From the IMG/VR virus record IMGVR_UViG_3300017963_000095, positions 1-46,605 of that record: a stretch of DNA of 46,605 nucleotides. The stretch is one strand, 5' to 3'. The DNA comes from a virus. Positions 1-46,605 of this stretch are shown here, one piece after another. Position numbers and translations under genes: made by a program. How positions within the stretch are numbered: position 1 is the stretch's first letter; every line of letters starts with the position of its first letter. The notes below the pieces were generated by a model. It was not told the DNA's origin. It searched no databases and worked only from the letters and a program-made list of their open reading frames with translations.

Positions 1-123
1 CCTCGACCACTTGAAGTGATCCGGTTACAGTGATGTTGCCTTGTAGCTGAACGTAGCGATCCCCGCTAGCGTAGTTGCTGAAGACGTAGAAAGTGCCGGT
101 GAGTACGCACGGATCCCAGTAGA
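1..123. repeat. Left copy of terminal direct repeat
   Basis: These 123 bases are identical to 46483-46605. The repeat lies inside a tail-fibre reading frame that stays open across the joined ends, so the contig is best read as a circle of about 46,482 bp. A genuine packaging repeat would normally lie between genes, so an assembly overlap of a circular or circularly permuted genome is the simpler reading. Confidence 0.95.
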
Positions 124-1489
124 AGGTTCCGTTAACGCTCTGGCTGATGTAGAAAGGTGAGCCACCGCTCGTACTGATCGTGGCGGTGGCATCGGGAACG
201 AAGTTGCCCCCGGTAGCATCGATTGCCATCCAGAAGGCTCCCCCGCCAGAGAGGGCGAAGGTCGAGTTTGCGCCCAGCGTCACCGTGCCGTAAGTGTTGG
301 ATGTGGTAAGTGCCACATAGCTAAGAGTCGCAGAAGCAGCTAGTGTCAAGTGATGAAATTTGGTTCCAACCCCTGCAGCGTTTGTCCACGTACAAGTACC
401 GGCAAAAACGAAAGTAGAGGTTTCTCTCAAGAGCGCATCATGCTTCTCGACGGAAGCGGCACAAGTGGTAAGTGTCCACGTCCCCGAACCGCACAGGCAG
501 TCGGACGCCGAAAGACCGGAGCGCCAGTAAGCGTTTCCGGTGATGTCCACGTCTTGGTCGTTGGCATCGAAAGTGCCAAGCACCTGATCAAACTCGCTCG
601 TGATGTCGAGTGCGTCCTGAAGTTGGAAGGTTCCGCCGCTTCCATTGATCTCGAGATCGTAGAGCGAGTTCCCGTTGGTGGTGATCGTCTTGGTGCCTGA
701 TGTGGCGTTGAGCTTCCACGTTGTGTTCGACGCAGCCACCGTGCCCGAAGCCAGCGTGAGGTTCCCGCCGATAGTCACGGCGAGATCATTCGCGTCGAAC
801 GTACCGGCGGCTACCTCGAAATCACCTAGCACCGTGAGCGCGTCCTGTAGCTCGAAGGTGCCGCCGCTACCGTTCACCTTGAAGCTCGAGAACGAGTAGC
901 TATTGGAGGTGATGGCAACCGTTCCACTCGTAGCGGTCATCTCCCAAAGCGTAGTCGATGCAGCCACCGTACCCGAAGCCAGTGTCAGATCCCCGCCTAT
1001 CGACACGTCGAAATCGTTGGGGTCAAACGTCCCGGCGATGGTTTGCAGATCACCACTCACGGTTAGGGCATCTTGCAACGTATAAGTACCACTACCGTTG
1101 TTGAAAACGGTGGAGTACAACATGTTCCCCGCTGTAGTTATGGCAACGGCCCCACCGTTAGTAAACAGGAAGATGATCCCTGTGCCGGTTGAAGCGAGAC
1201 CTCCTGACTGCAAGGTGAAGGTGTCGTTGTGAACTTCCAGTGTAGGGTTTCCACCGACAACTGTGGCTTTGAGCTGGTAGTTATACCCAGATTGAACTAG
1301 CGTTTTGCAGTGACGAGTGGCCCCAGAAAGCATTTCGCAATCTGAGGGACTGTTTGCGTCGAAGTGTACATTGGAGTCTGATGTGGGCACGCCAGCGCCA
1401 CCGGACCCGCCGCTAGACGATGCCCAGTTATTTGCGCTGTCCCAATCACCATCAGCGTCATCGTCTACCCAGTAGCGTTCGTTAGCCAC
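1..1489 (-). CDS. Tail fibre / beta-repeat adhesin, N-terminal part (continues at 46482)
   Basis: This is the 5' part of a 1642-residue fibre gene cut by the window ends. I chose a GTG start at 1487-1489, reading MANERYWVDDDADGDWDSAN. A GGAG ribosome site lies about 8 bases upstream, at the end of the adaptor gene. The frame is open from here to base 1 and then in phase with 46482-43043. After an N-terminal region there are three tandem repeats of about 70 residues, each containing GGTF(E/Q)LQDAL and later a GTFDANDxxV-type strand. Such Gly/Thr/Ser/Asn-rich short strands are typical of beta-solenoid phage fibres. It follows the short adaptor gene, which probably anchors it to the tail. The role, host surface recognition, is inferred from position and repeat type; no receptor-binding domain or enzyme motif was recognised. 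Confidence 0.8.
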   Translation of the reverse strand, partial: MANERYWVDDDADGDWDSANNWASSSGGSGGAGVPTSDSNVHFDANSPSDCEMLSGATRHCKTLVQSGYNYQLKATVVGGNPTLEVHNDTFTLQSGGLASTGTGIIFLFTNGGAVAITTAGNMLYSTVFNNGSGTYTLQDALTVSGDLQTIAGTFDPNDFDVSIGGDLTLASGTVAASTTLWEMTATSGTVAITSNSYSFSSFKVNGSGGTFELQDALTVLGDFEVAAGTFDANDLAVTIGGNLTLASGTVAASNTTWKLNATSGTKTITTNGNSLYDLEINGSGGTFQLQDALDITSEFDQVLGTFDANDQDVDITGNAYWRSGLSASDCLCGSGTWTLTTCAASVEKHDALLRETSTFVFAGTCTWTNAAGVGTKFHHLTLAASATLSYVALTTSNTYGTVTLGANSTFALSGGGAFWMAIDATGGNFVPDATATISTSGGSPFYISQSVNGTFYWDPCVLTGTFYVFSNYASGDRYVQLQGNITVTGSLQVVE

Positions 1490-1493
1490 AGTA

Positions 1494-2060
1494 CTACTCC
1501 TTGCCCAGGTGGAACCACGAGATGAGCAGAGACATCGCCGCCGCGTTTTCCTCGTGCGCGGCAGCGTTCTCCTCGGAGGCAGCAGCCGCATCGGCAGCAG
1601 CCTCTGCGTTCGCCACTGCATTGAGGAGATCATCCCTCAGGTCATCGGGATCCTCGCCAGATGAGACCGTGACCTTGACACAGCGGTCGAGCTGCTCCTG
1701 TAGCTGCTGCATCATCATCACGTCATAATCGAGCTGCGTTTCGGCAGTGTCAGGGTAGAAGCCTCCCTGGTTGTGGAAGTCGGTCTCCTGCAGGAGATCC
1801 AACTCACGCAGGACAGTGAGCTTCTCCCCGATGGCCAGCGGCGAACCGGAGATCGGGTAGGTGACGTTGCCACCCGCTTCCTCGCCCACACCGCTCACCG
1901 TGTAGTCTGTGTTCAGCACCAAGGTAGTCTCCACCCCATCGGAGTCGGTGTGGATCACGGTGAGATGATCCTCATCGTAGATCTTGAAGTTGTAGGGGAA
2001 GACAGTGGTGACATCGTTCCCGTCGTAGCTTACCTTCTGGTTCTCGCTGGAGACCGTCAT
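1494..2060 (-). CDS. Tail-fibre N-terminal adaptor protein
   Basis: A 188-residue protein starting MTVSSENQKVSYDGNDVTTV, followed by FPYNFKIYDEDHL. This opening (a strand, then a F-x-(F/Y)-x-F-type turn, then a DYTVSG strand) is typical of the phage tail-fibre attachment domain. The C-terminal third (about residues 145-178) is an alanine/glutamate-rich coiled-coil stretch, as in fibre stalks. Fibre function seems split between this short anchor and the long repeat protein that follows at 1489. The TAG stop is five bases before the fibre GTG, and the fibre ribosome site sits in this gene's last codons. Attachment to the tail hub is inferred from family resemblance. Confidence 0.75.
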   Translation of the reverse strand: MTVSSENQKVSYDGNDVTTVFPYNFKIYDEDHLTVIHTDSDGVETTLVLNTDYTVSGVGEEAGGNVTYPISGSPLAIGEKLTVLRELDLLQETDFHNQGGFYPDTAETQLDYDVMMMQQLQEQLDRCVKVTVSSGEDPDDLRDDLLNAVANAEAAADAAAASEENAAAHEENAAAMSLLISWFHLGKE

Positions 2061-2062
2061 GG

Positions 2063-5000
2063 CTATTTCTCCTTGACCTTTTTGTACAGACGCCTCGCAT
2101 CCGAAATCGGGTTAGAGAAGGGGACACCTGTGAACCATTCCAGGGTTCTCCAAGTCTCGAAAGCCCCCTCCCCGATCTTCCCTGACCTGAACTTCTTCAC
2201 CGCTCTAGCCGCCCGCGTGACACCCTGCGTGATCGGCAGCTCCGCTGGCCCGTACTCGAACGTCCTAGCGACTAGGTTGAGACCGGGGACACCGCCCAGG
2301 AGATCTGTACCCGGCTGAAACAGGAACTCCCACCACTTCGGTCTCTCGTCCTCGTTGTAGAAGATGAAAGCCGGAATGAGCATAGCCATCGCCGGGAGGA
2401 TCCGCTCGTTGATAATGTAGCTGCCGAGCGACTTTGCGCTGATCTGGCCGCGCTTGATCCCGGCTACCCTGTGCATGAAGCGGTTGAAGTCGACGCTCTT
2501 GAACGACATGAACTGGGTGAGCAGGCGCACCGCACCTTCGTCTGCCTGCACGGCGCTCTGGTCCGTAGGCATGCCGGATGGCTGAGTGGTCCGCACGATC
2601 CTTCGTGCGTAGCGCACCGCAGCCTCCATGGCTTCCTCTGGGGTGGTGGCTTCCTTCACACCCTCCAGGCCCAGCTCGAGCGCCTGCTTGTACGCACCCA
2701 GCCACACGGAATAGGTGGTCACTGCATCGACTGCGCGGATCCCCAGGAAGGCAATCTCCTGGCACCACTGCCGCGTGCGCTTGATCTTGTTGAGGAAGCC
2801 GCCGCGAGCGAAGTCGATGTTCCTCGTGAAGTCGCGCATCTCCCGCGTGATGCTTCGGCTCCTCGCCTTCATGAACGGATCCACGGAGTGGATGAACTCG
2901 ATGATCTTGCCCGGTGACTTGCCCATGTCTTTATCACCGGTCAGCAGCGTGGATGCTCCGTAGGCGATGTACTTGTAGCCCGAGAGGTTCTGCGCCGAAT
3001 CGTTCATCGCCTGGACTGCGTTCGCTGCCGAGAGCGCCTGCTTTCCAGACGTGAGAACGCGCAGGCCCAGCGCCGAGACCGTGTGCAACGCACGCAACTG
3101 CTCGACCGCCCGGTTCATCGGCCCCTGGAGTTTGCGCTCAGGCCGCGCCGTGCGGTTCAGCCATCCCCGCAGCGCCTTGTACTGAGGGAGACCGAACTTG
3201 GCCACGAAGGCTTCGTAGAAGTCCTTGTTCGTGGTCAGGCGCTGGAGATCGTAGAGCAGCTCCGTGTGGGTGATCTGGCGCACAGTCTTTGTGAACCTGT
3301 CGACCAGCACGCCCAGCGAGAGATCCGGCGGTCTGGTGGACAGACTCTCCCCGGTGCGCTCGTCGCGCACGCGAGCCTTGGAAGCCGTAGCGTCTGGCCG
3401 AGCCGAAGTGTACGTGGCCCGGTTGTAGAGATCGGCCAGGATATTGGACCGCTCGTTCCAGCGCCCAGCGTCTGGGTCCAGATCGGAATCGTAACGCAGC
3501 GGGTAGTAGCCGCCGCGCATGAGGATCTGCTCGCCCTCTGCTGACGTGGCCACGAAGGGCTGCGGCTCTTCCTTGGGAGGCCGCTTGAATGTGACAGCCT
3601 CAGAGACCCGAGCGAGATCGCTGTACACATCAATGGAATCCCACACGTCCTGCACGGCGCGAAGCGCATCGGCGGGAAGCACGGACACCAGGGAGTCGAG
3701 CTGCTCATCGCTGAACTGGTAGACACTCTTCTGCAGCGGACCACGGTTTGCATCGTTGCCCATGTTGAGGACAACGCAGAGGATCCTCTCGAACGTCCAC
3801 GCTTCCCAGCCTTTGATCTCGCGCAGAGCCGGTGGGATCGGAACTCCCGGTACATCGAAGAACTGACCTCTCTTCGCGTGAACCTGTTCCGCTGCTTTGG
3901 CGAGGCGCACGAAAGCCTGCTGGAGGCCGGGGATCCCCTCGCCGCCCTCCATATGCTTGGCCAGCATGTTGTCGTAGTTGGCATCGGCCAGGGAGATCAG
4001 ATCGTAGATCAGGCCAGCAGGCCCGGTCTTCTCTCCCTTGAGCGACACGTAGCCGTCCATCGCATCGAACAGGAACTCCATGCGCGTCATGTACGCGGCG
4101 AACTGAGCGGTCAGGCCATCGGCCTTGCCGAGCGTGGTGCCGCTGTCGCGAGTGCCCTGCTTGAAGTTGGGGAGCTTCTCGAGGCGGCTATTGATCTTGG
4201 TGACCAGCTCAGCTACACGCTCAACACCGAGCGCCTTGAGCGCATTCAGGTACTGGCCTCCCTCGTGGAGCAGCATCTGAATCGTGGCATTCAAGTCGTC
4301 GATCTGCTCGAAGGTGAGATCCTTCATGTTCATGTAGCCCACCGGAACCTGTTTCTCCTTCACCCAGGTGGGCACCGTGTCGTTGAGATCCACCAGTAGC
4401 CCGCGCAGATCTGCGTCCTCTCCCTCCTTCAACCCTATAGAGGGAAGCTCAAGTGGCTGGGCCTGGACAACAGCTCGCCATGTGGCCAGCGCCTCACCCC
4501 TGGTGGAGAAGACGCCGAGCCGGGTCTCACCGTCGTAGACTGCGTGAAGCGTGGAACCGTCCTCCTGCTTTTCCTGTTTGGTGCTGACAGTGCCTCGCTC
4601 CGGTACGGTGGTGTCGTTCACCCGGTACGCGAAGGCGAGATCCCGCACGGCGCGGGCATAATCCGGCTGCGTGTTCTTGAGCCGACCGTTCAGCGTCTTC
4701 CCGGCCAGCTTGCGGCGGATGCTCTCGTAGTGCTCGCGCAGCTTCACGGACTCGAGGATCAAGGCGTGGAACTTGAGCTGCCGCCTGCGGGCCTCGAGCG
4801 CAGCCTTGGCATCTCCGCGCCGAGCTGCGGCGATGGCCTTGCGAGCGTACTCCGCTTCCCGCGCAGCCCACTTCCTGAACTGCATGGCTTCGCGAGCGTT
4901 GACCGTCTTGCGGAGATCCTCACGAGCCTGATCACGCAGCGCCTTCATCTTCGCCCTGCGCAGCGCCTGGGGCTCCCTCGCCTTCTCCTGCCCGCGAGCG

Positions 5001-8000
5001 AGCGCCTCGAGCCGGTTGATGTCCCTCTGGATGAGATCGAAGGTGGCCTCGCTGTGCGTGGTCTCCACGCCAGTCTCGACCGCTGCTTTGATGTTGCGGA
5101 TATGCCGCGCCTCGATCTGGTTGGCTCTGTCCTCGATAGCCTGATCCCGGTTCACGGCATCCTTCATCGCGAGCACCATCTGGTGCGGATCCTCGAAGCC
5201 GTACTTATCGGCCAGGGTCTCGAGCTGGGATCTCCTGTCCACGTCAGTTGACCAGTTGAGGAAAGCGTCGAACTGCGGCGAAGGCTGCTGCGCCTGCTCC
5301 GCGACGATCCCCTGACCATGCTTCCCACGCAACTCTGCGATCAACTGGCCCAGCTCAGCCCCGGTGAAGAAAGACGCCAGATCGTCAGGGTTGATGCCTC
5401 CCTGTTCCTGTGCGTCCTTGAGCGCCTGATACGTGGGCAGCGCATCGATCTCATCGACTGCCTGCGACACGATCCCGATCCGCCCGCCGGTCTGATCCCG
5501 CCACTCCTTCACCCTGGTCTGCACGGCTTCGCGGACCCGGCGCTCCTTCTCGTCCTCGGCCTTCTTTCTGGCCTTCTCGATCTTCGCATCCTTCTCGTTG
5601 AGCAGGATGTCGCTGGCCGCTTCATACGTGCGGTAGTAGGCTTCGGCCACCTCGGCTTCCTGCTCCGTTGCGAGCCACGCGCCGAAGATCTGTCGCATCT
5701 CGGGAGCCACGCCTTCCCGCCCACCGAGCTTCGTGGAGATGTCCTTGTAGATGTCGAGCATCCAGTTTTTGAACCGGGTGAAGGAGTCGGTCAGCTCGAC
5801 TGCGGGAGCCTTCCCTTCCATGAAGTAGGCTTCCCACTCGTTGATGATCTTCTCGATCCCTTCGACGTTGAACTGTCCACCCGCGAACCGCTGCAGTTCC
5901 TCGTACTCCGCAAGGAGCGCCTCGTCTGCGGTTCCGCTCTCGACCGCTTCCTGCAGGAACTTCAGAGCGATGTGGCCCAGCTCGTGAACCGGAGTACTGG
6001 TGTCCCAATTCCCCTGGAAGAGCCTGACGTGGATGTCCTGGCCAGTGAACGTGACGGCTCCCCGGCGCTGCTGCTGGAAGGTCTCTGCCCGCTCTCGAGT
6101 CTCTGCAGCAGTTAGACGTTTTACTTGTACTGCCGCTGGAATACTCCCGATCTTCGTTGGGGTGACTTCGTACTCAACACCCAGTACGGCTTGAACCTCT
6201 TCTGCAAGAGACTGGTTAGTGAACCCCTTCTGATATCTGCGCCGATCCGTGTTAGGCTGAATGATGAAGCCGCCGGGATCACCCGCTACAGCAGTCTTGT
6301 TCTTTGCCTTGGCTACCCCTCGACCTCGAGTACCGATCAGAGCAGTGCCGCCAACCCGCAGCACGTTTCCGATGTTCTCGATGACTACCTGTCGCTCTGC
6401 GGGCGGCAACACGTTCAGGACGTTCAAGGAGACTACTGCACCGTACTTCTTCTTAGGAACGTCCGTGTAGTCAGGCTCGTAGTCTGCTCCAGGGAACGGC
6501 TCAAACGCTTCTGCCTGCGGACCTAGCTCCTTAGTGCCAACACCCTTCCCAGCACCGAAGTCCAATACCGTACCCTCGGACAGCCCCAACGTCTTGAGCT
6601 TCTCTCCTGCAGCCCGATACGTGCCAACGGTAGTAGTGATCTGGGTGAAAGCCGTATTCTCAGGTGGCACGTCTACTGTCTCGAAGCTAACTGAAGTATC
6701 AACCTCTCCAACAGGAGCAACTGCCTGCCCAAAAGTCTCAGCCTCTATCACCCGCGTGCGCTTCGCCACCTCGCTAGCCACCGCTGGCGTCTTCTCGAGT
6801 GTAGCCTGGGGAAGCTCGCTGAGCGAGGCGCTCATGTGGCAAGAACTGGTGCAGTTGTTGCAAGCGTCCTTGTCCGCACCCGCAGCGCAACAGAGCGAGC
6901 CTGGATTTGAATCGAGTGTGCCTGCCAGCGTCTGGAAGATCTTCTGCGCATCTGGCTGCGCCTTGATGTACTCTTCCACCCTCTGGTACGCGGCTCGCAC
7001 TTTCGTGGGCACGTCCTTGGCTCGAGTCTCTACCAGCTCCATCATCCGGCGCTGGATCTCGGTGGCTTCCTTAAAGCGTCCCTCGCGCCTCGCCCGCTGA
7101 AGCTTTTCACTCAGATCGAAAGCCTTGTCCTCCTCTGGTGGCGTGCGCTCCTGCGCGAAGACGTGCCACTCGCCCTCCTCATCCTGCACCACTGCGATAC
7201 GAGCAGTGAAGTTCCCGATCTCCCCCTCACCCAATACCCGACTTACAGTATCGGAATACATGCCTGGGCGAATGGCTGCGTGCATCCACGTCTGCAACAT
7301 CTCAGGATGCTCGCGGGCGTACTGCACAATCTCTTCCGCAGTGCCCACCACTATGCGCGGCAACACGCGGATCTGCGGGTAGTCTTTCAGAATCTGCTCG
7401 TACTTCTCGACGGAGTATCCGTACTTCCGGTAGAGTTTCCCGTCGATCACCTTGGCTTCGCGCCCCTGCTGCGCGTAGAGATCGATGATCGCCTGCTGGA
7501 TTGCGGTGTTGTCGCTCTCTCCTTCAAGCGCACGGCTGAGCTGCAGATTTGAAGCGAAGGAATCGGCCAGCTCATCTTCCTGTATCGGGATCCAGTACGG
7601 ATCGAGCGAAGGCTGCACGAGAACGTGCTCGATGCTGATGCCCTCGTTACTGATCTGGGCCAGCATCCTGAAAGTGGCATCCTGCTTCGTGATGATCTTG
7701 AGCTTCAGCCCACGCATGTCAGCGTGGCGCACCACATCGCGAAGCTGCCCGTACTGCCGATCCGTGAGATCGCCCTGACCGTTCACCCGCAATCCGCCGA
7801 CACTGTTCAAGAGATCGATGCTCTCCTGTGAAAGCTGCAGAATCTCCCCGGTGTACGCGGCTCGCGAATAGAAGGAGATCGTGTTGCCGCCCATTCCCAT
7901 GCCGGTCACGTAGCAGCCATCGAAGTAGCAGCCGTGCGAGCCGATCATGAACATCGGACAGGCTGAGTTCAGATTCAGGGCGGCACCGGTCTTCTCCGCT

Positions 8001-11000
8001 CTCTTGAGCGAGAGCGCCACTCCCTTGTCGGTCTTGGCCACGTTGGAGATGGGCTGATCCACGAACTTGATCGGTGCTTCCATCTCGGTGTTCGCGAGAT
8101 ACGCGGCCTCGACTGCGATGGTCACCTCTTCACGGAAAGCCTCGAAGACCGCATCGGGGAGATAGTCCATGAAGGTCTGCGCGAACGAGCGCCGGAATCC
8201 CCCGAACTGCGGTTTGTAAGGATCGACCTCGCCCTCAGGACCGAGCTTCTTCATCCGGCGCTCGATCCCCAGCGTGACGATCCCCTGATCGTTGATCAGC
8301 GTAGTGCTGCCGAACATCTCGTTGACATCGGCCTGGATCTGCTCGATCTCCGCACGAAGCGCCTTATCCTTGGCCAGCACCTTGTTGATCTGGAAAGCAC
8401 TGGGCCTGCCGTGGCCTCCAGTGATTGGACCGATGGCGTTGATCGTCGCACCCAACTCAGCGATCTTCGCCTCGAGTTGGGTCTTCTGCTCTTCCGTAGT
8501 GTCTTCGGCCTTGAGTTGCTTGTTGAGTTCAGCCCGCTCCGCAGCCGCCCGCTCTCGAACTGCTACCATCCTGCGCAGCAGCGCATCGGAGACTCGTGCG
8601 TTGGGCTTCTCACCAGCCAACTCCAGCGCCTTGTCGAGCTGCGCTTTCGACTGAGGGTCTGTCTTTAACCGGTAACGCAGTTCCTCGGCAGTGGTGATCT
8701 GCGCACCGACCGCAGCCTGTAGCCGCCGGTCGAAATCAGCCAGACGATCCAACGTGGCAATCACCTGTTCCGACTGCTCACTGAGACCCGTTGTTTCCCG
8801 AGCGAACTCGAAGACCTGATTCGTGAGTTGGAAAAGCGTCTTTGGCTTGCCCTGAGGATCCACCTCGCTGGCCTGCTCGAAGTTCGGGTCAGCATCGATG
8901 GTGAAGCGCACCCGCTCAGCCAGTGCCTCTGCCGTAGTTCCCTTGATCCTCGCTCCGCGTTTCAACACCCGATCCAGAAGCTCGACATAGTCACGAGCGT
9001 AGCTGGCGGGCATACCGGTCTCCTCGAACTGCCGCTGATACGCGAGTCGCTGCTCAGCGGACATGCCCTTCGGACTGGTGGTCATCATGTCGCGGAAGAT
9101 CAGCGCACGGTCAGTGGCAACGTCGATCTCGAACTGCATGGCCTGAACTTGCTCAGCCACGGTCATGCCGTCAGCGCCGAAACGAAGATGGTTGAAGAGA
9201 TCCGTTCCTATCTGGGTTGGGGCTATCGTCGCCCATGCACCAATCGTGAAACGGATCTCTTCGTTCTCGGCTAGTGCTTGGTTGAAGGTCTGCTCGTCCA
9301 GGCCGAGCGCCTGCAGCGTCTGCTTTTGAATAGCCTCAGGCACCAACTGCATGAAGGTCTCAGCGTCGATGCCCACGTCCCTGATGACTTGGTTCGGGTT
9401 TGTACCCGCCACCATAGCGTCGATGGCCTGCTGCAGCTTCTCAGGATCGCGGACAGCGAGTGGTGTCTCTTCAAGTATCTTGGAAATCTCGCTCAACGCG
9501 GCTCGCTGCCGAGCGTTCATGGCTACCCGGCGCATCCCTGTAGCCACGGACCCGATACCCAGCAGCGCGGAGCTGGTGCCTACGAGCAGTCCTTCGTAGA
9601 GACCTTCCTTGAAGGAACCGAACATCTCGTTGAGGATCTGCTTGACTGTGAAGTCCTCTTTGGTGGCTCGCGCACCGAGCGTACCGGCGGTCGAGACCAT
9701 GTTCTGCAGGGTCTCCTGGCCGATGTTCTCGACCACGTCGACCACCACCTCACGGATGAGTGTGCCCAGCGCCTCCCTGGAAAGCCGCTCACGGATACCC
9801 AGGATGTTCCGCACGTTACCCAGCGTAGCTCGCTCGAGCAGCGTGTTGATCGCAGCCACCGGCACCGAAACACCCAGCGCAGCCCCGCTGCTGATACCCT
9901 CGTCCCGCAGATCCGCGTAAACGGAACCACCTTCTTGAATACCCACGAGACCCAGCGGGATCGCCGGGTTGATGGACCCCATGGCTACTTTGGAAAGCAA
10001 GTCTGCCGCGCTACCAGGGAGGTCCACAGCGAAGCGGTAGAAGCCGCCCACTTCATCAGTGAGCGCCGAAGCCGTATCTCTCGAACTGCGGATCTCCGCA
10101 GAAAGGATATCCTGCCTTCCGGCAAGATAGCGATCCATCTCCTGAGGGGTCATCTTGTCGAGCTTGCGCACTTCCTTTTGCGCATCGCTGTCACCCAACA
10201 GTGAGAGAAGGTAGACGTTCGCTACGTGAGACCACCGCTTATCAAAAGCCGCAGCCTCCTCCGGTGTGAAGTCTTCTCCCCGCTCGAACTCTGCAGTCTT
10301 GCGCTGCAGCCAAGTAGCGATGTCATCCGCCGCCTTGAGAAAGCCGAGCAAGCCTTTGCGCGGCCCCTCGAGCGCATTCTCAAAGCCGACTCCGATGTGC
10401 TCGCCCGCACCACCGTAGCGACTGACGAGCACGTTCTTCAGCGCCGTGAGCTGCCGTCCGCTATCCCAGGCAAGCGTCATGTTGTGCGGGTTCGCCGCCC
10501 ACTGGGCCAGCGCCTTGCTATCCTTCATCAGCTCGCGGAAATCTCTATAGAGGAAATCACGCTCTACGGCTGTGAAGTTGTCCCGCACGAAGTCCTCACC
10601 CAAACCCTCGGGAAGCAGGCGTGCGTAGAACTGGATCTTCGCTTCCTTGTCAGGCACCCGGCCTATCGTGACCTTCCACGCCTCGTCCGCGTCATCAAGC
10701 CAGTGCAGCGCCTGCTTGAACCCGAAGACGCCCGCTTGCCGAACAATGCTGGCGGTCTGCGCCGGGTCAGAGTTCAGGCGATGCCGAGTCTCAAGTTCGT
10801 TGAGCGTGATGTCGCTGACCGGTCTTCCTGGCCGGTCATAAGCAGCCCAACGGCTCTTGGGGACGTAGACACCGGGACCGATGATGCTGGTCTTCTGCGT
10901 GACCGCACGCGGCGATACTTGATTGAGGAAGGATCGCTGCTGAGCCACTTCACCCTGAAAGACCTCTTTGACCTCAGGGTCCAAACCACGAAACAGATCG

Positions 11001-11020
11001 TCAGGATTGAACTCAGGCAC
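2063..11020 (-). CDS. Giant internal virion protein (gp16-like position) with multiple enzyme-like domains
   Basis: A 2985-residue protein in the place of the T7 gp16 ejection protein. What I see: Gly/Ala-rich hydrophobic or amphipathic stretches near residues 345-400 and 475-505; a cysteine domain beginning at C1021-x9-C1031-x4-C1036, with a GGLRVNGQGDL strand near 1077 and a second cluster (CCAAGADKDACNNC) near 1376-1394, an arrangement like phage Gp88/radical-SAM-related proteins; a class I methyltransferase with motif I VLDFGAGKG near 1484-1492 and VVSLNVLNVLPP after it; a zincin motif VHELGHIALKF near 1677-1687 with a glutamate-rich INEWEAYF near 1720; long charged coiled coil near 1800-1850 and 2005-2105; and a C-terminal domain with a hydrophobic stretch near 2877-2895. 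Such chains match the polyvalent proteins of phages and conjugative elements. I infer ejection into the host and modification of host targets. No transglycosylase motif was seen. It follows the gp15-like gene directly, start and stop overlapping. Confidence 0.8.
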   Translation of the reverse strand: MPEFNPDDLFRGLDPEVKEVFQGEVAQQRSFLNQVSPRAVTQKTSIIGPGVYVPKSRWAAYDRPGRPVSDITLNELETRHRLNSDPAQTASIVRQAGVFGFKQALHWLDDADEAWKVTIGRVPDKEAKIQFYARLLPEGLGEDFVRDNFTAVERDFLYRDFRELMKDSKALAQWAANPHNMTLAWDSGRQLTALKNVLVSRYGGAGEHIGVGFENALEGPRKGLLGFLKAADDIATWLQRKTAEFERGEDFTPEEAAAFDKRWSHVANVYLLSLLGDSDAQKEVRKLDKMTPQEMDRYLAGRQDILSAEIRSSRDTASALTDEVGGFYRFAVDLPGSAADLLSKVAMGSINPAIPLGLVGIQEGGSVYADLRDEGISSGAALGVSVPVAAINTLLERATLGNVRNILGIRERLSREALGTLIREVVVDVVENIGQETLQNMVSTAGTLGARATKEDFTVKQILNEMFGSFKEGLYEGLLVGTSSALLGIGSVATGMRRVAMNARQRAALSEISKILEETPLAVRDPEKLQQAIDAMVAGTNPNQVIRDVGIDAETFMQLVPEAIQKQTLQALGLDEQTFNQALAENEEIRFTIGAWATIAPTQIGTDLFNHLRFGADGMTVAEQVQAMQFEIDVATDRALIFRDMMTTSPKGMSAEQRLAYQRQFEETGMPASYARDYVELLDRVLKRGARIKGTTAEALAERVRFTIDADPNFEQASEVDPQGKPKTLFQLTNQVFEFARETTGLSEQSEQVIATLDRLADFDRRLQAAVGAQITTAEELRYRLKTDPQSKAQLDKALELAGEKPNARVSDALLRRMVAVRERAAAERAELNKQLKAEDTTEEQKTQLEAKIAELGATINAIGPITGGHGRPSAFQINKVLAKDKALRAEIEQIQADVNEMFGSTTLINDQGIVTLGIERRMKKLGPEGEVDPYKPQFGGFRRSFAQTFMDYLPDAVFEAFREEVTIAVEAAYLANTEMEAPIKFVDQPISNVAKTDKGVALSLKRAEKTGAALNLNSACPMFMIGSHGCYFDGCYVTGMGMGGNTISFYSRAAYTGEILQLSQESIDLLNSVGGLRVNGQGDLTDRQYGQLRDVVRHADMRGLKLKIITKQDATFRMLAQISNEGISIEHVLVQPSLDPYWIPIQEDELADSFASNLQLSRALEGESDNTAIQQAIIDLYAQQGREAKVIDGKLYRKYGYSVEKYEQILKDYPQIRVLPRIVVGTAEEIVQYAREHPEMLQTWMHAAIRPGMYSDTVSRVLGEGEIGNFTARIAVVQDEEGEWHVFAQERTPPEEDKAFDLSEKLQRARREGRFKEATEIQRRMMELVETRAKDVPTKVRAAYQRVEEYIKAQPDAQKIFQTLAGTLDSNPGSLCCAAGADKDACNNCTSSCHMSASLSELPQATLEKTPAVASEVAKRTRVIEAETFGQAVAPVGEVDTSVSFETVDVPPENTAFTQITTTVGTYRAAGEKLKTLGLSEGTVLDFGAGKGVGTKELGPQAEAFEPFPGADYEPDYTDVPKKKYGAVVSLNVLNVLPPAERQVVIENIGNVLRVGGTALIGTRGRGVAKAKNKTAVAGDPGGFIIQPNTDRRRYQKGFTNQSLAEEVQAVLGVEYEVTPTKIGSIPAAVQVKRLTAAETRERAETFQQQRRGAVTFTGQDIHVRLFQGNWDTSTPVHELGHIALKFLQEAVESGTADEALLAEYEELQRFAGGQFNVEGIEKIINEWEAYFMEGKAPAVELTDSFTRFKNWMLDIYKDISTKLGGREGVAPEMRQIFGAWLATEQEAEVAEAYYRTYEAASDILLNEKDAKIEKARKKAEDEKERRVREAVQTRVKEWRDQTGGRIGIVSQAVDEIDALPTYQALKDAQEQGGINPDDLASFFTGAELGQLIAELRGKHGQGIVAEQAQQPSPQFDAFLNWSTDVDRRSQLETLADKYGFEDPHQMVLAMKDAVNRDQAIEDRANQIEARHIRNIKAAVETGVETTHSEATFDLIQRDINRLEALARGQEKAREPQALRRAKMKALRDQAREDLRKTVNAREAMQFRKWAAREAEYARKAIAAARRGDAKAALEARRRQLKFHALILESVKLREHYESIRRKLAGKTLNGRLKNTQPDYARAVRDLAFAYRVNDTTVPERGTVSTKQEKQEDGSTLHAVYDGETRLGVFSTRGEALATWRAVVQAQPLELPSIGLKEGEDADLRGLLVDLNDTVPTWVKEKQVPVGYMNMKDLTFEQIDDLNATIQMLLHEGGQYLNALKALGVERVAELVTKINSRLEKLPNFKQGTRDSGTTLGKADGLTAQFAAYMTRMEFLFDAMDGYVSLKGEKTGPAGLIYDLISLADANYDNMLAKHMEGGEGIPGLQQAFVRLAKAAEQVHAKRGQFFDVPGVPIPPALREIKGWEAWTFERILCVVLNMGNDANRGPLQKSVYQFSDEQLDSLVSVLPADALRAVQDVWDSIDVYSDLARVSEAVTFKRPPKEEPQPFVATSAEGEQILMRGGYYPLRYDSDLDPDAGRWNERSNILADLYNRATYTSARPDATASKARVRDERTGESLSTRPPDLSLGVLVDRFTKTVRQITHTELLYDLQRLTTNKDFYEAFVAKFGLPQYKALRGWLNRTARPERKLQGPMNRAVEQLRALHTVSALGLRVLTSGKQALSAANAVQAMNDSAQNLSGYKYIAYGASTLLTGDKDMGKSPGKIIEFIHSVDPFMKARSRSITREMRDFTRNIDFARGGFLNKIKRTRQWCQEIAFLGIRAVDAVTTYSVWLGAYKQALELGLEGVKEATTPEEAMEAAVRYARRIVRTTQPSGMPTDQSAVQADEGAVRLLTQFMSFKSVDFNRFMHRVAGIKRGQISAKSLGSYIINERILPAMAMLIPAFIFYNEDERPKWWEFLFQPGTDLLGGVPGLNLVARTFEYGPAELPITQGVTRAARAVKKFRSGKIGEGAFETWRTLEWFTGVPFSNPISDARRLYKKVKEK

Positions 11021-13131
11021 TATTCTTCCGCCTTACCAGACTGGACCGTGTAGTAATCGCCCAGGATCTGAGCGATGAACGGGTCACTCTGCGCGAGCGC
11101 AGAGACAGTGGTCTGTGCCTTTCTGACGCTGAGCGCATCCGCGAAAGCCTGCGCCTGGGTCCGCTGCTCGCCCAGTACTTCCGCTCTCGGAACATCTGGG
11201 TAGGTGTAAGCAGGAATGATCTCCACCACTTCGCCCTGGTTGCCGGTTCGCACGATGATCTCGCGCAGCTCACCGCCATCGTCCCGTTTGAAGGGCAGCG
11301 ACTCTCCCGCCCTGCGCAAGACGTTCTCGATGTCTTCTCGATCCTTGACCACGATGTTTCCATTCGGGTGGCGCGGAGCGTCCGCAGGAATCCCGGTGCG
11401 CTTCTCGAGCGCCTCCTTGGACTCATCGGTCTCCACGATGTTGCCAACCTCGCCGCCCAGCTCGCGAACCTTCCGCGCCTTCTCGAAGTTGAAGACCTCA
11501 GTATCCCCAAAGCCCAGCCACCCGTCATCGAGATCGAACTTGCGGTAAGCGTCGAAGAGCACGTTGTTCACGTACTTCTGACGCTCCTCGGGATCGGTCA
11601 TCTTCGAGAGTCGGTCTGCGTCCTGCTTGAACCGCTGCTCGATGAAAGACTCCATGTCGTAGAGTTTCTCATTCTGCAGCATGGCTGCGGCTACCACCTC
11701 TTCCTGCGAAACGTCCGCGCCGGTCCTGACCGGATATACTTGACGGATAGCCGAACGCAGCGCCTTACGCACGTCCCGCATCGTACGGTCCTGCGGGCTG
11801 TCAGTCTCACCGTTGACGATCTTGTTCTGAAGATTGACCAGCTTCTCCCAATCCGCCATGCTGAGCAGTGGCTGAATCGGGTAGAGGTCTACCTTCTTGA
11901 ATCCCGCCGGGTTCACATCGGCCATCGTCCGCAGACGTGCGTACTGCGCCTTCCTGAATGCTTCAGCCTGTCCCTTCTGCGCACGTCCGATAGCAGCTCT
12001 CCAGTTCTTGACCAGCTCCGCTTCCTTCTCCTGGGAGATGTCCGCTTTGGCTATCGCCGCAGCCAGATCCCCATAACCGGGGAAGGATCGCTCCGTGATC
12101 TTGGTGTTCAGCTCGTTGTTGACGAGGTTGATCTGCTCCTCATCGTGGAGCTTCTTCACCTGTTCACGCTGCTGGATGGCTCGTATCAGTTCCTGGCGAG
12201 CGATGTCCCTGACCTCCCTGGTCATCTTCACACCCGCCAGTGTGAACTCACCACCCTTGCCGCCCTGGTCAACCAGACCCAGGCGCTCGCTGTCCGTGAG
12301 ATCCGGCTTAGCCATCAGCATGTCGACCACGGACTGGGCGTCGACTGCCATGCGGACCAACCTGATCTTCTCGGTGAGCGCCTCCCGCGAAGCGGCGTCC
12401 ATCTGATCACCGAACCGCTGCATGTGTTGCTCAGCCGCTACGAGACCTCGAGCGTCCTCTGGTGTCACCTCTTGCAGAAGCGAGGCCACACGGATGCGAC
12501 TGTACCGTGACTTCTCGGCCAGCTCCGCTGCCGCTACCGCATCGGGATCCGTGATGCCCTGCTCGCGCAACGCAGCAGTGAGGTTCAGCATCCTGTTGTT
12601 GGTGGACTCGAGGAAGGTCTCAGTGCTGAAGGGATCCGCCTTGACTGCGTCCACGCTCAGCGTGTCCTCTGCCGCTCTGGTGGTCTGCTTGGCCCGCTCC
12701 GCTTCTGCGATGCGATGGCGGCGGATCTGGTCGACATAGTCAGGAATCGTGGACGCAGCGGTGATGTCGAACAGCTCGCGCTGCTGCGGCGTCTTCAACG
12801 CACCGGAGATCTCCTTCTGCATGCGCTGCAGATCCGCACGGAAGTCATCGTCCGCCCCGGCAGCGTCCGTCCCCCGGCGCTGCTGGTACTCCGCTCGTTT
12901 GGCGTTAGCCTCATCCTTGAACCTGTTCAGCGCCTCGCGAGCCGCGTTCTTGTCTTCCTTCACCTTCTGCGCCTGCTCATAAGCCAGCAGTTGCTGCCCG
13001 GTCTTGAAGACGGTCTGGCCGAGCTGACCCAGTGTTCTGGCCTGGGCCGCGCCGAAGGACTCAGGCGTGGCCTGCGGCATGCGCAGGCGGGCGAGGTTGA
13101 CCTGACTCTGGTAGGTTGGAATCTTCGCCAT
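11020..13131 (-). CDS. Internal virion protein, gp15-like
   Basis: A 703-residue, mostly helical, charged protein (MAKIPTYQSQVNLARLRMPQ) with long Ala/Glu/Arg/Gln stretches in the first 300 residues and no membrane segment. Size, position between the gp14-like and gp16-like genes, and the N-terminal AxxLGxLGQTVFKTGQQL pattern fit the T7 gp15 class, the middle component of the ejectosome that forms a periplasmic tunnel. The last codon overlaps the start of the giant downstream gene, suggesting coupled production of the two core proteins. Function is from family and position; sequence identity to T7 itself is probably low. Confidence 0.75.
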   Translation of the reverse strand: MAKIPTYQSQVNLARLRMPQATPESFGAAQARTLGQLGQTVFKTGQQLLAYEQAQKVKEDKNAAREALNRFKDEANAKRAEYQQRRGTDAAGADDDFRADLQRMQKEISGALKTPQQRELFDITAASTIPDYVDQIRRHRIAEAERAKQTTRAAEDTLSVDAVKADPFSTETFLESTNNRMLNLTAALREQGITDPDAVAAAELAEKSRYSRIRVASLLQEVTPEDARGLVAAEQHMQRFGDQMDAASREALTEKIRLVRMAVDAQSVVDMLMAKPDLTDSERLGLVDQGGKGGEFTLAGVKMTREVRDIARQELIRAIQQREQVKKLHDEEQINLVNNELNTKITERSFPGYGDLAAAIAKADISQEKEAELVKNWRAAIGRAQKGQAEAFRKAQYARLRTMADVNPAGFKKVDLYPIQPLLSMADWEKLVNLQNKIVNGETDSPQDRTMRDVRKALRSAIRQVYPVRTGADVSQEEVVAAAMLQNEKLYDMESFIEQRFKQDADRLSKMTDPEERQKYVNNVLFDAYRKFDLDDGWLGFGDTEVFNFEKARKVRELGGEVGNIVETDESKEALEKRTGIPADAPRHPNGNIVVKDREDIENVLRRAGESLPFKRDDGGELREIIVRTGNQGEVVEIIPAYTYPDVPRAEVLGEQRTQAQAFADALSVRKAQTTVSALAQSDPFIAQILGDYYTVQSGKAEE

Positions 13132-13141
13132 CGCCGCACCC

Positions 13142-13582
13142 CTATCTGAGGAACTGGCTCGCCAGTGAACTGGTCCCCGCGAGCAGCGTCGACGCTACGG
13201 GAAGAAGCGGACTCTGCCGCTGCGCTCGCAGCAGCCGAGCCTGTGACTTGAACCCGTACTGCTCGAGAGCGAGATTGTAGCGGATGTCCAGGGCATCCTG
13301 TTCGATGCCCACCTCCGTTTGCTCGTTCACGATCTCTGGCGTGCCGGTGCCCAGCTCCACACCAGAAGCGGCGAAACCTACTCGCTGCTGGCCAATCAGC
13401 CGTCTGCCTCGGCGGCGAAGCTCAGCCTCTTCCCGGCTTGCCCGCACCTGGGCCTGCCGCGCCTGCATCTCGGCTGCTCGAGCGTTGTACTCCGCAGCAG
13501 CGTTCTGCGCCTGCACCTGACGGTACGTGGAGACCGCCGCAAGTCCGGTGCCGATGCCGCCCAGAATCAATCCTGCACACAT
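13142..13582 (-). CDS. Internal virion protein, gp14-like
   Basis: A 146-residue protein beginning MCAGLILGGIGTGLAAVSTY, a hydrophobic Gly/Ala segment, followed by a long helix rich in Ala, Gln, Arg and Glu (AAEYNARAAEMQARQAQVR). It then has the GQQRVGFAASGVELGTGTP stretch seen in the T7 gp14-type virion core family. In T7 this protein is ejected first and forms the outer-membrane end of the DNA channel. It sits between the gp13-like and gp15-like genes, in the canonical order. The ATG is two bases from the preceding stop. Confidence is high for the family, moderate for the exact role. Confidence 0.8.
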   Translation of the reverse strand: MCAGLILGGIGTGLAAVSTYRQVQAQNAAAEYNARAAEMQARQAQVRASREEAELRRRGRRLIGQQRVGFAASGVELGTGTPEIVNEQTEVGIEQDALDIRYNLALEQYGFKSQARLLRAQRQSPLLPVASTLLAGTSSLASQFLR

Positions 13583-13583
13583 C

Positions 13584-14048
13584 TCAGCGCCTCCTCAACC
13601 AGAAAGGATGGAACATCTCTCCACCCAATCCGAACGGTATGGGGTTGCTGATGTGGAACCCCACCCACTCGAGCCACCTGATCGAAGCTTCGTTGCGCAC
13701 GTCCACGAAGTTGAAGAGCGAATCGAAGCCTTCCATCATCGGCCCAAACACGTACTCCTTGGTATTGCGCAGCACGAAGCGCCAGATCTCACTGATCCGC
13801 TCGCTGGCCAGCAGCCAGGGGCAACCCTGCCCGCGCACATGCGGGTAGTCAGACACACCAAAGACCGCTACGGGATCTCCGTCCGCGAGGATCGCCCAGG
13901 ACCGCACTGCATGCTCGAATGACATCTGCAAAGCCGTCCTACCATCCAGGCCCAGTGCCGCTCTGACTTCCTGCTCGTCGCACTTCCGCAGCTCCCCTAT
14001 TGCATCAATGGCTTCCTGAGAAGCCCGCACGATCAACCCTTCAGCCAT
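13584..14048 (-). CDS. T7 gp13-like protein (GNAT-like fold)
   Basis: A 154-residue protein (MAEGLIVRASQEAIDAIGEL). It has a central AILADGDPVAVFGVSDY pair of strands and a C-terminal NEASIRWLEWVGFHI followed by MFHPFWL, the pattern of the phage gp13/DUF2833 group, which looks like an acetyltransferase (GNAT) fold. In T7, gp13 is needed for virion assembly and is not known to acetylate. The gene overlaps the end of the nozzle gene by eight bases and precedes the gp14-like gene, so it belongs to the tail/core assembly block. An enzymatic role cannot be judged from sequence. Confidence 0.75.
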   Translation of the reverse strand: MAEGLIVRASQEAIDAIGELRKCDEQEVRAALGLDGRTALQMSFEHAVRSWAILADGDPVAVFGVSDYPHVRGQGCPWLLASERISEIWRFVLRNTKEYVFGPMMEGFDSLFNFVDVRNEASIRWLEWVGFHISNPIPFGLGGEMFHPFWLRRR

Positions 14049-16683
14049 CTCCGAAGTCCACCCTTGGGATCACAGACAGAACCGTTGTTGGTACTGGCTG
14101 ATCGTTCCTCAGGTAGAGTTTGCCGGTGGTGCCGTCCGAAGGGTCAACCAACACGGCCTTATCCCCGGTGAAGAGCGCCGTGGGATCGCCGTAAAGCTCA
14201 TCGTCGCGGAAAGCGATCTCATCAAGGTGATCGGCATCCGGCCCGACTTTGATGCCCCGCGTATTCTCCAGGCGAAGCGTGATCTCTACCGGACTCCGCA
14301 GCCGGTCTTGTAGAGTGCCGCTCTCAGCAGAGATCTCAATCTCCAAAGTCTCGAGGTTACAAGTGTAACCCAACCCCACGAAGGCGCGGATCGCCGGGTG
14401 CGCGAAGGCAACCGCTCCGCTAGAAACCGTGTCCTCAGTCTGCACATTACCGTCGAGCACGATCTGCACGGTCAAACCTTCGAGGTGCTCGAGACCCGGC
14501 ATCGACGTGATCATCCTACCCCAGTCATGCAGAGCGGTGGCTCGCATTGACACTGGCACTACTCGGTCGTAAGGCGTAACAGTCAGGACCGTGCCGCTCG
14601 TGAATGCGGTAACCTCGACTACTACACTGTCATCACCGAGCTTCAGCTTGAAGTACTTCCCGACATCACTGCTGTCGAAGAGGTAGGACTCGCTCGAGGT
14701 AAGCGTGAGCGACTCACCCACGGTCCAGTTCGTGCCGCCGGTCAACGTGAGCGAGTAACTTCGATCCGTCAGTAATCCATTGTAGTGGACACCACCGTCA
14801 ACGGCCCAAGCACGATCCACCTCGTCGTTGACGAGTCGATCCTTGAAAAGCTCGATGTACTTCTTCTCAGTTCCACCCACGGTTCTGGTAACCACAACGT
14901 AGGTATGGACCTCCCCGGCAGCGTTGAAGATTGAGCATACATTCTCGAAGTCTCCATCAGTAGTGTGACGGTGCCATCCCCACACCTGATGTTCCCGCGC
15001 ATAAGTCAAACCGAGCAGCACACCATCGTCCCGCACAACCCACAGCACGGTGTCTGGATGTTGCTGGTACGCTATATCTGCCAGCGTGTAACCTTTGAAC
15101 AAGTGCTGAGCCATGAGCGTGAGATCGTTGCCCTGGTAGCCGTTCACATTGAGGTCGTAAGCCAGATCTCGCACCACGCGCAGCGAAGCATCGATGAAGA
15201 TGACTGCGTTGCCGATCACCACCGGTCGTATGGTGGCGCAGCCCCACTGCGACTGCATCCGCAAGTTAACGCTAGTGGGTGTCACCGCATCACTGTCCCC
15301 ACCGGGACTCATCCGCCATTCGCCGCCGCCGGTTCCTATGAGCAGATCATCCAACGGCACCAGCCACCGAACATCGTGAAGCTGACGAGCCGCAAGCGTG
15401 AACTCGAACGCATCATCCGCCTGCAGTGGCGTGGAGATATCGAAGTTCCGGTAGAAACCGGTCTTTGAACCCCACAACGTCTGCGGGAGGTTGTTAGTCC
15501 GAGCGTAGATCAGGCGCTGCTCGAAGAACGTGGCCACGCCAGGGTAATCGTCCGCACCATTGAAAGGCGTCTGTGCTTCCGGCGGCTGTTTCGAGTAGTC
15601 AGGTGTCTTCGCGTTATCGATCTTGTACGAAGACAGCCCGCCCGCAGCCATGACCCGGTCCACCCAGCCCCAACTCCCAGAGAGGTTCTTCCTCATGTAG
15701 ATGTTGTAGTAGTGGGGCTGCGAAGCCGGTGGCGTCCAAGTGAGCGTGCCGCTTGACGCTAAGTACGAAGCCGTAGGCAGCGACTCTTCTCCATCGACTG
15801 AAGTTATCTTCCAGTCGTGATCCGAGCCACTGCCGCCTGTAACATTCGTTGGCGGCAACACTGTCGCGCCGAAGACAACAGAAGCCACTGTCCAGTTGTT
15901 GTGAGCCGTGCGGCTCAGTTCTTTTGGCGGGTAGTCTGGGTGCTGCATGAAAAGCACATCGTAACTCTGCTCGTAAGTGAGCAGCGCCAGATCCTCCGCA
16001 GGCCAGGGAGTGGCCAGCTCGTAAGGACCGTAAGCGTACCCATCGAGCACCCAGTAGGTGGCCCAGTTAATGCCGATGAACGGCTCATCGTTCGCCGTGG
16101 ATGTGTGGTTCTGAATGCAGCGGTAGATACCTTTCGGGTAACCACCAACCATGGCGGTCTCCCAGTGATCGCTGCTCGAGTAAGGATCGTTCGCTGCTTC
16201 CGCAACATGGTTCTTTATGCAGCGGAACTGAAGCGCAATCCCGCCGCTCGAAGCAGTAACGTAGTCGCCTATCTCGAAGTACAAACCCTCTCGCCACGTA
16301 GTGGTCTGTATCGAATCCAGAGTTCCTACAACGAAGTCGCCAATGGTGTAGCCCGTACTGAGCGCCCAGTTGGCTATCCCGCTGACGTCCGCGAGCACGA
16401 GATTTCCATCCCGGTACACACGCATCGTCTGGTCACCGAACTCCAAGATGTAGCCCTGCTCCACCGAGAACTGAAAGGGGACCAGCTTCAGTGCCTTCGT
16501 GCTGTCCAGGGCTTCGGCCAGGAACTCGGTGCCTGGGCGCGAAGTCACCCCACCGAAAGGCTGCACGATAAAGTTCTCGCACAGCTTGAGCGCAGTGGGG
16601 TACTTGGCCAGATCAACACGAGCGGAGAGTGAAGGGGACCACTCTCCACCCGTGAACGATCTCTGTGGAACGCTGACAGCCAT
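14041..16683 (-). CDS. Tail nozzle / tail tubular protein B-like
   Basis: An 880-residue protein with the N-terminal block FTGGEWSPSLSARVDLAKYP, then NFIVQPFGGVTSRPGTEFL. This is the standard opening of the podovirus tail nozzle family in BPP-1-like and related phages (T7 gp12 role). The rest is beta-rich with aromatic repeats (e.g. WGWHRHTTDGDFENVCSIF and GRMITSMPGLEHLEGLTVQI, known in this family). It follows the tail tube gene after two bases and overlaps the gp13-like gene. It probably forms the distal tail nozzle, which fibres contact and DNA exits. Confidence 0.8.
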   Translation of the reverse strand: MAVSVPQRSFTGGEWSPSLSARVDLAKYPTALKLCENFIVQPFGGVTSRPGTEFLAEALDSTKALKLVPFQFSVEQGYILEFGDQTMRVYRDGNLVLADVSGIANWALSTGYTIGDFVVGTLDSIQTTTWREGLYFEIGDYVTASSGGIALQFRCIKNHVAEAANDPYSSSDHWETAMVGGYPKGIYRCIQNHTSTANDEPFIGINWATYWVLDGYAYGPYELATPWPAEDLALLTYEQSYDVLFMQHPDYPPKELSRTAHNNWTVASVVFGATVLPPTNVTGGSGSDHDWKITSVDGEESLPTASYLASSGTLTWTPPASQPHYYNIYMRKNLSGSWGWVDRVMAAGGLSSYKIDNAKTPDYSKQPPEAQTPFNGADDYPGVATFFEQRLIYARTNNLPQTLWGSKTGFYRNFDISTPLQADDAFEFTLAARQLHDVRWLVPLDDLLIGTGGGEWRMSPGGDSDAVTPTSVNLRMQSQWGCATIRPVVIGNAVIFIDASLRVVRDLAYDLNVNGYQGNDLTLMAQHLFKGYTLADIAYQQHPDTVLWVVRDDGVLLGLTYAREHQVWGWHRHTTDGDFENVCSIFNAAGEVHTYVVVTRTVGGTEKKYIELFKDRLVNDEVDRAWAVDGGVHYNGLLTDRSYSLTLTGGTNWTVGESLTLTSSESYLFDSSDVGKYFKLKLGDDSVVVEVTAFTSGTVLTVTPYDRVVPVSMRATALHDWGRMITSMPGLEHLEGLTVQIVLDGNVQTEDTVSSGAVAFAHPAIRAFVGLGYTCNLETLEIEISAESGTLQDRLRSPVEITLRLENTRGIKVGPDADHLDEIAFRDDELYGDPTALFTGDKAVLVDPSDGTTGKLYLRNDQPVPTTVLSVIPRVDFGDG

Positions 16684-16685
16684 GG

Positions 16686-17342
16686 CTACTTCCTCGCAGT
16701 CACGTAGCCGCTGACACCGCTGGGCGGCTCGAAGCCTTCGTTAGCGTTGACTTGCTGAGCGTACCCGAGCTTCCTCACGTACATGGCCAGCATCTGCTGC
16801 TGCAGCGAAGCCTTCCCCTTGAGCGGTATGGCCAGATCCGCCGCGAGCCTCCAACTGAGAGCGTCGATGAAAGCGGACGAGAACATGTTCGGGTCAGTGA
16901 TGCGGGCGGTGTAGATCAGTTCCGCGTCTTCCTGATCGGTCAGGATCAGCCGTGTATCCTTGGTGGAGTTGGTCCCGATCTCGAACTTGATCCTGTCGGC
17001 TTTGATCTTCACCGCCGACTCGACCAGTTGATAGGCCACGTACTCCCCATCGGTGTAGGTCTGGTTGGTCAGCGGGTTGTAGATCTGCAGCGCAGTCAGG
17101 CAGTCCGTGGGGTAGGCGTATGCGTAATCCCAGCCGGTCACCTCTTCCCCGCTCAGTGCCGCCAGGGCTTCCTGCTTGCGAGCGAAGTTCCAGGGAAACT
17201 CCGAGAGCACCGTGTCCCGCACGGTCTCGTACAGGCGATTGCACTCACGCGCAGGCCGGGTGTTCTCCGTTATCGCCGCGATGGACGGAGCACCGATGCG
17301 CGAAAGCGCGAGGTTACAAATGTTGATTACGCTGACAGCCAT
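16686..17342 (-). CDS. Tail tubular protein A-like (adaptor/tail tube, gp11-like)
   Basis: I chose the ATG at 17342 (MAVSVINICNLALSRIGAPS), giving 218 residues, because GAGGAG lies just upstream; an in-frame start further up has no such site. The opening NICNLALSRIGA and the later VLSEFPWNFARKQEALA are the hallmark of T7 gp11-type tail adaptor proteins. The C-terminal half has DAELIYTARITDPNMFSSAF and DALSWRLAADLAIPL, also typical. It forms the dodecameric ring joining the portal to the nozzle (known for the family). It lies directly upstream of the nozzle gene. Confidence 0.85.
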   Translation of the reverse strand: MAVSVINICNLALSRIGAPSIAAITENTRPARECNRLYETVRDTVLSEFPWNFARKQEALAALSGEEVTGWDYAYAYPTDCLTALQIYNPLTNQTYTDGEYVAYQLVESAVKIKADRIKFEIGTNSTKDTRLILTDQEDAELIYTARITDPNMFSSAFIDALSWRLAADLAIPLKGKASLQQQMLAMYVRKLGYAQQVNANEGFEPPSGVSGYVTARK

Positions 17343-17346
17343 GGCT

Positions 17347-17550
17347 CTACTCCTCGGAAGCGGCGGCTTCCATGAAGCTGCTAACGATCTTATTCGCTTC
17401 CGCAAGATCCTTAGCTACGTGCTCTTCACTCTGCCAGTCAGGGTAGAGCACGCCTTCTGCGCTCTGGCTCTCTACCCGTTTCTCGGTGCGAACGATGAAA
17501 CCGTTGGTGGCCTCCTCGATCCGCACGTTGCGGCTCTTCACCTTTGCCAC
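17347..17550 (-). CDS. Small conserved-type virion-operon protein, unknown
   Basis: A 67-residue charged protein. I chose the GTG at 17550 (MAKVKSRNVRIEEATNGFIV) because AGGAGG lies seven bases upstream; the longer frame starts inside the lipoprotein gene without such a site. A short beta-type N-terminus is followed by an acidic helix (HVAKDLAEANKIVSSFMEA). No membrane segment and no motif I can assign. It lies between the lysis-like genes and the tail tube gene. Confidence 0.6.
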   Translation of the reverse strand: MAKVKSRNVRIEEATNGFIVRTEKRVESQSAEGVLYPDWQSEEHVAKDLAEANKIVSSFMEAAASEE

Positions 17551-17551
17551 G

Positions 17552-17767
17552 TCACTTCCTCCTGCCGATGATGTCACCGGACTGAGCCACGTAGGGGCGA
17601 AGCTCTTTCTTCTGGGTCTCCGCGTTGCGAACCCAGACCCAGACAGTGACCGGGCGAGCTATCTCGGCCTTCTGCCCCGGCTCGAGGTAGACTTGCCGCT
17701 CAAGACACCCACTCGTAAGAGTCAAGCTCATCAAGAGCGGGATCAGGGACAACCTCGATAGCCTCAC
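17552..17767 (-). CDS. Small lipoprotein, possible outer-membrane spanin (Rz1-like)
   Basis: A 71-residue protein with a GTG start and a classic short lipoprotein signal: MRLSR, a hydrophobic stretch, then LTSGC with cysteine at residue 21. Its start is nested out of frame inside the upstream 48-codon membrane ORF (17700-17846), an overlap of 68 bases, like the Rz/Rz1 arrangement of other phages. The mature part is about 50 residues (LERQVYLEPGQKAEIARPVT...). It is not proline-rich like lambda Rz1. Role in outer-membrane disruption is inferred from lipobox, size and arrangement. Confidence 0.55.
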   Translation of the reverse strand: MRLSRLSLIPLLMSLTLTSGCLERQVYLEPGQKAEIARPVTVWVWVRNAETQKKELRPYVAQSGDIIGRRK

Positions 17768-17846
17768 GGCTTCTCTCCTTCATCTCCCGAAGCACAGGCA
17801 CGAGTACCTGAACAACGAATGCCAGCAGCCCCAGGATGATTTTCAT
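17700..17846 (-). CDS. Small single-span membrane protein, possible short inner-membrane spanin
   Basis: A 48-residue ORF starting ATG at 17846, coupled to the preceding stop (TGATG). It opens with MKIILGLLAFVVQVLVPVL, one membrane span, followed by a charged tail (REMKERSREAIEVV). The lipoprotein gene starts inside it in another frame. This is the organisation of Rz/Rz1 spanin pairs, but 48 residues is much shorter than usual inner-membrane spanins. It could instead be a small holin or antiholin. Confidence 0.5.
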   Translation of the reverse strand: MKIILGLLAFVVQVLVPVLREMKERSREAIEVVPDPALDELDSYEWVS

Positions 17847-18199
17847 CAGAGTGTCCCGTCCTTGTCGAGCTTGTTGTGGACGAGGTTGATGCCTTCCTTG
17901 ATCGACTCGACCACGGAGGCGGGTGCCTGCTTGCCCTGCGACTTCTCGTAGATCTTGAGGATGAACTTCAAAGCCGCGTCGAACCGGCGCAGCCCTTTGC
18001 TCTCGGTGTCATCGGGGATCAGCTTCTCGGCGTGCTTGCAACCCGCGACGATGAGTCCCTCGAACTGCTTCCAGGCGGGCTTCTTCGCGTAGACCTTGTT
18101 AATGGCCCAGAGGAACATGCCGGAAAGCAGCACGATCCCGGTGGGGCTGTTCACGAACGTCCAGACCATCTCGAGGATCTTTGCCTTGTCCATGATCAT
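17846..18199 (-). CDS. Holin-like membrane protein
   Basis: A 117-residue protein with one strong N-terminal membrane span (about residues 17-35, PTGIVLLSGMFLWAINKVYA) and a long, charged soluble tail (KQFEGLIVAGCKHAEKLIPD). One N-terminal span followed by a helical cytoplasmic or periplasmic tail resembles LL-H-type phage holins. It is followed without a gap by the 48-residue membrane ORF and the lipoprotein, so the three look like a lysis cassette. No endolysin is adjacent. Alternative: a structural membrane-associated protein. Holin function is inferred. Confidence 0.5.
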   Translation of the reverse strand: MIMDKAKILEMVWTFVNSPTGIVLLSGMFLWAINKVYAKKPAWKQFEGLIVAGCKHAEKLIPDDTESKGLRRFDAALKFILKIYEKSQGKQAPASVVESIKEGINLVHNKLDKDGTL

Positions 18200-18213
18200 C
18201 TCCTCCCCGCTGT

Positions 18214-18243
18214 GGCGGGCGGGTCTCGAAAGACCCGCCCGCC
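18214..18243 (-). terminator. Perfect hairpin between head and lysis-like genes
   Basis: Bases 18214-18226 pair perfectly with 18231-18243: 13 GC-rich pairs closed by a four-base loop that reads TTCG on the minus strand. It separates the 94-residue gene (ends 18255) from the holin-like gene (starts 18199). There is no T-run after it, so it may act as an attenuator or mRNA-stability element rather than a full terminator. Confidence 0.6.
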
Positions 18244-18254
18244 TGCGAGGTCAG

Positions 18255-18539
18255 CTAAGCGAAGGGATCCTCGGGCTTCTTCTTCTTGCCCTTGTCCTTC
18301 GCGGACGGCTTCGCAGCCATCCCGGTCTTCGGCTTGCGGGCCTTCGCGTGCTCCTCCGTGATCTCCTTGAGCGTGCGCGGCTCCTTCGGCACGATGCCAG
18401 GGCGATAGTCTGCCTCGGCCACGAAGTGCCTGGGAACCACCTCATCCGCTCTCGGCACCACGGTCTCACCCACGCGGAAGCGACGATTGCGGAAGATGCA
18501 CTTCCGCACACAGACCATCTTGCTCGCTTCCTTAGCCAT
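18255..18539 (-). CDS. Small basic head-region protein, unknown
   Basis: A 94-residue protein. Residues 1-45 look like a small beta domain (MVCVRKCIFRNRRFRVGETV then HFVAEADY), resembling short phage head-region proteins that begin with a 'Y/F-x-x-G' barrel-like strand set. The tail is Lys/Ala-rich and basic (KPSAKDKGKKKKPEDPFA), which could touch DNA or capsid. It lies just after the cement protein and before a strong hairpin. No catalytic motif. Function unknown. Confidence 0.55.
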   Translation of the reverse strand: MAKEASKMVCVRKCIFRNRRFRVGETVVPRADEVVPRHFVAEADYRPGIVPKEPRTLKEITEEHAKARKPKTGMAAKPSAKDKGKKKKPEDPFA

Positions 18540-18544
18540 GGTGT

Positions 18545-18952
18545 TTACGCCTCACCGAAGTCGTTCTGCTGCTTGTCGAAGACGATCCCCGCCGTGATCT
18601 TGCCAGCGGACATGGTGCCCACCACCGTGTAGTTCAGACGGAGGTAGCGCAGCGCACCCTTGGGCACCATCCCGATGGCGAACTGGTAACCGGCCACCAG
18701 ATCGGCCAGAGCGATGGCGGCGGTGGTGAACAGCGTGACCGGCGAGCTGAAGGCCGCATCGGTGGCGGTCTGCAGCGCCACGGCAATGGAAGTCCCGCCC
18801 GCGAAATCGGCCTCGCTGACCTGGGCCAGAACACGCATCGGCGTGCCGGGACCGGAGTCCTTGGCCGCACCCGTGTCGATCACGTTGGTGCTCGCGGCAG
18901 TCGTGGTGACTGCCTGATCGTCACTGAAGAGATTCTCCTTGTCCAGAATCAT
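18545..18952 (-). CDS. Bbp16-like capsid cement protein
   Basis: A 135-residue protein opening MILDKENLFSDDQAVTTTAA, with IDTGAAKDSGPGTPMRVLAQ after it, then alternating strands (VTLFTTAAIALADLVAGYQF) and a C-terminal LRYLRLNYTVVGTMSAGKIT. This is the Bbp16 pattern of capsid stabilising proteins from BPP-1-like phages: trimers that decorate the capsid surface. It directly follows the capsid gene, the usual place. Only the detailed structure is inferred. Confidence 0.8.
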   Translation of the reverse strand: MILDKENLFSDDQAVTTTAASTNVIDTGAAKDSGPGTPMRVLAQVSEADFAGGTSIAVALQTATDAAFSSPVTLFTTAAIALADLVAGYQFAIGMVPKGALRYLRLNYTVVGTMSAGKITAGIVFDKQQNDFGEA

Positions 18953-18979
18953 GGATCTGTTCTCCTTCTCTTCTCGCGC

Positions 18980-18997
18980 CTCACCTAATTAGGTGAG
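18980..18997. other. 18-bp perfect palindrome across the capsid stop codon
   Basis: CTCACCTAATTAGGTGAG is its own reverse complement. On the minus strand the capsid gene's TAA stop lies at its centre. In RNA it could form a short stem next to the stop, possibly protecting the abundant capsid transcript; as DNA it could bind a dimeric protein. Confidence 0.8.
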
Positions 18998-19981
18998 CGC
19001 AGCCTCGGTCAGCAGGATGGAGTCGCAGCGGTACATGGGGATGCCGTCGAACGAAACCACCTTGCGCCCAGCGAAGTTCTCCAGGGTCAGGTTCACGTTG
19101 TCGCGGTTGGTGATCTGCCGCCGCAGGAAGCTGCGGATGGTCTTGTTGCAGTAGAAAGCCGCACGCCCCATGTTCAGGTTCGGCGGGATCTCCACAGCCT
19201 GCTGCAGGAGGTCGATCAGGTCCGCGCCAGTCGCGGCGTCCTTGGTCAGGTTGGACACGTCGATGTTCGCGATGCGGACCACGTAACGCCAGTCGCGCAG
19301 CGAGAGACCGGACTTCCACTGGTAGTGCGAGCGGTAGCCCTGGTACTTCCCGCCAGCGGCGTCCTCGAGAGTGACCTCGCCCAGATCGCGCATCGACAGA
19401 CCGGCCTTGCTGGCCTTCGGGTAGATGCCGTGAACGGTGTTCGGACCCCAGATCACGAGCCAGATCGAGGTGTTGTCCGAGCCGGTGCCTGCGCCGTTGA
19501 TGATGTTCTCGGAGTTGTCCGCACCGGACAGCTCGCTGTAGCGGTAGGCGAGGCCCAGGAACTCCTCAGGATCCGTGTCGGTGTTGCCGTAGAAGAGCGT
19601 GTCGCTCATCTCCTGGCTCATCGCCTCGATGAACGCACGGTCCTCGCTCAGGCGGAACTGCGCGGTGTTGCCGTTGAGGTCCGCGAGATCCTTGTCGACC
19701 TCGGCGTATGCCTCCAGCATTCCGCAAGCGTCCGTCACCTGAACGGTGCGGCTCTTCGACTGCGCGACACCGTAGTTCAGCATGCGCCACGCTACGCTGG
19801 GCAGGCCCGAGCGAACCGTGGTGAGGTGACCCGTGGGGAGGTTGCCCTCGATCCACGTCATGCTGTCGAGCACCTCGTTGGTCTCGTTGAGGATCTCGAC
19901 GATCTTGTCGATCTTGCCATCGGGATCGAGGCGCTTCGCCACGTCCGCGATGGTGGGGTTGCTTGCTCCGACAGTGGCCAT
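18989..19981 (-). CDS. Major capsid protein
   Basis: A 330-residue protein (MATVGASNPTIADVAKRLDP). Its core has ILNETNEVLDSMTWIEGNLP and VRSGLPSVAWRMLNYGV, both diagnostic of the HK97-like 'GP7' capsid group common in podoviruses and some siphoviruses. Later DTLFYGNTDTDPEEFLGLAY and the C-terminal NFAGRKVVSFDGIPMYRCD fit the same family. It is preceded by the scaffold and followed by the cement protein. The scaffold and the 330-residue size argue for no large cleaved delta domain. Confidence is high. Confidence 0.9.
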   Translation of the reverse strand: MATVGASNPTIADVAKRLDPDGKIDKIVEILNETNEVLDSMTWIEGNLPTGHLTTVRSGLPSVAWRMLNYGVAQSKSRTVQVTDACGMLEAYAEVDKDLADLNGNTAQFRLSEDRAFIEAMSQEMSDTLFYGNTDTDPEEFLGLAYRYSELSGADNSENIINGAGTGSDNTSIWLVIWGPNTVHGIYPKASKAGLSMRDLGEVTLEDAAGGKYQGYRSHYQWKSGLSLRDWRYVVRIANIDVSNLTKDAATGADLIDLLQQAVEIPPNLNMGRAAFYCNKTIRSFLRRQITNRDNVNLTLENFAGRKVVSFDGIPMYRCDSILLTEAALT

Positions 19982-19998
19982 CTTTCAGTCTCCTTCTT

Positions 19999-20610
19999 TC
20001 AGTTGCCGTCGTAAAGGACGGTGGCCGCATCCTTCTTCTGAGGTGCGGGTTTCCCGTCTACCACACGATCCTCGCCCAGCGCCTTGTCTACCTTGGCCAG
20101 GAAACGCAGGAGGTGCGGGTTGCTTCCGAGACCGGTGACCTCGATGAGCTGGTGCAGCTCCGCAGAGCCGTGCTCCTTGACGACCCGTCGACCACGGTCG
20201 AGGGTCTCCTCGAGCTTGTCCCCACCGAACTCCTCATCGGCCTCGATCTCTTTCTCCCACTCCTCGAGCGTTACCTTGCGGTTCTCTGCCTGCTCTGTCG
20301 CTTCGGCCTGAATGATCTTCGCGCCGAAGTCGACAAGCCGCTGAGCGTTCTCCTGCGAGAGATCCATTTCCCTCGCAGCACCCTCGAACTCCGTTAGCGT
20401 GTCAGCATCTAGTTCCACTCCTTCCGGCACCTTGAAGACTTCGTACTTCTCCGGTGCCCGCTTCTGGGGTTCTCCACCCTCCGGTGGCTTGGCCCCACCC
20501 TCGGGAGGATTCGGCTCGCCGCCTTCCGGCGGCTTGCCACCGTCCCCTGCGCCCGGTGCGGGTTCGTTGTCAGGCTTGCCCGCTTCTGGACTCGGTTCAG
20601 GCTCTGGCAT
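19999..20610 (-). CDS. Capsid assembly scaffold
   Basis: A 203-residue acidic protein. The first 50 residues are a Pro/Gly/Glu low-complexity leader (repeats of KPPEGGEP); the middle is helical (DTLTEFEGAAREMDLSQENA, then QRLVDFGAKIIQ); the C-terminal part has LIEVTGLGSNPHLLRFLAKV, common in scaffolds next to GP7-type capsids. The end, AATVLYDGN, also fits. It is the gene before the capsid, overlapping the Bbp19-like gene by 14 bases. It guides procapsid assembly and then leaves (family knowledge). Confidence 0.8.
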   Translation of the reverse strand: MPEPEPSPEAGKPDNEPAPGAGDGGKPPEGGEPNPPEGGAKPPEGGEPQKRAPEKYEVFKVPEGVELDADTLTEFEGAAREMDLSQENAQRLVDFGAKIIQAEATEQAENRKVTLEEWEKEIEADEEFGGDKLEETLDRGRRVVKEHGSAELHQLIEVTGLGSNPHLLRFLAKVDKALGEDRVVDGKPAPQKKDAATVLYDGN

Positions 20611-20917
20611 TTTCCTTCTCCTCTTCCTCTGAAGTTGCGCGGACCATCAGCTCCGCAATCATCTCTGGTGCTGCCTCACTAACGTCAGCGAGAATCCCCA
20701 GCGCCAGATTACGCATGCCTTCCTTAAAGAAAGTCTGCGAGTTCCCGGTGAACGTGGTGGTGAACACGCTTCCCCGCTCGAGCAGCTTCCTGAAGTACCG
20801 CATCCCCGGCGGCGTCTTGATGAGATACGCCACGTCCTCGAGTTCCTGCTTCCTCGCTCGCGAAGCAGCGTCGAGCTTCTCCTTGACTTGTTTCGGGTCT
20901 GCGGCGTTATGCGGCAC
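20597..20917 (-). CDS. Bbp19-like head protein
   Basis: A 106-residue helical protein with LLERGSVFTTTFTGNSQTFF followed by KEGMRNLALGILADV, the pattern of the Bbp19 domain of phage BPP-1 relatives. It overlaps the portal end (11 bases) and the scaffold start (14 bases), so it is co-translated with head genes. Role unknown; its constant place between portal and scaffold suggests procapsid assembly. Confidence 0.75.
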   Translation of the reverse strand: MPHNAADPKQVKEKLDAASRARKQELEDVAYLIKTPPGMRYFRKLLERGSVFTTTFTGNSQTFFKEGMRNLALGILADVSEAAPEMIAELMVRATSEEEEKENARA

Positions 20918-22580
20918 CGGTTATCCCTCCCAGCACGGCATCGAGCGCACTGCCCTGACCGAGCTTGGTCTCGCTCATGACCTTCGCCCCATCCGCCGCA
21001 GCGGCCTGCTGCATGAGAGCGGCCTGCTGCGCCTCCGCTTCGGCCCGCTGCCTTCTGATCTCGGCCACGTCCTCGTCCGAGCGCACCACGTTGACCGGCG
21101 TGCCCAACATGGCCGCGTACTCGTCCACTGCCTGATCGGCATCGAGCTTGTCGAGAACCTCTGGCTTCGCGCCCGCAACGCTGCCAACGAAGCCCACCAA
21201 CTGCTCGATGGCTGCGGTGCCGCTCATCCGCTGCGCCTGGGCCAGGACCGAGATGTACTCGACACGGTAGTCCATGCCCTGGATCTCAGGCGGCGGTGGC
21301 GGCACGAGGCCCATGTTCTGCATGATCGTGAAGGTGCGGTCGATCACCGGATCCAGCAGCTCGCTCTGCAGGCGCTCGAGAGCAGGACCGAGCTGCTGCA
21401 GCCTCTCGGCCATGCGCTCAGTCACCTCCGTGGCTGTCATCTTCTTCTCCTCCCGCGTGACTGCCAGGAAGAGATCCACGAAGAAGTGCTCGTCAATCCG
21501 GCGCTCAACCCTGTCAAGCTCGAAAGCCATGGCCTGGAGATCCGGCCTGACCTGAAGCGTGGGAGTGAATCCCTGCTGCCCCTGCTGCACGTCGATGTAG
21601 TTGACACCGCCGGGGAGCAGCGTCCCCCCGGTGCGCTTCATCGAGGTGGGTGCGTTCATGGGCGGGTTGATCGCCTTGTCCAGCGCCATGAGCTTGTCGC
21701 TCTCCATCTTCTGGAGCTGCTTCACGTCAGCGAGAGTCTCGATGCCTGGACAGTCTCCGTAGACCTCGGTGCCGGTCACGTCCCACCTGGGTGCGACAAA
21801 CGGACAGGAGATGTACCCACTCTCGCTCAAGGTGGCATACCGCTCATCCTCGGCGGGAGCATTCTCGAGGTAGTACACGCTCGCGTACTGCATGTTCCTC
21901 GGCCCGCCGATCAGCACGTTCCGCCGGTCACGCGGATAGATCGCGTGGTGAACGATGTACTGGGCCTCGCTGTTCTTCTTGATGTTCTGGATGACCTCGG
22001 GCTGCAGCACATCATCCCCGAACCTCTGGCGCAACTGAGCACCGGTCAACCAGAACATGCGGTACAGCGCCTCCGGTCGATAGTTAGCGTCGAGCGTGAT
22101 GTACGCCTCACCGATGGTCATCGGCCTGCAGCGGATGACCGTCTTCCAGTCCTCCTCGAGGATCATGGCATTGAAACCGAACAGCCCCAGCTCGCGATAC
22201 AAGTTGTGCAGCGCGGCGTAGAAGTTTGACTTCTGGAAGACGTTCTGCATGCCGCGCTCGATCATCTCGAGCCACTCACGCACTGCCTGGAACTCGGCCA
22301 GATCCTTATCCGCGATGGTGAGCCTGAACCACGGACGAGTCGGTGGGGTCATCCCAGTGAGCATGCCCGCAGCCATGATCCTGCGAGCACGCAGCACCTT
22401 CGTGTTGATGATCTTCCCGTCCTTCTTCTCACCCTGGCCGAGCCGCTCCTGCTCGTTGGTGAGGAAAGCTCCGCGCCTGGGCAGGAGATACTCGGAGATC
22501 TCCTTCCAGTGCGTTCGCCATGTGGAGTTGTCCTCGTAGAGTTGCTTCCACAGGCGTCTGAGTTCCTTCGTGGACTTCAT
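20907..22580 (-). CDS. Portal (head-to-tail connector) protein
   Basis: A 557-residue protein of the T7 gp8-like head-tail connector family. Diagnostic blocks: LRRLWKQLYEDNSTWRTHWK then EISEYLLPRRG at the N-terminus, MAAGMLTGMTPPTRPWFRL near residue 70, LYRELGLFGFNAM near 125, MKRTGGTLLPGGVNYID near 305 and MTATEVTERMAERLQQLGP near 385. The C-terminal 100 residues are Ala/Gln-rich helix. Dodecamers form the packaging and ejection channel at one capsid vertex. It sits between the terminase block and the scaffold. Confidence 0.92.
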   Translation of the reverse strand: MKSTKELRRLWKQLYEDNSTWRTHWKEISEYLLPRRGAFLTNEQERLGQGEKKDGKIINTKVLRARRIMAAGMLTGMTPPTRPWFRLTIADKDLAEFQAVREWLEMIERGMQNVFQKSNFYAALHNLYRELGLFGFNAMILEEDWKTVIRCRPMTIGEAYITLDANYRPEALYRMFWLTGAQLRQRFGDDVLQPEVIQNIKKNSEAQYIVHHAIYPRDRRNVLIGGPRNMQYASVYYLENAPAEDERYATLSESGYISCPFVAPRWDVTGTEVYGDCPGIETLADVKQLQKMESDKLMALDKAINPPMNAPTSMKRTGGTLLPGGVNYIDVQQGQQGFTPTLQVRPDLQAMAFELDRVERRIDEHFFVDLFLAVTREEKKMTATEVTERMAERLQQLGPALERLQSELLDPVIDRTFTIMQNMGLVPPPPPEIQGMDYRVEYISVLAQAQRMSGTAAIEQLVGFVGSVAGAKPEVLDKLDADQAVDEYAAMLGTPVNVVRSDEDVAEIRRQRAEAEAQQAALMQQAAAADGAKVMSETKLGQGSALDAVLGGITGAA

Positions 22581-22582
22581 GG

Positions 22583-22834
22583 CTACTGCCCGAGCAGTGT
22601 CTTGCTCACGTTGCTCGAACCCGGTCCCACGATCCCCAGCGGACTGGTGAGCAGCGTCCCGCTAACACCACGCCTGCGGTTCCTCGCGAAGGCACCAGTG
22701 GCTCTGCTGAAGAGAGCCTGTTCCGGCATCGGCGGCGGCTTCGGCATTCGGATCTCGGGAGAACCGAAGAGCGTCTGCCCCACCTTCTTGAAGAACCCGC
22801 CTACTGCCTTTCCGATGTCACCGAGCAGTCCCAT
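22583..22834 (-). CDS. Small conserved protein between terminase and portal
   Basis: An 83-residue protein: amphipathic N-terminus (MGLLGDIGKAVGGFFKKVGQ), then a proline stretch (MPKPPPMPE), then RRRGVSGTLLTSPLG and a C-terminal KTLLGQ. The TLLT...G...KTLLG ending is common in short proteins beside portal genes in podoviruses, and is probably a virion or packaging accessory. The first 20 residues could insert in membranes. Function unknown. Confidence 0.65.
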   Translation of the reverse strand: MGLLGDIGKAVGGFFKKVGQTLFGSPEIRMPKPPPMPEQALFSRATGAFARNRRRGVSGTLLTSPLGIVGPGSSNVSKTLLGQ

Positions 22835-22844
22835 GTCCCATCTC

Positions 22845-24338
22845 CTAACCGAGCACGTTGTACTTTGTCTTAGCGAAGTCGGTCTTCACACCCGTGAACG
22901 CTTCCTTCTTCGTGGGTTGGTATACCTCATCGGCAAACGTCAACCCGAGACCATCGCCATCGTCCGGTGAGGCGAGGCCCAGCTTCTTCATGTCTTCCTT
23001 ACGCACGAGTTGGATCTTGTTGGCGGCGTCGAAGAAGAACTCTTGGTTGATGAGATCGTCACGCAACTCTGGGTCATCGGGGATCGCGCCACCGCTCTGC
23101 AGCCAGTCGCGCATGTCGCACCAGATCTGCGCCCGCTTGTTCTTGCACTCTGGCCGGTTCGACTTCGCTGAGAAGTTCACACCGATGGGCGCACGGCCCA
23201 ACTGCCTGAGTCGGTCGATCACTCCAGCGCCGAGACCACCCTCGTCCACGAAGGTGGCCAGGGTGGCGAACCGGTCCTCGTACTGAGCCACGAGGCCAGC
23301 GAGGTGCATCGTGTCGATCCCACGGTGTTCGCTGAGCTTCGTTGCCGCGAGACCTTGCCTCAGGTATACCGTCGACTTATCGTCGCCATACCGGGCACAG
23401 TCCACGCCAATTACGCGAGCGGCGAAGTGGTACATGCTCTTCTCGAGATGCTTGCCCAGTGCAGCGTCCACGAGGTCTTCGGGGATCAACTGCCTTACGG
23501 CGGCTCGAGGGAACGTGCCCTTCACGCGCACGCGGAAGAAGTCCGAATCCTCCCCGTATGCCTCGGCCCATTTCGCGAACAGCTCCTTGTTGGTCCCGGC
23601 CACCGTGCGACTGTCGATCTGGTCCCGATCCCAGAGATGCTTGTTGCGTCCGAAGCACTGGCGGAAGCTCCCGCTGTTCCGTGTCGGGTTCCCGAACACG
23701 AACCACATCGGCTCTCCGTCAGTGAGCCCCCCGTGCGCTACCTCCCAGATCTTCTCGGGGATGTTGGATGCCTCATCGAACAGGTAGAACGGTGTCGAGC
23801 TGGCGGCGTGCAGGCCCGCGAATGCCTCGGAGTTCTCCTCGCGACAGGTGAGTGCGTCAACTCTCCACGTATCAGGGTGCTGGTTGTTGAAGATGCACAT
23901 CCCACCCTTGACGTTGCGGTACGTGAAGAAGTGCCTCATGACGGACATCGAGTGCCACTTGGCCAGCTCGCCCCAGGTCTTGGTGCGGAGCTGGTCGTTG
24001 GTGTTGGCGGTGACCACTCCCTTGCAGTGCGGTCTCGTGCTGATCAGGAAGAGAATGATCCAGGCACTGAGTGCTGACTTTCCGATCCCGTGTCCCGATG
24101 CCCTGGCCATCTGCACCGGGTCCACCGGGTTACTCCCGTCGAAGTCGCGTTCCGAGATCAGGTGCCCGAGCTGGGTGAGGAACTCGGCCTGCCACTTCCT
24201 GGGACCGGGAGCCTCCTGCTCAGCGGTGCGCTCGAGCGGCGTCCCCGGCTCCCCCCAAGGGAAGGCCCACAGCACGAAGCCCAGCGGGTCATCGTAGAAC
24301 CCGGCCAGGGTCTCAGCGAGTTCCTGCAGCGGGTTCAC
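22845..24338 (-). CDS. Terminase large subunit
   Basis: A 497-residue packaging motor. ATPase domain: Walker A ASGHGIGKS at residues 80-88, Walker B YLFDEA near 185-190, coupling motif FGNPTRNSGSF near 215-224. Nuclease domain: VIGVDCARYGDDKST from 309, with D313 the likely first metal ligand, and TFVDEGGLGAGVIDRL from 362. The GTG start overlaps the end of the small subunit gene by four bases. It cuts DNA and pumps it through the portal (family knowledge). All key motifs are intact. Confidence 0.93.
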   Translation of the reverse strand: MNPLQELAETLAGFYDDPLGFVLWAFPWGEPGTPLERTAEQEAPGPRKWQAEFLTQLGHLISERDFDGSNPVDPVQMARASGHGIGKSALSAWIILFLISTRPHCKGVVTANTNDQLRTKTWGELAKWHSMSVMRHFFTYRNVKGGMCIFNNQHPDTWRVDALTCREENSEAFAGLHAASSTPFYLFDEASNIPEKIWEVAHGGLTDGEPMWFVFGNPTRNSGSFRQCFGRNKHLWDRDQIDSRTVAGTNKELFAKWAEAYGEDSDFFRVRVKGTFPRAAVRQLIPEDLVDAALGKHLEKSMYHFAARVIGVDCARYGDDKSTVYLRQGLAATKLSEHRGIDTMHLAGLVAQYEDRFATLATFVDEGGLGAGVIDRLRQLGRAPIGVNFSAKSNRPECKNKRAQIWCDMRDWLQSGGAIPDDPELRDDLINQEFFFDAANKIQLVRKEDMKKLGLASPDDGDGLGLTFADEVYQPTKKEAFTGVKTDFAKTKYNVLG

Positions 24339-24958
24339 TCGAAGAGATCCTCCAACGTAGCTGACTCGACGCTGACGGTGGTCTTGCGCCTGCGGGCCTT
24401 GAGCAGAAGCTGAGCCAGATCATCGGACGCCGACAGCTCCACCTTGTCGGTGATCATGTTCCTGATCCTGGCCAGCTCGCTCAGGGCTTTCATCTTGGAG
24501 GTGATGCCCAGCTTCTTCAGCGTGCCCACCACCTGACGCTCGCCTCGTGGTCCGTCCCAGATCTCGGACACGTCCAGGCCCGAGATCGCCCGCCTCGCCT
24601 CCTCGGGCATCTCGTGGATCGGTTTCACGGAGCCATCGTCCTCGAGGAGGTCAGCGGGATCGAGGAAGGCAACGCAGGCCATCTCTTGGAGGATGCGCTC
24701 GTTCGTGATCATGAAGCGGGTCATGTTGTGGCCGATGATCTTCCTGATCGCCGCGTCGACCGCCGAGTGCTTCCTGAGCTTCTGCGCTTCCTTGTTGAGC
24801 GTGGTGCGGTTCATCCCCTCACCCCTGGAGTGAACCGTCTTGTAGGCGGCGGTGGCCACGTTGCCGTTCGTGATGTACTCCTGCACGAACCTCCGCTGAA
24901 GATCCGTCAGGTTGAACTCATCGAGAGCGATGTCGAGATCAGTCTCGTCGTTCACCAT
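24335..24958 (-). CDS. Terminase small subunit
   Basis: A 207-residue protein with an N-terminal HTH of Terminase_2 type: FNLTDLQRRFVQEYITNGNV then ATAAYKTVHSR and LRKHSAVDAAIRK. A second helical half (LQEMACVAFLDPADLLEDDG; GITSKMKALSELARI) fits oligomerisation and large-subunit contact. Recognises the packaging site (family). Overlaps both neighbours: the small membrane gene (7 bases) and the large subunit. Confidence 0.9.
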   Translation of the reverse strand: MVNDETDLDIALDEFNLTDLQRRFVQEYITNGNVATAAYKTVHSRGEGMNRTTLNKEAQKLRKHSAVDAAIRKIIGHNMTRFMITNERILQEMACVAFLDPADLLEDDGSVKPIHEMPEEARRAISGLDVSEIWDGPRGERQVVGTLKKLGITSKMKALSELARIRNMITDKVELSASDDLAQLLLKARRRKTTVSVESATLEDLFE

Positions 24959-25266
24959 TTGAGAACCTTAACCAGAAGGTAGGCGATGACGCTGAGCAGC
25001 GGTGCCCCGATGATCAGCATCCCAGCGACTTGGTACTTCCAGGCGAAGACTCTCCTTTCCAATTCCGTGGTCCGTTGATGGAAGCTCCCGGTGGCCCGCT
25101 TGCAGAACTTCCGGCGCTTGATCTGTTCCGTGAGCACGAGGTGCTTGAACTTCCTGTTGCCCTCCGGTGTGTCTGCGAGGGCTTCTTCGATCTCCCGCTC
25201 CTCCACCGGATCGAAGTCCCCGGTGTCGAACTCGTAGATGAACGAACCCGGCGCTGGGTCAGGCAT
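24952..25266 (-). CDS. Tail-anchored small membrane protein at head of late operon
   Basis: A 104-residue protein with an acidic N-terminus, a basic middle (EQIKRRKFCKRATGSFHQRT) and one C-terminal membrane span (VAGMLIIGAPLLSVIAYLLV). It is the first gene after the late promoter, with AAGGAG upstream of its ATG. I do not recognise a family. As the first late gene with a membrane span it might act in lysis timing or at the host membrane, but nothing in the sequence proves this. Confidence 0.6.
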   Translation of the reverse strand: MPDPAPGSFIYEFDTGDFDPVEEREIEEALADTPEGNRKFKHLVLTEQIKRRKFCKRATGSFHQRTTELERRVFAWKYQVAGMLIIGAPLLSVIAYLLVKVLKW

Positions 25267-25290
25267 CTCGAATCTCCTTACCTACTATCA

Positions 25291-25320
25291 CTTATATCGG
25301 CACAACAGGTAGTGTGTCAA
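25291..25320 (-). promoter_or_regulatory. Probable late-operon promoter
   Basis: On the minus strand TTGACA (25320-25315) is followed after 18 bases by TATAAG (25296-25291), about 25 bases before the first late gene's ATG at 25266. The -35 is a perfect sigma70 match; the spacer is one base above the optimum. The -35 box overlaps the 3' end of the preceding nuclease-like gene. Confidence 0.6.
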
Positions 25321-25688
25321 CACCATATAGACCCAAAATCTGCGGGTGTGAGCACCCGAATCCTGGGCCTCCAGACCTTACCCAGCTTCCTCCATCCCCA
25401 CAGCTCGCCCCAGGCACCAGCCTCAAGCCAGGATCTCACCTGAGCGGCTCTTTCGTTCGTGAGCTTCCTCAGGTGCTCAGCGAAGGCTGTTCCCGTGCTC
25501 TGGATCCCTCCCACGCCACGATCAGGATCGATGGCGATGATGTCGATCCACCCGAAGAGGTCTTGCCTGATCCCAAAGCCACCACCTCCCCGGTGAACGT
25601 GAGGAAGCCACTTCTCGCAGATGTCAGCTTCCCAGCCTCGAGATCTCAGCTCCGCGAGCGTTCTCTGCGTGGGAGATTTCCCAGCCAT
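25317..25688 (-). CDS. Putative PD-(D/E)XK-like nuclease (resolvase-like)
   Basis: A 123-residue protein from the ATG at 25688 (MAGKSPTQRTLAELRSRGWE), preceded by AGGAG. It has the layout of small phage nucleases of Holliday-resolvase/VRR type: an N-terminal helix with a possible Glu (E20), RQDLFGWIDIIAI with the candidate Asp, then GIQSTGTAFAEH in the place of the usual (D/E)xK strand, and LWGWRKL at the end. The lysine expected in (D/E)xK is a glutamine here, as seen in some members of this phage group. It could resolve DNA junctions before packaging; activity is inferred. Located between the repeat region and the late promoter. Confidence 0.6.
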   Translation of the reverse strand: MAGKSPTQRTLAELRSRGWEADICEKWLPHVHRGGGGFGIRQDLFGWIDIIAIDPDRGVGGIQSTGTAFAEHLRKLTNERAAQVRSWLEAGAWGELWGWRKLGKVWRPRIRVLTPADFGSIWC

Positions 25689-25761
25689 CTCAAACTCCTG
25701 ATTTTTGAGAGCGTTTTTGCCACATTTTGAAAACGGTCCCGGCCCACCAGGGAGGCGCGGG

Positions 25762-25801
25762 CGGGTCCAGAGACCCGTCCGTCCTCCCGAAGGGGGGACG
25801 G
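25762..25801 (-). terminator. Tandem GC-rich hairpins upstream of nuclease gene
   Basis: Bases 25762-25767 pair with 25772-25777 (CGGGTC / GACCCG), and 25779-25788 pair with 25792-25801 with one mismatch around a GAA/TTC apex. They lie in the leader between the repeat region and the nuclease-like gene, pointing either way. A run of T is lacking on the minus strand, so termination strength is uncertain; an attenuator of the early minus transcript is plausible. Confidence 0.5.
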
Positions 25802-25888
25802 TAGGGGCGTCCGTTTCGCCGCCGCGCCCAACATCCACTCCACCAACGAGTTATCAGGTATAAGGCATAATATAGCTGTCCGCATCCT

Positions 25889-26153
25889 GTCCGTATCGTT
25901 GTCCATATCGAAGCCGTTGTTGCTCAGTGGTTTGAGTAAATCTTGTCCACGTTGTCCGTATCGCTGTCCATATCGGGAAGGTATAATTCTCAGAATGCCT
26001 AGTGTGGGGTCTCTCTCCACCAAGGGTTTACAAGAATATACTAGACTTTTTATACTATGTTCGACTCTTGTCCGTATCGATGTCACGTATTTACGTGAGT
26101 TGCTGGTTTCTTGTCCGTATCGTCCGTATCGCTGTCCATATCGGGAAGGTATA
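25889..26153. repeat. Iteron-like array, GTCC(G/A)TATCG units with a 32-bp direct repeat
   Basis: Units of GTCCGTATCG or GTCCATATCG occur at 25889-25910 (pair), 25954-25975 (pair), 26070-26079, 26113-26122 and 26122-26143 (pair). Two pairs are extended to identical 32-bp copies (25954-25985 and 26122-26153) ending GGGAAGGTATA. Paired units are 12 bases apart start to start, close to one helical turn, as expected for protein-binding iterons. Confidence 0.8.
26027..26056 (+). promoter_or_regulatory. Promoter-like element inside the repeat region, no downstream gene
   Basis: TTTACA (26027-26032), 18-base spacer, TATACT (26051-26056). Transcription would run rightward, antisense to the DUF4326 gene, through two further iteron units. 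It could make a regulatory or primer RNA if the region is an origin. Based on consensus match only, in an AT-rich stretch where chance matches are likely. Confidence 0.3.
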
Positions 26154-26207
26154 CTTTTGGGATCTCGCGTATATACGTGGAAGGGATGAGGAATATACAT
26201 GGACGGG

Positions 26208-26459
26208 TTACCTATTCGCCAGTTCCAGCAGCACGTCTGCGTGGCATGGCATCGGCGCACACCAGCACACGAGATCGTAGCCACGAAGCGACTCGAGCTG
26301 AGCGATGAGGTGGGGCTGAGATCTCAGCCAGACCTTGTACTTCTCGATCAGCTCATCCCTGGTCCCCACCGTGAACGGGTTGCCCCACTGCGTGCAGCGG
26401 TCGACCCAGATGGCATTCTCGGGAATGATGTGCCGGTGAGCGTTCAGAACTCTGGGCAT
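26208..26459 (-). CDS. DUF4326 protein
   Basis: An 83-residue protein from the ATG at 26459 (MPRVLNAHRHIIPENAIWVD), with AGGAGG nine bases upstream. It shows the DUF4326 pattern: WGNPFTVG near residue 26, a YKVWL helix, then LRGYDLVCWCAPMPCHADVL with two cysteines and a histidine that may bind metal. The family is frequent in phages and of unknown function. It is the last gene of the early minus arm, ending one base before the repeat region. Confidence 0.8.
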   Translation of the reverse strand: MPRVLNAHRHIIPENAIWVDRCTQWGNPFTVGTRDELIEKYKVWLRSQPHLIAQLESLRGYDLVCWCAPMPCHADVLLELANR

Positions 26460-26547
26460 CGTACCGATCCTCCTCGTGTGAAGCAAGGAGACACCAACGT
26501 GGAGGTGTCCCATGCGTGAAGGGCTGTAAAGCAGCCCAGGTGATCTG

Positions 26548-26578
26548 GGGAGCCGCTCGGCTCAGCCGAACGGCTCCC
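26548..26578. terminator. Hairpin between small early genes
   Basis: GGGAGCCG (26548-26555) pairs with CGGCTCCC (26571-26578), extended after one mismatch by TCGGC/GCCGA around a three-base loop. It lies just after the 62-residue gene on the minus strand and before DUF4326. A second short hairpin GGGCTG/CAGCCC follows at 26521-26537. No T-run; probable attenuator or processing site. Confidence 0.5.
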
Positions 26579-26589
26579 GCTGTCTCCGC

Positions 26590-26778
26590 TTAGCCTCGCA
26601 GGATCAGCAGGCAGAGCCGCTGCCTCAACTGCTGCCTGATGGACTTCAGTGAGCGGATGGCTGCTTCGATCTCATCGATCTGGGCCTTCAGCGCCTCGAT
26701 CAACTTCTCCCGCTCGGCCAGCTTGGCACGCTTGCCGTCCTTGTAGTCCTCGCAGTTCATCATCTCGCAGCCGCTCAT
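26590..26778 (-). CDS. Small coiled-coil protein, unknown
   Basis: A 62-residue protein from the ATG at 26778 (MSGCEMMNCEDYKDGKRAKL), overlapping the preceding stop (ATGA). Residues 18-52 form a strongly charged helix with heptad-like spacing (EKLIEALKAQIDEIEAAIRS). Two N-terminal cysteines. No known family; size and place suggest an early host-interaction protein, but that is a guess. Confidence 0.5.
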   Translation of the reverse strand: MSGCEMMNCEDYKDGKRAKLAEREKLIEALKAQIDEIEAAIRSLKSIRQQLRQRLCLLILRG

Positions 26779-27071
26779 CTCGCCCTCCTGTTGTCTAGCT
26801 GGAACTGGCGGGCCTCTACCCACTCAGTCAAGCCGTTGGAAAGCGCCGGGTATTTGTCCGCACAGGCTTTCGCGTAGGCTTTCAGTGCCGGTACTGCGTA
26901 CTCGTCGTGGTCTAGGTCGAGCACAAAGAACTGACAGTGATCGTGCTTCCCCTCCATGTCGTTGAGTCGCTTGACCTCGTACTTACGGTAGACGCCCCGC
27001 TTCTCGTCGGGCCGATTGTCTGCCTCGCCCATCGGCATGTGAATTGCACCGCTGTGATTTAGGTCACTCAT
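26775..27071 (-). CDS. Conserved-type phage protein, unknown function
   Basis: A 98-residue protein with a central KYEVKRLND ... HCQFFVLDLDHDEYAVPALK block, then AYAKACADKYPALSNGL. The FVLDLDHD ... ALxAYAxAC pattern recurs in small hypothetical proteins of many phages and hosts. No catalytic motif; the DLDHD acidic run might bind metal. Overlaps both neighbours by four bases (ATGA), so it is translationally coupled. Confidence 0.65.
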   Translation of the reverse strand: MSDLNHSGAIHMPMGEADNRPDEKRGVYRKYEVKRLNDMEGKHDHCQFFVLDLDHDEYAVPALKAYAKACADKYPALSNGLTEWVEARQFQLDNRRAR

Positions 27072-27160
27072 CTCGCCCTCCTGTCGCGCTTCGCCGCCCG
27101 CTCAAGCGCAGTCATCCCTTCCAAGGCTCCACTCCTTTCTGATGTGATGAAGTCGCTCAT
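27068..27160 (-). CDS. 30-residue microprotein
   Basis: ATG at 27160 with GGAAAG upstream; reads MSDFITSERSGALEGMTALE then RAAKRDRRAR and stops in an ATGA overlap with the next start. Evidence for its reality is the ribosome site and coupling, not homology. Could merely serve to couple translation. Confidence 0.35.
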   Translation of the reverse strand: MSDFITSERSGALEGMTALERAAKRDRRAR

Positions 27161-27172
27161 CTCGCTTTCCTT

Positions 27173-27304
27173 TCACAGGTCAAGGTTCCGTCGCGTGATC
27201 TCCAGGCACGAAGGTGGGCGCTTGCTCGCGAAGCACAGAGCCAGGAGCAGCATTCCACTGAGCGCCCCGGTGAACGCGCCCACGATGAATCCCAGCCAGA
27301 ACAT
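27173..27304 (-). CDS. Small single-span membrane protein
   Basis: A 43-residue protein (MFWLGFIVGAFTGALSGMLL ...), one N-terminal glycine-rich span and a basic tail (SKRPPSCLEITRRNLDL). ATG at 27304 overlaps the sigma factor stop (TGATG) and has AAGGAG seven bases upstream. No known family; coupling to the sigma gene is clear. Confidence 0.55.
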   Translation of the reverse strand: MFWLGFIVGAFTGALSGMLLLALCFASKRPPSCLEITRRNLDL

Positions 27305-27840
27305 CACACTCTCCTTCCCAGGCTCATGATACCCTTCGCCTCGCGCAGTATCTGGCAGACGCGGCTCTCGGAACACTTCAGGCGCTTTCCGATCTGCCAA
27401 AGACGAAGGTGCTTGAAGAAGTACAACTCCACCACCTCGCGCTGGCGTGGAGTGAGCAGCGCCAGTAGCTCGCGCACCTTTGCCTGCGTGTCGAGCTTGT
27501 AGTTCAGGTCCGTGGTATAAGAAGGTTCTTCCCACGGATTGACTCCTCGCTCGAGCTTGACGGTGGGAAAGTCGCGGCGGAAGGTGCGCGGCAGCGGGTC
27601 GAACTGGCGCAGCCCATCACGCACGGCACCGCACATGCGATGCCACGCGAACACGGCGAGAGAGCAGCCGCGTTTCTTCTTGTACCTCTTCTTTGCGTTG
27701 AGGTAGCCCAGGCAGGCGAACTGCACCATGTCATCGTACAGTGAACCCGCGAGATCCCTCGGGAGGTGGCGTCCTACCGTGGACGCCGCCTGACGTGCGA
27801 GACTCAACATCAGCGGGTCAGGCGCTTCACGGGAAGCCAT
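27304..27840 (-). CDS. Phage-encoded sigma-70 family factor (FliA/WhiG-like)
   Basis: A 178-residue protein from the ATG at 27840 (MASREAPDPLMLSLARQAAS), preceded by GAGG. Region 2: SLYDDMVQFACLGYLNAKKR then YKKKRGCSLAVFAWHRMCGA, followed by VRDGLRQFDPLPRTFRR. The small region 3 is reduced. Region 4 has LLALLTPRQREVVELYFFKH, then WQIGKRLKCSESRVCQIL, a complete HTH. It should bind host core RNA polymerase and direct it to phage promoters, most likely the middle or late set. No anti-sigma gene was recognised. Follows the primase-helicase and a small zinc-type protein in the early minus arm. Confidence 0.8.
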   Translation of the reverse strand: MASREAPDPLMLSLARQAASTVGRHLPRDLAGSLYDDMVQFACLGYLNAKKRYKKKRGCSLAVFAWHRMCGAVRDGLRQFDPLPRTFRRDFPTVKLERGVNPWEEPSYTTDLNYKLDTQAKVRELLALLTPRQREVVELYFFKHLRLWQIGKRLKCSESRVCQILREAKGIMSLGRRV

Positions 27841-28013
27841 AGCACCGACCTCAGTATCCACTTTCCACAGTAGCAGCACCACCACCAACGCGACCCGATG
27901 GGCGCAACGTAAGGCGGGCGTGACTTCGAGACATCCTTCATCGCGAAGGCAGCGATGTGCTCCTCGCGCACCCAGAAGTGCTTGCAGAAGATCCGCTTCA
28001 ACCACCCGATCAT
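27810..28013 (-). CDS. Small Cys/Trp-rich protein, possible zinc site
   Basis: A 67-residue protein from the ATG at 28013 (MIGWLKRIFCKHFWVREEHI), with AGGAG eight bases upstream, inside the end of the primase gene. It has C10-x-H near the start and WWWCCYCGKWI in the middle, a half zinc-ribbon-like arrangement, then a basic C-terminus. Its end overlaps the sigma gene start by 31 bases. Unknown function; placement between primase and sigma factor suggests early regulation. Confidence 0.5.
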   Translation of the reverse strand: MIGWLKRIFCKHFWVREEHIAAFAMKDVSKSRPPYVAPIGSRWWWCCYCGKWILRSVLWLPVKRLTR

Positions 28014-28024
28014 GGCAGCTTCTC

Positions 28025-29962
28025 CTATTCCATCCAATCCTTCGCCTCGAGATCCACGATCCGCAGCCAGTGATGCACCCGGCCTTCACGGTATTCGTAT
28101 CTCACTCCGACACGCTCAGTCCGCACGCCCGCACGCAGCAGCTCCACCAGCTTGGCCACACGCCTGCGGTTCGAGGTCAGTCCCTCGAAGAGGTGGGCCA
28201 CCGTGGGATCGTTAGCGATGCGGTCGACCAAGTCGGTCACCGGCATCACGTCACCGATCTCGAACCGGGTGGCCATGTAGGTTCCAAGGTCGAGAGCGTC
28301 AGCGGGCGCGGCCTCGTCCCCAGGAACCGCAAGCCGGAACCGGCCAGCGTCCCAGACCAGGGGGATCTCTTCGCCTGCGCGAGCGTAGTTACTCTTCAGG
28401 CGCTTCAGCTTCACCGTGTCGGTGTCCTTGTCCCTCTCCATGCCCAGACGGTTGCGGACTGCGTTCTCCCAAGCTGTGCTGCCGCTCAGCAGATCCCCGG
28501 TGTTCTGCCCGGTGCGCGACGGATGGGCCAGGAGCAGCAGCGTGCAGTTGTAGTCGCGCATCAGTCGAGCAAGGTATACTTTGATGCACTTGTTGACCTT
28601 TTCACGGGTGTTCTCGTCGCCCATGTAGATGTCGGATAGCGTGTCGAGAATGACCAGGATGTGTTCGTCACGCTTCTTGGTTCGCAGGAAGGCGCGGAGC
28701 TGCGCCATGAACGGGCCTTCCTTCACCTCGTCGCCTTTGACCACCACCAGGGCGCTGTCATCGCCCACCCGTGGCCAGAGGGAGAAGCCGGTCACCTTGC
28801 ACTTCTGGTACTCGAGCGTCTGGCGGATCGAATCGAGCCTTCGGTGCAGTTCTTCCTTGGAGTCTTCGCAGTAGATCCCCAACACGCGGCAGCGGGTCCG
28901 CACCGGCATGCCCAGCCAGGGCTTCCCGCTCGTGAGCGACAGCCCCAGTTGCAGGCTGAGCAGGCTCTTCCCGGCAGAGCCGCCACCGTAGAGGCTCGAG
29001 ATCTCTCCCTTCGGGAGCCAGTGTTCGATGAGCCACTCACGCGGAGGCGCTTTGCCCAGAGGGAAGTCATCTATGGATAGGGGCCAGGATTCGAGGTCGA
29101 CCTTCGTGAACTCCTCGCGTGCCATGGCGCTGCGGGCCTCCGGTGTCTTGCTGCCCGCCGGGTTCTGTCCGTAGGCATAAGCGTTCTGAACGATGCGCCT
29201 CAGTTCCTCTGCTGACCAGGGAGGCGCACACCGTGGGTTGTAGTGGTCGAGCATCACCTCGAGCGCAGCGTCCGGTGTCAGGCCCAGGTCTTTCACCTGA
29301 ACAGCCACCTCGTAGGTTTGGTTGTTGCCGCCCGCGCCTTTGACCGCAGGCTCTGCCTCGAGGAGGTACTTGATTGCTTCGCTGACGTGGTGCGGCTTGT
29401 CGAGATCCTCGGCCTCGAGGCCCACCTCGAGCGCCTTAGTCTCCTCGCGTGTAGCGAGCGCCTCGATCCACGAGGGCACCGGCTCGACCGGCGCAGGCTC
29501 GACCACCGTGTAGGTTCCACCGTTCACCGCTGAACCCGGCAGCACAACGTAGCCGCCACTCGACTTCAGGTCGATATTGGTGGCCAGCTCCCTCCGCGTT
29601 CGCATCGCTGGCCGGAAGAGGTAGTGGCGTCCCTTCCCCGGCGTGGCGTGCGTGCGGGTCCACGGCGGCTGAACCTGTCCGTTCTCGAGCAGCAGCTTCT
29701 GCCAGTTAGTCCACCCCTGCTGCCCTGGTTTGCAGTCGACGTCGACCACGAGAAGATCCGACTTCCCGCAGTCGAGTCCCCAGTTGCAGCCAGGGTGCTT
29801 GGATCCCCAGGCGCGGATCTGCTCTGGGTTGTTGCTGGATTCTTCAGCCCAGGAAGCTACGTGGTACTTCCCAGCGCCACCCTTGTGCCCTGCTTGGATT
29901 GGGAAGACGTAACACCCGAGCCGAGTCGCGTACTCTAACGCGAACTCGAGCGCCGTAGGCAT
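28025..29962 (-). CDS. Bifunctional primase-polymerase / RecA-like helicase
   Basis: A 645-residue replication protein. N-terminal Prim-Pol (archaeo-eukaryotic primase-type) domain: ALEFALEYATRLGCYVFPIQ, catalytic LLVVDVD near residues 70-76, THATPGKGRHYLF and a GGYVVLPGSAVNGGTY block. After a linker comes a RecA/AAA_25 ATPase: Walker A GGGSAGKS near 322-331, CRVLGIYCEDS, Walker B HILVILDTLSDIY near 433-440 and LLLLAHPSRTG. It should prime synthesis and unwind DNA, working with the plus-strand polymerase and SSB. TAATG coupling to the HTH gene upstream. Confidence 0.85.
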   Translation of the reverse strand: MPTALEFALEYATRLGCYVFPIQAGHKGGAGKYHVASWAEESSNNPEQIRAWGSKHPGCNWGLDCGKSDLLVVDVDCKPGQQGWTNWQKLLLENGQVQPPWTRTHATPGKGRHYLFRPAMRTRRELATNIDLKSSGGYVVLPGSAVNGGTYTVVEPAPVEPVPSWIEALATREETKALEVGLEAEDLDKPHHVSEAIKYLLEAEPAVKGAGGNNQTYEVAVQVKDLGLTPDAALEVMLDHYNPRCAPPWSAEELRRIVQNAYAYGQNPAGSKTPEARSAMAREEFTKVDLESWPLSIDDFPLGKAPPREWLIEHWLPKGEISSLYGGGSAGKSLLSLQLGLSLTSGKPWLGMPVRTRCRVLGIYCEDSKEELHRRLDSIRQTLEYQKCKVTGFSLWPRVGDDSALVVVKGDEVKEGPFMAQLRAFLRTKKRDEHILVILDTLSDIYMGDENTREKVNKCIKVYLARLMRDYNCTLLLLAHPSRTGQNTGDLLSGSTAWENAVRNRLGMERDKDTDTVKLKRLKSNYARAGEEIPLVWDAGRFRLAVPGDEAAPADALDLGTYMATRFEIGDVMPVTDLVDRIANDPTVAHLFEGLTSNRRRVAKLVELLRAGVRTERVGVRYEYREGRVHHWLRIVDLEAKDWME

Positions 29963-30207
29963 TACTCTTCTCCGTTAACAGGGTCTCCCACGAAGGCCGG
30001 GTGGTTGCTTTGCTTGTTGCAGATCCAGATCTCCCACGGGATCCGCACGCCGAGCACCTTGCGGCTTGCCTTCTCGAGCCGCTGTGCTCTTTCCACTGAT
30101 ACGCCGCGCCTGCGGTGCAGGATGTCCGAGAGGTGCTGCGATGAGATCCGCGCCTGCAGCGCCACCTCTGCCTGCTGACCGTGCTTCCAGAAGTTGCTGT
30201 CCGTCAT
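29962..30207 (-). CDS. HTH regulator (XRE/YdaS-like)
   Basis: An 81-residue protein with AEVALQARISSQHLSDILHR then RRGVSVERAQRLEKAS, a helix-turn-helix of Cro/YdaS type. ATG at 30207 with AGGAGG upstream. It lies some 550 bases from the divergent promoter region and could control it. No dimerisation domain beyond a short C-terminal tail. It may be a Cro-like early regulator; with no integrase, a lysogenic role is not indicated. Confidence 0.7.
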   Translation of the reverse strand: MTDSNFWKHGQQAEVALQARISSQHLSDILHRRRGVSVERAQRLEKASRKVLGVRIPWEIWICNKQSNHPAFVGDPVNGEE

Positions 30208-30208
30208 G

Positions 30209-30568
30209 CTACCCTTCCTCCTCTTGTGGGTACTTGTCCGTTCCGACAGGATCTGGGTGGTTCTGGTTCACGCTCTCCACCCAACACAGGTTGTCCCAGC
30301 GGTTGTCATCCTTGAACCCGTTGATGTGATGCGCGTGGTGTCCTCCTTCCGGTGGCGAACCATGGAACGCTTCACACACTGCCCGGTGAACGTAGACCGT
30401 GTGCTTCTCTCTCGATCCCGGCAGGCGCAGGCTCACGAAGCGATAGCCCTTCGCATGCGTATTCTACTTTAGTATCCCGCGCTTTGGCCCACCCTGGCGG
30501 CTGATCTCTCCAGCACTCGAGACCCAGTACCGGGTAAACCCAGGCACAGGAAGCCAAACAGCTTCCAT
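30209..30568 (-). pseudogene. HNH endonuclease gene interrupted by an in-frame amber codon
   Basis: One frame from ATG 30568 reads MEAVWLPVPGFTRYWVSSAG ... RGILK, then TAG at 30466-30464, then NTHAKGYRFVSL and the HNH core HHAHHINGFKDDNRWDNLCW. Both halves match a single HNH protein of about 119 residues (N-terminal 'PGF..Y.VS..G.I' module, then 'KGYRFVSL'), so one stop codon splits it. A GTG at 30436 could still give a 75-residue C-terminal product holding the whole HNH motif. TAG ends many other genes here, so the code is standard. Homing-type endonuclease, probably decayed, or a sequencing error. Confidence 0.7.
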
Positions 30569-30672
30569 CCCGCGTATACCTCCACCGTACCCACCAGAGC
30601 GTACATCTCCAGAGTGAAGCAGTCAAGCTTGCACTTGAGCAATCGGTTTCTTAGCTCTCTATATCGCTTCAC
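30469..30672 (-). CDS. Possible small hydrophobic protein at head of minus arm
   Basis: A 67-residue ORF with GTG start at 30672 and GGAGAG upstream (MKRYRELRNRLLKCKLDCFT ...). It has a hydrophobic middle (LVGTVEVYAGWKLFGFLCLG) and overlaps the HNH N-terminal half in another frame. It could be a real small membrane protein into which the HNH gene was placed, or chance. No family recognised. Confidence 0.35.
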   Translation of the reverse strand: MKRYRELRNRLLKCKLDCFTLEMYALVGTVEVYAGWKLFGFLCLGLPGTGSRVLERSAARVGQSAGY

Positions 30673-30690
30673 AACTCGCTCTCCACCAAT

Positions 30691-30700
30691 GAGATATCTC
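30691..30700. promoter_or_regulatory. 10-bp palindrome near divergent promoter
   Basis: GAGATATCTC is self-complementary and lies downstream of the minus promoter. It is a possible half of an operator for the nearby HTH protein; no second clear copy was found, so support is weak. Confidence 0.25.
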
Positions 30701-30739
30701 TCGCCGCAGACACGCTCTCATTTTCTCCTATTTTTCCCC

Positions 30740-30768
30740 TGGACAGGGTAAATTCCATCGGCTATAAA
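30740..30768 (+). promoter_or_regulatory. Rightward early promoter
   Basis: TGGACA (30740-30745), 17-base spacer, TATAAA (30763-30768): a good sigma70-type promoter, about 50 bases before the first plus-strand start at 30822. Its -10 overlaps that of the leftward promoter. Confidence 0.65.
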
Positions 30769-30791
30769 TCTATGTGTAGTTTGTGAGTCAA
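30762..30791 (-). promoter_or_regulatory. Leftward early promoter
   Basis: On the minus strand TTGACT (30791-30786), 18-base spacer, TTATAG (30767-30762). The -35 is strong and the -10 weak. It would drive the HNH/HTH/primase/sigma arm. It shares its -10 bases with the rightward promoter. Confidence 0.5.
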
Positions 30792-30821
30792 TGATCGCTG
30801 GCTGCTAACAGGAGGATGAAC

Positions 30822-31058
30822 ATGAAGATCGTGAAACCCGCACTGACCGATGTCGAGATTCGAGGAGCCGTTTCCATGGTGAGGCGCATCGCAGACGCGC
30901 AGGCCACCGCAGCTTTCGAGGTACGCGAGAAGGTGAAGGACCGCAACAAGCAGATCATGCAGGGCCAGGACGAGCTGTTCATGGTCTGGACGAAGCTCAT
31001 GGACGCCTGCCTAGTCCGGGGTAGACTGTGGGCGTGCCACATGGCGAGAGAGGCTTGA
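30822..31058 (+). CDS. First rightward early protein, unknown
   Basis: A 78-residue protein. I prefer the ATG at 30822 (MKIVKPALTDVEIRGAVSMV) to the one at 30816, because GGAGG directly abuts the latter. Mostly helical, with a charged middle (ATAAFEVREKVKDRNKQIMQ). No motif known. As the first gene behind the strong early promoter it is likely made at once after infection, so a host-takeover or anti-defence role is plausible but unproven. Confidence 0.6.
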   Translation: MKIVKPALTDVEIRGAVSMVRRIADAQATAAFEVREKVKDRNKQIMQGQDELFMVWTKLMDACLVRGRLWACHMAREA

Positions 31059-31664
31059 ATGACTCACGAGATTAGAGCGCCTGAGACCCGGAGGCCGGAG
31101 GCGGCCGCGCAGCGTTCTGCTGCACTCTCTCGCCAGAGGCCCACGGCAGCGCCGGCCGCCGGGTCCGAAGCGCTCGAAACTTCCAAGGGGGACGCAATGG
31201 GCATGGCGAGCACAGGGGCGGCCGCGGCGCCGCCGACCATCAACACAACTCTGCACCACCGCAGGCCGGTGATCTGGCTTGACGGCGCCTGGCGGGAGGT
31301 CCGGCCAGCCCATCCCTCCATGCGCGAGATGGACGCGGCCGACCGGACGATGCGCGACCGGGTGGGCTGCACGTCGGTGGCGCACCTGGAGTCCGGCGCG
31401 CGGCTGATCGTTCACCGCGACCTGATGGGTGTCTGGAGCTACTGGGAACTGGCCGGCGGCGATGCGATCCCGGGGGCGGCCGGCGTGGCCGAACTGGTGG
31501 CCGCCGCCCGCGACATGGTGGCTGGCGCCGCCACGCTGGGCGTGCTCCCCGGCAAGCGCGCGCGGCTGGAGTTGGCGCTGGAGGCTATGCTCCCCCCGGC
31601 TCCGGCCGGCGTCGTTGGCCCGGAGCAGCGGGACGATGTCCTCAAGAGAGAGAAGGTGAGCTGA
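31059..31664 (+). CDS. High-GC accessory protein, unknown
   Basis: A 201-residue ORF; an inner ATG at 31197 (MGMASTGAAAAPPTINTTLH) may be the true start, as the first 46 residues are low-complexity. Then VIWLDGAWREVRPAHPSMRE, RLIVHRDLMGVWSYWELAGG and an Ala-rich C-terminal helix. GC content, especially at third positions, is far above the neighbours, and GCGGCC words recur, which suggests recent gain from a high-GC source. No family recognised. Confidence 0.55.
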   Translation: MTHEIRAPETRRPEAAAQRSAALSRQRPTAAPAAGSEALETSKGDAMGMASTGAAAAPPTINTTLHHRRPVIWLDGAWREVRPAHPSMREMDAADRTMRDRVGCTSVAHLESGARLIVHRDLMGVWSYWELAGGDAIPGAAGVAELVAAARDMVAGAATLGVLPGKRARLELALEAMLPPAPAGVVGPEQRDDVLKREKVS

Positions 31665-32074
31665 TGAAGCTCACGAACACGATCAGGAAGGCACTGCTCC
31701 GCATGGTACGCGGACACAAGGAGGGCTGCGACAGCTTCGCAGCCCTCGCCATCGCCAGGGGCGAGAAGCCCAGCGGCAACGGTGCGGTGACGGTGGTCTC
31801 CTCCATCGCCATCGGGATCCTGCTCCAGAAGCTCACCAGCAAGAAGCCGAACCTCAACAACCTCGACATCGAAGACCTCCGCAAGATCGCCCGCCTGGGC
31901 GCGTACACCCGGCCCGATCCCTTCTACGACACCGCTGCCTGCGTGGGTGCGTTCTTCAAGGCCATGCACACCATCGACCTCGAGATCGGAATCCTCAACC
32001 GCGACGAGGATCTCCGTCTGAGCCGTGGCCGCACCGATGAGCGCAAGATGGCTCTGACGAGGGTAGGTGGCTGA
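31664..32074 (+). CDS. Early protein, unknown
   Basis: A 136-residue basic protein (MKLTNTIRKALLRMVRGHKE) with a mildly hydrophobic middle (GAVTVVSSIAIGILLQKLTS) and a conserved-looking GAYTRPDPFYDTAACVGAFF stretch. It resembles no family I can name; the latter segment resembles phage/host housekeeping proteins of the DUF6378 (nucleotide-related) kind only weakly. TGATG coupling to the previous gene. Confidence 0.55.
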   Translation: MKLTNTIRKALLRMVRGHKEGCDSFAALAIARGEKPSGNGAVTVVSSIAIGILLQKLTSKKPNLNNLDIEDLRKIARLGAYTRPDPFYDTAACVGAFFKAMHTIDLEIGILNRDEDLRLSRGRTDERKMALTRVGG

Positions 32075-32499
32075 TGAATCTGCCGAACGGGATCTTCACC
32101 ATCGAGAACGAGGCGGGCGAGCACCGCACCATCAAGATCCGCACGCAGAAGGAGGACGCCAACTTCGCGCCGGGAGAGAGGATCGCCTCTCTCCTCACCG
32201 GACCCGAGAACGAGAGCGACTACCAAGGCTTCGCCTTCGTGAAGGAGGATGGCTTCCGCGTCTGGAAGTCGAAGCGTGGGAAGAACCGCATCAGCACCTT
32301 CGAGTGGTACGCCAGGATCCTCGAGCTGGTCGACCTGACACCGGACGAGATGGAGGAGGTCGAGATCAGCGTCAAGCTGCGGGACCGCACCTACAAGATC
32401 CTGATCGAGAAGCGGTGCATGGTCTGCAATCGCCGCCTCACCACGCCCGAGTCCATCCGCACCGGCATCGGCCCGGTCTGCGCGGGGAGGGTGAGCTGA
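32074..32499 (+). CDS. DUF6011 zinc-binding protein
   Basis: A 141-residue protein. The N-terminal 110 residues are beta-rich (IFTIENEAGEHRTIKIRTQK; FAFVKEDGFRVWKSKRGKN). The C-terminus has CMVCNRRLTTPESIRTGIGP followed by VCAG: the DUF6011 pattern C-x2-C-GxxL-(S)-x-GxGPxC, a small zinc site. The family is common in phages and mobile elements, function unknown. Overlaps the next start (TGATG). Confidence 0.75.
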   Translation: MNLPNGIFTIENEAGEHRTIKIRTQKEDANFAPGERIASLLTGPENESDYQGFAFVKEDGFRVWKSKRGKNRISTFEWYARILELVDLTPDEMEEVEISVKLRDRTYKILIEKRCMVCNRRLTTPESIRTGIGPVCAGRVS

Positions 32500-33158
32500 T
32501 GGAGCTGCACATCAAGAACAGCAGCCACTACCGCACGGAGGATCTGCGCAAGATCCTCCGTGCGGCAATCAAGGCGGAAGGCGCTGGACCCTTCCGCTAC
32601 TACTGGGCTGAGTTCATCACCTCCCGCTCGCACAGCCGCGTGACCGGCCTGGGTACGATGAATGGGTGCTGGCAGAGGATCGGCATCCCGATGCGCGAGA
32701 ACGTCCGCGACACCCACGGTGACTACTGCCTCGAGCCGCTCGACCGACTCCCGGCCTTCGAGGTCAAGCGGGTGGCCCAGGTCATCGTTCACGAACTGGG
32801 CCACAACATGGGACTGGGACACCGCGAGATGGTTCGGTCCTGCGAGATCGACGTGTCCTGGGCAGAGGGGATGGACATCAGGTTGAAGAAGCCGATGCCC
32901 GCGAAGAAGAAGGCAGCACTGCGCAGGAAGACCAAAGCAGATCTGATCCGCAGAGCTGAGATGCGAGTCACCTACGCAGCCATCCAGAAGTGCCGCGAGC
33001 TGGGCTGCAGCTACCAGTGGGATCGGCAGGCTCGCGAGATCATCATCGACTACCCTGCTGACAAGGAGGATCAGGAACACCGCACTGGTCTCGTCTGCAC
33101 CGACTGGGCAGATGTTCTCGACCGGCTGAGTCACGTCGAACTGCAGGAGGCACTCTAA
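32499..33158 (+). CDS. Metzincin-type zinc metallopeptidase
   Basis: A 219-residue protein from the ATG at 32499, coupled to the DUF6011 stop; a longer frame upstream is only overlap. The motif VIVHELGHNMGLGH at residues 95-108 is a full HExxHxxGxxH site (H98, E99, H102, H108), the metzincin signature of matrixin-like and archaemetzincin-like proteases. No signal peptide, so it acts in the cytoplasm. The basic second half (KKPMPAKKKAALRRKTKADL) could bind nucleic acid. Early position suggests cleavage of a host protein, but a lytic role cannot be excluded. Confidence 0.75.
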   Translation: MELHIKNSSHYRTEDLRKILRAAIKAEGAGPFRYYWAEFITSRSHSRVTGLGTMNGCWQRIGIPMRENVRDTHGDYCLEPLDRLPAFEVKRVAQVIVHELGHNMGLGHREMVRSCEIDVSWAEGMDIRLKKPMPAKKKAALRRKTKADLIRRAEMRVTYAAIQKCRELGCSYQWDRQAREIIIDYPADKEDQEHRTGLVCTDWADVLDRLSHVELQEAL

Positions 33159-33355
33159 TGAGGAAAGGGCTGAAGAAGCGCACGGCTGGGCGGGATGACC
33201 GCTGCGACCACTGCGGCTATCCCTTCGACCAGGGGGACCACTGCTACGGGTTCACGCTCGAGGACGGTGACTTCGACTGGGAGGTCTTCTGCTCCAAGCA
33301 CTGCGCGAGCGAGTGGGACCGGATCCAGGCGCAGCGTGAGAGGAGGGCGAGCTGA
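33158..33355 (+). CDS. Small zinc-finger protein
   Basis: A 65-residue protein with CDHCGYPFDQGDHCYGF and VFCSKHCASEW, two paired Cys/His sites giving one or two treble-clef/MYM-like zinc knuckles. Basic ends (MRKGLKKRTAGR; QRERRAS). TAATG coupling to the metzincin gene. Probable nucleic-acid or protein binder; specific role unknown. Confidence 0.65.
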   Translation: MRKGLKKRTAGRDDRCDHCGYPFDQGDHCYGFTLEDGDFDWEVFCSKHCASEWDRIQAQRERRAS

Positions 33356-33609
33356 TGAAGACTCCAGTAGCCCTCCAAAGAGCCTGCGAAGTGTTGCGGG
33401 CACGAGTGCGCTTCAAGAGCGCGAGTCTGACCCTGCCCGGCAACCCCTTCGGTCAGGACGATACGCAGATAGTCCGCGATGCCACACGGGTCTACGTGGA
33501 GTCGTGGATCATTCCGATTCTGAACTGCATCGAGCGAGGCGATCTGCGGCTCTTGCAGGAAGTGCTCTCGACCTTCGAGATCGGTGACAAGCTGGAGAAC
33601 GAATCATGA
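33355..33609 (+). CDS. Early protein, unknown
   Basis: An 84-residue mainly helical protein (MKTPVALQRACEVLRARVRF; ATRVYVESWIIPILNCIERG). No recognised family. Coupled at both ends (TGATG before, ATGA after). Confidence 0.5.
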   Translation: MKTPVALQRACEVLRARVRFKSASLTLPGNPFGQDDTQIVRDATRVYVESWIIPILNCIERGDLRLLQEVLSTFEIGDKLENES

Positions 33610-33842
33610 GCTTCAGCACAGCCTACACTCGCCACCTCGTCCGCGCCTGCCGCCTGGACCGTGAGTGGGAGCAGCTTCAGCGGGCGCGGACGAAGACCTT
33701 CCGCGTCTATAAGAATGTTGAGGGACGGTTGGTCTTCTGCGACGAGATCGCCGCCCAGACCGAACCGCAGGCCATCGAGCTGTGCGTGCGGGCGCACGGC
33801 GGCAAGCGTTTCAACTACAGAGCGAAAGGACAGGCACAATGA
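33606..33842 (+). CDS. Early basic protein, unknown
   Basis: A 78-residue protein (MSFSTAYTRHLVRACRLDRE) with a beta pair TFRVYKNVEGRLVFCDEIA and a C-terminal KRFNYRAKGQAQ. Basic overall. No family assigned. ATGA overlaps at both ends. Confidence 0.5.
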   Translation: MSFSTAYTRHLVRACRLDREWEQLQRARTKTFRVYKNVEGRLVFCDEIAAQTEPQAIELCVRAHGGKRFNYRAKGQAQ

Positions 33843-34030
33843 TCACCGTCCTGACCACGAAGTACGTCAAGTGGCTCGTGATGAATCACCGTGTCTTCGC
33901 GGAACAGGTACTGGGCTACGAAGTCAGAGAGCAGCGTTGCGAATACGACATGACGTTCAAAGATCTTCCGCATGCTGCGAGGATCAAGTTGATTGACCTG
34001 TTGCTAATCTACGAAGGGAGGAAGAAGTGA
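33839..34030 (+). CDS. Early protein, unknown
   Basis: A 63-residue protein from the ATG at 33839 (MITVLTTKYVKWLVMNHRVF); a longer frame overlaps the previous gene and lacks support. It ends LPHAARIKLIDLLLIYEGRK. Helical, basic C-terminus. No family. Confidence 0.5.
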   Translation: MITVLTTKYVKWLVMNHRVFAEQVLGYEVREQRCEYDMTFKDLPHAARIKLIDLLLIYEGRKK

Positions 34031-34308
34031 TCACCCGCAGGCAGCACAGGAGGGTTCGCCGCACCAACAACAAGCTCAGAGCGGAGAGGGAACAGCTCGC
34101 GTTGACTGTTCGCGCACTGAGTGGCAACCCCATGAAGGAGACCGAGAGGCAGGCCATCGCCAAGAGGCAGAAGTTCCTCGAGAACCTGAAGGGTTCCGTC
34201 GAGGAGAGGTTCGCGAAGTCGCTCGAGCAGATCGAGGGTCTCGAGGAGCGGATCGCAACGCTGCCGAAAGTCCCGCGCATCGTGCGTTGGTTCTTCCGCG
34301 CAGTGTAG
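34027..34308 (+). CDS. Small coiled-coil protein, unknown
   Basis: A 93-residue basic protein with GTG start coupled to the previous stop (GTGA). Long helix: NKLRAEREQLALTVRALSGN and FAKSLEQIEGLEERIATL, with an Arg-rich start (MITRRQHRRVRRTNN). Could bind DNA or be a structural helper. No family. Confidence 0.5.
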   Translation: MITRRQHRRVRRTNNKLRAEREQLALTVRALSGNPMKETERQAIAKRQKFLENLKGSVEERFAKSLEQIEGLEERIATLPKVPRIVRWFFRAV

Positions 34309-34335
34309 ACTACTGGCTATCTGAAGGAGACTACC

Positions 34336-35058
34336 ATGGAACTGATGCACTCACAGCCGCTGATCACCCTGGAGGATCTGGACAAGATCCCCACACCGAA
34401 ACCGGAGGGTAGCCACTACCCGATCCCGCACGCCCGCTTCGCCCGCACGGTGCGCGAGGCGCTGCTGGCCACCGGGCTGGGCATCGCGAAGGAGCAGCAC
34501 TCCGTCGACAACAAGGGGCAGCGGTACTTCGGGCTGCTCGACCTCCACCGGGAGGCCGAGAGCGAGGACTACCGGCTCATAGTGGGCCTGCGCAACAGCC
34601 ACGACAAGACCTTCGCCGCCGGTCTCTGCGCTGGCAACCGGGCGCTCGTCTGTGACAACCTGAGCTTCTCGAACGAGATCGTCCTGGCCAGGAGGCACAC
34701 CCGCTACATCGGTGACGATCTCCAGCGCCTCGTCTTCGACGCTGTCGGCAGGCTGCGGCAGGCACACGCGAAGCAGGACGAGAGGATCTCCCGGTACAAG
34801 CTGCGGACGTTCTCTGATCACATGGTACACGATCTTCTGATCCGCAGCGTCGACGCGAAGGTCATCCCGAACGCTCGCGTTCCCGAAGTTCTCAGGGAGT
34901 GGCGCACGCCCAGTCACGTTGAGTTCGCTGTGGACCGGGACGCCTGGAGGCTCTTCAATGCGTACACGGAGGTGCTCAAGCGGTACGCAGTCGAGGATCT
35001 CCCCCGGCGCACGATCCGCCTGCACGGGATGCTGGACACTGTCTGCGGAGTGAACTGA
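34336..35058 (+). CDS. DUF932 phage/plasmid-like protein
   Basis: A 240-residue protein with the DUF932 core: QRYFGLLDLHRE, YRLIVGLRNSHDKTFAAGLC, RALVCDNLSFSNEIVLARRH, TRYIGDDLQRLV. The family is widespread in phages and conjugative elements and has no settled function; helical linkage to DNA metabolism or stress has been proposed in some members. Start ATG 34336 with GAAGGAG upstream, after a short 27-base gap, the only spacer in this stretch. Confidence 0.8.
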   Translation: MELMHSQPLITLEDLDKIPTPKPEGSHYPIPHARFARTVREALLATGLGIAKEQHSVDNKGQRYFGLLDLHREAESEDYRLIVGLRNSHDKTFAAGLCAGNRALVCDNLSFSNEIVLARRHTRYIGDDLQRLVFDAVGRLRQAHAKQDERISRYKLRTFSDHMVHDLLIRSVDAKVIPNARVPEVLREWRTPSHVEFAVDRDAWRLFNAYTEVLKRYAVEDLPRRTIRLHGMLDTVCGVN

Positions 35059-35060
35059 TC

Positions 35061-35312
35061 GTGGATCAGCCCAAGATCCTACAGCGGAAGGACGGCAACC
35101 TCCTGCTCAATTGGGAGCAGGAGGGAGTCCTCGTGGCGGTAGGGTGCGCGGACCCGGCAAAGCGTCTGGCCTGGGCGAAGCTTCTGGCCACCGCACCCTA
35201 CGTGATGAACACGCTGCTCGCCTTCCTCGACGGGAAGGAAAGCACCGACGAGATCAACAAGCTCACCCTGCGCGGCATGCTGCGCAGCACGAAGACGGGG
35301 ATGGGGAAATGA
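35061..35312 (+). CDS. Early protein, unknown
   Basis: An 83-residue protein with GTG start (MDQPKILQRKDGNLLLNWEQ), a beta segment GVLVAVGCADPAKRLAWAKL and a C-terminal helix ending in basic residues. No family. Located just before the helicase block. Confidence 0.5.
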   Translation: MDQPKILQRKDGNLLLNWEQEGVLVAVGCADPAKRLAWAKLLATAPYVMNTLLAFLDGKESTDEINKLTLRGMLRSTKTGMGK

Positions 35313-35626
35313 ATACGCCTCCTGCGCTAAGAGACATGTCTAAGGAAGAGCGATCCCTGCTGCTCTTCTTCGAGTCGGCTTGTGTTGAGCATGGCGGCAT
35401 CTTCAACAGCCAGCACATGAACAGTGAGGACTTCACCATCGCCGCAACGTGGAAGGCTTCCGGCTTCGCGAACATCAAGCGGCTCAAAACCGCTGTCATC
35501 AATAGACTGAACGGACGCTACACGCACTACTGCAGCCTCTCGCCTACAGCGTGGTCTCTCGCGCAGGAAGAGCGCCGTGAGCGGGCTGCACGGCTTCGCG
35601 CCCAACGTGACTACATCGAGGACTGA
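35309..35626 (+). CDS. Conserved-type phage protein, probable winged-helix
   Basis: A 105-residue protein from the ATG at 35309 (MNTPPALRDMSKEERSLLLF). ACVEHGGIFNSQHMNSEDF then IAATWKASGFANIKRL, and THYCSLSPTAWSLAQEERRE, match a small protein often found near phage replication genes and resemble a winged-helix domain. Function unknown; immediate link to the helicase gene (3 bases apart) suggests replication. Confidence 0.55.
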   Translation: MNTPPALRDMSKEERSLLLFFESACVEHGGIFNSQHMNSEDFTIAATWKASGFANIKRLKTAVINRLNGRYTHYCSLSPTAWSLAQEERRERAARLRAQRDYIED

Positions 35627-35629
35627 GGC

Positions 35630-37057
35630 ATGATCTACGCACCCGCTGGCCTGGAGTACATGGACTTCCAGAAGGCCGGGATCCTCTGGCTCGTTAACCA
35701 CGAGCGGGGGATCCTGGCCGATCAGATGGGAACCGGGAAGACCATCCAGGCGGCGGGCCTGATCAACGCAGTCGATCCTGAGACCGTGCTGGTCATCTGT
35801 CCTGCCAGCGCGAAGGATCACTGGAAACGTGAACTCGAGAAGTGGGTACTGCTGTGCCCGAGCATCGGAGTCATCTACGGAGCGGAGCGCCCCAAAGGTA
35901 AATACATCATCGTGAACTACGATGTGCTCCATCTTCATACGCGGGCGCTCCGCTCGCGGTTCTGGGATCTAGTCATTATCGATGAAGGCCACTACATCAA
36001 GGACATCACCTCGAGGCGAACGAAACAGGTTGTTGGTTCGCGCACGCTTCCGCCGGTCAGAGGCAAGAGGGTCATCGTCCTGACCGGCACTCCTGTGGTT
36101 AACCGTCCGATTGAACTCTACCCGGTGCTCCGCTACCTCGACGGCCCAAGCTGGCCGAGCTACGATGAGTACGGAGACCGGTACTGTGGTGGGCGAGGCG
36201 GCGTAATCGTCCACCACTTTGGCACCGCTACGCTCTACGAGCAGTGGCGGCGGTGGTGCTGGAACAAGAGCCTGCCCGACAGCAATGTGGTGCAAGACGG
36301 GAAGCAGTGGGACGCCTTCGCGAGAGAGTATTCCACCGATGGTGTCAGCCTCGACAGGCTTGATGACTACCAGGGCGCGAGTAACCTCAGTGAACTGCGC
36401 GAGCGGCTCACGTCGATCATGCTCAGACGCACGAAGCGAGAAGTCTTCCCCAATCTCCCGGCCAAGCAGCGGCGGGTCTTCAGCGTCAACCCGCGTGCGG
36501 GAACCTGGGCGCGCTGCTCCTGGGACAGGAGTTTCCAGGCTGCGCTGCTCATGCTCGAGCGAGGCAGTGCCTTCGCTGAAGGTGAGCTGGCCACCGTGCG
36601 CCGGGAGGTGGCCGAGCAGAATCTTCCCACGAAGATCCGCTACCTTGAGATGTGCATCGAGGCCGAAGGCAAGGTGGTGGTCTTCGTGCATCACAAGGAG
36701 AGCGTGGCCGAACTGCAGCGCCACTTCGGCAGGCGGGCCTGCACTGTGTGCGGCAGCACGCCGAACCAGAAGCGCCAGGGGATCGTGGATCGCTTCCAGC
36801 AGGACGAGCGCAAGCAGCTCTTCATCGGCACCAAGGCAGCGGCTGAGATCTACACGCTGACCGCTGCGCGTCGAGTGGTAATCGCTGAACCTTTCTGGGT
36901 TCCTGGGATCGTGGAGCAGATGGAAGACCGGCTGCACCGCTACCCGCAAACGAAGGAGGTGCTAGTAGATCACCTAGCAGAGGAAGGGACGTTGGACGTG
37001 GCCATGGCGCATGCCGTGGTTCACAAGCAGAACACCATCGATCAGCTACTCAATTAG
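35630..37057 (+). CDS. SNF2-like DEAD/H helicase
   Basis: A 475-residue superfamily 2 ATPase. Motif I ADQMGTGKT at residues 30-38, Ia VICPASAKDHWKRELEKW, II IIDEGH near 115-119, III LTGTPVVNRPIELYPVL near 150, then a helicase C domain: VVVFVHHKESVAEL, LFIGTKAAAEIYTL and VI MEDRLHRYPQ near 431-438. Typical of phage replication/repair helicases that remodel DNA or forks. Followed by an AGGAGG site for the next gene. Works presumably with the polymerase encoded downstream. Confidence 0.88.
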   Translation: MIYAPAGLEYMDFQKAGILWLVNHERGILADQMGTGKTIQAAGLINAVDPETVLVICPASAKDHWKRELEKWVLLCPSIGVIYGAERPKGKYIIVNYDVLHLHTRALRSRFWDLVIIDEGHYIKDITSRRTKQVVGSRTLPPVRGKRVIVLTGTPVVNRPIELYPVLRYLDGPSWPSYDEYGDRYCGGRGGVIVHHFGTATLYEQWRRWCWNKSLPDSNVVQDGKQWDAFAREYSTDGVSLDRLDDYQGASNLSELRERLTSIMLRRTKREVFPNLPAKQRRVFSVNPRAGTWARCSWDRSFQAALLMLERGSAFAEGELATVRREVAEQNLPTKIRYLEMCIEAEGKVVVFVHHKESVAELQRHFGRRACTVCGSTPNQKRQGIVDRFQQDERKQLFIGTKAAAEIYTLTAARRVVIAEPFWVPGIVEQMEDRLHRYPQTKEVLVDHLAEEGTLDVAMAHAVVHKQNTIDQLLN

Positions 37058-37067
37058 GAGGAAAGGA

Positions 37068-37685
37068 ATGAAGCTCAAGATCACCGAGACTAACTTGCTG
37101 CTGCAACCGGAAGATCCCGAAGACCTGATCCAGATCTGTGCCATGTTGGGGGACGGCAAGCAGCGCACCATCCGCGTCGACATGGAAGCCGCGAAGGCCG
37201 CGTGCTGCACCCAGGTGGCCAAGGTCATCGAGGGTGGCCTCGCTGTCGCGCAGGAAGCGGCGGACCTGGGCACCGAAGCCCCGCCCACCGACACGAAGGG
37301 TGGCCTCGACAGGAAAGCCATCCGCGCCGAACTCGATGCGATGAAGGTCGAGTACAACAATCGGTGGGGCACGGAGCGCCTCGCTGCCTTTCTCGCAGAG
37401 GCTAAAGCAGGCAGTGCTGCTCCTGCTGCGGCTCCCGCTCCGGTGCCTGCAACTCCTGCTGCACCTGTGGCGGCTAGCACGCCCCAGGACGATCCTCTCG
37501 CTGAGCCGACAGTCACGAAGGATCAGGTGCTCGAAGCCCTGAAGAAGATCGTGGCCACCAAGGGCAAGGACGAGGGCACGTCCATCGTGAAGGGGATCCT
37601 GCTGGGGTTCGGTGCGACTAACATCTCGGGCATCCCCACTGACAAGTACCCTGCCGCTCTGGCCGCTGCCCAGCAGGCGCTCTGA
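37068..37685 (+). CDS. Replication-block protein with proline/alanine linker, unknown
   Basis: A 205-residue protein from the ATG at 37068 (MKLKITETNLLLQPEDPEDL), with AGGAGG upstream; a longer frame starts inside the helicase. An acidic N-terminal domain is joined by a Pro/Ala-rich linker (about residues 122-150) to a C-terminal helical domain ending ILLGFGATNISGIPTDKYPA. Such two-domain proteins sit between helicase and DUF2800 genes in other phages. May tether replication proteins; role unproven. Confidence 0.55.
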   Translation: MKLKITETNLLLQPEDPEDLIQICAMLGDGKQRTIRVDMEAAKAACCTQVAKVIEGGLAVAQEAADLGTEAPPTDTKGGLDRKAIRAELDAMKVEYNNRWGTERLAAFLAEAKAGSAAPAAAPAPVPATPAAPVAASTPQDDPLAEPTVTKDQVLEALKKIVATKGKDEGTSIVKGILLGFGATNISGIPTDKYPAALAAAQQAL

Positions 37686-38875
37686 TGGCACACGCTAACC
37701 TCTCACCCAGCACGAGCGAACGCTGGCTGAACTGCCCAGGATCCATCCGGCTCTGCCGGAAATGCCCTCGGCGTCCCACCAGTGTCTACGCTCAGGAAGG
37801 GACAGCCGCACATACGCTGGCCGAGAGGTGCCTGCGCCAGTACACCAACCCGTTCAAGTACCGTGGCGAGACCATCACCAATCAGGACGGCAGCAAGTTC
37901 GTGGTCGATGATGACATGGCCGAAGCGGTCAAGTTGTACATCGACTTCGCGAATGAGCACGCTCCTCTCGGTGAGGTCTCGACCGGTCACATCGTGCGCG
38001 GGATCGAGAAGAAGGTCGAGGCGCACGATGAGGTCTGGGGCACAGCGGACCTCGTGATCTACGTGCTGGCCACCAAGCACCTCATCATCGCTGACTACAA
38101 GCACGGGAAAGGCGTGCTGGTCAGCGCCGACAACAGCCAGACCAAGTGCTACGCTCTGGGCGCTCTGCTCAAACTGCAGAGCAAAGGCGTGCCGGTGGAG
38201 AAGGTCACCACCTACATCGTGCAGCCCCGGTCTCAGAGCGAAGAGAAGATCCGCTACTACGAGATGACTGCTGCTGAGCTTCTCGCGTGGCAGCAGGAAA
38301 CCCTGAACCCTGGTGTCGTAGCCACGAAGCCTGTCGATGCACCGCTCAAGGCTGGTGATCACTGCAAGTGGTGCGATGCCCTGGCCACCTGTCCGCAGCA
38401 AGCGAAGGAAGCACTCGCGCTGGCTAAGGTGGAGTTCTCCGATGTGAACCCGGCGTTGCCGGATCCTTCGGACCTGACACCCGAACAGATCGTGAAAGTC
38501 ATGGAGCTGTCTGAGGTCATCTCGGCCTGGGCCGGAAGCGTGAAGGCTTACGCCCAGGAGCGGGCAGAGATGGGTCTTCCGGTCCCAGGCTACAAGCTGG
38601 TGGCGAAACGCGCCGTGCGTCAATGGATAGATGAGGACGTTGCCGCCGCCACGCTCGAGATGTCTCTGGGAGAGGAAGCCTACACGAAGAAGCTGGTCTC
38701 GCCCGCCCAGGCTGAGAAGGCTCTGAAGGCTGCTGGCTTCGAGAAAGGAGGAGTCGATTCGCTAGTCTGCAAACCTGACACCGGACTGATACTGGTTCCT
38801 GAATCAGATCGGAGACACGCTGTGGTGCCTGCCGATCTAAACGCACTGATGGACACGATGGACGTGTTCCAGTAA
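37685..38875 (+). CDS. DUF2800 protein (PD-(D/E)XK, Cas4/RecB-like nuclease)
   Basis: A 396-residue protein. It has SPSTSERWLNCPGSIRLC at the N-terminus, E-rich YAQEGTAAHTLAERCLR, GTADLVIY and LIIADYKHGKGV (the D...DxK active site near residues 120-142), then a cysteine site CKWCDALATCPQQAKEAL near 230, typical of Cas4-like iron-sulphur exonucleases. DUF2800 is usually paired with DUF2815, as here. Likely recombination or end processing of phage DNA. TGATG coupling to the previous gene. Confidence 0.85.
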   Translation: MAHANLSPSTSERWLNCPGSIRLCRKCPRRPTSVYAQEGTAAHTLAERCLRQYTNPFKYRGETITNQDGSKFVVDDDMAEAVKLYIDFANEHAPLGEVSTGHIVRGIEKKVEAHDEVWGTADLVIYVLATKHLIIADYKHGKGVLVSADNSQTKCYALGALLKLQSKGVPVEKVTTYIVQPRSQSEEKIRYYEMTAAELLAWQQETLNPGVVATKPVDAPLKAGDHCKWCDALATCPQQAKEALALAKVEFSDVNPALPDPSDLTPEQIVKVMELSEVISAWAGSVKAYAQERAEMGLPVPGYKLVAKRAVRQWIDEDVAAATLEMSLGEEAYTKKLVSPAQAEKALKAAGFEKGGVDSLVCKPDTGLILVPESDRRHAVVPADLNALMDTMDVFQ

Positions 38876-38892
38876 GAGAGGAGAGCCTACTG

Positions 38893-39498
38893 ATGGCTAC
38901 CGAGAAGAAGAACATCATCACTCCGAAGTTCCGCGTTTCCTTCGCCCACGTCTGGGAGCCGCGTGAGACTCAGAGCGGCCAGAAGATGTACTCCGTCATG
39001 ATGCTGTTCGACAAGCAGACGGACATCACCGCTCTGAAAGAGCTGGTGCGCGATGCCGTCCTGGCCCAGTGGCCGGATGCCGAGAAGCGGCCCAAGGGTC
39101 TGATCAACCCCATCAAGGACGGGGACACCGACACCATGCAGGACGGCTCACTGCGGAAGGCGAAGTACCCCGAGATGGCCGGTCACTGGATCGTCAACGC
39201 CATGTCCATGCGCAAGCCCCAGGTGGTCGACCACAACGTCGAGGACATCATCGACCGGGAGCTGTTCTACTCTGGCTGCTACGCTCGCGCCAGCGTGAAC
39301 GCTTTCTGCTACTACCCCGACCGCAAGAACCCGCAGAAGAAGTACGGTGTGGGCATCGGTCTGAACAACCTCCAGAAGCTCGCGGACGGTGACAGGCTCG
39401 CCGGTGGGACCAACGCGAAGGATGACTTCGCGCCGGTCGAGAGTCCCGATGCGCCCGCAGCGGCTGTCCCCAGCACCGACGAGGACATGTTCGCCTAG
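38893..39498 (+). CDS. DUF2815 ssDNA-binding protein
   Basis: A 201-residue protein with KFRVSFAHVWEPRETQSGQK, YSVMMLFDKQTD, AGHWIVNAMSMRKPQVVD and CYARASVNAFCYYPDRKN, an OB-fold layout of the DUF2815 family, and an acidic C-terminal tail (PSTDEDMFA) like other SSBs. Should coat single-stranded DNA during replication and recombination with the DUF2800 nuclease. A hairpin follows its stop. Confidence 0.85.
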   Translation: MATEKKNIITPKFRVSFAHVWEPRETQSGQKMYSVMMLFDKQTDITALKELVRDAVLAQWPDAEKRPKGLINPIKDGDTDTMQDGSLRKAKYPEMAGHWIVNAMSMRKPQVVDHNVEDIIDRELFYSGCYARASVNAFCYYPDRKNPQKKYGVGIGLNNLQKLADGDRLAGGTNAKDDFAPVESPDAPAAAVPSTDEDMFA

Positions 39499-39511
39499 GA
39501 CGCCAGCGCCA

Positions 39512-39541
39512 GGGGGAGGGGATCTTCGGGTCTCCTCCCCC
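39512..39541 (+). terminator. TTCG-loop hairpin between SSB and polymerase genes
   Basis: Bases 39512-39524 pair with 39529-39541 over 13 positions (two G-T pairs) around a TTCG loop, followed by CTCTTTCC. Resembles an intrinsic terminator without a full T-run; it may lower polymerase expression relative to SSB. Confidence 0.65.
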
Positions 39542-39562
39542 ACTCTTTCCTCGGAGGCCACC

Positions 39563-41578
39563 ATGATGCTGACCATAGACTTCGAGACCCGCAGCGCCTG
39601 TGACCTGAAGAAGAGCGGTGCCTACCGATACGCGGAGGATCCTACCACGGACGTCATGTGCCTCGCCGTGAAGCAGGACGATGGCCCGGTGAGGATCTGG
39701 ATTCCCTTATGGGCTGAGCTTATCTTCGGCGGAAGAGCGGGAGCCATCAACGACGGTTCGCTACGGATGTTGATGGAGGAAGCTGACACGATCCAGGCCC
39801 ATAACGCCCAGTTCGAGAGAGCCATTTGGAGGCACGTTATGGGGCGCTATGGCTTCGAGGACACCCCGCTCGAGAAGTGGCGCTGTACGGCTGCTAAAGC
39901 CGCAGCAATGGGCCTTCCTCGGAGCTTAGCCCGTGCCTGCGTGGCCGCTTCAGGCGTCCACGAGGTCAAGGATGCCGTGGGCTACAAGGTCATGATGAAG
40001 ATGTGCAAGCCTCGAAAGCCCCGAAAGAAGGAGCGTGAGGCTAACCCTGCCTGGGCGGAAACCCTGTACTGGCACGAGGATCCTGCCGAGTATCAGATAC
40101 TACTGGACTACTGCCTGCAGGACGTCCAGGCTGAGTATGCCCTCGGTCAAGCTCTGCCGGATCTCAAGCCTACTGAGCAGGCACTGTGGTTCCTCGATCA
40201 GAAGATCAATGACCGTGGTCTCCACATAGATCTCGAGTCCATCGAGGCGATGATCCAGGCCACTGAAGAGTTCGAGCAGAAGACAAACGCCGAGACCGCT
40301 TCGATCTCGCATGGGGTTCTCAAGAGCACCCGGCAGCAGCAGGCCATGCTGCTCTTCCTGCGTGTCTGCGGATGTGATCTACCTGATCTGACTAGGCAGA
40401 CAGTCGAGGCAACGCTCGAGCGCAAGGATCTGGATCCCCGCGCACGGCGGCTCCTCGAGATCCGGCAGCTCGCTGCGAAGAGCAGCGTGAAGAAGTTGCA
40501 GTCTATGGCAGTGACTGCCTGTAGCGACTCCCGCGTGCGAGGAAGCCTGTTGTACTGGGGCGCTACTCGCACCGGGCGCTGGGCCGGGAAGCTGATCCAA
40601 CCCCACAACCTCCCTCGAGGGACGCTGAAACCTGACGAGGTCGAGGATGCGCTTTGGAGTTTCAGGAACTTTGGCTGCGGCTTCTTCGAGGATCCTCTCG
40701 GGACAGCCAGCAGTTGCCTGCGCGGCCTGATCACAGCAGGCCCAGGCCACGATCTTCTGGCAGCAGACTTCTCCAATATCGAGGGGCGCTGCGCAGCGTG
40801 GCTCGCGGAAGAGGCGTGGAAGATCCGCGCTTTCCGTGAGTACGATGCCGGGACCGGTCCAGATCTTTACTGTCTCGCCTACTCGAAAGCGTTCGGCGTG
40901 CCCTTAAGCATGATCACCAAGGAGCAGCGGTTCATCGGTAAGGTGCAGGAGTTGAGTCTCCAGTACCAGGGTTGGGTAGGAGCGTTCAGCACGATGGCCG
41001 CGAACTACGGTGTGTCTCTTCCCGAAGAGGAAGTAGTCGACATCTGCGGGCGCTGGCGCAATGCTCATCCGAAGATCGTCAACTTCTGGCGGGTGGTCGA
41101 GGAGGGAGCCATCCGCGCCATCGAGACCGGCAGACAGTTTAAGGTGGGGCGGCTCACCTTCGGTGTGCGCGGCCAGTACTTGCACATGCGGCTTCCCAGC
41201 GGGCGGCTGCTCAGCTACAATAAGCCTCGGGTCGTAGAGCGTGTGGATCGATACAAGAGGCAGAAGAAGAGCGTGGAGTACATGGGGCTGAACACGATGA
41301 TCAACAAGTGGACCCGCCTGCACACCTACGGTGGCAAACTGTTCGAGAATGCCATCCAGGCCATCGCTCGTGACGTGATGGCTGAAGCGATGCTGCGTGT
41401 CGAGGCGGCAGGCTACCCCATCGTTCTCACCGTCCACGATGAGATCCTCTGCGAAGTTCCACAGGGGCAGAAGAGTGCTGTTGAGTTCCAGCGGTTGATG
41501 ACCACGCTACCCACCTGGGCCACCGGTCTGCCTGTCGCAGTTGCCGGGTGGCGCGGGCAACGCTACAGAAAGGACTGA
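39563..41578 (+). CDS. Family A DNA polymerase with 3'-5' exonuclease
   Basis: A 671-residue replicative polymerase from the ATG at 39563, with GGAGG upstream; a longer frame reaches into the SSB gene but lacks a site. Exonuclease: LTIDFETRS (D-E), AHNAQFERAIW, LDYCLQDVQAEY. Polymerase: motif A LAADFSNIEGR near residue 400, motif B RFIGKVQELSLQYQG near 455-470 (R, K and YQG kept, as in a phage subgroup), motif C TVHDEILCEV near 622-630. All catalytic residues are present. It copies the phage genome with the primase-helicase from the opposite arm. Confidence 0.92.
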   Translation: MMLTIDFETRSACDLKKSGAYRYAEDPTTDVMCLAVKQDDGPVRIWIPLWAELIFGGRAGAINDGSLRMLMEEADTIQAHNAQFERAIWRHVMGRYGFEDTPLEKWRCTAAKAAAMGLPRSLARACVAASGVHEVKDAVGYKVMMKMCKPRKPRKKEREANPAWAETLYWHEDPAEYQILLDYCLQDVQAEYALGQALPDLKPTEQALWFLDQKINDRGLHIDLESIEAMIQATEEFEQKTNAETASISHGVLKSTRQQQAMLLFLRVCGCDLPDLTRQTVEATLERKDLDPRARRLLEIRQLAAKSSVKKLQSMAVTACSDSRVRGSLLYWGATRTGRWAGKLIQPHNLPRGTLKPDEVEDALWSFRNFGCGFFEDPLGTASSCLRGLITAGPGHDLLAADFSNIEGRCAAWLAEEAWKIRAFREYDAGTGPDLYCLAYSKAFGVPLSMITKEQRFIGKVQELSLQYQGWVGAFSTMAANYGVSLPEEEVVDICGRWRNAHPKIVNFWRVVEEGAIRAIETGRQFKVGRLTFGVRGQYLHMRLPSGRLLSYNKPRVVERVDRYKRQKKSVEYMGLNTMINKWTRLHTYGGKLFENAIQAIARDVMAEAMLRVEAAGYPIVLTVHDEILCEVPQGQKSAVEFQRLMTTLPTWATGLPVAVAGWRGQRYRKD

Positions 41579-41581
41579 GAG

Positions 41582-41737
41582 ATGCCGTACAGCATTCGCT
41601 ACAGAAAAGGCTCGAAGCGTCCGTGGAAGATCGTCAAGACCGCCACAGGTGAAGTGGTAGGTAGTTCCACATCGGAGGAAGCTGCTAAAGCTTCGATCCG
41701 CGCCAGACACGCGGGCGAGAACAAGAAGAAGCAGTGA
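41582..41737 (+). CDS. Small basic protein after polymerase
   Basis: A 51-residue protein (MPYSIRYRKGSKRPWKIVKT), ATG four bases after the polymerase stop. It resembles small basic proteins often found in phages (RYRKGxxxPWKIVxxxTGEVVG, then SEEAAKASIRARHA), of unknown function, possibly DNA binding. Confidence 0.6.
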   Translation: MPYSIRYRKGSKRPWKIVKTATGEVVGSSTSEEAAKASIRARHAGENKKKQ

Positions 41738-41808
41738 TGGATATCAAGGTGCTGGGTGTCACGCTGATCGTTTTGTTCTGGCTGTTCATTCTTCTCTGGG
41801 TCTTCTAG
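41737..41808 (+). CDS. 23-residue membrane microprotein
   Basis: MDIKVLGVTLIVLFWLFILL followed by WVF: almost wholly one membrane span. Coupled to the previous stop (TGATG). Could be a tiny membrane effector or antiholin-like peptide; coding status rests on coupling and the strong hydrophobic pattern. Confidence 0.45.
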   Translation: MDIKVLGVTLIVLFWLFILLWVF

Positions 41809-41825
41809 TGATCAAGGAGATCTTC

Positions 41826-42389
41826 ATGCGGATCGCGATAGGCATCCCCTCAGGGGACACGTTCAAAGCGGACTTCGGTTGCGCGTTGGCTACGCTCACG
41901 GCTTACACCAACAAGGCAGACGTTGATCTCGCCATCGTCAACAAGAAGGGACCGGACATCGCACGTAACCGGAACGACATCGTGGCCAGCGCACGGCGGT
42001 TGGACGCTGACTACCTCCTCTTCATGGACACGGACATGACCTTCCCGCCGGATACCCTGTTGCACCTGATCGCTGCTCGCCGGGAGGTGATCGCCTGTGA
42101 CGCACGCAGGAAGAGATCGCCTCACAGCACCATCGCCATACGGCACGGCGGGCTTCTCGGGAAGACCAACAAGATCATAGAGGTGGACAGCATCGGCACC
42201 GGGATCATGCTGATCCACATGAGCATCTTCCGCGAGATGCCGAAGCCTTACTTCCTGGCCACCGATGAGGTCAGCGAGGACATCTACTTCTGCAAGAGAG
42301 CAAGACTGGCGGGCCATGCCGTGTACTGCCATGGCCCGCTCAGTCAGAAGATCGGTCACATCGGTGACAAGGAGTTCAGGATCGAGTAG
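41826..42389 (+). CDS. Glycosyltransferase, GT-A type
   Basis: A 187-residue protein. I chose the ATG at 41826 (MRIAIGIPSGDTFKADFGCA) because AAGGAG lies six bases upstream; a GTG at 41808 precedes that site. GPDIARNRNDIVASARRLDA, then YLLFMDTDMTFPPDTL with the DxD metal motif, GTGIMLIHMSIF and SEDIYFCKRARLAGH are the GT-A/GT2 pattern of small phage glycosyltransferases. Might sugar-modify phage DNA, host surface or a virion protein; acceptor unknown. Ends 9 bases before the convergent fibre-associated gene. Confidence 0.8.
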   Translation: MRIAIGIPSGDTFKADFGCALATLTAYTNKADVDLAIVNKKGPDIARNRNDIVASARRLDADYLLFMDTDMTFPPDTLLHLIAARREVIACDARRKRSPHSTIAIRHGGLLGKTNKIIEVDSIGTGIMLIHMSIFREMPKPYFLATDEVSEDIYFCKRARLAGHAVYCHGPLSQKIGHIGDKEFRIE

Positions 42390-42398
42390 CTGCGCTCC

Positions 42399-43052
42399 TT
42401 AGACAGGCACTGCCAGCTCGAAGATCTCGAGGCGCAGTTGCACGTCATCGGTGATATCGGCCTTCGCCCAGATCTCGTCGCCTTCCACCAGGGTGTAAGG
42501 ACCGATGGGACCGACATGGTCATCGGGATCGCCCGCCGCCTTGACAAGCTGCTCCGGTAGAATGAGGTGCTCGTCGCCAGGGGTCTCGCCATCAGGCACG
42601 AGTCGCACGTTGACCTCTCTGTCTGCCGGTGAGCCGGTCTCCACGTTCGCGAGGTGGATGTAGAGGGTGGCCGTCTTGTTGGCGGGACAAGCGTACTGCG
42701 AGACATACGCTGCGGTCAGCAGATTCCTTGCGTTGGTCTGAGACACGATTGATCCTCCCGTATCCTTGATCCGATCATCACGAACGATGCCGCCACCGGA
42801 CACACCGGCACAAGTGGCGCTGATCTTGCACGCGACATCGTTGCCAGCGGCGAAGCCCGCTGCAGCGGTAGGCTGGTAGCTGGCCTTGTAGGTTCCGGTA
42901 GCCTTCTTCGCCACTGTGACGGAGAGCGTATCTACCTCACCGTCCTTGAAGACGGTCCCCGAAGGCAAACTGTCGGCGTCCTGCAACGCGCCCGTGGTGG
43001 GGTTTTCGACAGTGAAGACCGTGTCGATCTGAGTTCCCAGTGTTATGTCCAT
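42399..43052 (-). CDS. Fibre-associated protein of unknown function
   Basis: A 217-residue acidic protein with no membrane segment or known motif. Its ATG at 43050-43052 has a GGAG-type ribosome site, and it overlaps the fibre stop by ten bases, so the two are co-translated. The N-terminal half has short beta-type stretches (TxFTVENPTTGAL; TGTYKASYQPTAAAGF) like small immunoglobulin-like or tail accessory proteins. The C-terminal half has GPYTLVEGDEIWAKADITDD, also strand-rich. As the last gene of the late operon, next to the fibre, it could be a fibre chaperone, tip protein or decoration. It meets the plus-strand glycosyltransferase gene tail to tail, 9 bases apart. Function is inferred from position only. 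Confidence 0.6.
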   Translation of the reverse strand: MDITLGTQIDTVFTVENPTTGALQDADSLPSGTVFKDGEVDTLSVTVAKKATGTYKASYQPTAAAGFAAGNDVACKISATCAGVSGGGIVRDDRIKDTGGSIVSQTNARNLLTAAYVSQYACPANKTATLYIHLANVETGSPADREVNVRLVPDGETPGDEHLILPEQLVKAAGDPDDHVGPIGPYTLVEGDEIWAKADITDDVQLRLEIFELAVPV

Positions 43053-46000
43053 GCCGCCACTCCTTTAACAATCCCGCGACCTCTTGGCCTGCGGACCAGT
43101 TCACTGCCGAAGGGGTTCTTCGGCTTCCCAACGCCCACGTTCCAGTTAACTGTGTTGCTTATGGTGCTCCCCGGCGCGAGCACTTCGATGCCGCTGCCGG
43201 AATCGATGTCCGTAGCCTCGACGTGATCAGCCAGTGTACTGAACCCGCTCAGGGTCAGTTTGCCTCGGGTGCCGGGGGAGGTGGCTTCGAGGATAGAAGC
43301 CGTAGCCCCAGCCAGTCCGTCACTGTCGAGCCTGCCCGCCACAGTGATCTCCGAACTCGAGGTGATCTTGTGGGTCTTGCTCGCGCCCAGAGTGAGGTTG
43401 AAGAAGCCGGTGGCCAGGGAGTCGATGGTTGGCGAAGACGCTCCGTAGTAGATTACGGTCGACTGGGTCACGTCTACGGTCAGCACGCTGACTGAGATAG
43501 TCTCTCCCCCAGTGAGCTTCAGCGTGTCGGTCACGGTGAAGTTGGTCCCGGTGAGAACATCGTAGCCGTCGATGTCGAGCACACCTTGCGTGACGTAGAG
43601 ACCCCCACTCCAACTCACGGGATTGAAATCAGCTACCAAGTACGCAGTGCCGGAAGGCTTATTGATGATGAAGTCCCCATTGGGGAGATCGTTTGAGTTC
43701 ACGTCGATGTCTTGATCCCCGGTGCCAGTCAGCGTGTGCTGAGCGGTGCCGCTGAGCGCGGCATCGCTGCTGGTCAGATCACCCTGGATCTCGATCAAGC
43801 CGCTTACCGAGCCGCCTGCCGTTCCGCAGTACGTGAGATCACCGTCGACGTGCAGCGTTCCGATGATCGTGAGACTCCAGACATTCATGCAGAACGTGAC
43901 ATCGTTGAGGCGAACCGTTCCCCAGTTCCATGTAGCAGAGGGACCGCCGCCCGCAGTATCGTAGGCAGCAAGATTCGAGCTGGCGGCGTCCACCGTGCCG
44001 CTCGTGTAGGTGATGTTGCGCTGTACCTTGAGCGGGTTGGTGTTTCCCATGGTCAGGGTGCCGCCGGTCTTGGCCACCTCTACGTTGCCCAGGTTGCCGT
44101 CACCGGTCTGATCCCAGATCTGATTGTTAGACCCGGCGAACTTCAACGTGTAGCTCGCCGCTGTAGTCGTACCGGTGTCGTTGATGTCGAGGTCACCTTG
44201 CAGCTCAAGCGTGCCGGTCTGGATCTTCGAGGCTTTGATCTCGAGATCACCATCAACGTACATGGTGCCGGTGATGATCGTGGCGTATGCTCCTTTGTCG
44301 ATGACCACGTCATCCCAGCGCATGACACCTGAACTCATGTTGCAGTTGGCGTTGCCAACCAGCTCCACAGTTCCAGTGGTGACCACGGTGCCTGAGGTGT
44401 AAGTGAAATCCCGGTAGATACGGAAGGACTGGGAGCTGGTCACGAACGTGAGTGAGCCTCCGGTCTTAGCTACTTCCACATGCGGGAAGGAAGCATCGGC
44501 GTCCATGCACTCAGCGGTCTGGACTCCGGTGCCGGTGAACTTGATCAGCGCCGTACCGTCCTGCCCTTTTGTCCACTCGACGTTGCCCTTGCACTCCACA
44601 GTGCCAGTGTTGATGGCTGCTGACGTGGAGGTGCCGGTCATGACGAGATCACCATCAACTACGATGGTGCCGGTCACGTTGAGATCCCAGACACCCTTAG
44701 TGACCGTGACGTTGTAGTACGTGCGGCCCCCCACGCTGAGCGCCTGAGCGCCTGTAGTCTTGTTGAAGATCAGAGTGCTGGTCTCAGGAGTGACAGTGCC
44801 GCTGGAAACAGTCATGTCTCCGGTCACTGTGCAGTCGCCGGAACCCATCTGGAAGACGCCGCCCGTCTGCGTGAACGAGTTGCCAACCGTAAGATCGAAG
44901 TCGTTCATGTCCCAGGTGCCAGACGTGAGCGTGAAGTCATCGACAGTCACGTCTGAGGACTGGGTGATGCCACTGGCCTTCGCCAGCTCGAGGTGGATGA
45001 CTCCGAGATCGGCACCGCAGTTGATGGTCTTGTCACCAGAACCGTCGAACTTGAGCTTCCCGGTTCCATCACCCTCGAAGAGAGCAGACGTGACACTGGA
45101 AGTGTCCCAGTAGTCAGACACTCGCATCTCCGCAGAGCCTTGTAGCCTGATCGTCTTCGAGAGATCGTAGCCGTTATCGTAGAAGTAGCCGTCGATATCT
45201 ACGATGCCGCCATTCACGTCGAACACGTAAGGGGTCGTACCCTGGATTCGCTGTACCTTCATGTAGCCGCTGCCCACGGTGAACGTCTTCGCACCAACGG
45301 TTATACCGTATCCGTAGTAACCGTTTCCGTTGGCGAGATGACCAGTCATCGTGAAGTCGTAACCGTTCAGATCTAGTTCGCGGCTACCCGTGTAGTCCGC
45401 AATCTCCACTAGCCACAAGCTCCCGCCCATCGTGATGTTGCCCTGCAACTGAACATCCCTGTCACCGCTTGCGGAGTTGGAGTAGATGGCAAAGAACCCA
45501 GAGCCAGTGGTGGACAGTACACAAGGGTTCCACTGGAACGTGCAGTTATTATCGAACGTGCAGAGGTAGAAGTTGCCATTCACCAGTTCAATCTCAGCCG
45601 TGGCATCCACACTGAGGTTGGTGCCGCTGGCTCCGCTCCTGACTTGGATATCGCCGGGACCAACGACAGAGATCTTGGAACTGGCTCCCATGGTGTACAC
45701 ATCGGCAATGTAAATCCCCTTGGTAGCGGTAGCGATGGTCACGGTCAGAAGAGCGGAGGCCAGGAGTTCCACTTTGTGGAGTTCGATGCTGATGTTGGCG
45801 GCGTGCGCCCAGCTACCAGTCCCGCTGAACTTGAACGTAGAAGTTTCTTTGAGGAACACGTCATGGGAGTTTATATTGACGGCTGCGCTGTTGAACAGCC
45901 ACGTTCCTGAGCCGCAACTCGTGGAATCCACAGCCAAACCAGACGCCCAGGTAGCCGCAGAGTCGACGGTGATGTCCTTGTCGTTAGCGTCGAAGGCACC

Positions 46001-46605
46001 CGTAGTCACCGTGAGTTCGTCGACATGGACATCGGTGTTGGCGGTCACCGTGCCGCTGACTGCGATCTCGAGGTTGATCGCTCCGAAATCCCCAGCAGCG
46101 TCGATGGTGGGACTCGCGCCATCGAGCTTCAGCTTGCCAGTGCCATCACCCTCGAAGAGCGTGGTGGTGTGGTAATCACCTACCCAGTTGCCAGCGACTC
46201 GCAGCTCCGCAGAGTTCTGAAGGCGAATCGTTTTCGGGAAATCCACATCGCCCAGGTCTACACCTGAAGTACCGACATCCACGATCCCGCCATTCACGTC
46301 CAGTGCGTAGGACGTGGTCCCTTGAACTCGTTGTATCAAGAGACCGCCAGCAGTAATCGTACTGCTGCCAACGATGGCTCCGTAGCCGTAGGTGTAGGGG
46401 TGTTGACCTAAACCCAGATAACCCGTTACTGTCAGATCGTACCCGTTCAGGTCCAGTTCGCGAATACCTGTGTGGCTCGCAGCCTCGACCACTTGAAGTG
46501 ATCCGGTTACAGTGATGTTGCCTTGTAGCTGAACGTAGCGATCCCCGCTAGCGTAGTTGCTGAAGACGTAGAAAGTGCCGGTGAGTACGCACGGATCCCA
46601 GTAGA
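43043..46605 (-). CDS. Tail fibre / beta-repeat adhesin, C-terminal part (continues into 1-1489)
   Basis: This is the rest of the fibre begun at 1489; the last 123 bases duplicate bases 1-123. It contains two related modules of more than 300 residues. Each has, in order, an ASGDRxVQLQGNIT segment, a RELDLNGYD segment, a Q(R/G)xQGTTxYxxDVNGGIVD segment and an FEGDGTGKLK segment. Shorter C-terminal repeats carry VEVAKTGG(S/T)L and TYTSGTV. The protein ends in a basic tail, and its TAA stop lies inside the start of the next gene (ATG at 43052). There are no Cys-rich metal sites, transmembrane segments or catalytic signatures. Whole-length beta-solenoid structure and host adsorption are inferred. 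With 1642 residues it is long for a podovirus fibre. Confidence 0.8.
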   Translation of the reverse strand, partial: YWDPCVLTGTFYVFSNYASGDRYVQLQGNITVTGSLQVVEAASHTGIRELDLNGYDLTVTGYLGLGQHPYTYGYGAIVGSSTITAGGLLIQRVQGTTSYALDVNGGIVDVGTSGVDLGDVDFPKTIRLQNSAELRVAGNWVGDYHTTTLFEGDGTGKLKLDGASPTIDAAGDFGAINLEIAVSGTVTANTDVHVDELTVTTGAFDANDKDITVDSAATWASGLAVDSTSCGSGTWLFNSAAVNINSHDVFLKETSTFKFSGTGSWAHAANISIELHKVELLASALLTVTIATATKGIYIADVYTMGASSKISVVGPGDIQVRSGASGTNLSVDATAEIELVNGNFYLCTFDNNCTFQWNPCVLSTTGSGFFAIYSNSASGDRDVQLQGNITMGGSLWLVEIADYTGSRELDLNGYDFTMTGHLANGNGYYGYGITVGAKTFTVGSGYMKVQRIQGTTPYVFDVNGGIVDIDGYFYDNGYDLSKTIRLQGSAEMRVSDYWDTSSVTSALFEGDGTGKLKFDGSGDKTINCGADLGVIHLELAKASGITQSSDVTVDDFTLTSGTWDMNDFDLTVGNSFTQTGGVFQMGSGDCTVTGDMTVSSGTVTPETSTLIFNKTTGAQALSVGGRTYYNVTVTKGVWDLNVTGTIVVDGDLVMTGTSTSAAINTGTVECKGNVEWTKGQDGTALIKFTGTGVQTAECMDADASFPHVEVAKTGGSLTFVTSSQSFRIYRDFTYTSGTVVTTGTVELVGNANCNMSSGVMRWDDVVIDKGAYATIITGTMYVDGDLEIKASKIQTGTLELQGDLDINDTGTTTAASYTLKFAGSNNQIWDQTGDGNLGNVEVAKTGGTLTMGNTNPLKVQRNITYTSGTVDAASSNLAAYDTAGGGPSATWNWGTVRLNDVTFCMNVWSLTIIGTLHVDGDLTYCGTAGGSVSGLIEIQGDLTSSDAALSGTAQHTLTGTGDQDIDVNSNDLPNGDFIINKPSGTAYLVADFNPVSWSGGLYVTQGVLDIDGYDVLTGTNFTVTDTLKLTGGETISVSVLTVDVTQSTVIYYGASSPTIDSLATGFFNLTLGASKTHKITSSSEITVAGRLDSDGLAGATASILEATSPGTRGKLTLSGFSTLADHVEATDIDSGSGIEVLAPGSTISNTVNWNVGVGKPKNPFGSELVRRPRGRGIVKGVAAWT
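46483..46605. repeat. Right copy of terminal direct repeat
   Basis: Exact copy of bases 1-123. It shows that the fibre gene at 43043 continues into the left end of the window and that the two ends should be joined. Confidence 0.95.

Follow-up and report, generated by a model that had tools for sequence, protein, structure and literature searches.

What role does a single polypeptide of 2985 residues play in a podovirus, when its gene lies among those for the virion and its sequence contains several enzyme-type domains? We addressed this question by analysis of the window, by which we mean the whole 46,605-nt stretch of viral DNA at its full length. The window represents a complete podovirus genome that closes into a circle: bases 1–123 are repeated at the end, which leaves 46,482 bp. 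The giant open reading frame is uninterrupted on the minus strand from 11020 down to 2063, and its GTG start codon overlaps the stop codon of the gene before it (..GGCGGAAGAATAGTGCC..). Two points about the protein are new: it contains a cysteine module whose family is very rare (we found five members), and its methyltransferase is a swappable cassette that is often encoded beside portal or capsid genes.

Position of the giant gene and its C-terminal chassis

Genes of the minus strand are arranged in the order portal, capsid, tail tube A, tail tube B, two internal virion proteins, gp15-slot gene, giant gene, and fibre anchor. The portal and capsid genes match Head-tail_con (E 2e-162) and GP7 (E 1e-143), respectively, the two internal virion proteins correspond to phrog_308 and phrog_418/T7_gp14, and the gp15-slot gene to phrog_10475 ('endolysin'). 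Because of this operon order the giant gene is assigned to the gp16 slot, in agreement with the original prediction. The same synteny recurs in the related record L007 and, in part, in L092 and phage AF, and the window portal is approximately 40% identical to portals of Vibrio, Cobetia, and epsilon15-like podoviruses. The T7 gp16 internal virion protein is encoded at the equivalent position, after gp15, but the window protein differs from it in carrying enzyme domains and is more than twice its length. No match to gp16 families was obtained in Pfam and PHROGs at E values up to 1, nor did the whole protein match an entry in the PDB.

Table 1. Features of the giant protein and their positions in the window.
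Feature	Position	Strand	Basis
Giant gp16-slot polyvalent-type protein, 2985 aa	2063..11020	-	Open frame; GTG start coupled to upstream stop; synteny; phrog_9880 E 1e-109
LPD22 (large polyvalent protein associated domain), aa ~121-197	10430..10660	-	Pfam, marginal score
Region leading into the cysteine module, aa 726-1000	8021..8845	-	Conserved in L007 (41% identity)
Cysteine module, aa ~1005-1400	6821..8008	-	Cysteines conserved; 62.5% identical to L007
Putative class I SAM-dependent methyltransferase domain, aa ~1450-1640	6101..6673	-	Pfam Methyltransf_23 E 8.8e-5; invariant residues across 49 sequences
Zincin-like metallopeptidase, aa ~1646-1800: H1679-E-L-G-H, downstream EWEAYFMEGKAP	5621..6082	-	Motif and context conserved in relatives; 40% identity to L007
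Charged, helix-forming stretch, aa ~1981-2100	4718..5080	-	Composition
C-terminal phrog_9880 chassis, aa 2215-2852; then hydrophobic segment, aa 2869-2887	2465..4378	-	phrog_9880 E 1e-109

The C-terminal part of the protein consists of the phrog_9880 chassis, which is common to phage AF gp16, BPP-1 Bbp10, and others. Matches to phrog_9880 were obtained for the window, L007, and L092 proteins and for gp16 of Pseudomonas phage AF, a full-length member of 2213 aa; BPP-1 Bbp10 matches the C-terminal part, and C-terminal regions like that of the window are present in Vibrio, Xanthomonas, Caulobacter, and Bordetella phages. AF gp16 shares its slot, its zincin, and its C-terminal chassis with the window protein, but differs in having an LPD23 domain and a second HExxH motif, and no match to the cysteine module or methyltransferase of the window was found in it. 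Toward the N-terminus, LPD22 scored 26.9 bits by Pfam hmmscan and 32.2 bits in a six-frame search, the cut-off being 28.6. The coiled coils and hydrophobic segments originally thought to flank the enzyme domains found weak support: the former are represented by two stretches rich in E, K, R, Q, and A (aa ~781-840 and ~1981-2100, as judged by composition), and the latter by a single segment, residues 2869-2887, with a mean hydropathy above 1.5 over 19 aa.

Further features were seen elsewhere in the window and in L092. The two end-cut reading frames of the window (1-1633 and 43043-46605, minus strand) form one repetitive beta-type protein of approximately 1640-1690 aa across the contig join; this protein directly follows the T7-gp17-like fibre anchor (ORF 1494-2060) and is probably the fibre or spike body. 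Tail tube B of the window contains an insertion at aa 100-213, smaller than that of the L092 homologue (697-5916): there, one continuous frame encodes about 1740 aa, of which some 1000 are inserted past the first 100, and homology lies at 736-1020 and 4267-5907. The early region of the window encodes a free-standing SNF2-type helicase (35630-37057) near a DUF932 gene (34336-35058).

The cysteine module

The cysteine module contains, in order, C1021-x9-C1031-x4-C1036-Y, GGLR....GD (1075-1084), LKLK.ITKQ, and a C-terminal CC-x8-C-x2-C-x3-C (1377-1394). Its cysteines, at positions 1021, 1031, 1036, 1377, 1378, 1387, 1390, and 1394, account for eight of the ten in the protein, the others being found only at 2415 and 2753; the chance of finding eight of ten within 374 aa is p ~1.5e-4. 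All eight are conserved in the relatives, where the module holds 8 of 8 cysteines in L007 (2841 aa), 8 of 9 in L091 (5198 aa), and 9 of 11 in L092 (2880 aa). Between the window and L007, identity is 62.5% within the module and 25-41% over the rest of the protein. The module is thus the most conserved part of the giant protein.

We found five members of the cysteine-module family: the window protein, those of L007, L091, and L092, and a free-standing 231-aa protein of Moorella phage MTATph1. MTATph1 was the only one of the phages searched to contain the module, and scans of viral contigs with wider profiles added L091 and L092 only. None was found in genome-wide scans of bacterial contigs or in plasmids, and none of the Pfam and PHROG families searched gave a match. 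The spacing of the first motif is CX9CX4C in the window and CX8CX2C in L092 and MTATph1; in the compact members this motif reads C-x8-C-x-Y-C-Y and is followed by the GGLR....GD and LKLK.ITKQ strands and the C-terminal cysteine cluster. ART-PolyVal domains are found in the giant proteins of L007 and L091 (48.5 and 64.9 bits). The L091 reading frame (3593-19186), which in addition to its cysteine module and ART-PolyVal contains HExxH, GGDEF, and repeated uncharacterised blocks, is among the largest polyvalent-type proteins met in our analysis.

The module had been described in the original prediction as Gp88- or radical-SAM-like. The cysteine cluster itself was confirmed, and the order of motifs matches that in gp88 of mycobacteriophage D29 (GP88 family, PF17338), namely a cysteine motif ending in CY, a strand with ..GD, a strand with ..T(K/R), and a C-terminal cysteine cluster; HMM, hhalign, and Foldseek comparisons gave no proof of the relationship, which we regard as plausible. 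The Pfam models Radical_SAM, GP88 (PF17338), DUF5131, and DUF1848 did not match the module. The Radical_SAM HMM (PF04055) matched nothing in the records of the window, L007, L091, or L092, and its match in MTATph1 lies in a different gene from that of the cysteine-module protein. An hhalign comparison with the GP88 alignment gave an E value of 0.35 with the expected strands aligned, but is considered background because a methyltransferase control scored 0.54. Profile searches of the module against the PDB returned nothing meaningful. An AlphaFold model built from four sequences had a pLDDT of 53.7, rising to 70-88 in the core strands and helices, and predicted an alternation of strands and helices; Foldseek of this mediocre model against the PDB listed several barrel enzymes, none of them significant (best E 0.055). 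The compact L092 version did not fold in AlphaFold (pLDDT 35.7). The best BFVD match to the model of the module was A0A6J7VNV5_2 (probability 0.98, E 0.01), Radical_SAM appearing only at low rank. This entry covers 1313 aa of a larger protein from an uncultured phage and, going by the model, is perhaps a sixth member of the family.

We lean slightly toward the interpretation that the module forms an alpha/beta barrel resembling that of radical SAM or Gp88 proteins, in which an Fe-S cluster is bound, and has a second cluster at its C-terminus. The main rival is zinc binding, by a structural or nucleic-acid-binding domain that would not be an Fe-S enzyme, the protein still being a polyvalent ejection protein; we consider this a real but less probable alternative. 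It is consistent with the lack of a radical SAM or Gp88 HMM match and with an hhalign score no better than that of the control, the C-terminal CC-x8-C-x2-C-x3-C could bind Zn, and the window's first motif has a non-canonical spacing, unlike CX3CX2C. The compact members, however, place an aromatic residue before the last cysteine, in the manner of CX3C-x-(aromatic)-C, the two conserved strands, GGLR....GD and LKLK.ITKQ, look like those of an enzyme, and the predicted alternation of strands and helices also argues against a zinc domain, as does a best BFVD match that is another giant phage protein with Radical_SAM among the low-ranked entries.

The methyltransferase cassette and the zincin

The original prediction of a methyltransferase based on VLDFGAGKG was upheld by the Methyltransf_23 match and by residue conservation, both of which point to a class I enzyme. 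Landmarks of the domain are VLDFGAG at 1485, with motif I (DFGAGKG) at 1487-1493, the acidic residue E1507, NVLNV at 1533-1537, and YQKGF at 1596-1600. Residues D1487, G1489, G1491, G1493, and E1507 are invariant in 49 of 49 methyltransferase sequences, and in the same set DxGAGxG, E1507, NVLNV, and YQKGF are invariant or nearly so. The window's own match to Methyltransf_23 falls below the cut-off, and that of the relative L016 lies above it (30.3 vs 27 bits).

The methyltransferase family has at least 208 relatives in viral contigs. A recognisable portal, capsid, or packaging gene was present in the flank of 58 of the 80 loci kept, as determined with a handful of reference proteins as probes. 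Many of these loci are near-duplicates, so the fairer number is that for clusters at 80% identity, in which a portal or capsid gene lies beside the methyltransferase in at least 11 of 20. The methyltransferases of Roseobacter phage CRP-3 gp36, Mycobacterium phage Myrna gp97, and Microcystis phage MJing1 (WKV16972) show 41-45% identity, contain the same invariant motifs, and are encoded near portal or capsid genes, but their vehicles are unlike that of the window: CRP-3 joins the domain to a cell-wall hydrolase, Myrna has it fused within a protein that starts with a head-maturation protease, and in MJing1 it is a free-standing gene product beside the portal. In L049 it lies within a 3012-aa protein that also contains LPD38 and an ART-PolyVal match (23.3 bits, below the cut-off). 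In L007 the methyltransferase is missing and the cysteine module runs straight into the zincin, and for this reason we regard the methyltransferase as an exchangeable cassette, one that by sequence comparison recurs in very different structural-gene vehicles.

We also considered whether the methyltransferase and the cysteine module are obligate partners; this is ruled out by the three giant cysteine-module relatives without a methyltransferase. Myrna gp97, annotated as a tape measure, carries a head-maturation protease (phrog_18299, E 9e-18) to which the methyltransferase is joined, and has a relative in Bigswole gp102 (loci L002, 2687-6652, and L006, 2876-6511); the tape-measure annotation therefore looks wrong.

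The HELGH peptidase of the original prediction was confirmed at residue 1679 as a zincin motif, and conservation of its surroundings supports a putative metallopeptidase. At the motif level, HELGH with its EGKAP context is kept in three relatives (P0006, P0008, and P0009), and the HExxH ... EGKA context is that found in AF and in two cysteine-module relatives.

Proposed role of the giant protein

Polyvalent proteins of phages have been proposed to contain zincins and methylases, to be packaged in the virion, and to process themselves, the zincins cutting the polyvalent chain either inside the head or once it has been injected (Iyer et al. 2017, PMC5512222). The window protein shares with the phage-type members of this class its giant multi-domain chain, its zincin, its methyltransferase, and, at a marginal score, LPD22, and several unrelated effector or enzyme domains (methyltransferase, zincin motif, cysteine module) are combined in its one reading frame; ART-PolyVal, GGDEF, and zincin domains occur in the relatives of its cysteine module. 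It differs from the polyvalent proteins in its cysteine module, which is not described in the main text of PMC5512222, where the terms 'radical SAM', 'iron-sulfur', 'Fe-S', and 'cysteine' are absent, and its methyltransferase differs from the DarB-type DNA adenine methylase that accompanies SWI2/SNF2 and LPD36 in that class. The description that fits the giant protein best is that of a polyvalent protein as Iyer et al. (2017) define it, an interpretation that the chassis family, the mix of domains, and the domains of its relatives bear out as originally predicted. Polyvalent proteins with zincins and methylases are already known; the cysteine module would be a new domain of the class.

The chassis on which this polyvalent protein is built would be the phrog_9880 ejection-slot type of AF- and epsilon15-like podoviruses, and we think it probable that it is packaged, delivered, cut by its zincin, and acts through enzymes that modify their targets. 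What the analysis shows directly is the set of domains, how they come and go as modules between relatives, the conserved cysteines, and the gene context. Most likely, based on gene position and family, the protein is packaged in the head or bound inside it as an internal virion protein and is delivered with the DNA. The zincin, following the published proposal for this peptidase class, may then cut the chain into working units, either after delivery or during maturation. As infection begins, the freed methyltransferase and cysteine module could make chemical changes to molecules of the host or the phage, with blunted defence or metabolic takeover as the possible outcome; a counter-defence role for the enzymes would be a reasonable reading of the family. 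A more specific version, in which the phage injects a single chain that joins a radical-SAM-type Fe-S enzyme to a methyltransferase and a protease that processes itself, and so modifies host or phage nucleic acids or proteins at entry, seems to us doubtful. A folded Fe-S protein would not be expected to pass a podovirus tail intact, so that refolding and renewed assembly of its cluster inside the cell would be needed.

If the protein is packaged, it would add a cysteine/Fe-S-type enzyme to the domains that phages send in with their DNA, and it would define a methyltransferase that is widespread and turns up in structural-gene vehicles of very different kinds. With concrete, testable catalytic residues in one protein, it offers a way into the chemical modification carried out by phages in the first minutes of infection.

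Two other roles for the whole protein were weighed against delivery. It might be a lysis or cell-wall-penetration (transglycosylase-type) virion protein in which the enzyme domains are degenerate passengers, given that Caulobacter phage relatives are annotated 'lysis protein' and that BPP-1 Bbp10 and OANV1 gp16 are annotated as lysin with a beta/gamma-crystallin motif. We consider this very improbable: no cell-wall hydrolase model matches the window protein, the lysozyme-like gene is a separate one in the gp15 slot, and the catalytic-type residues of the methyltransferase and cysteine module are strongly conserved. The protein could alternatively be an unpackaged, late cytoplasmic polyprotein that functions in assembly or superinfection exclusion. 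The literature on virion proteomics of AF-like, BPP-1-like, and Myrna phages contains no statement on these proteins, the cysteine module of MTATph1 is free-standing and lies outside a recognised structural cluster, and the methyltransferase of MJing1 is likewise free-standing, all of which would fit such a role. Cytoplasmic action of this kind appears unlikely to us, since the slot between the gp15 position and the fibre gene is conserved in several phages, and the same methyltransferase is fused to a head protease in others.
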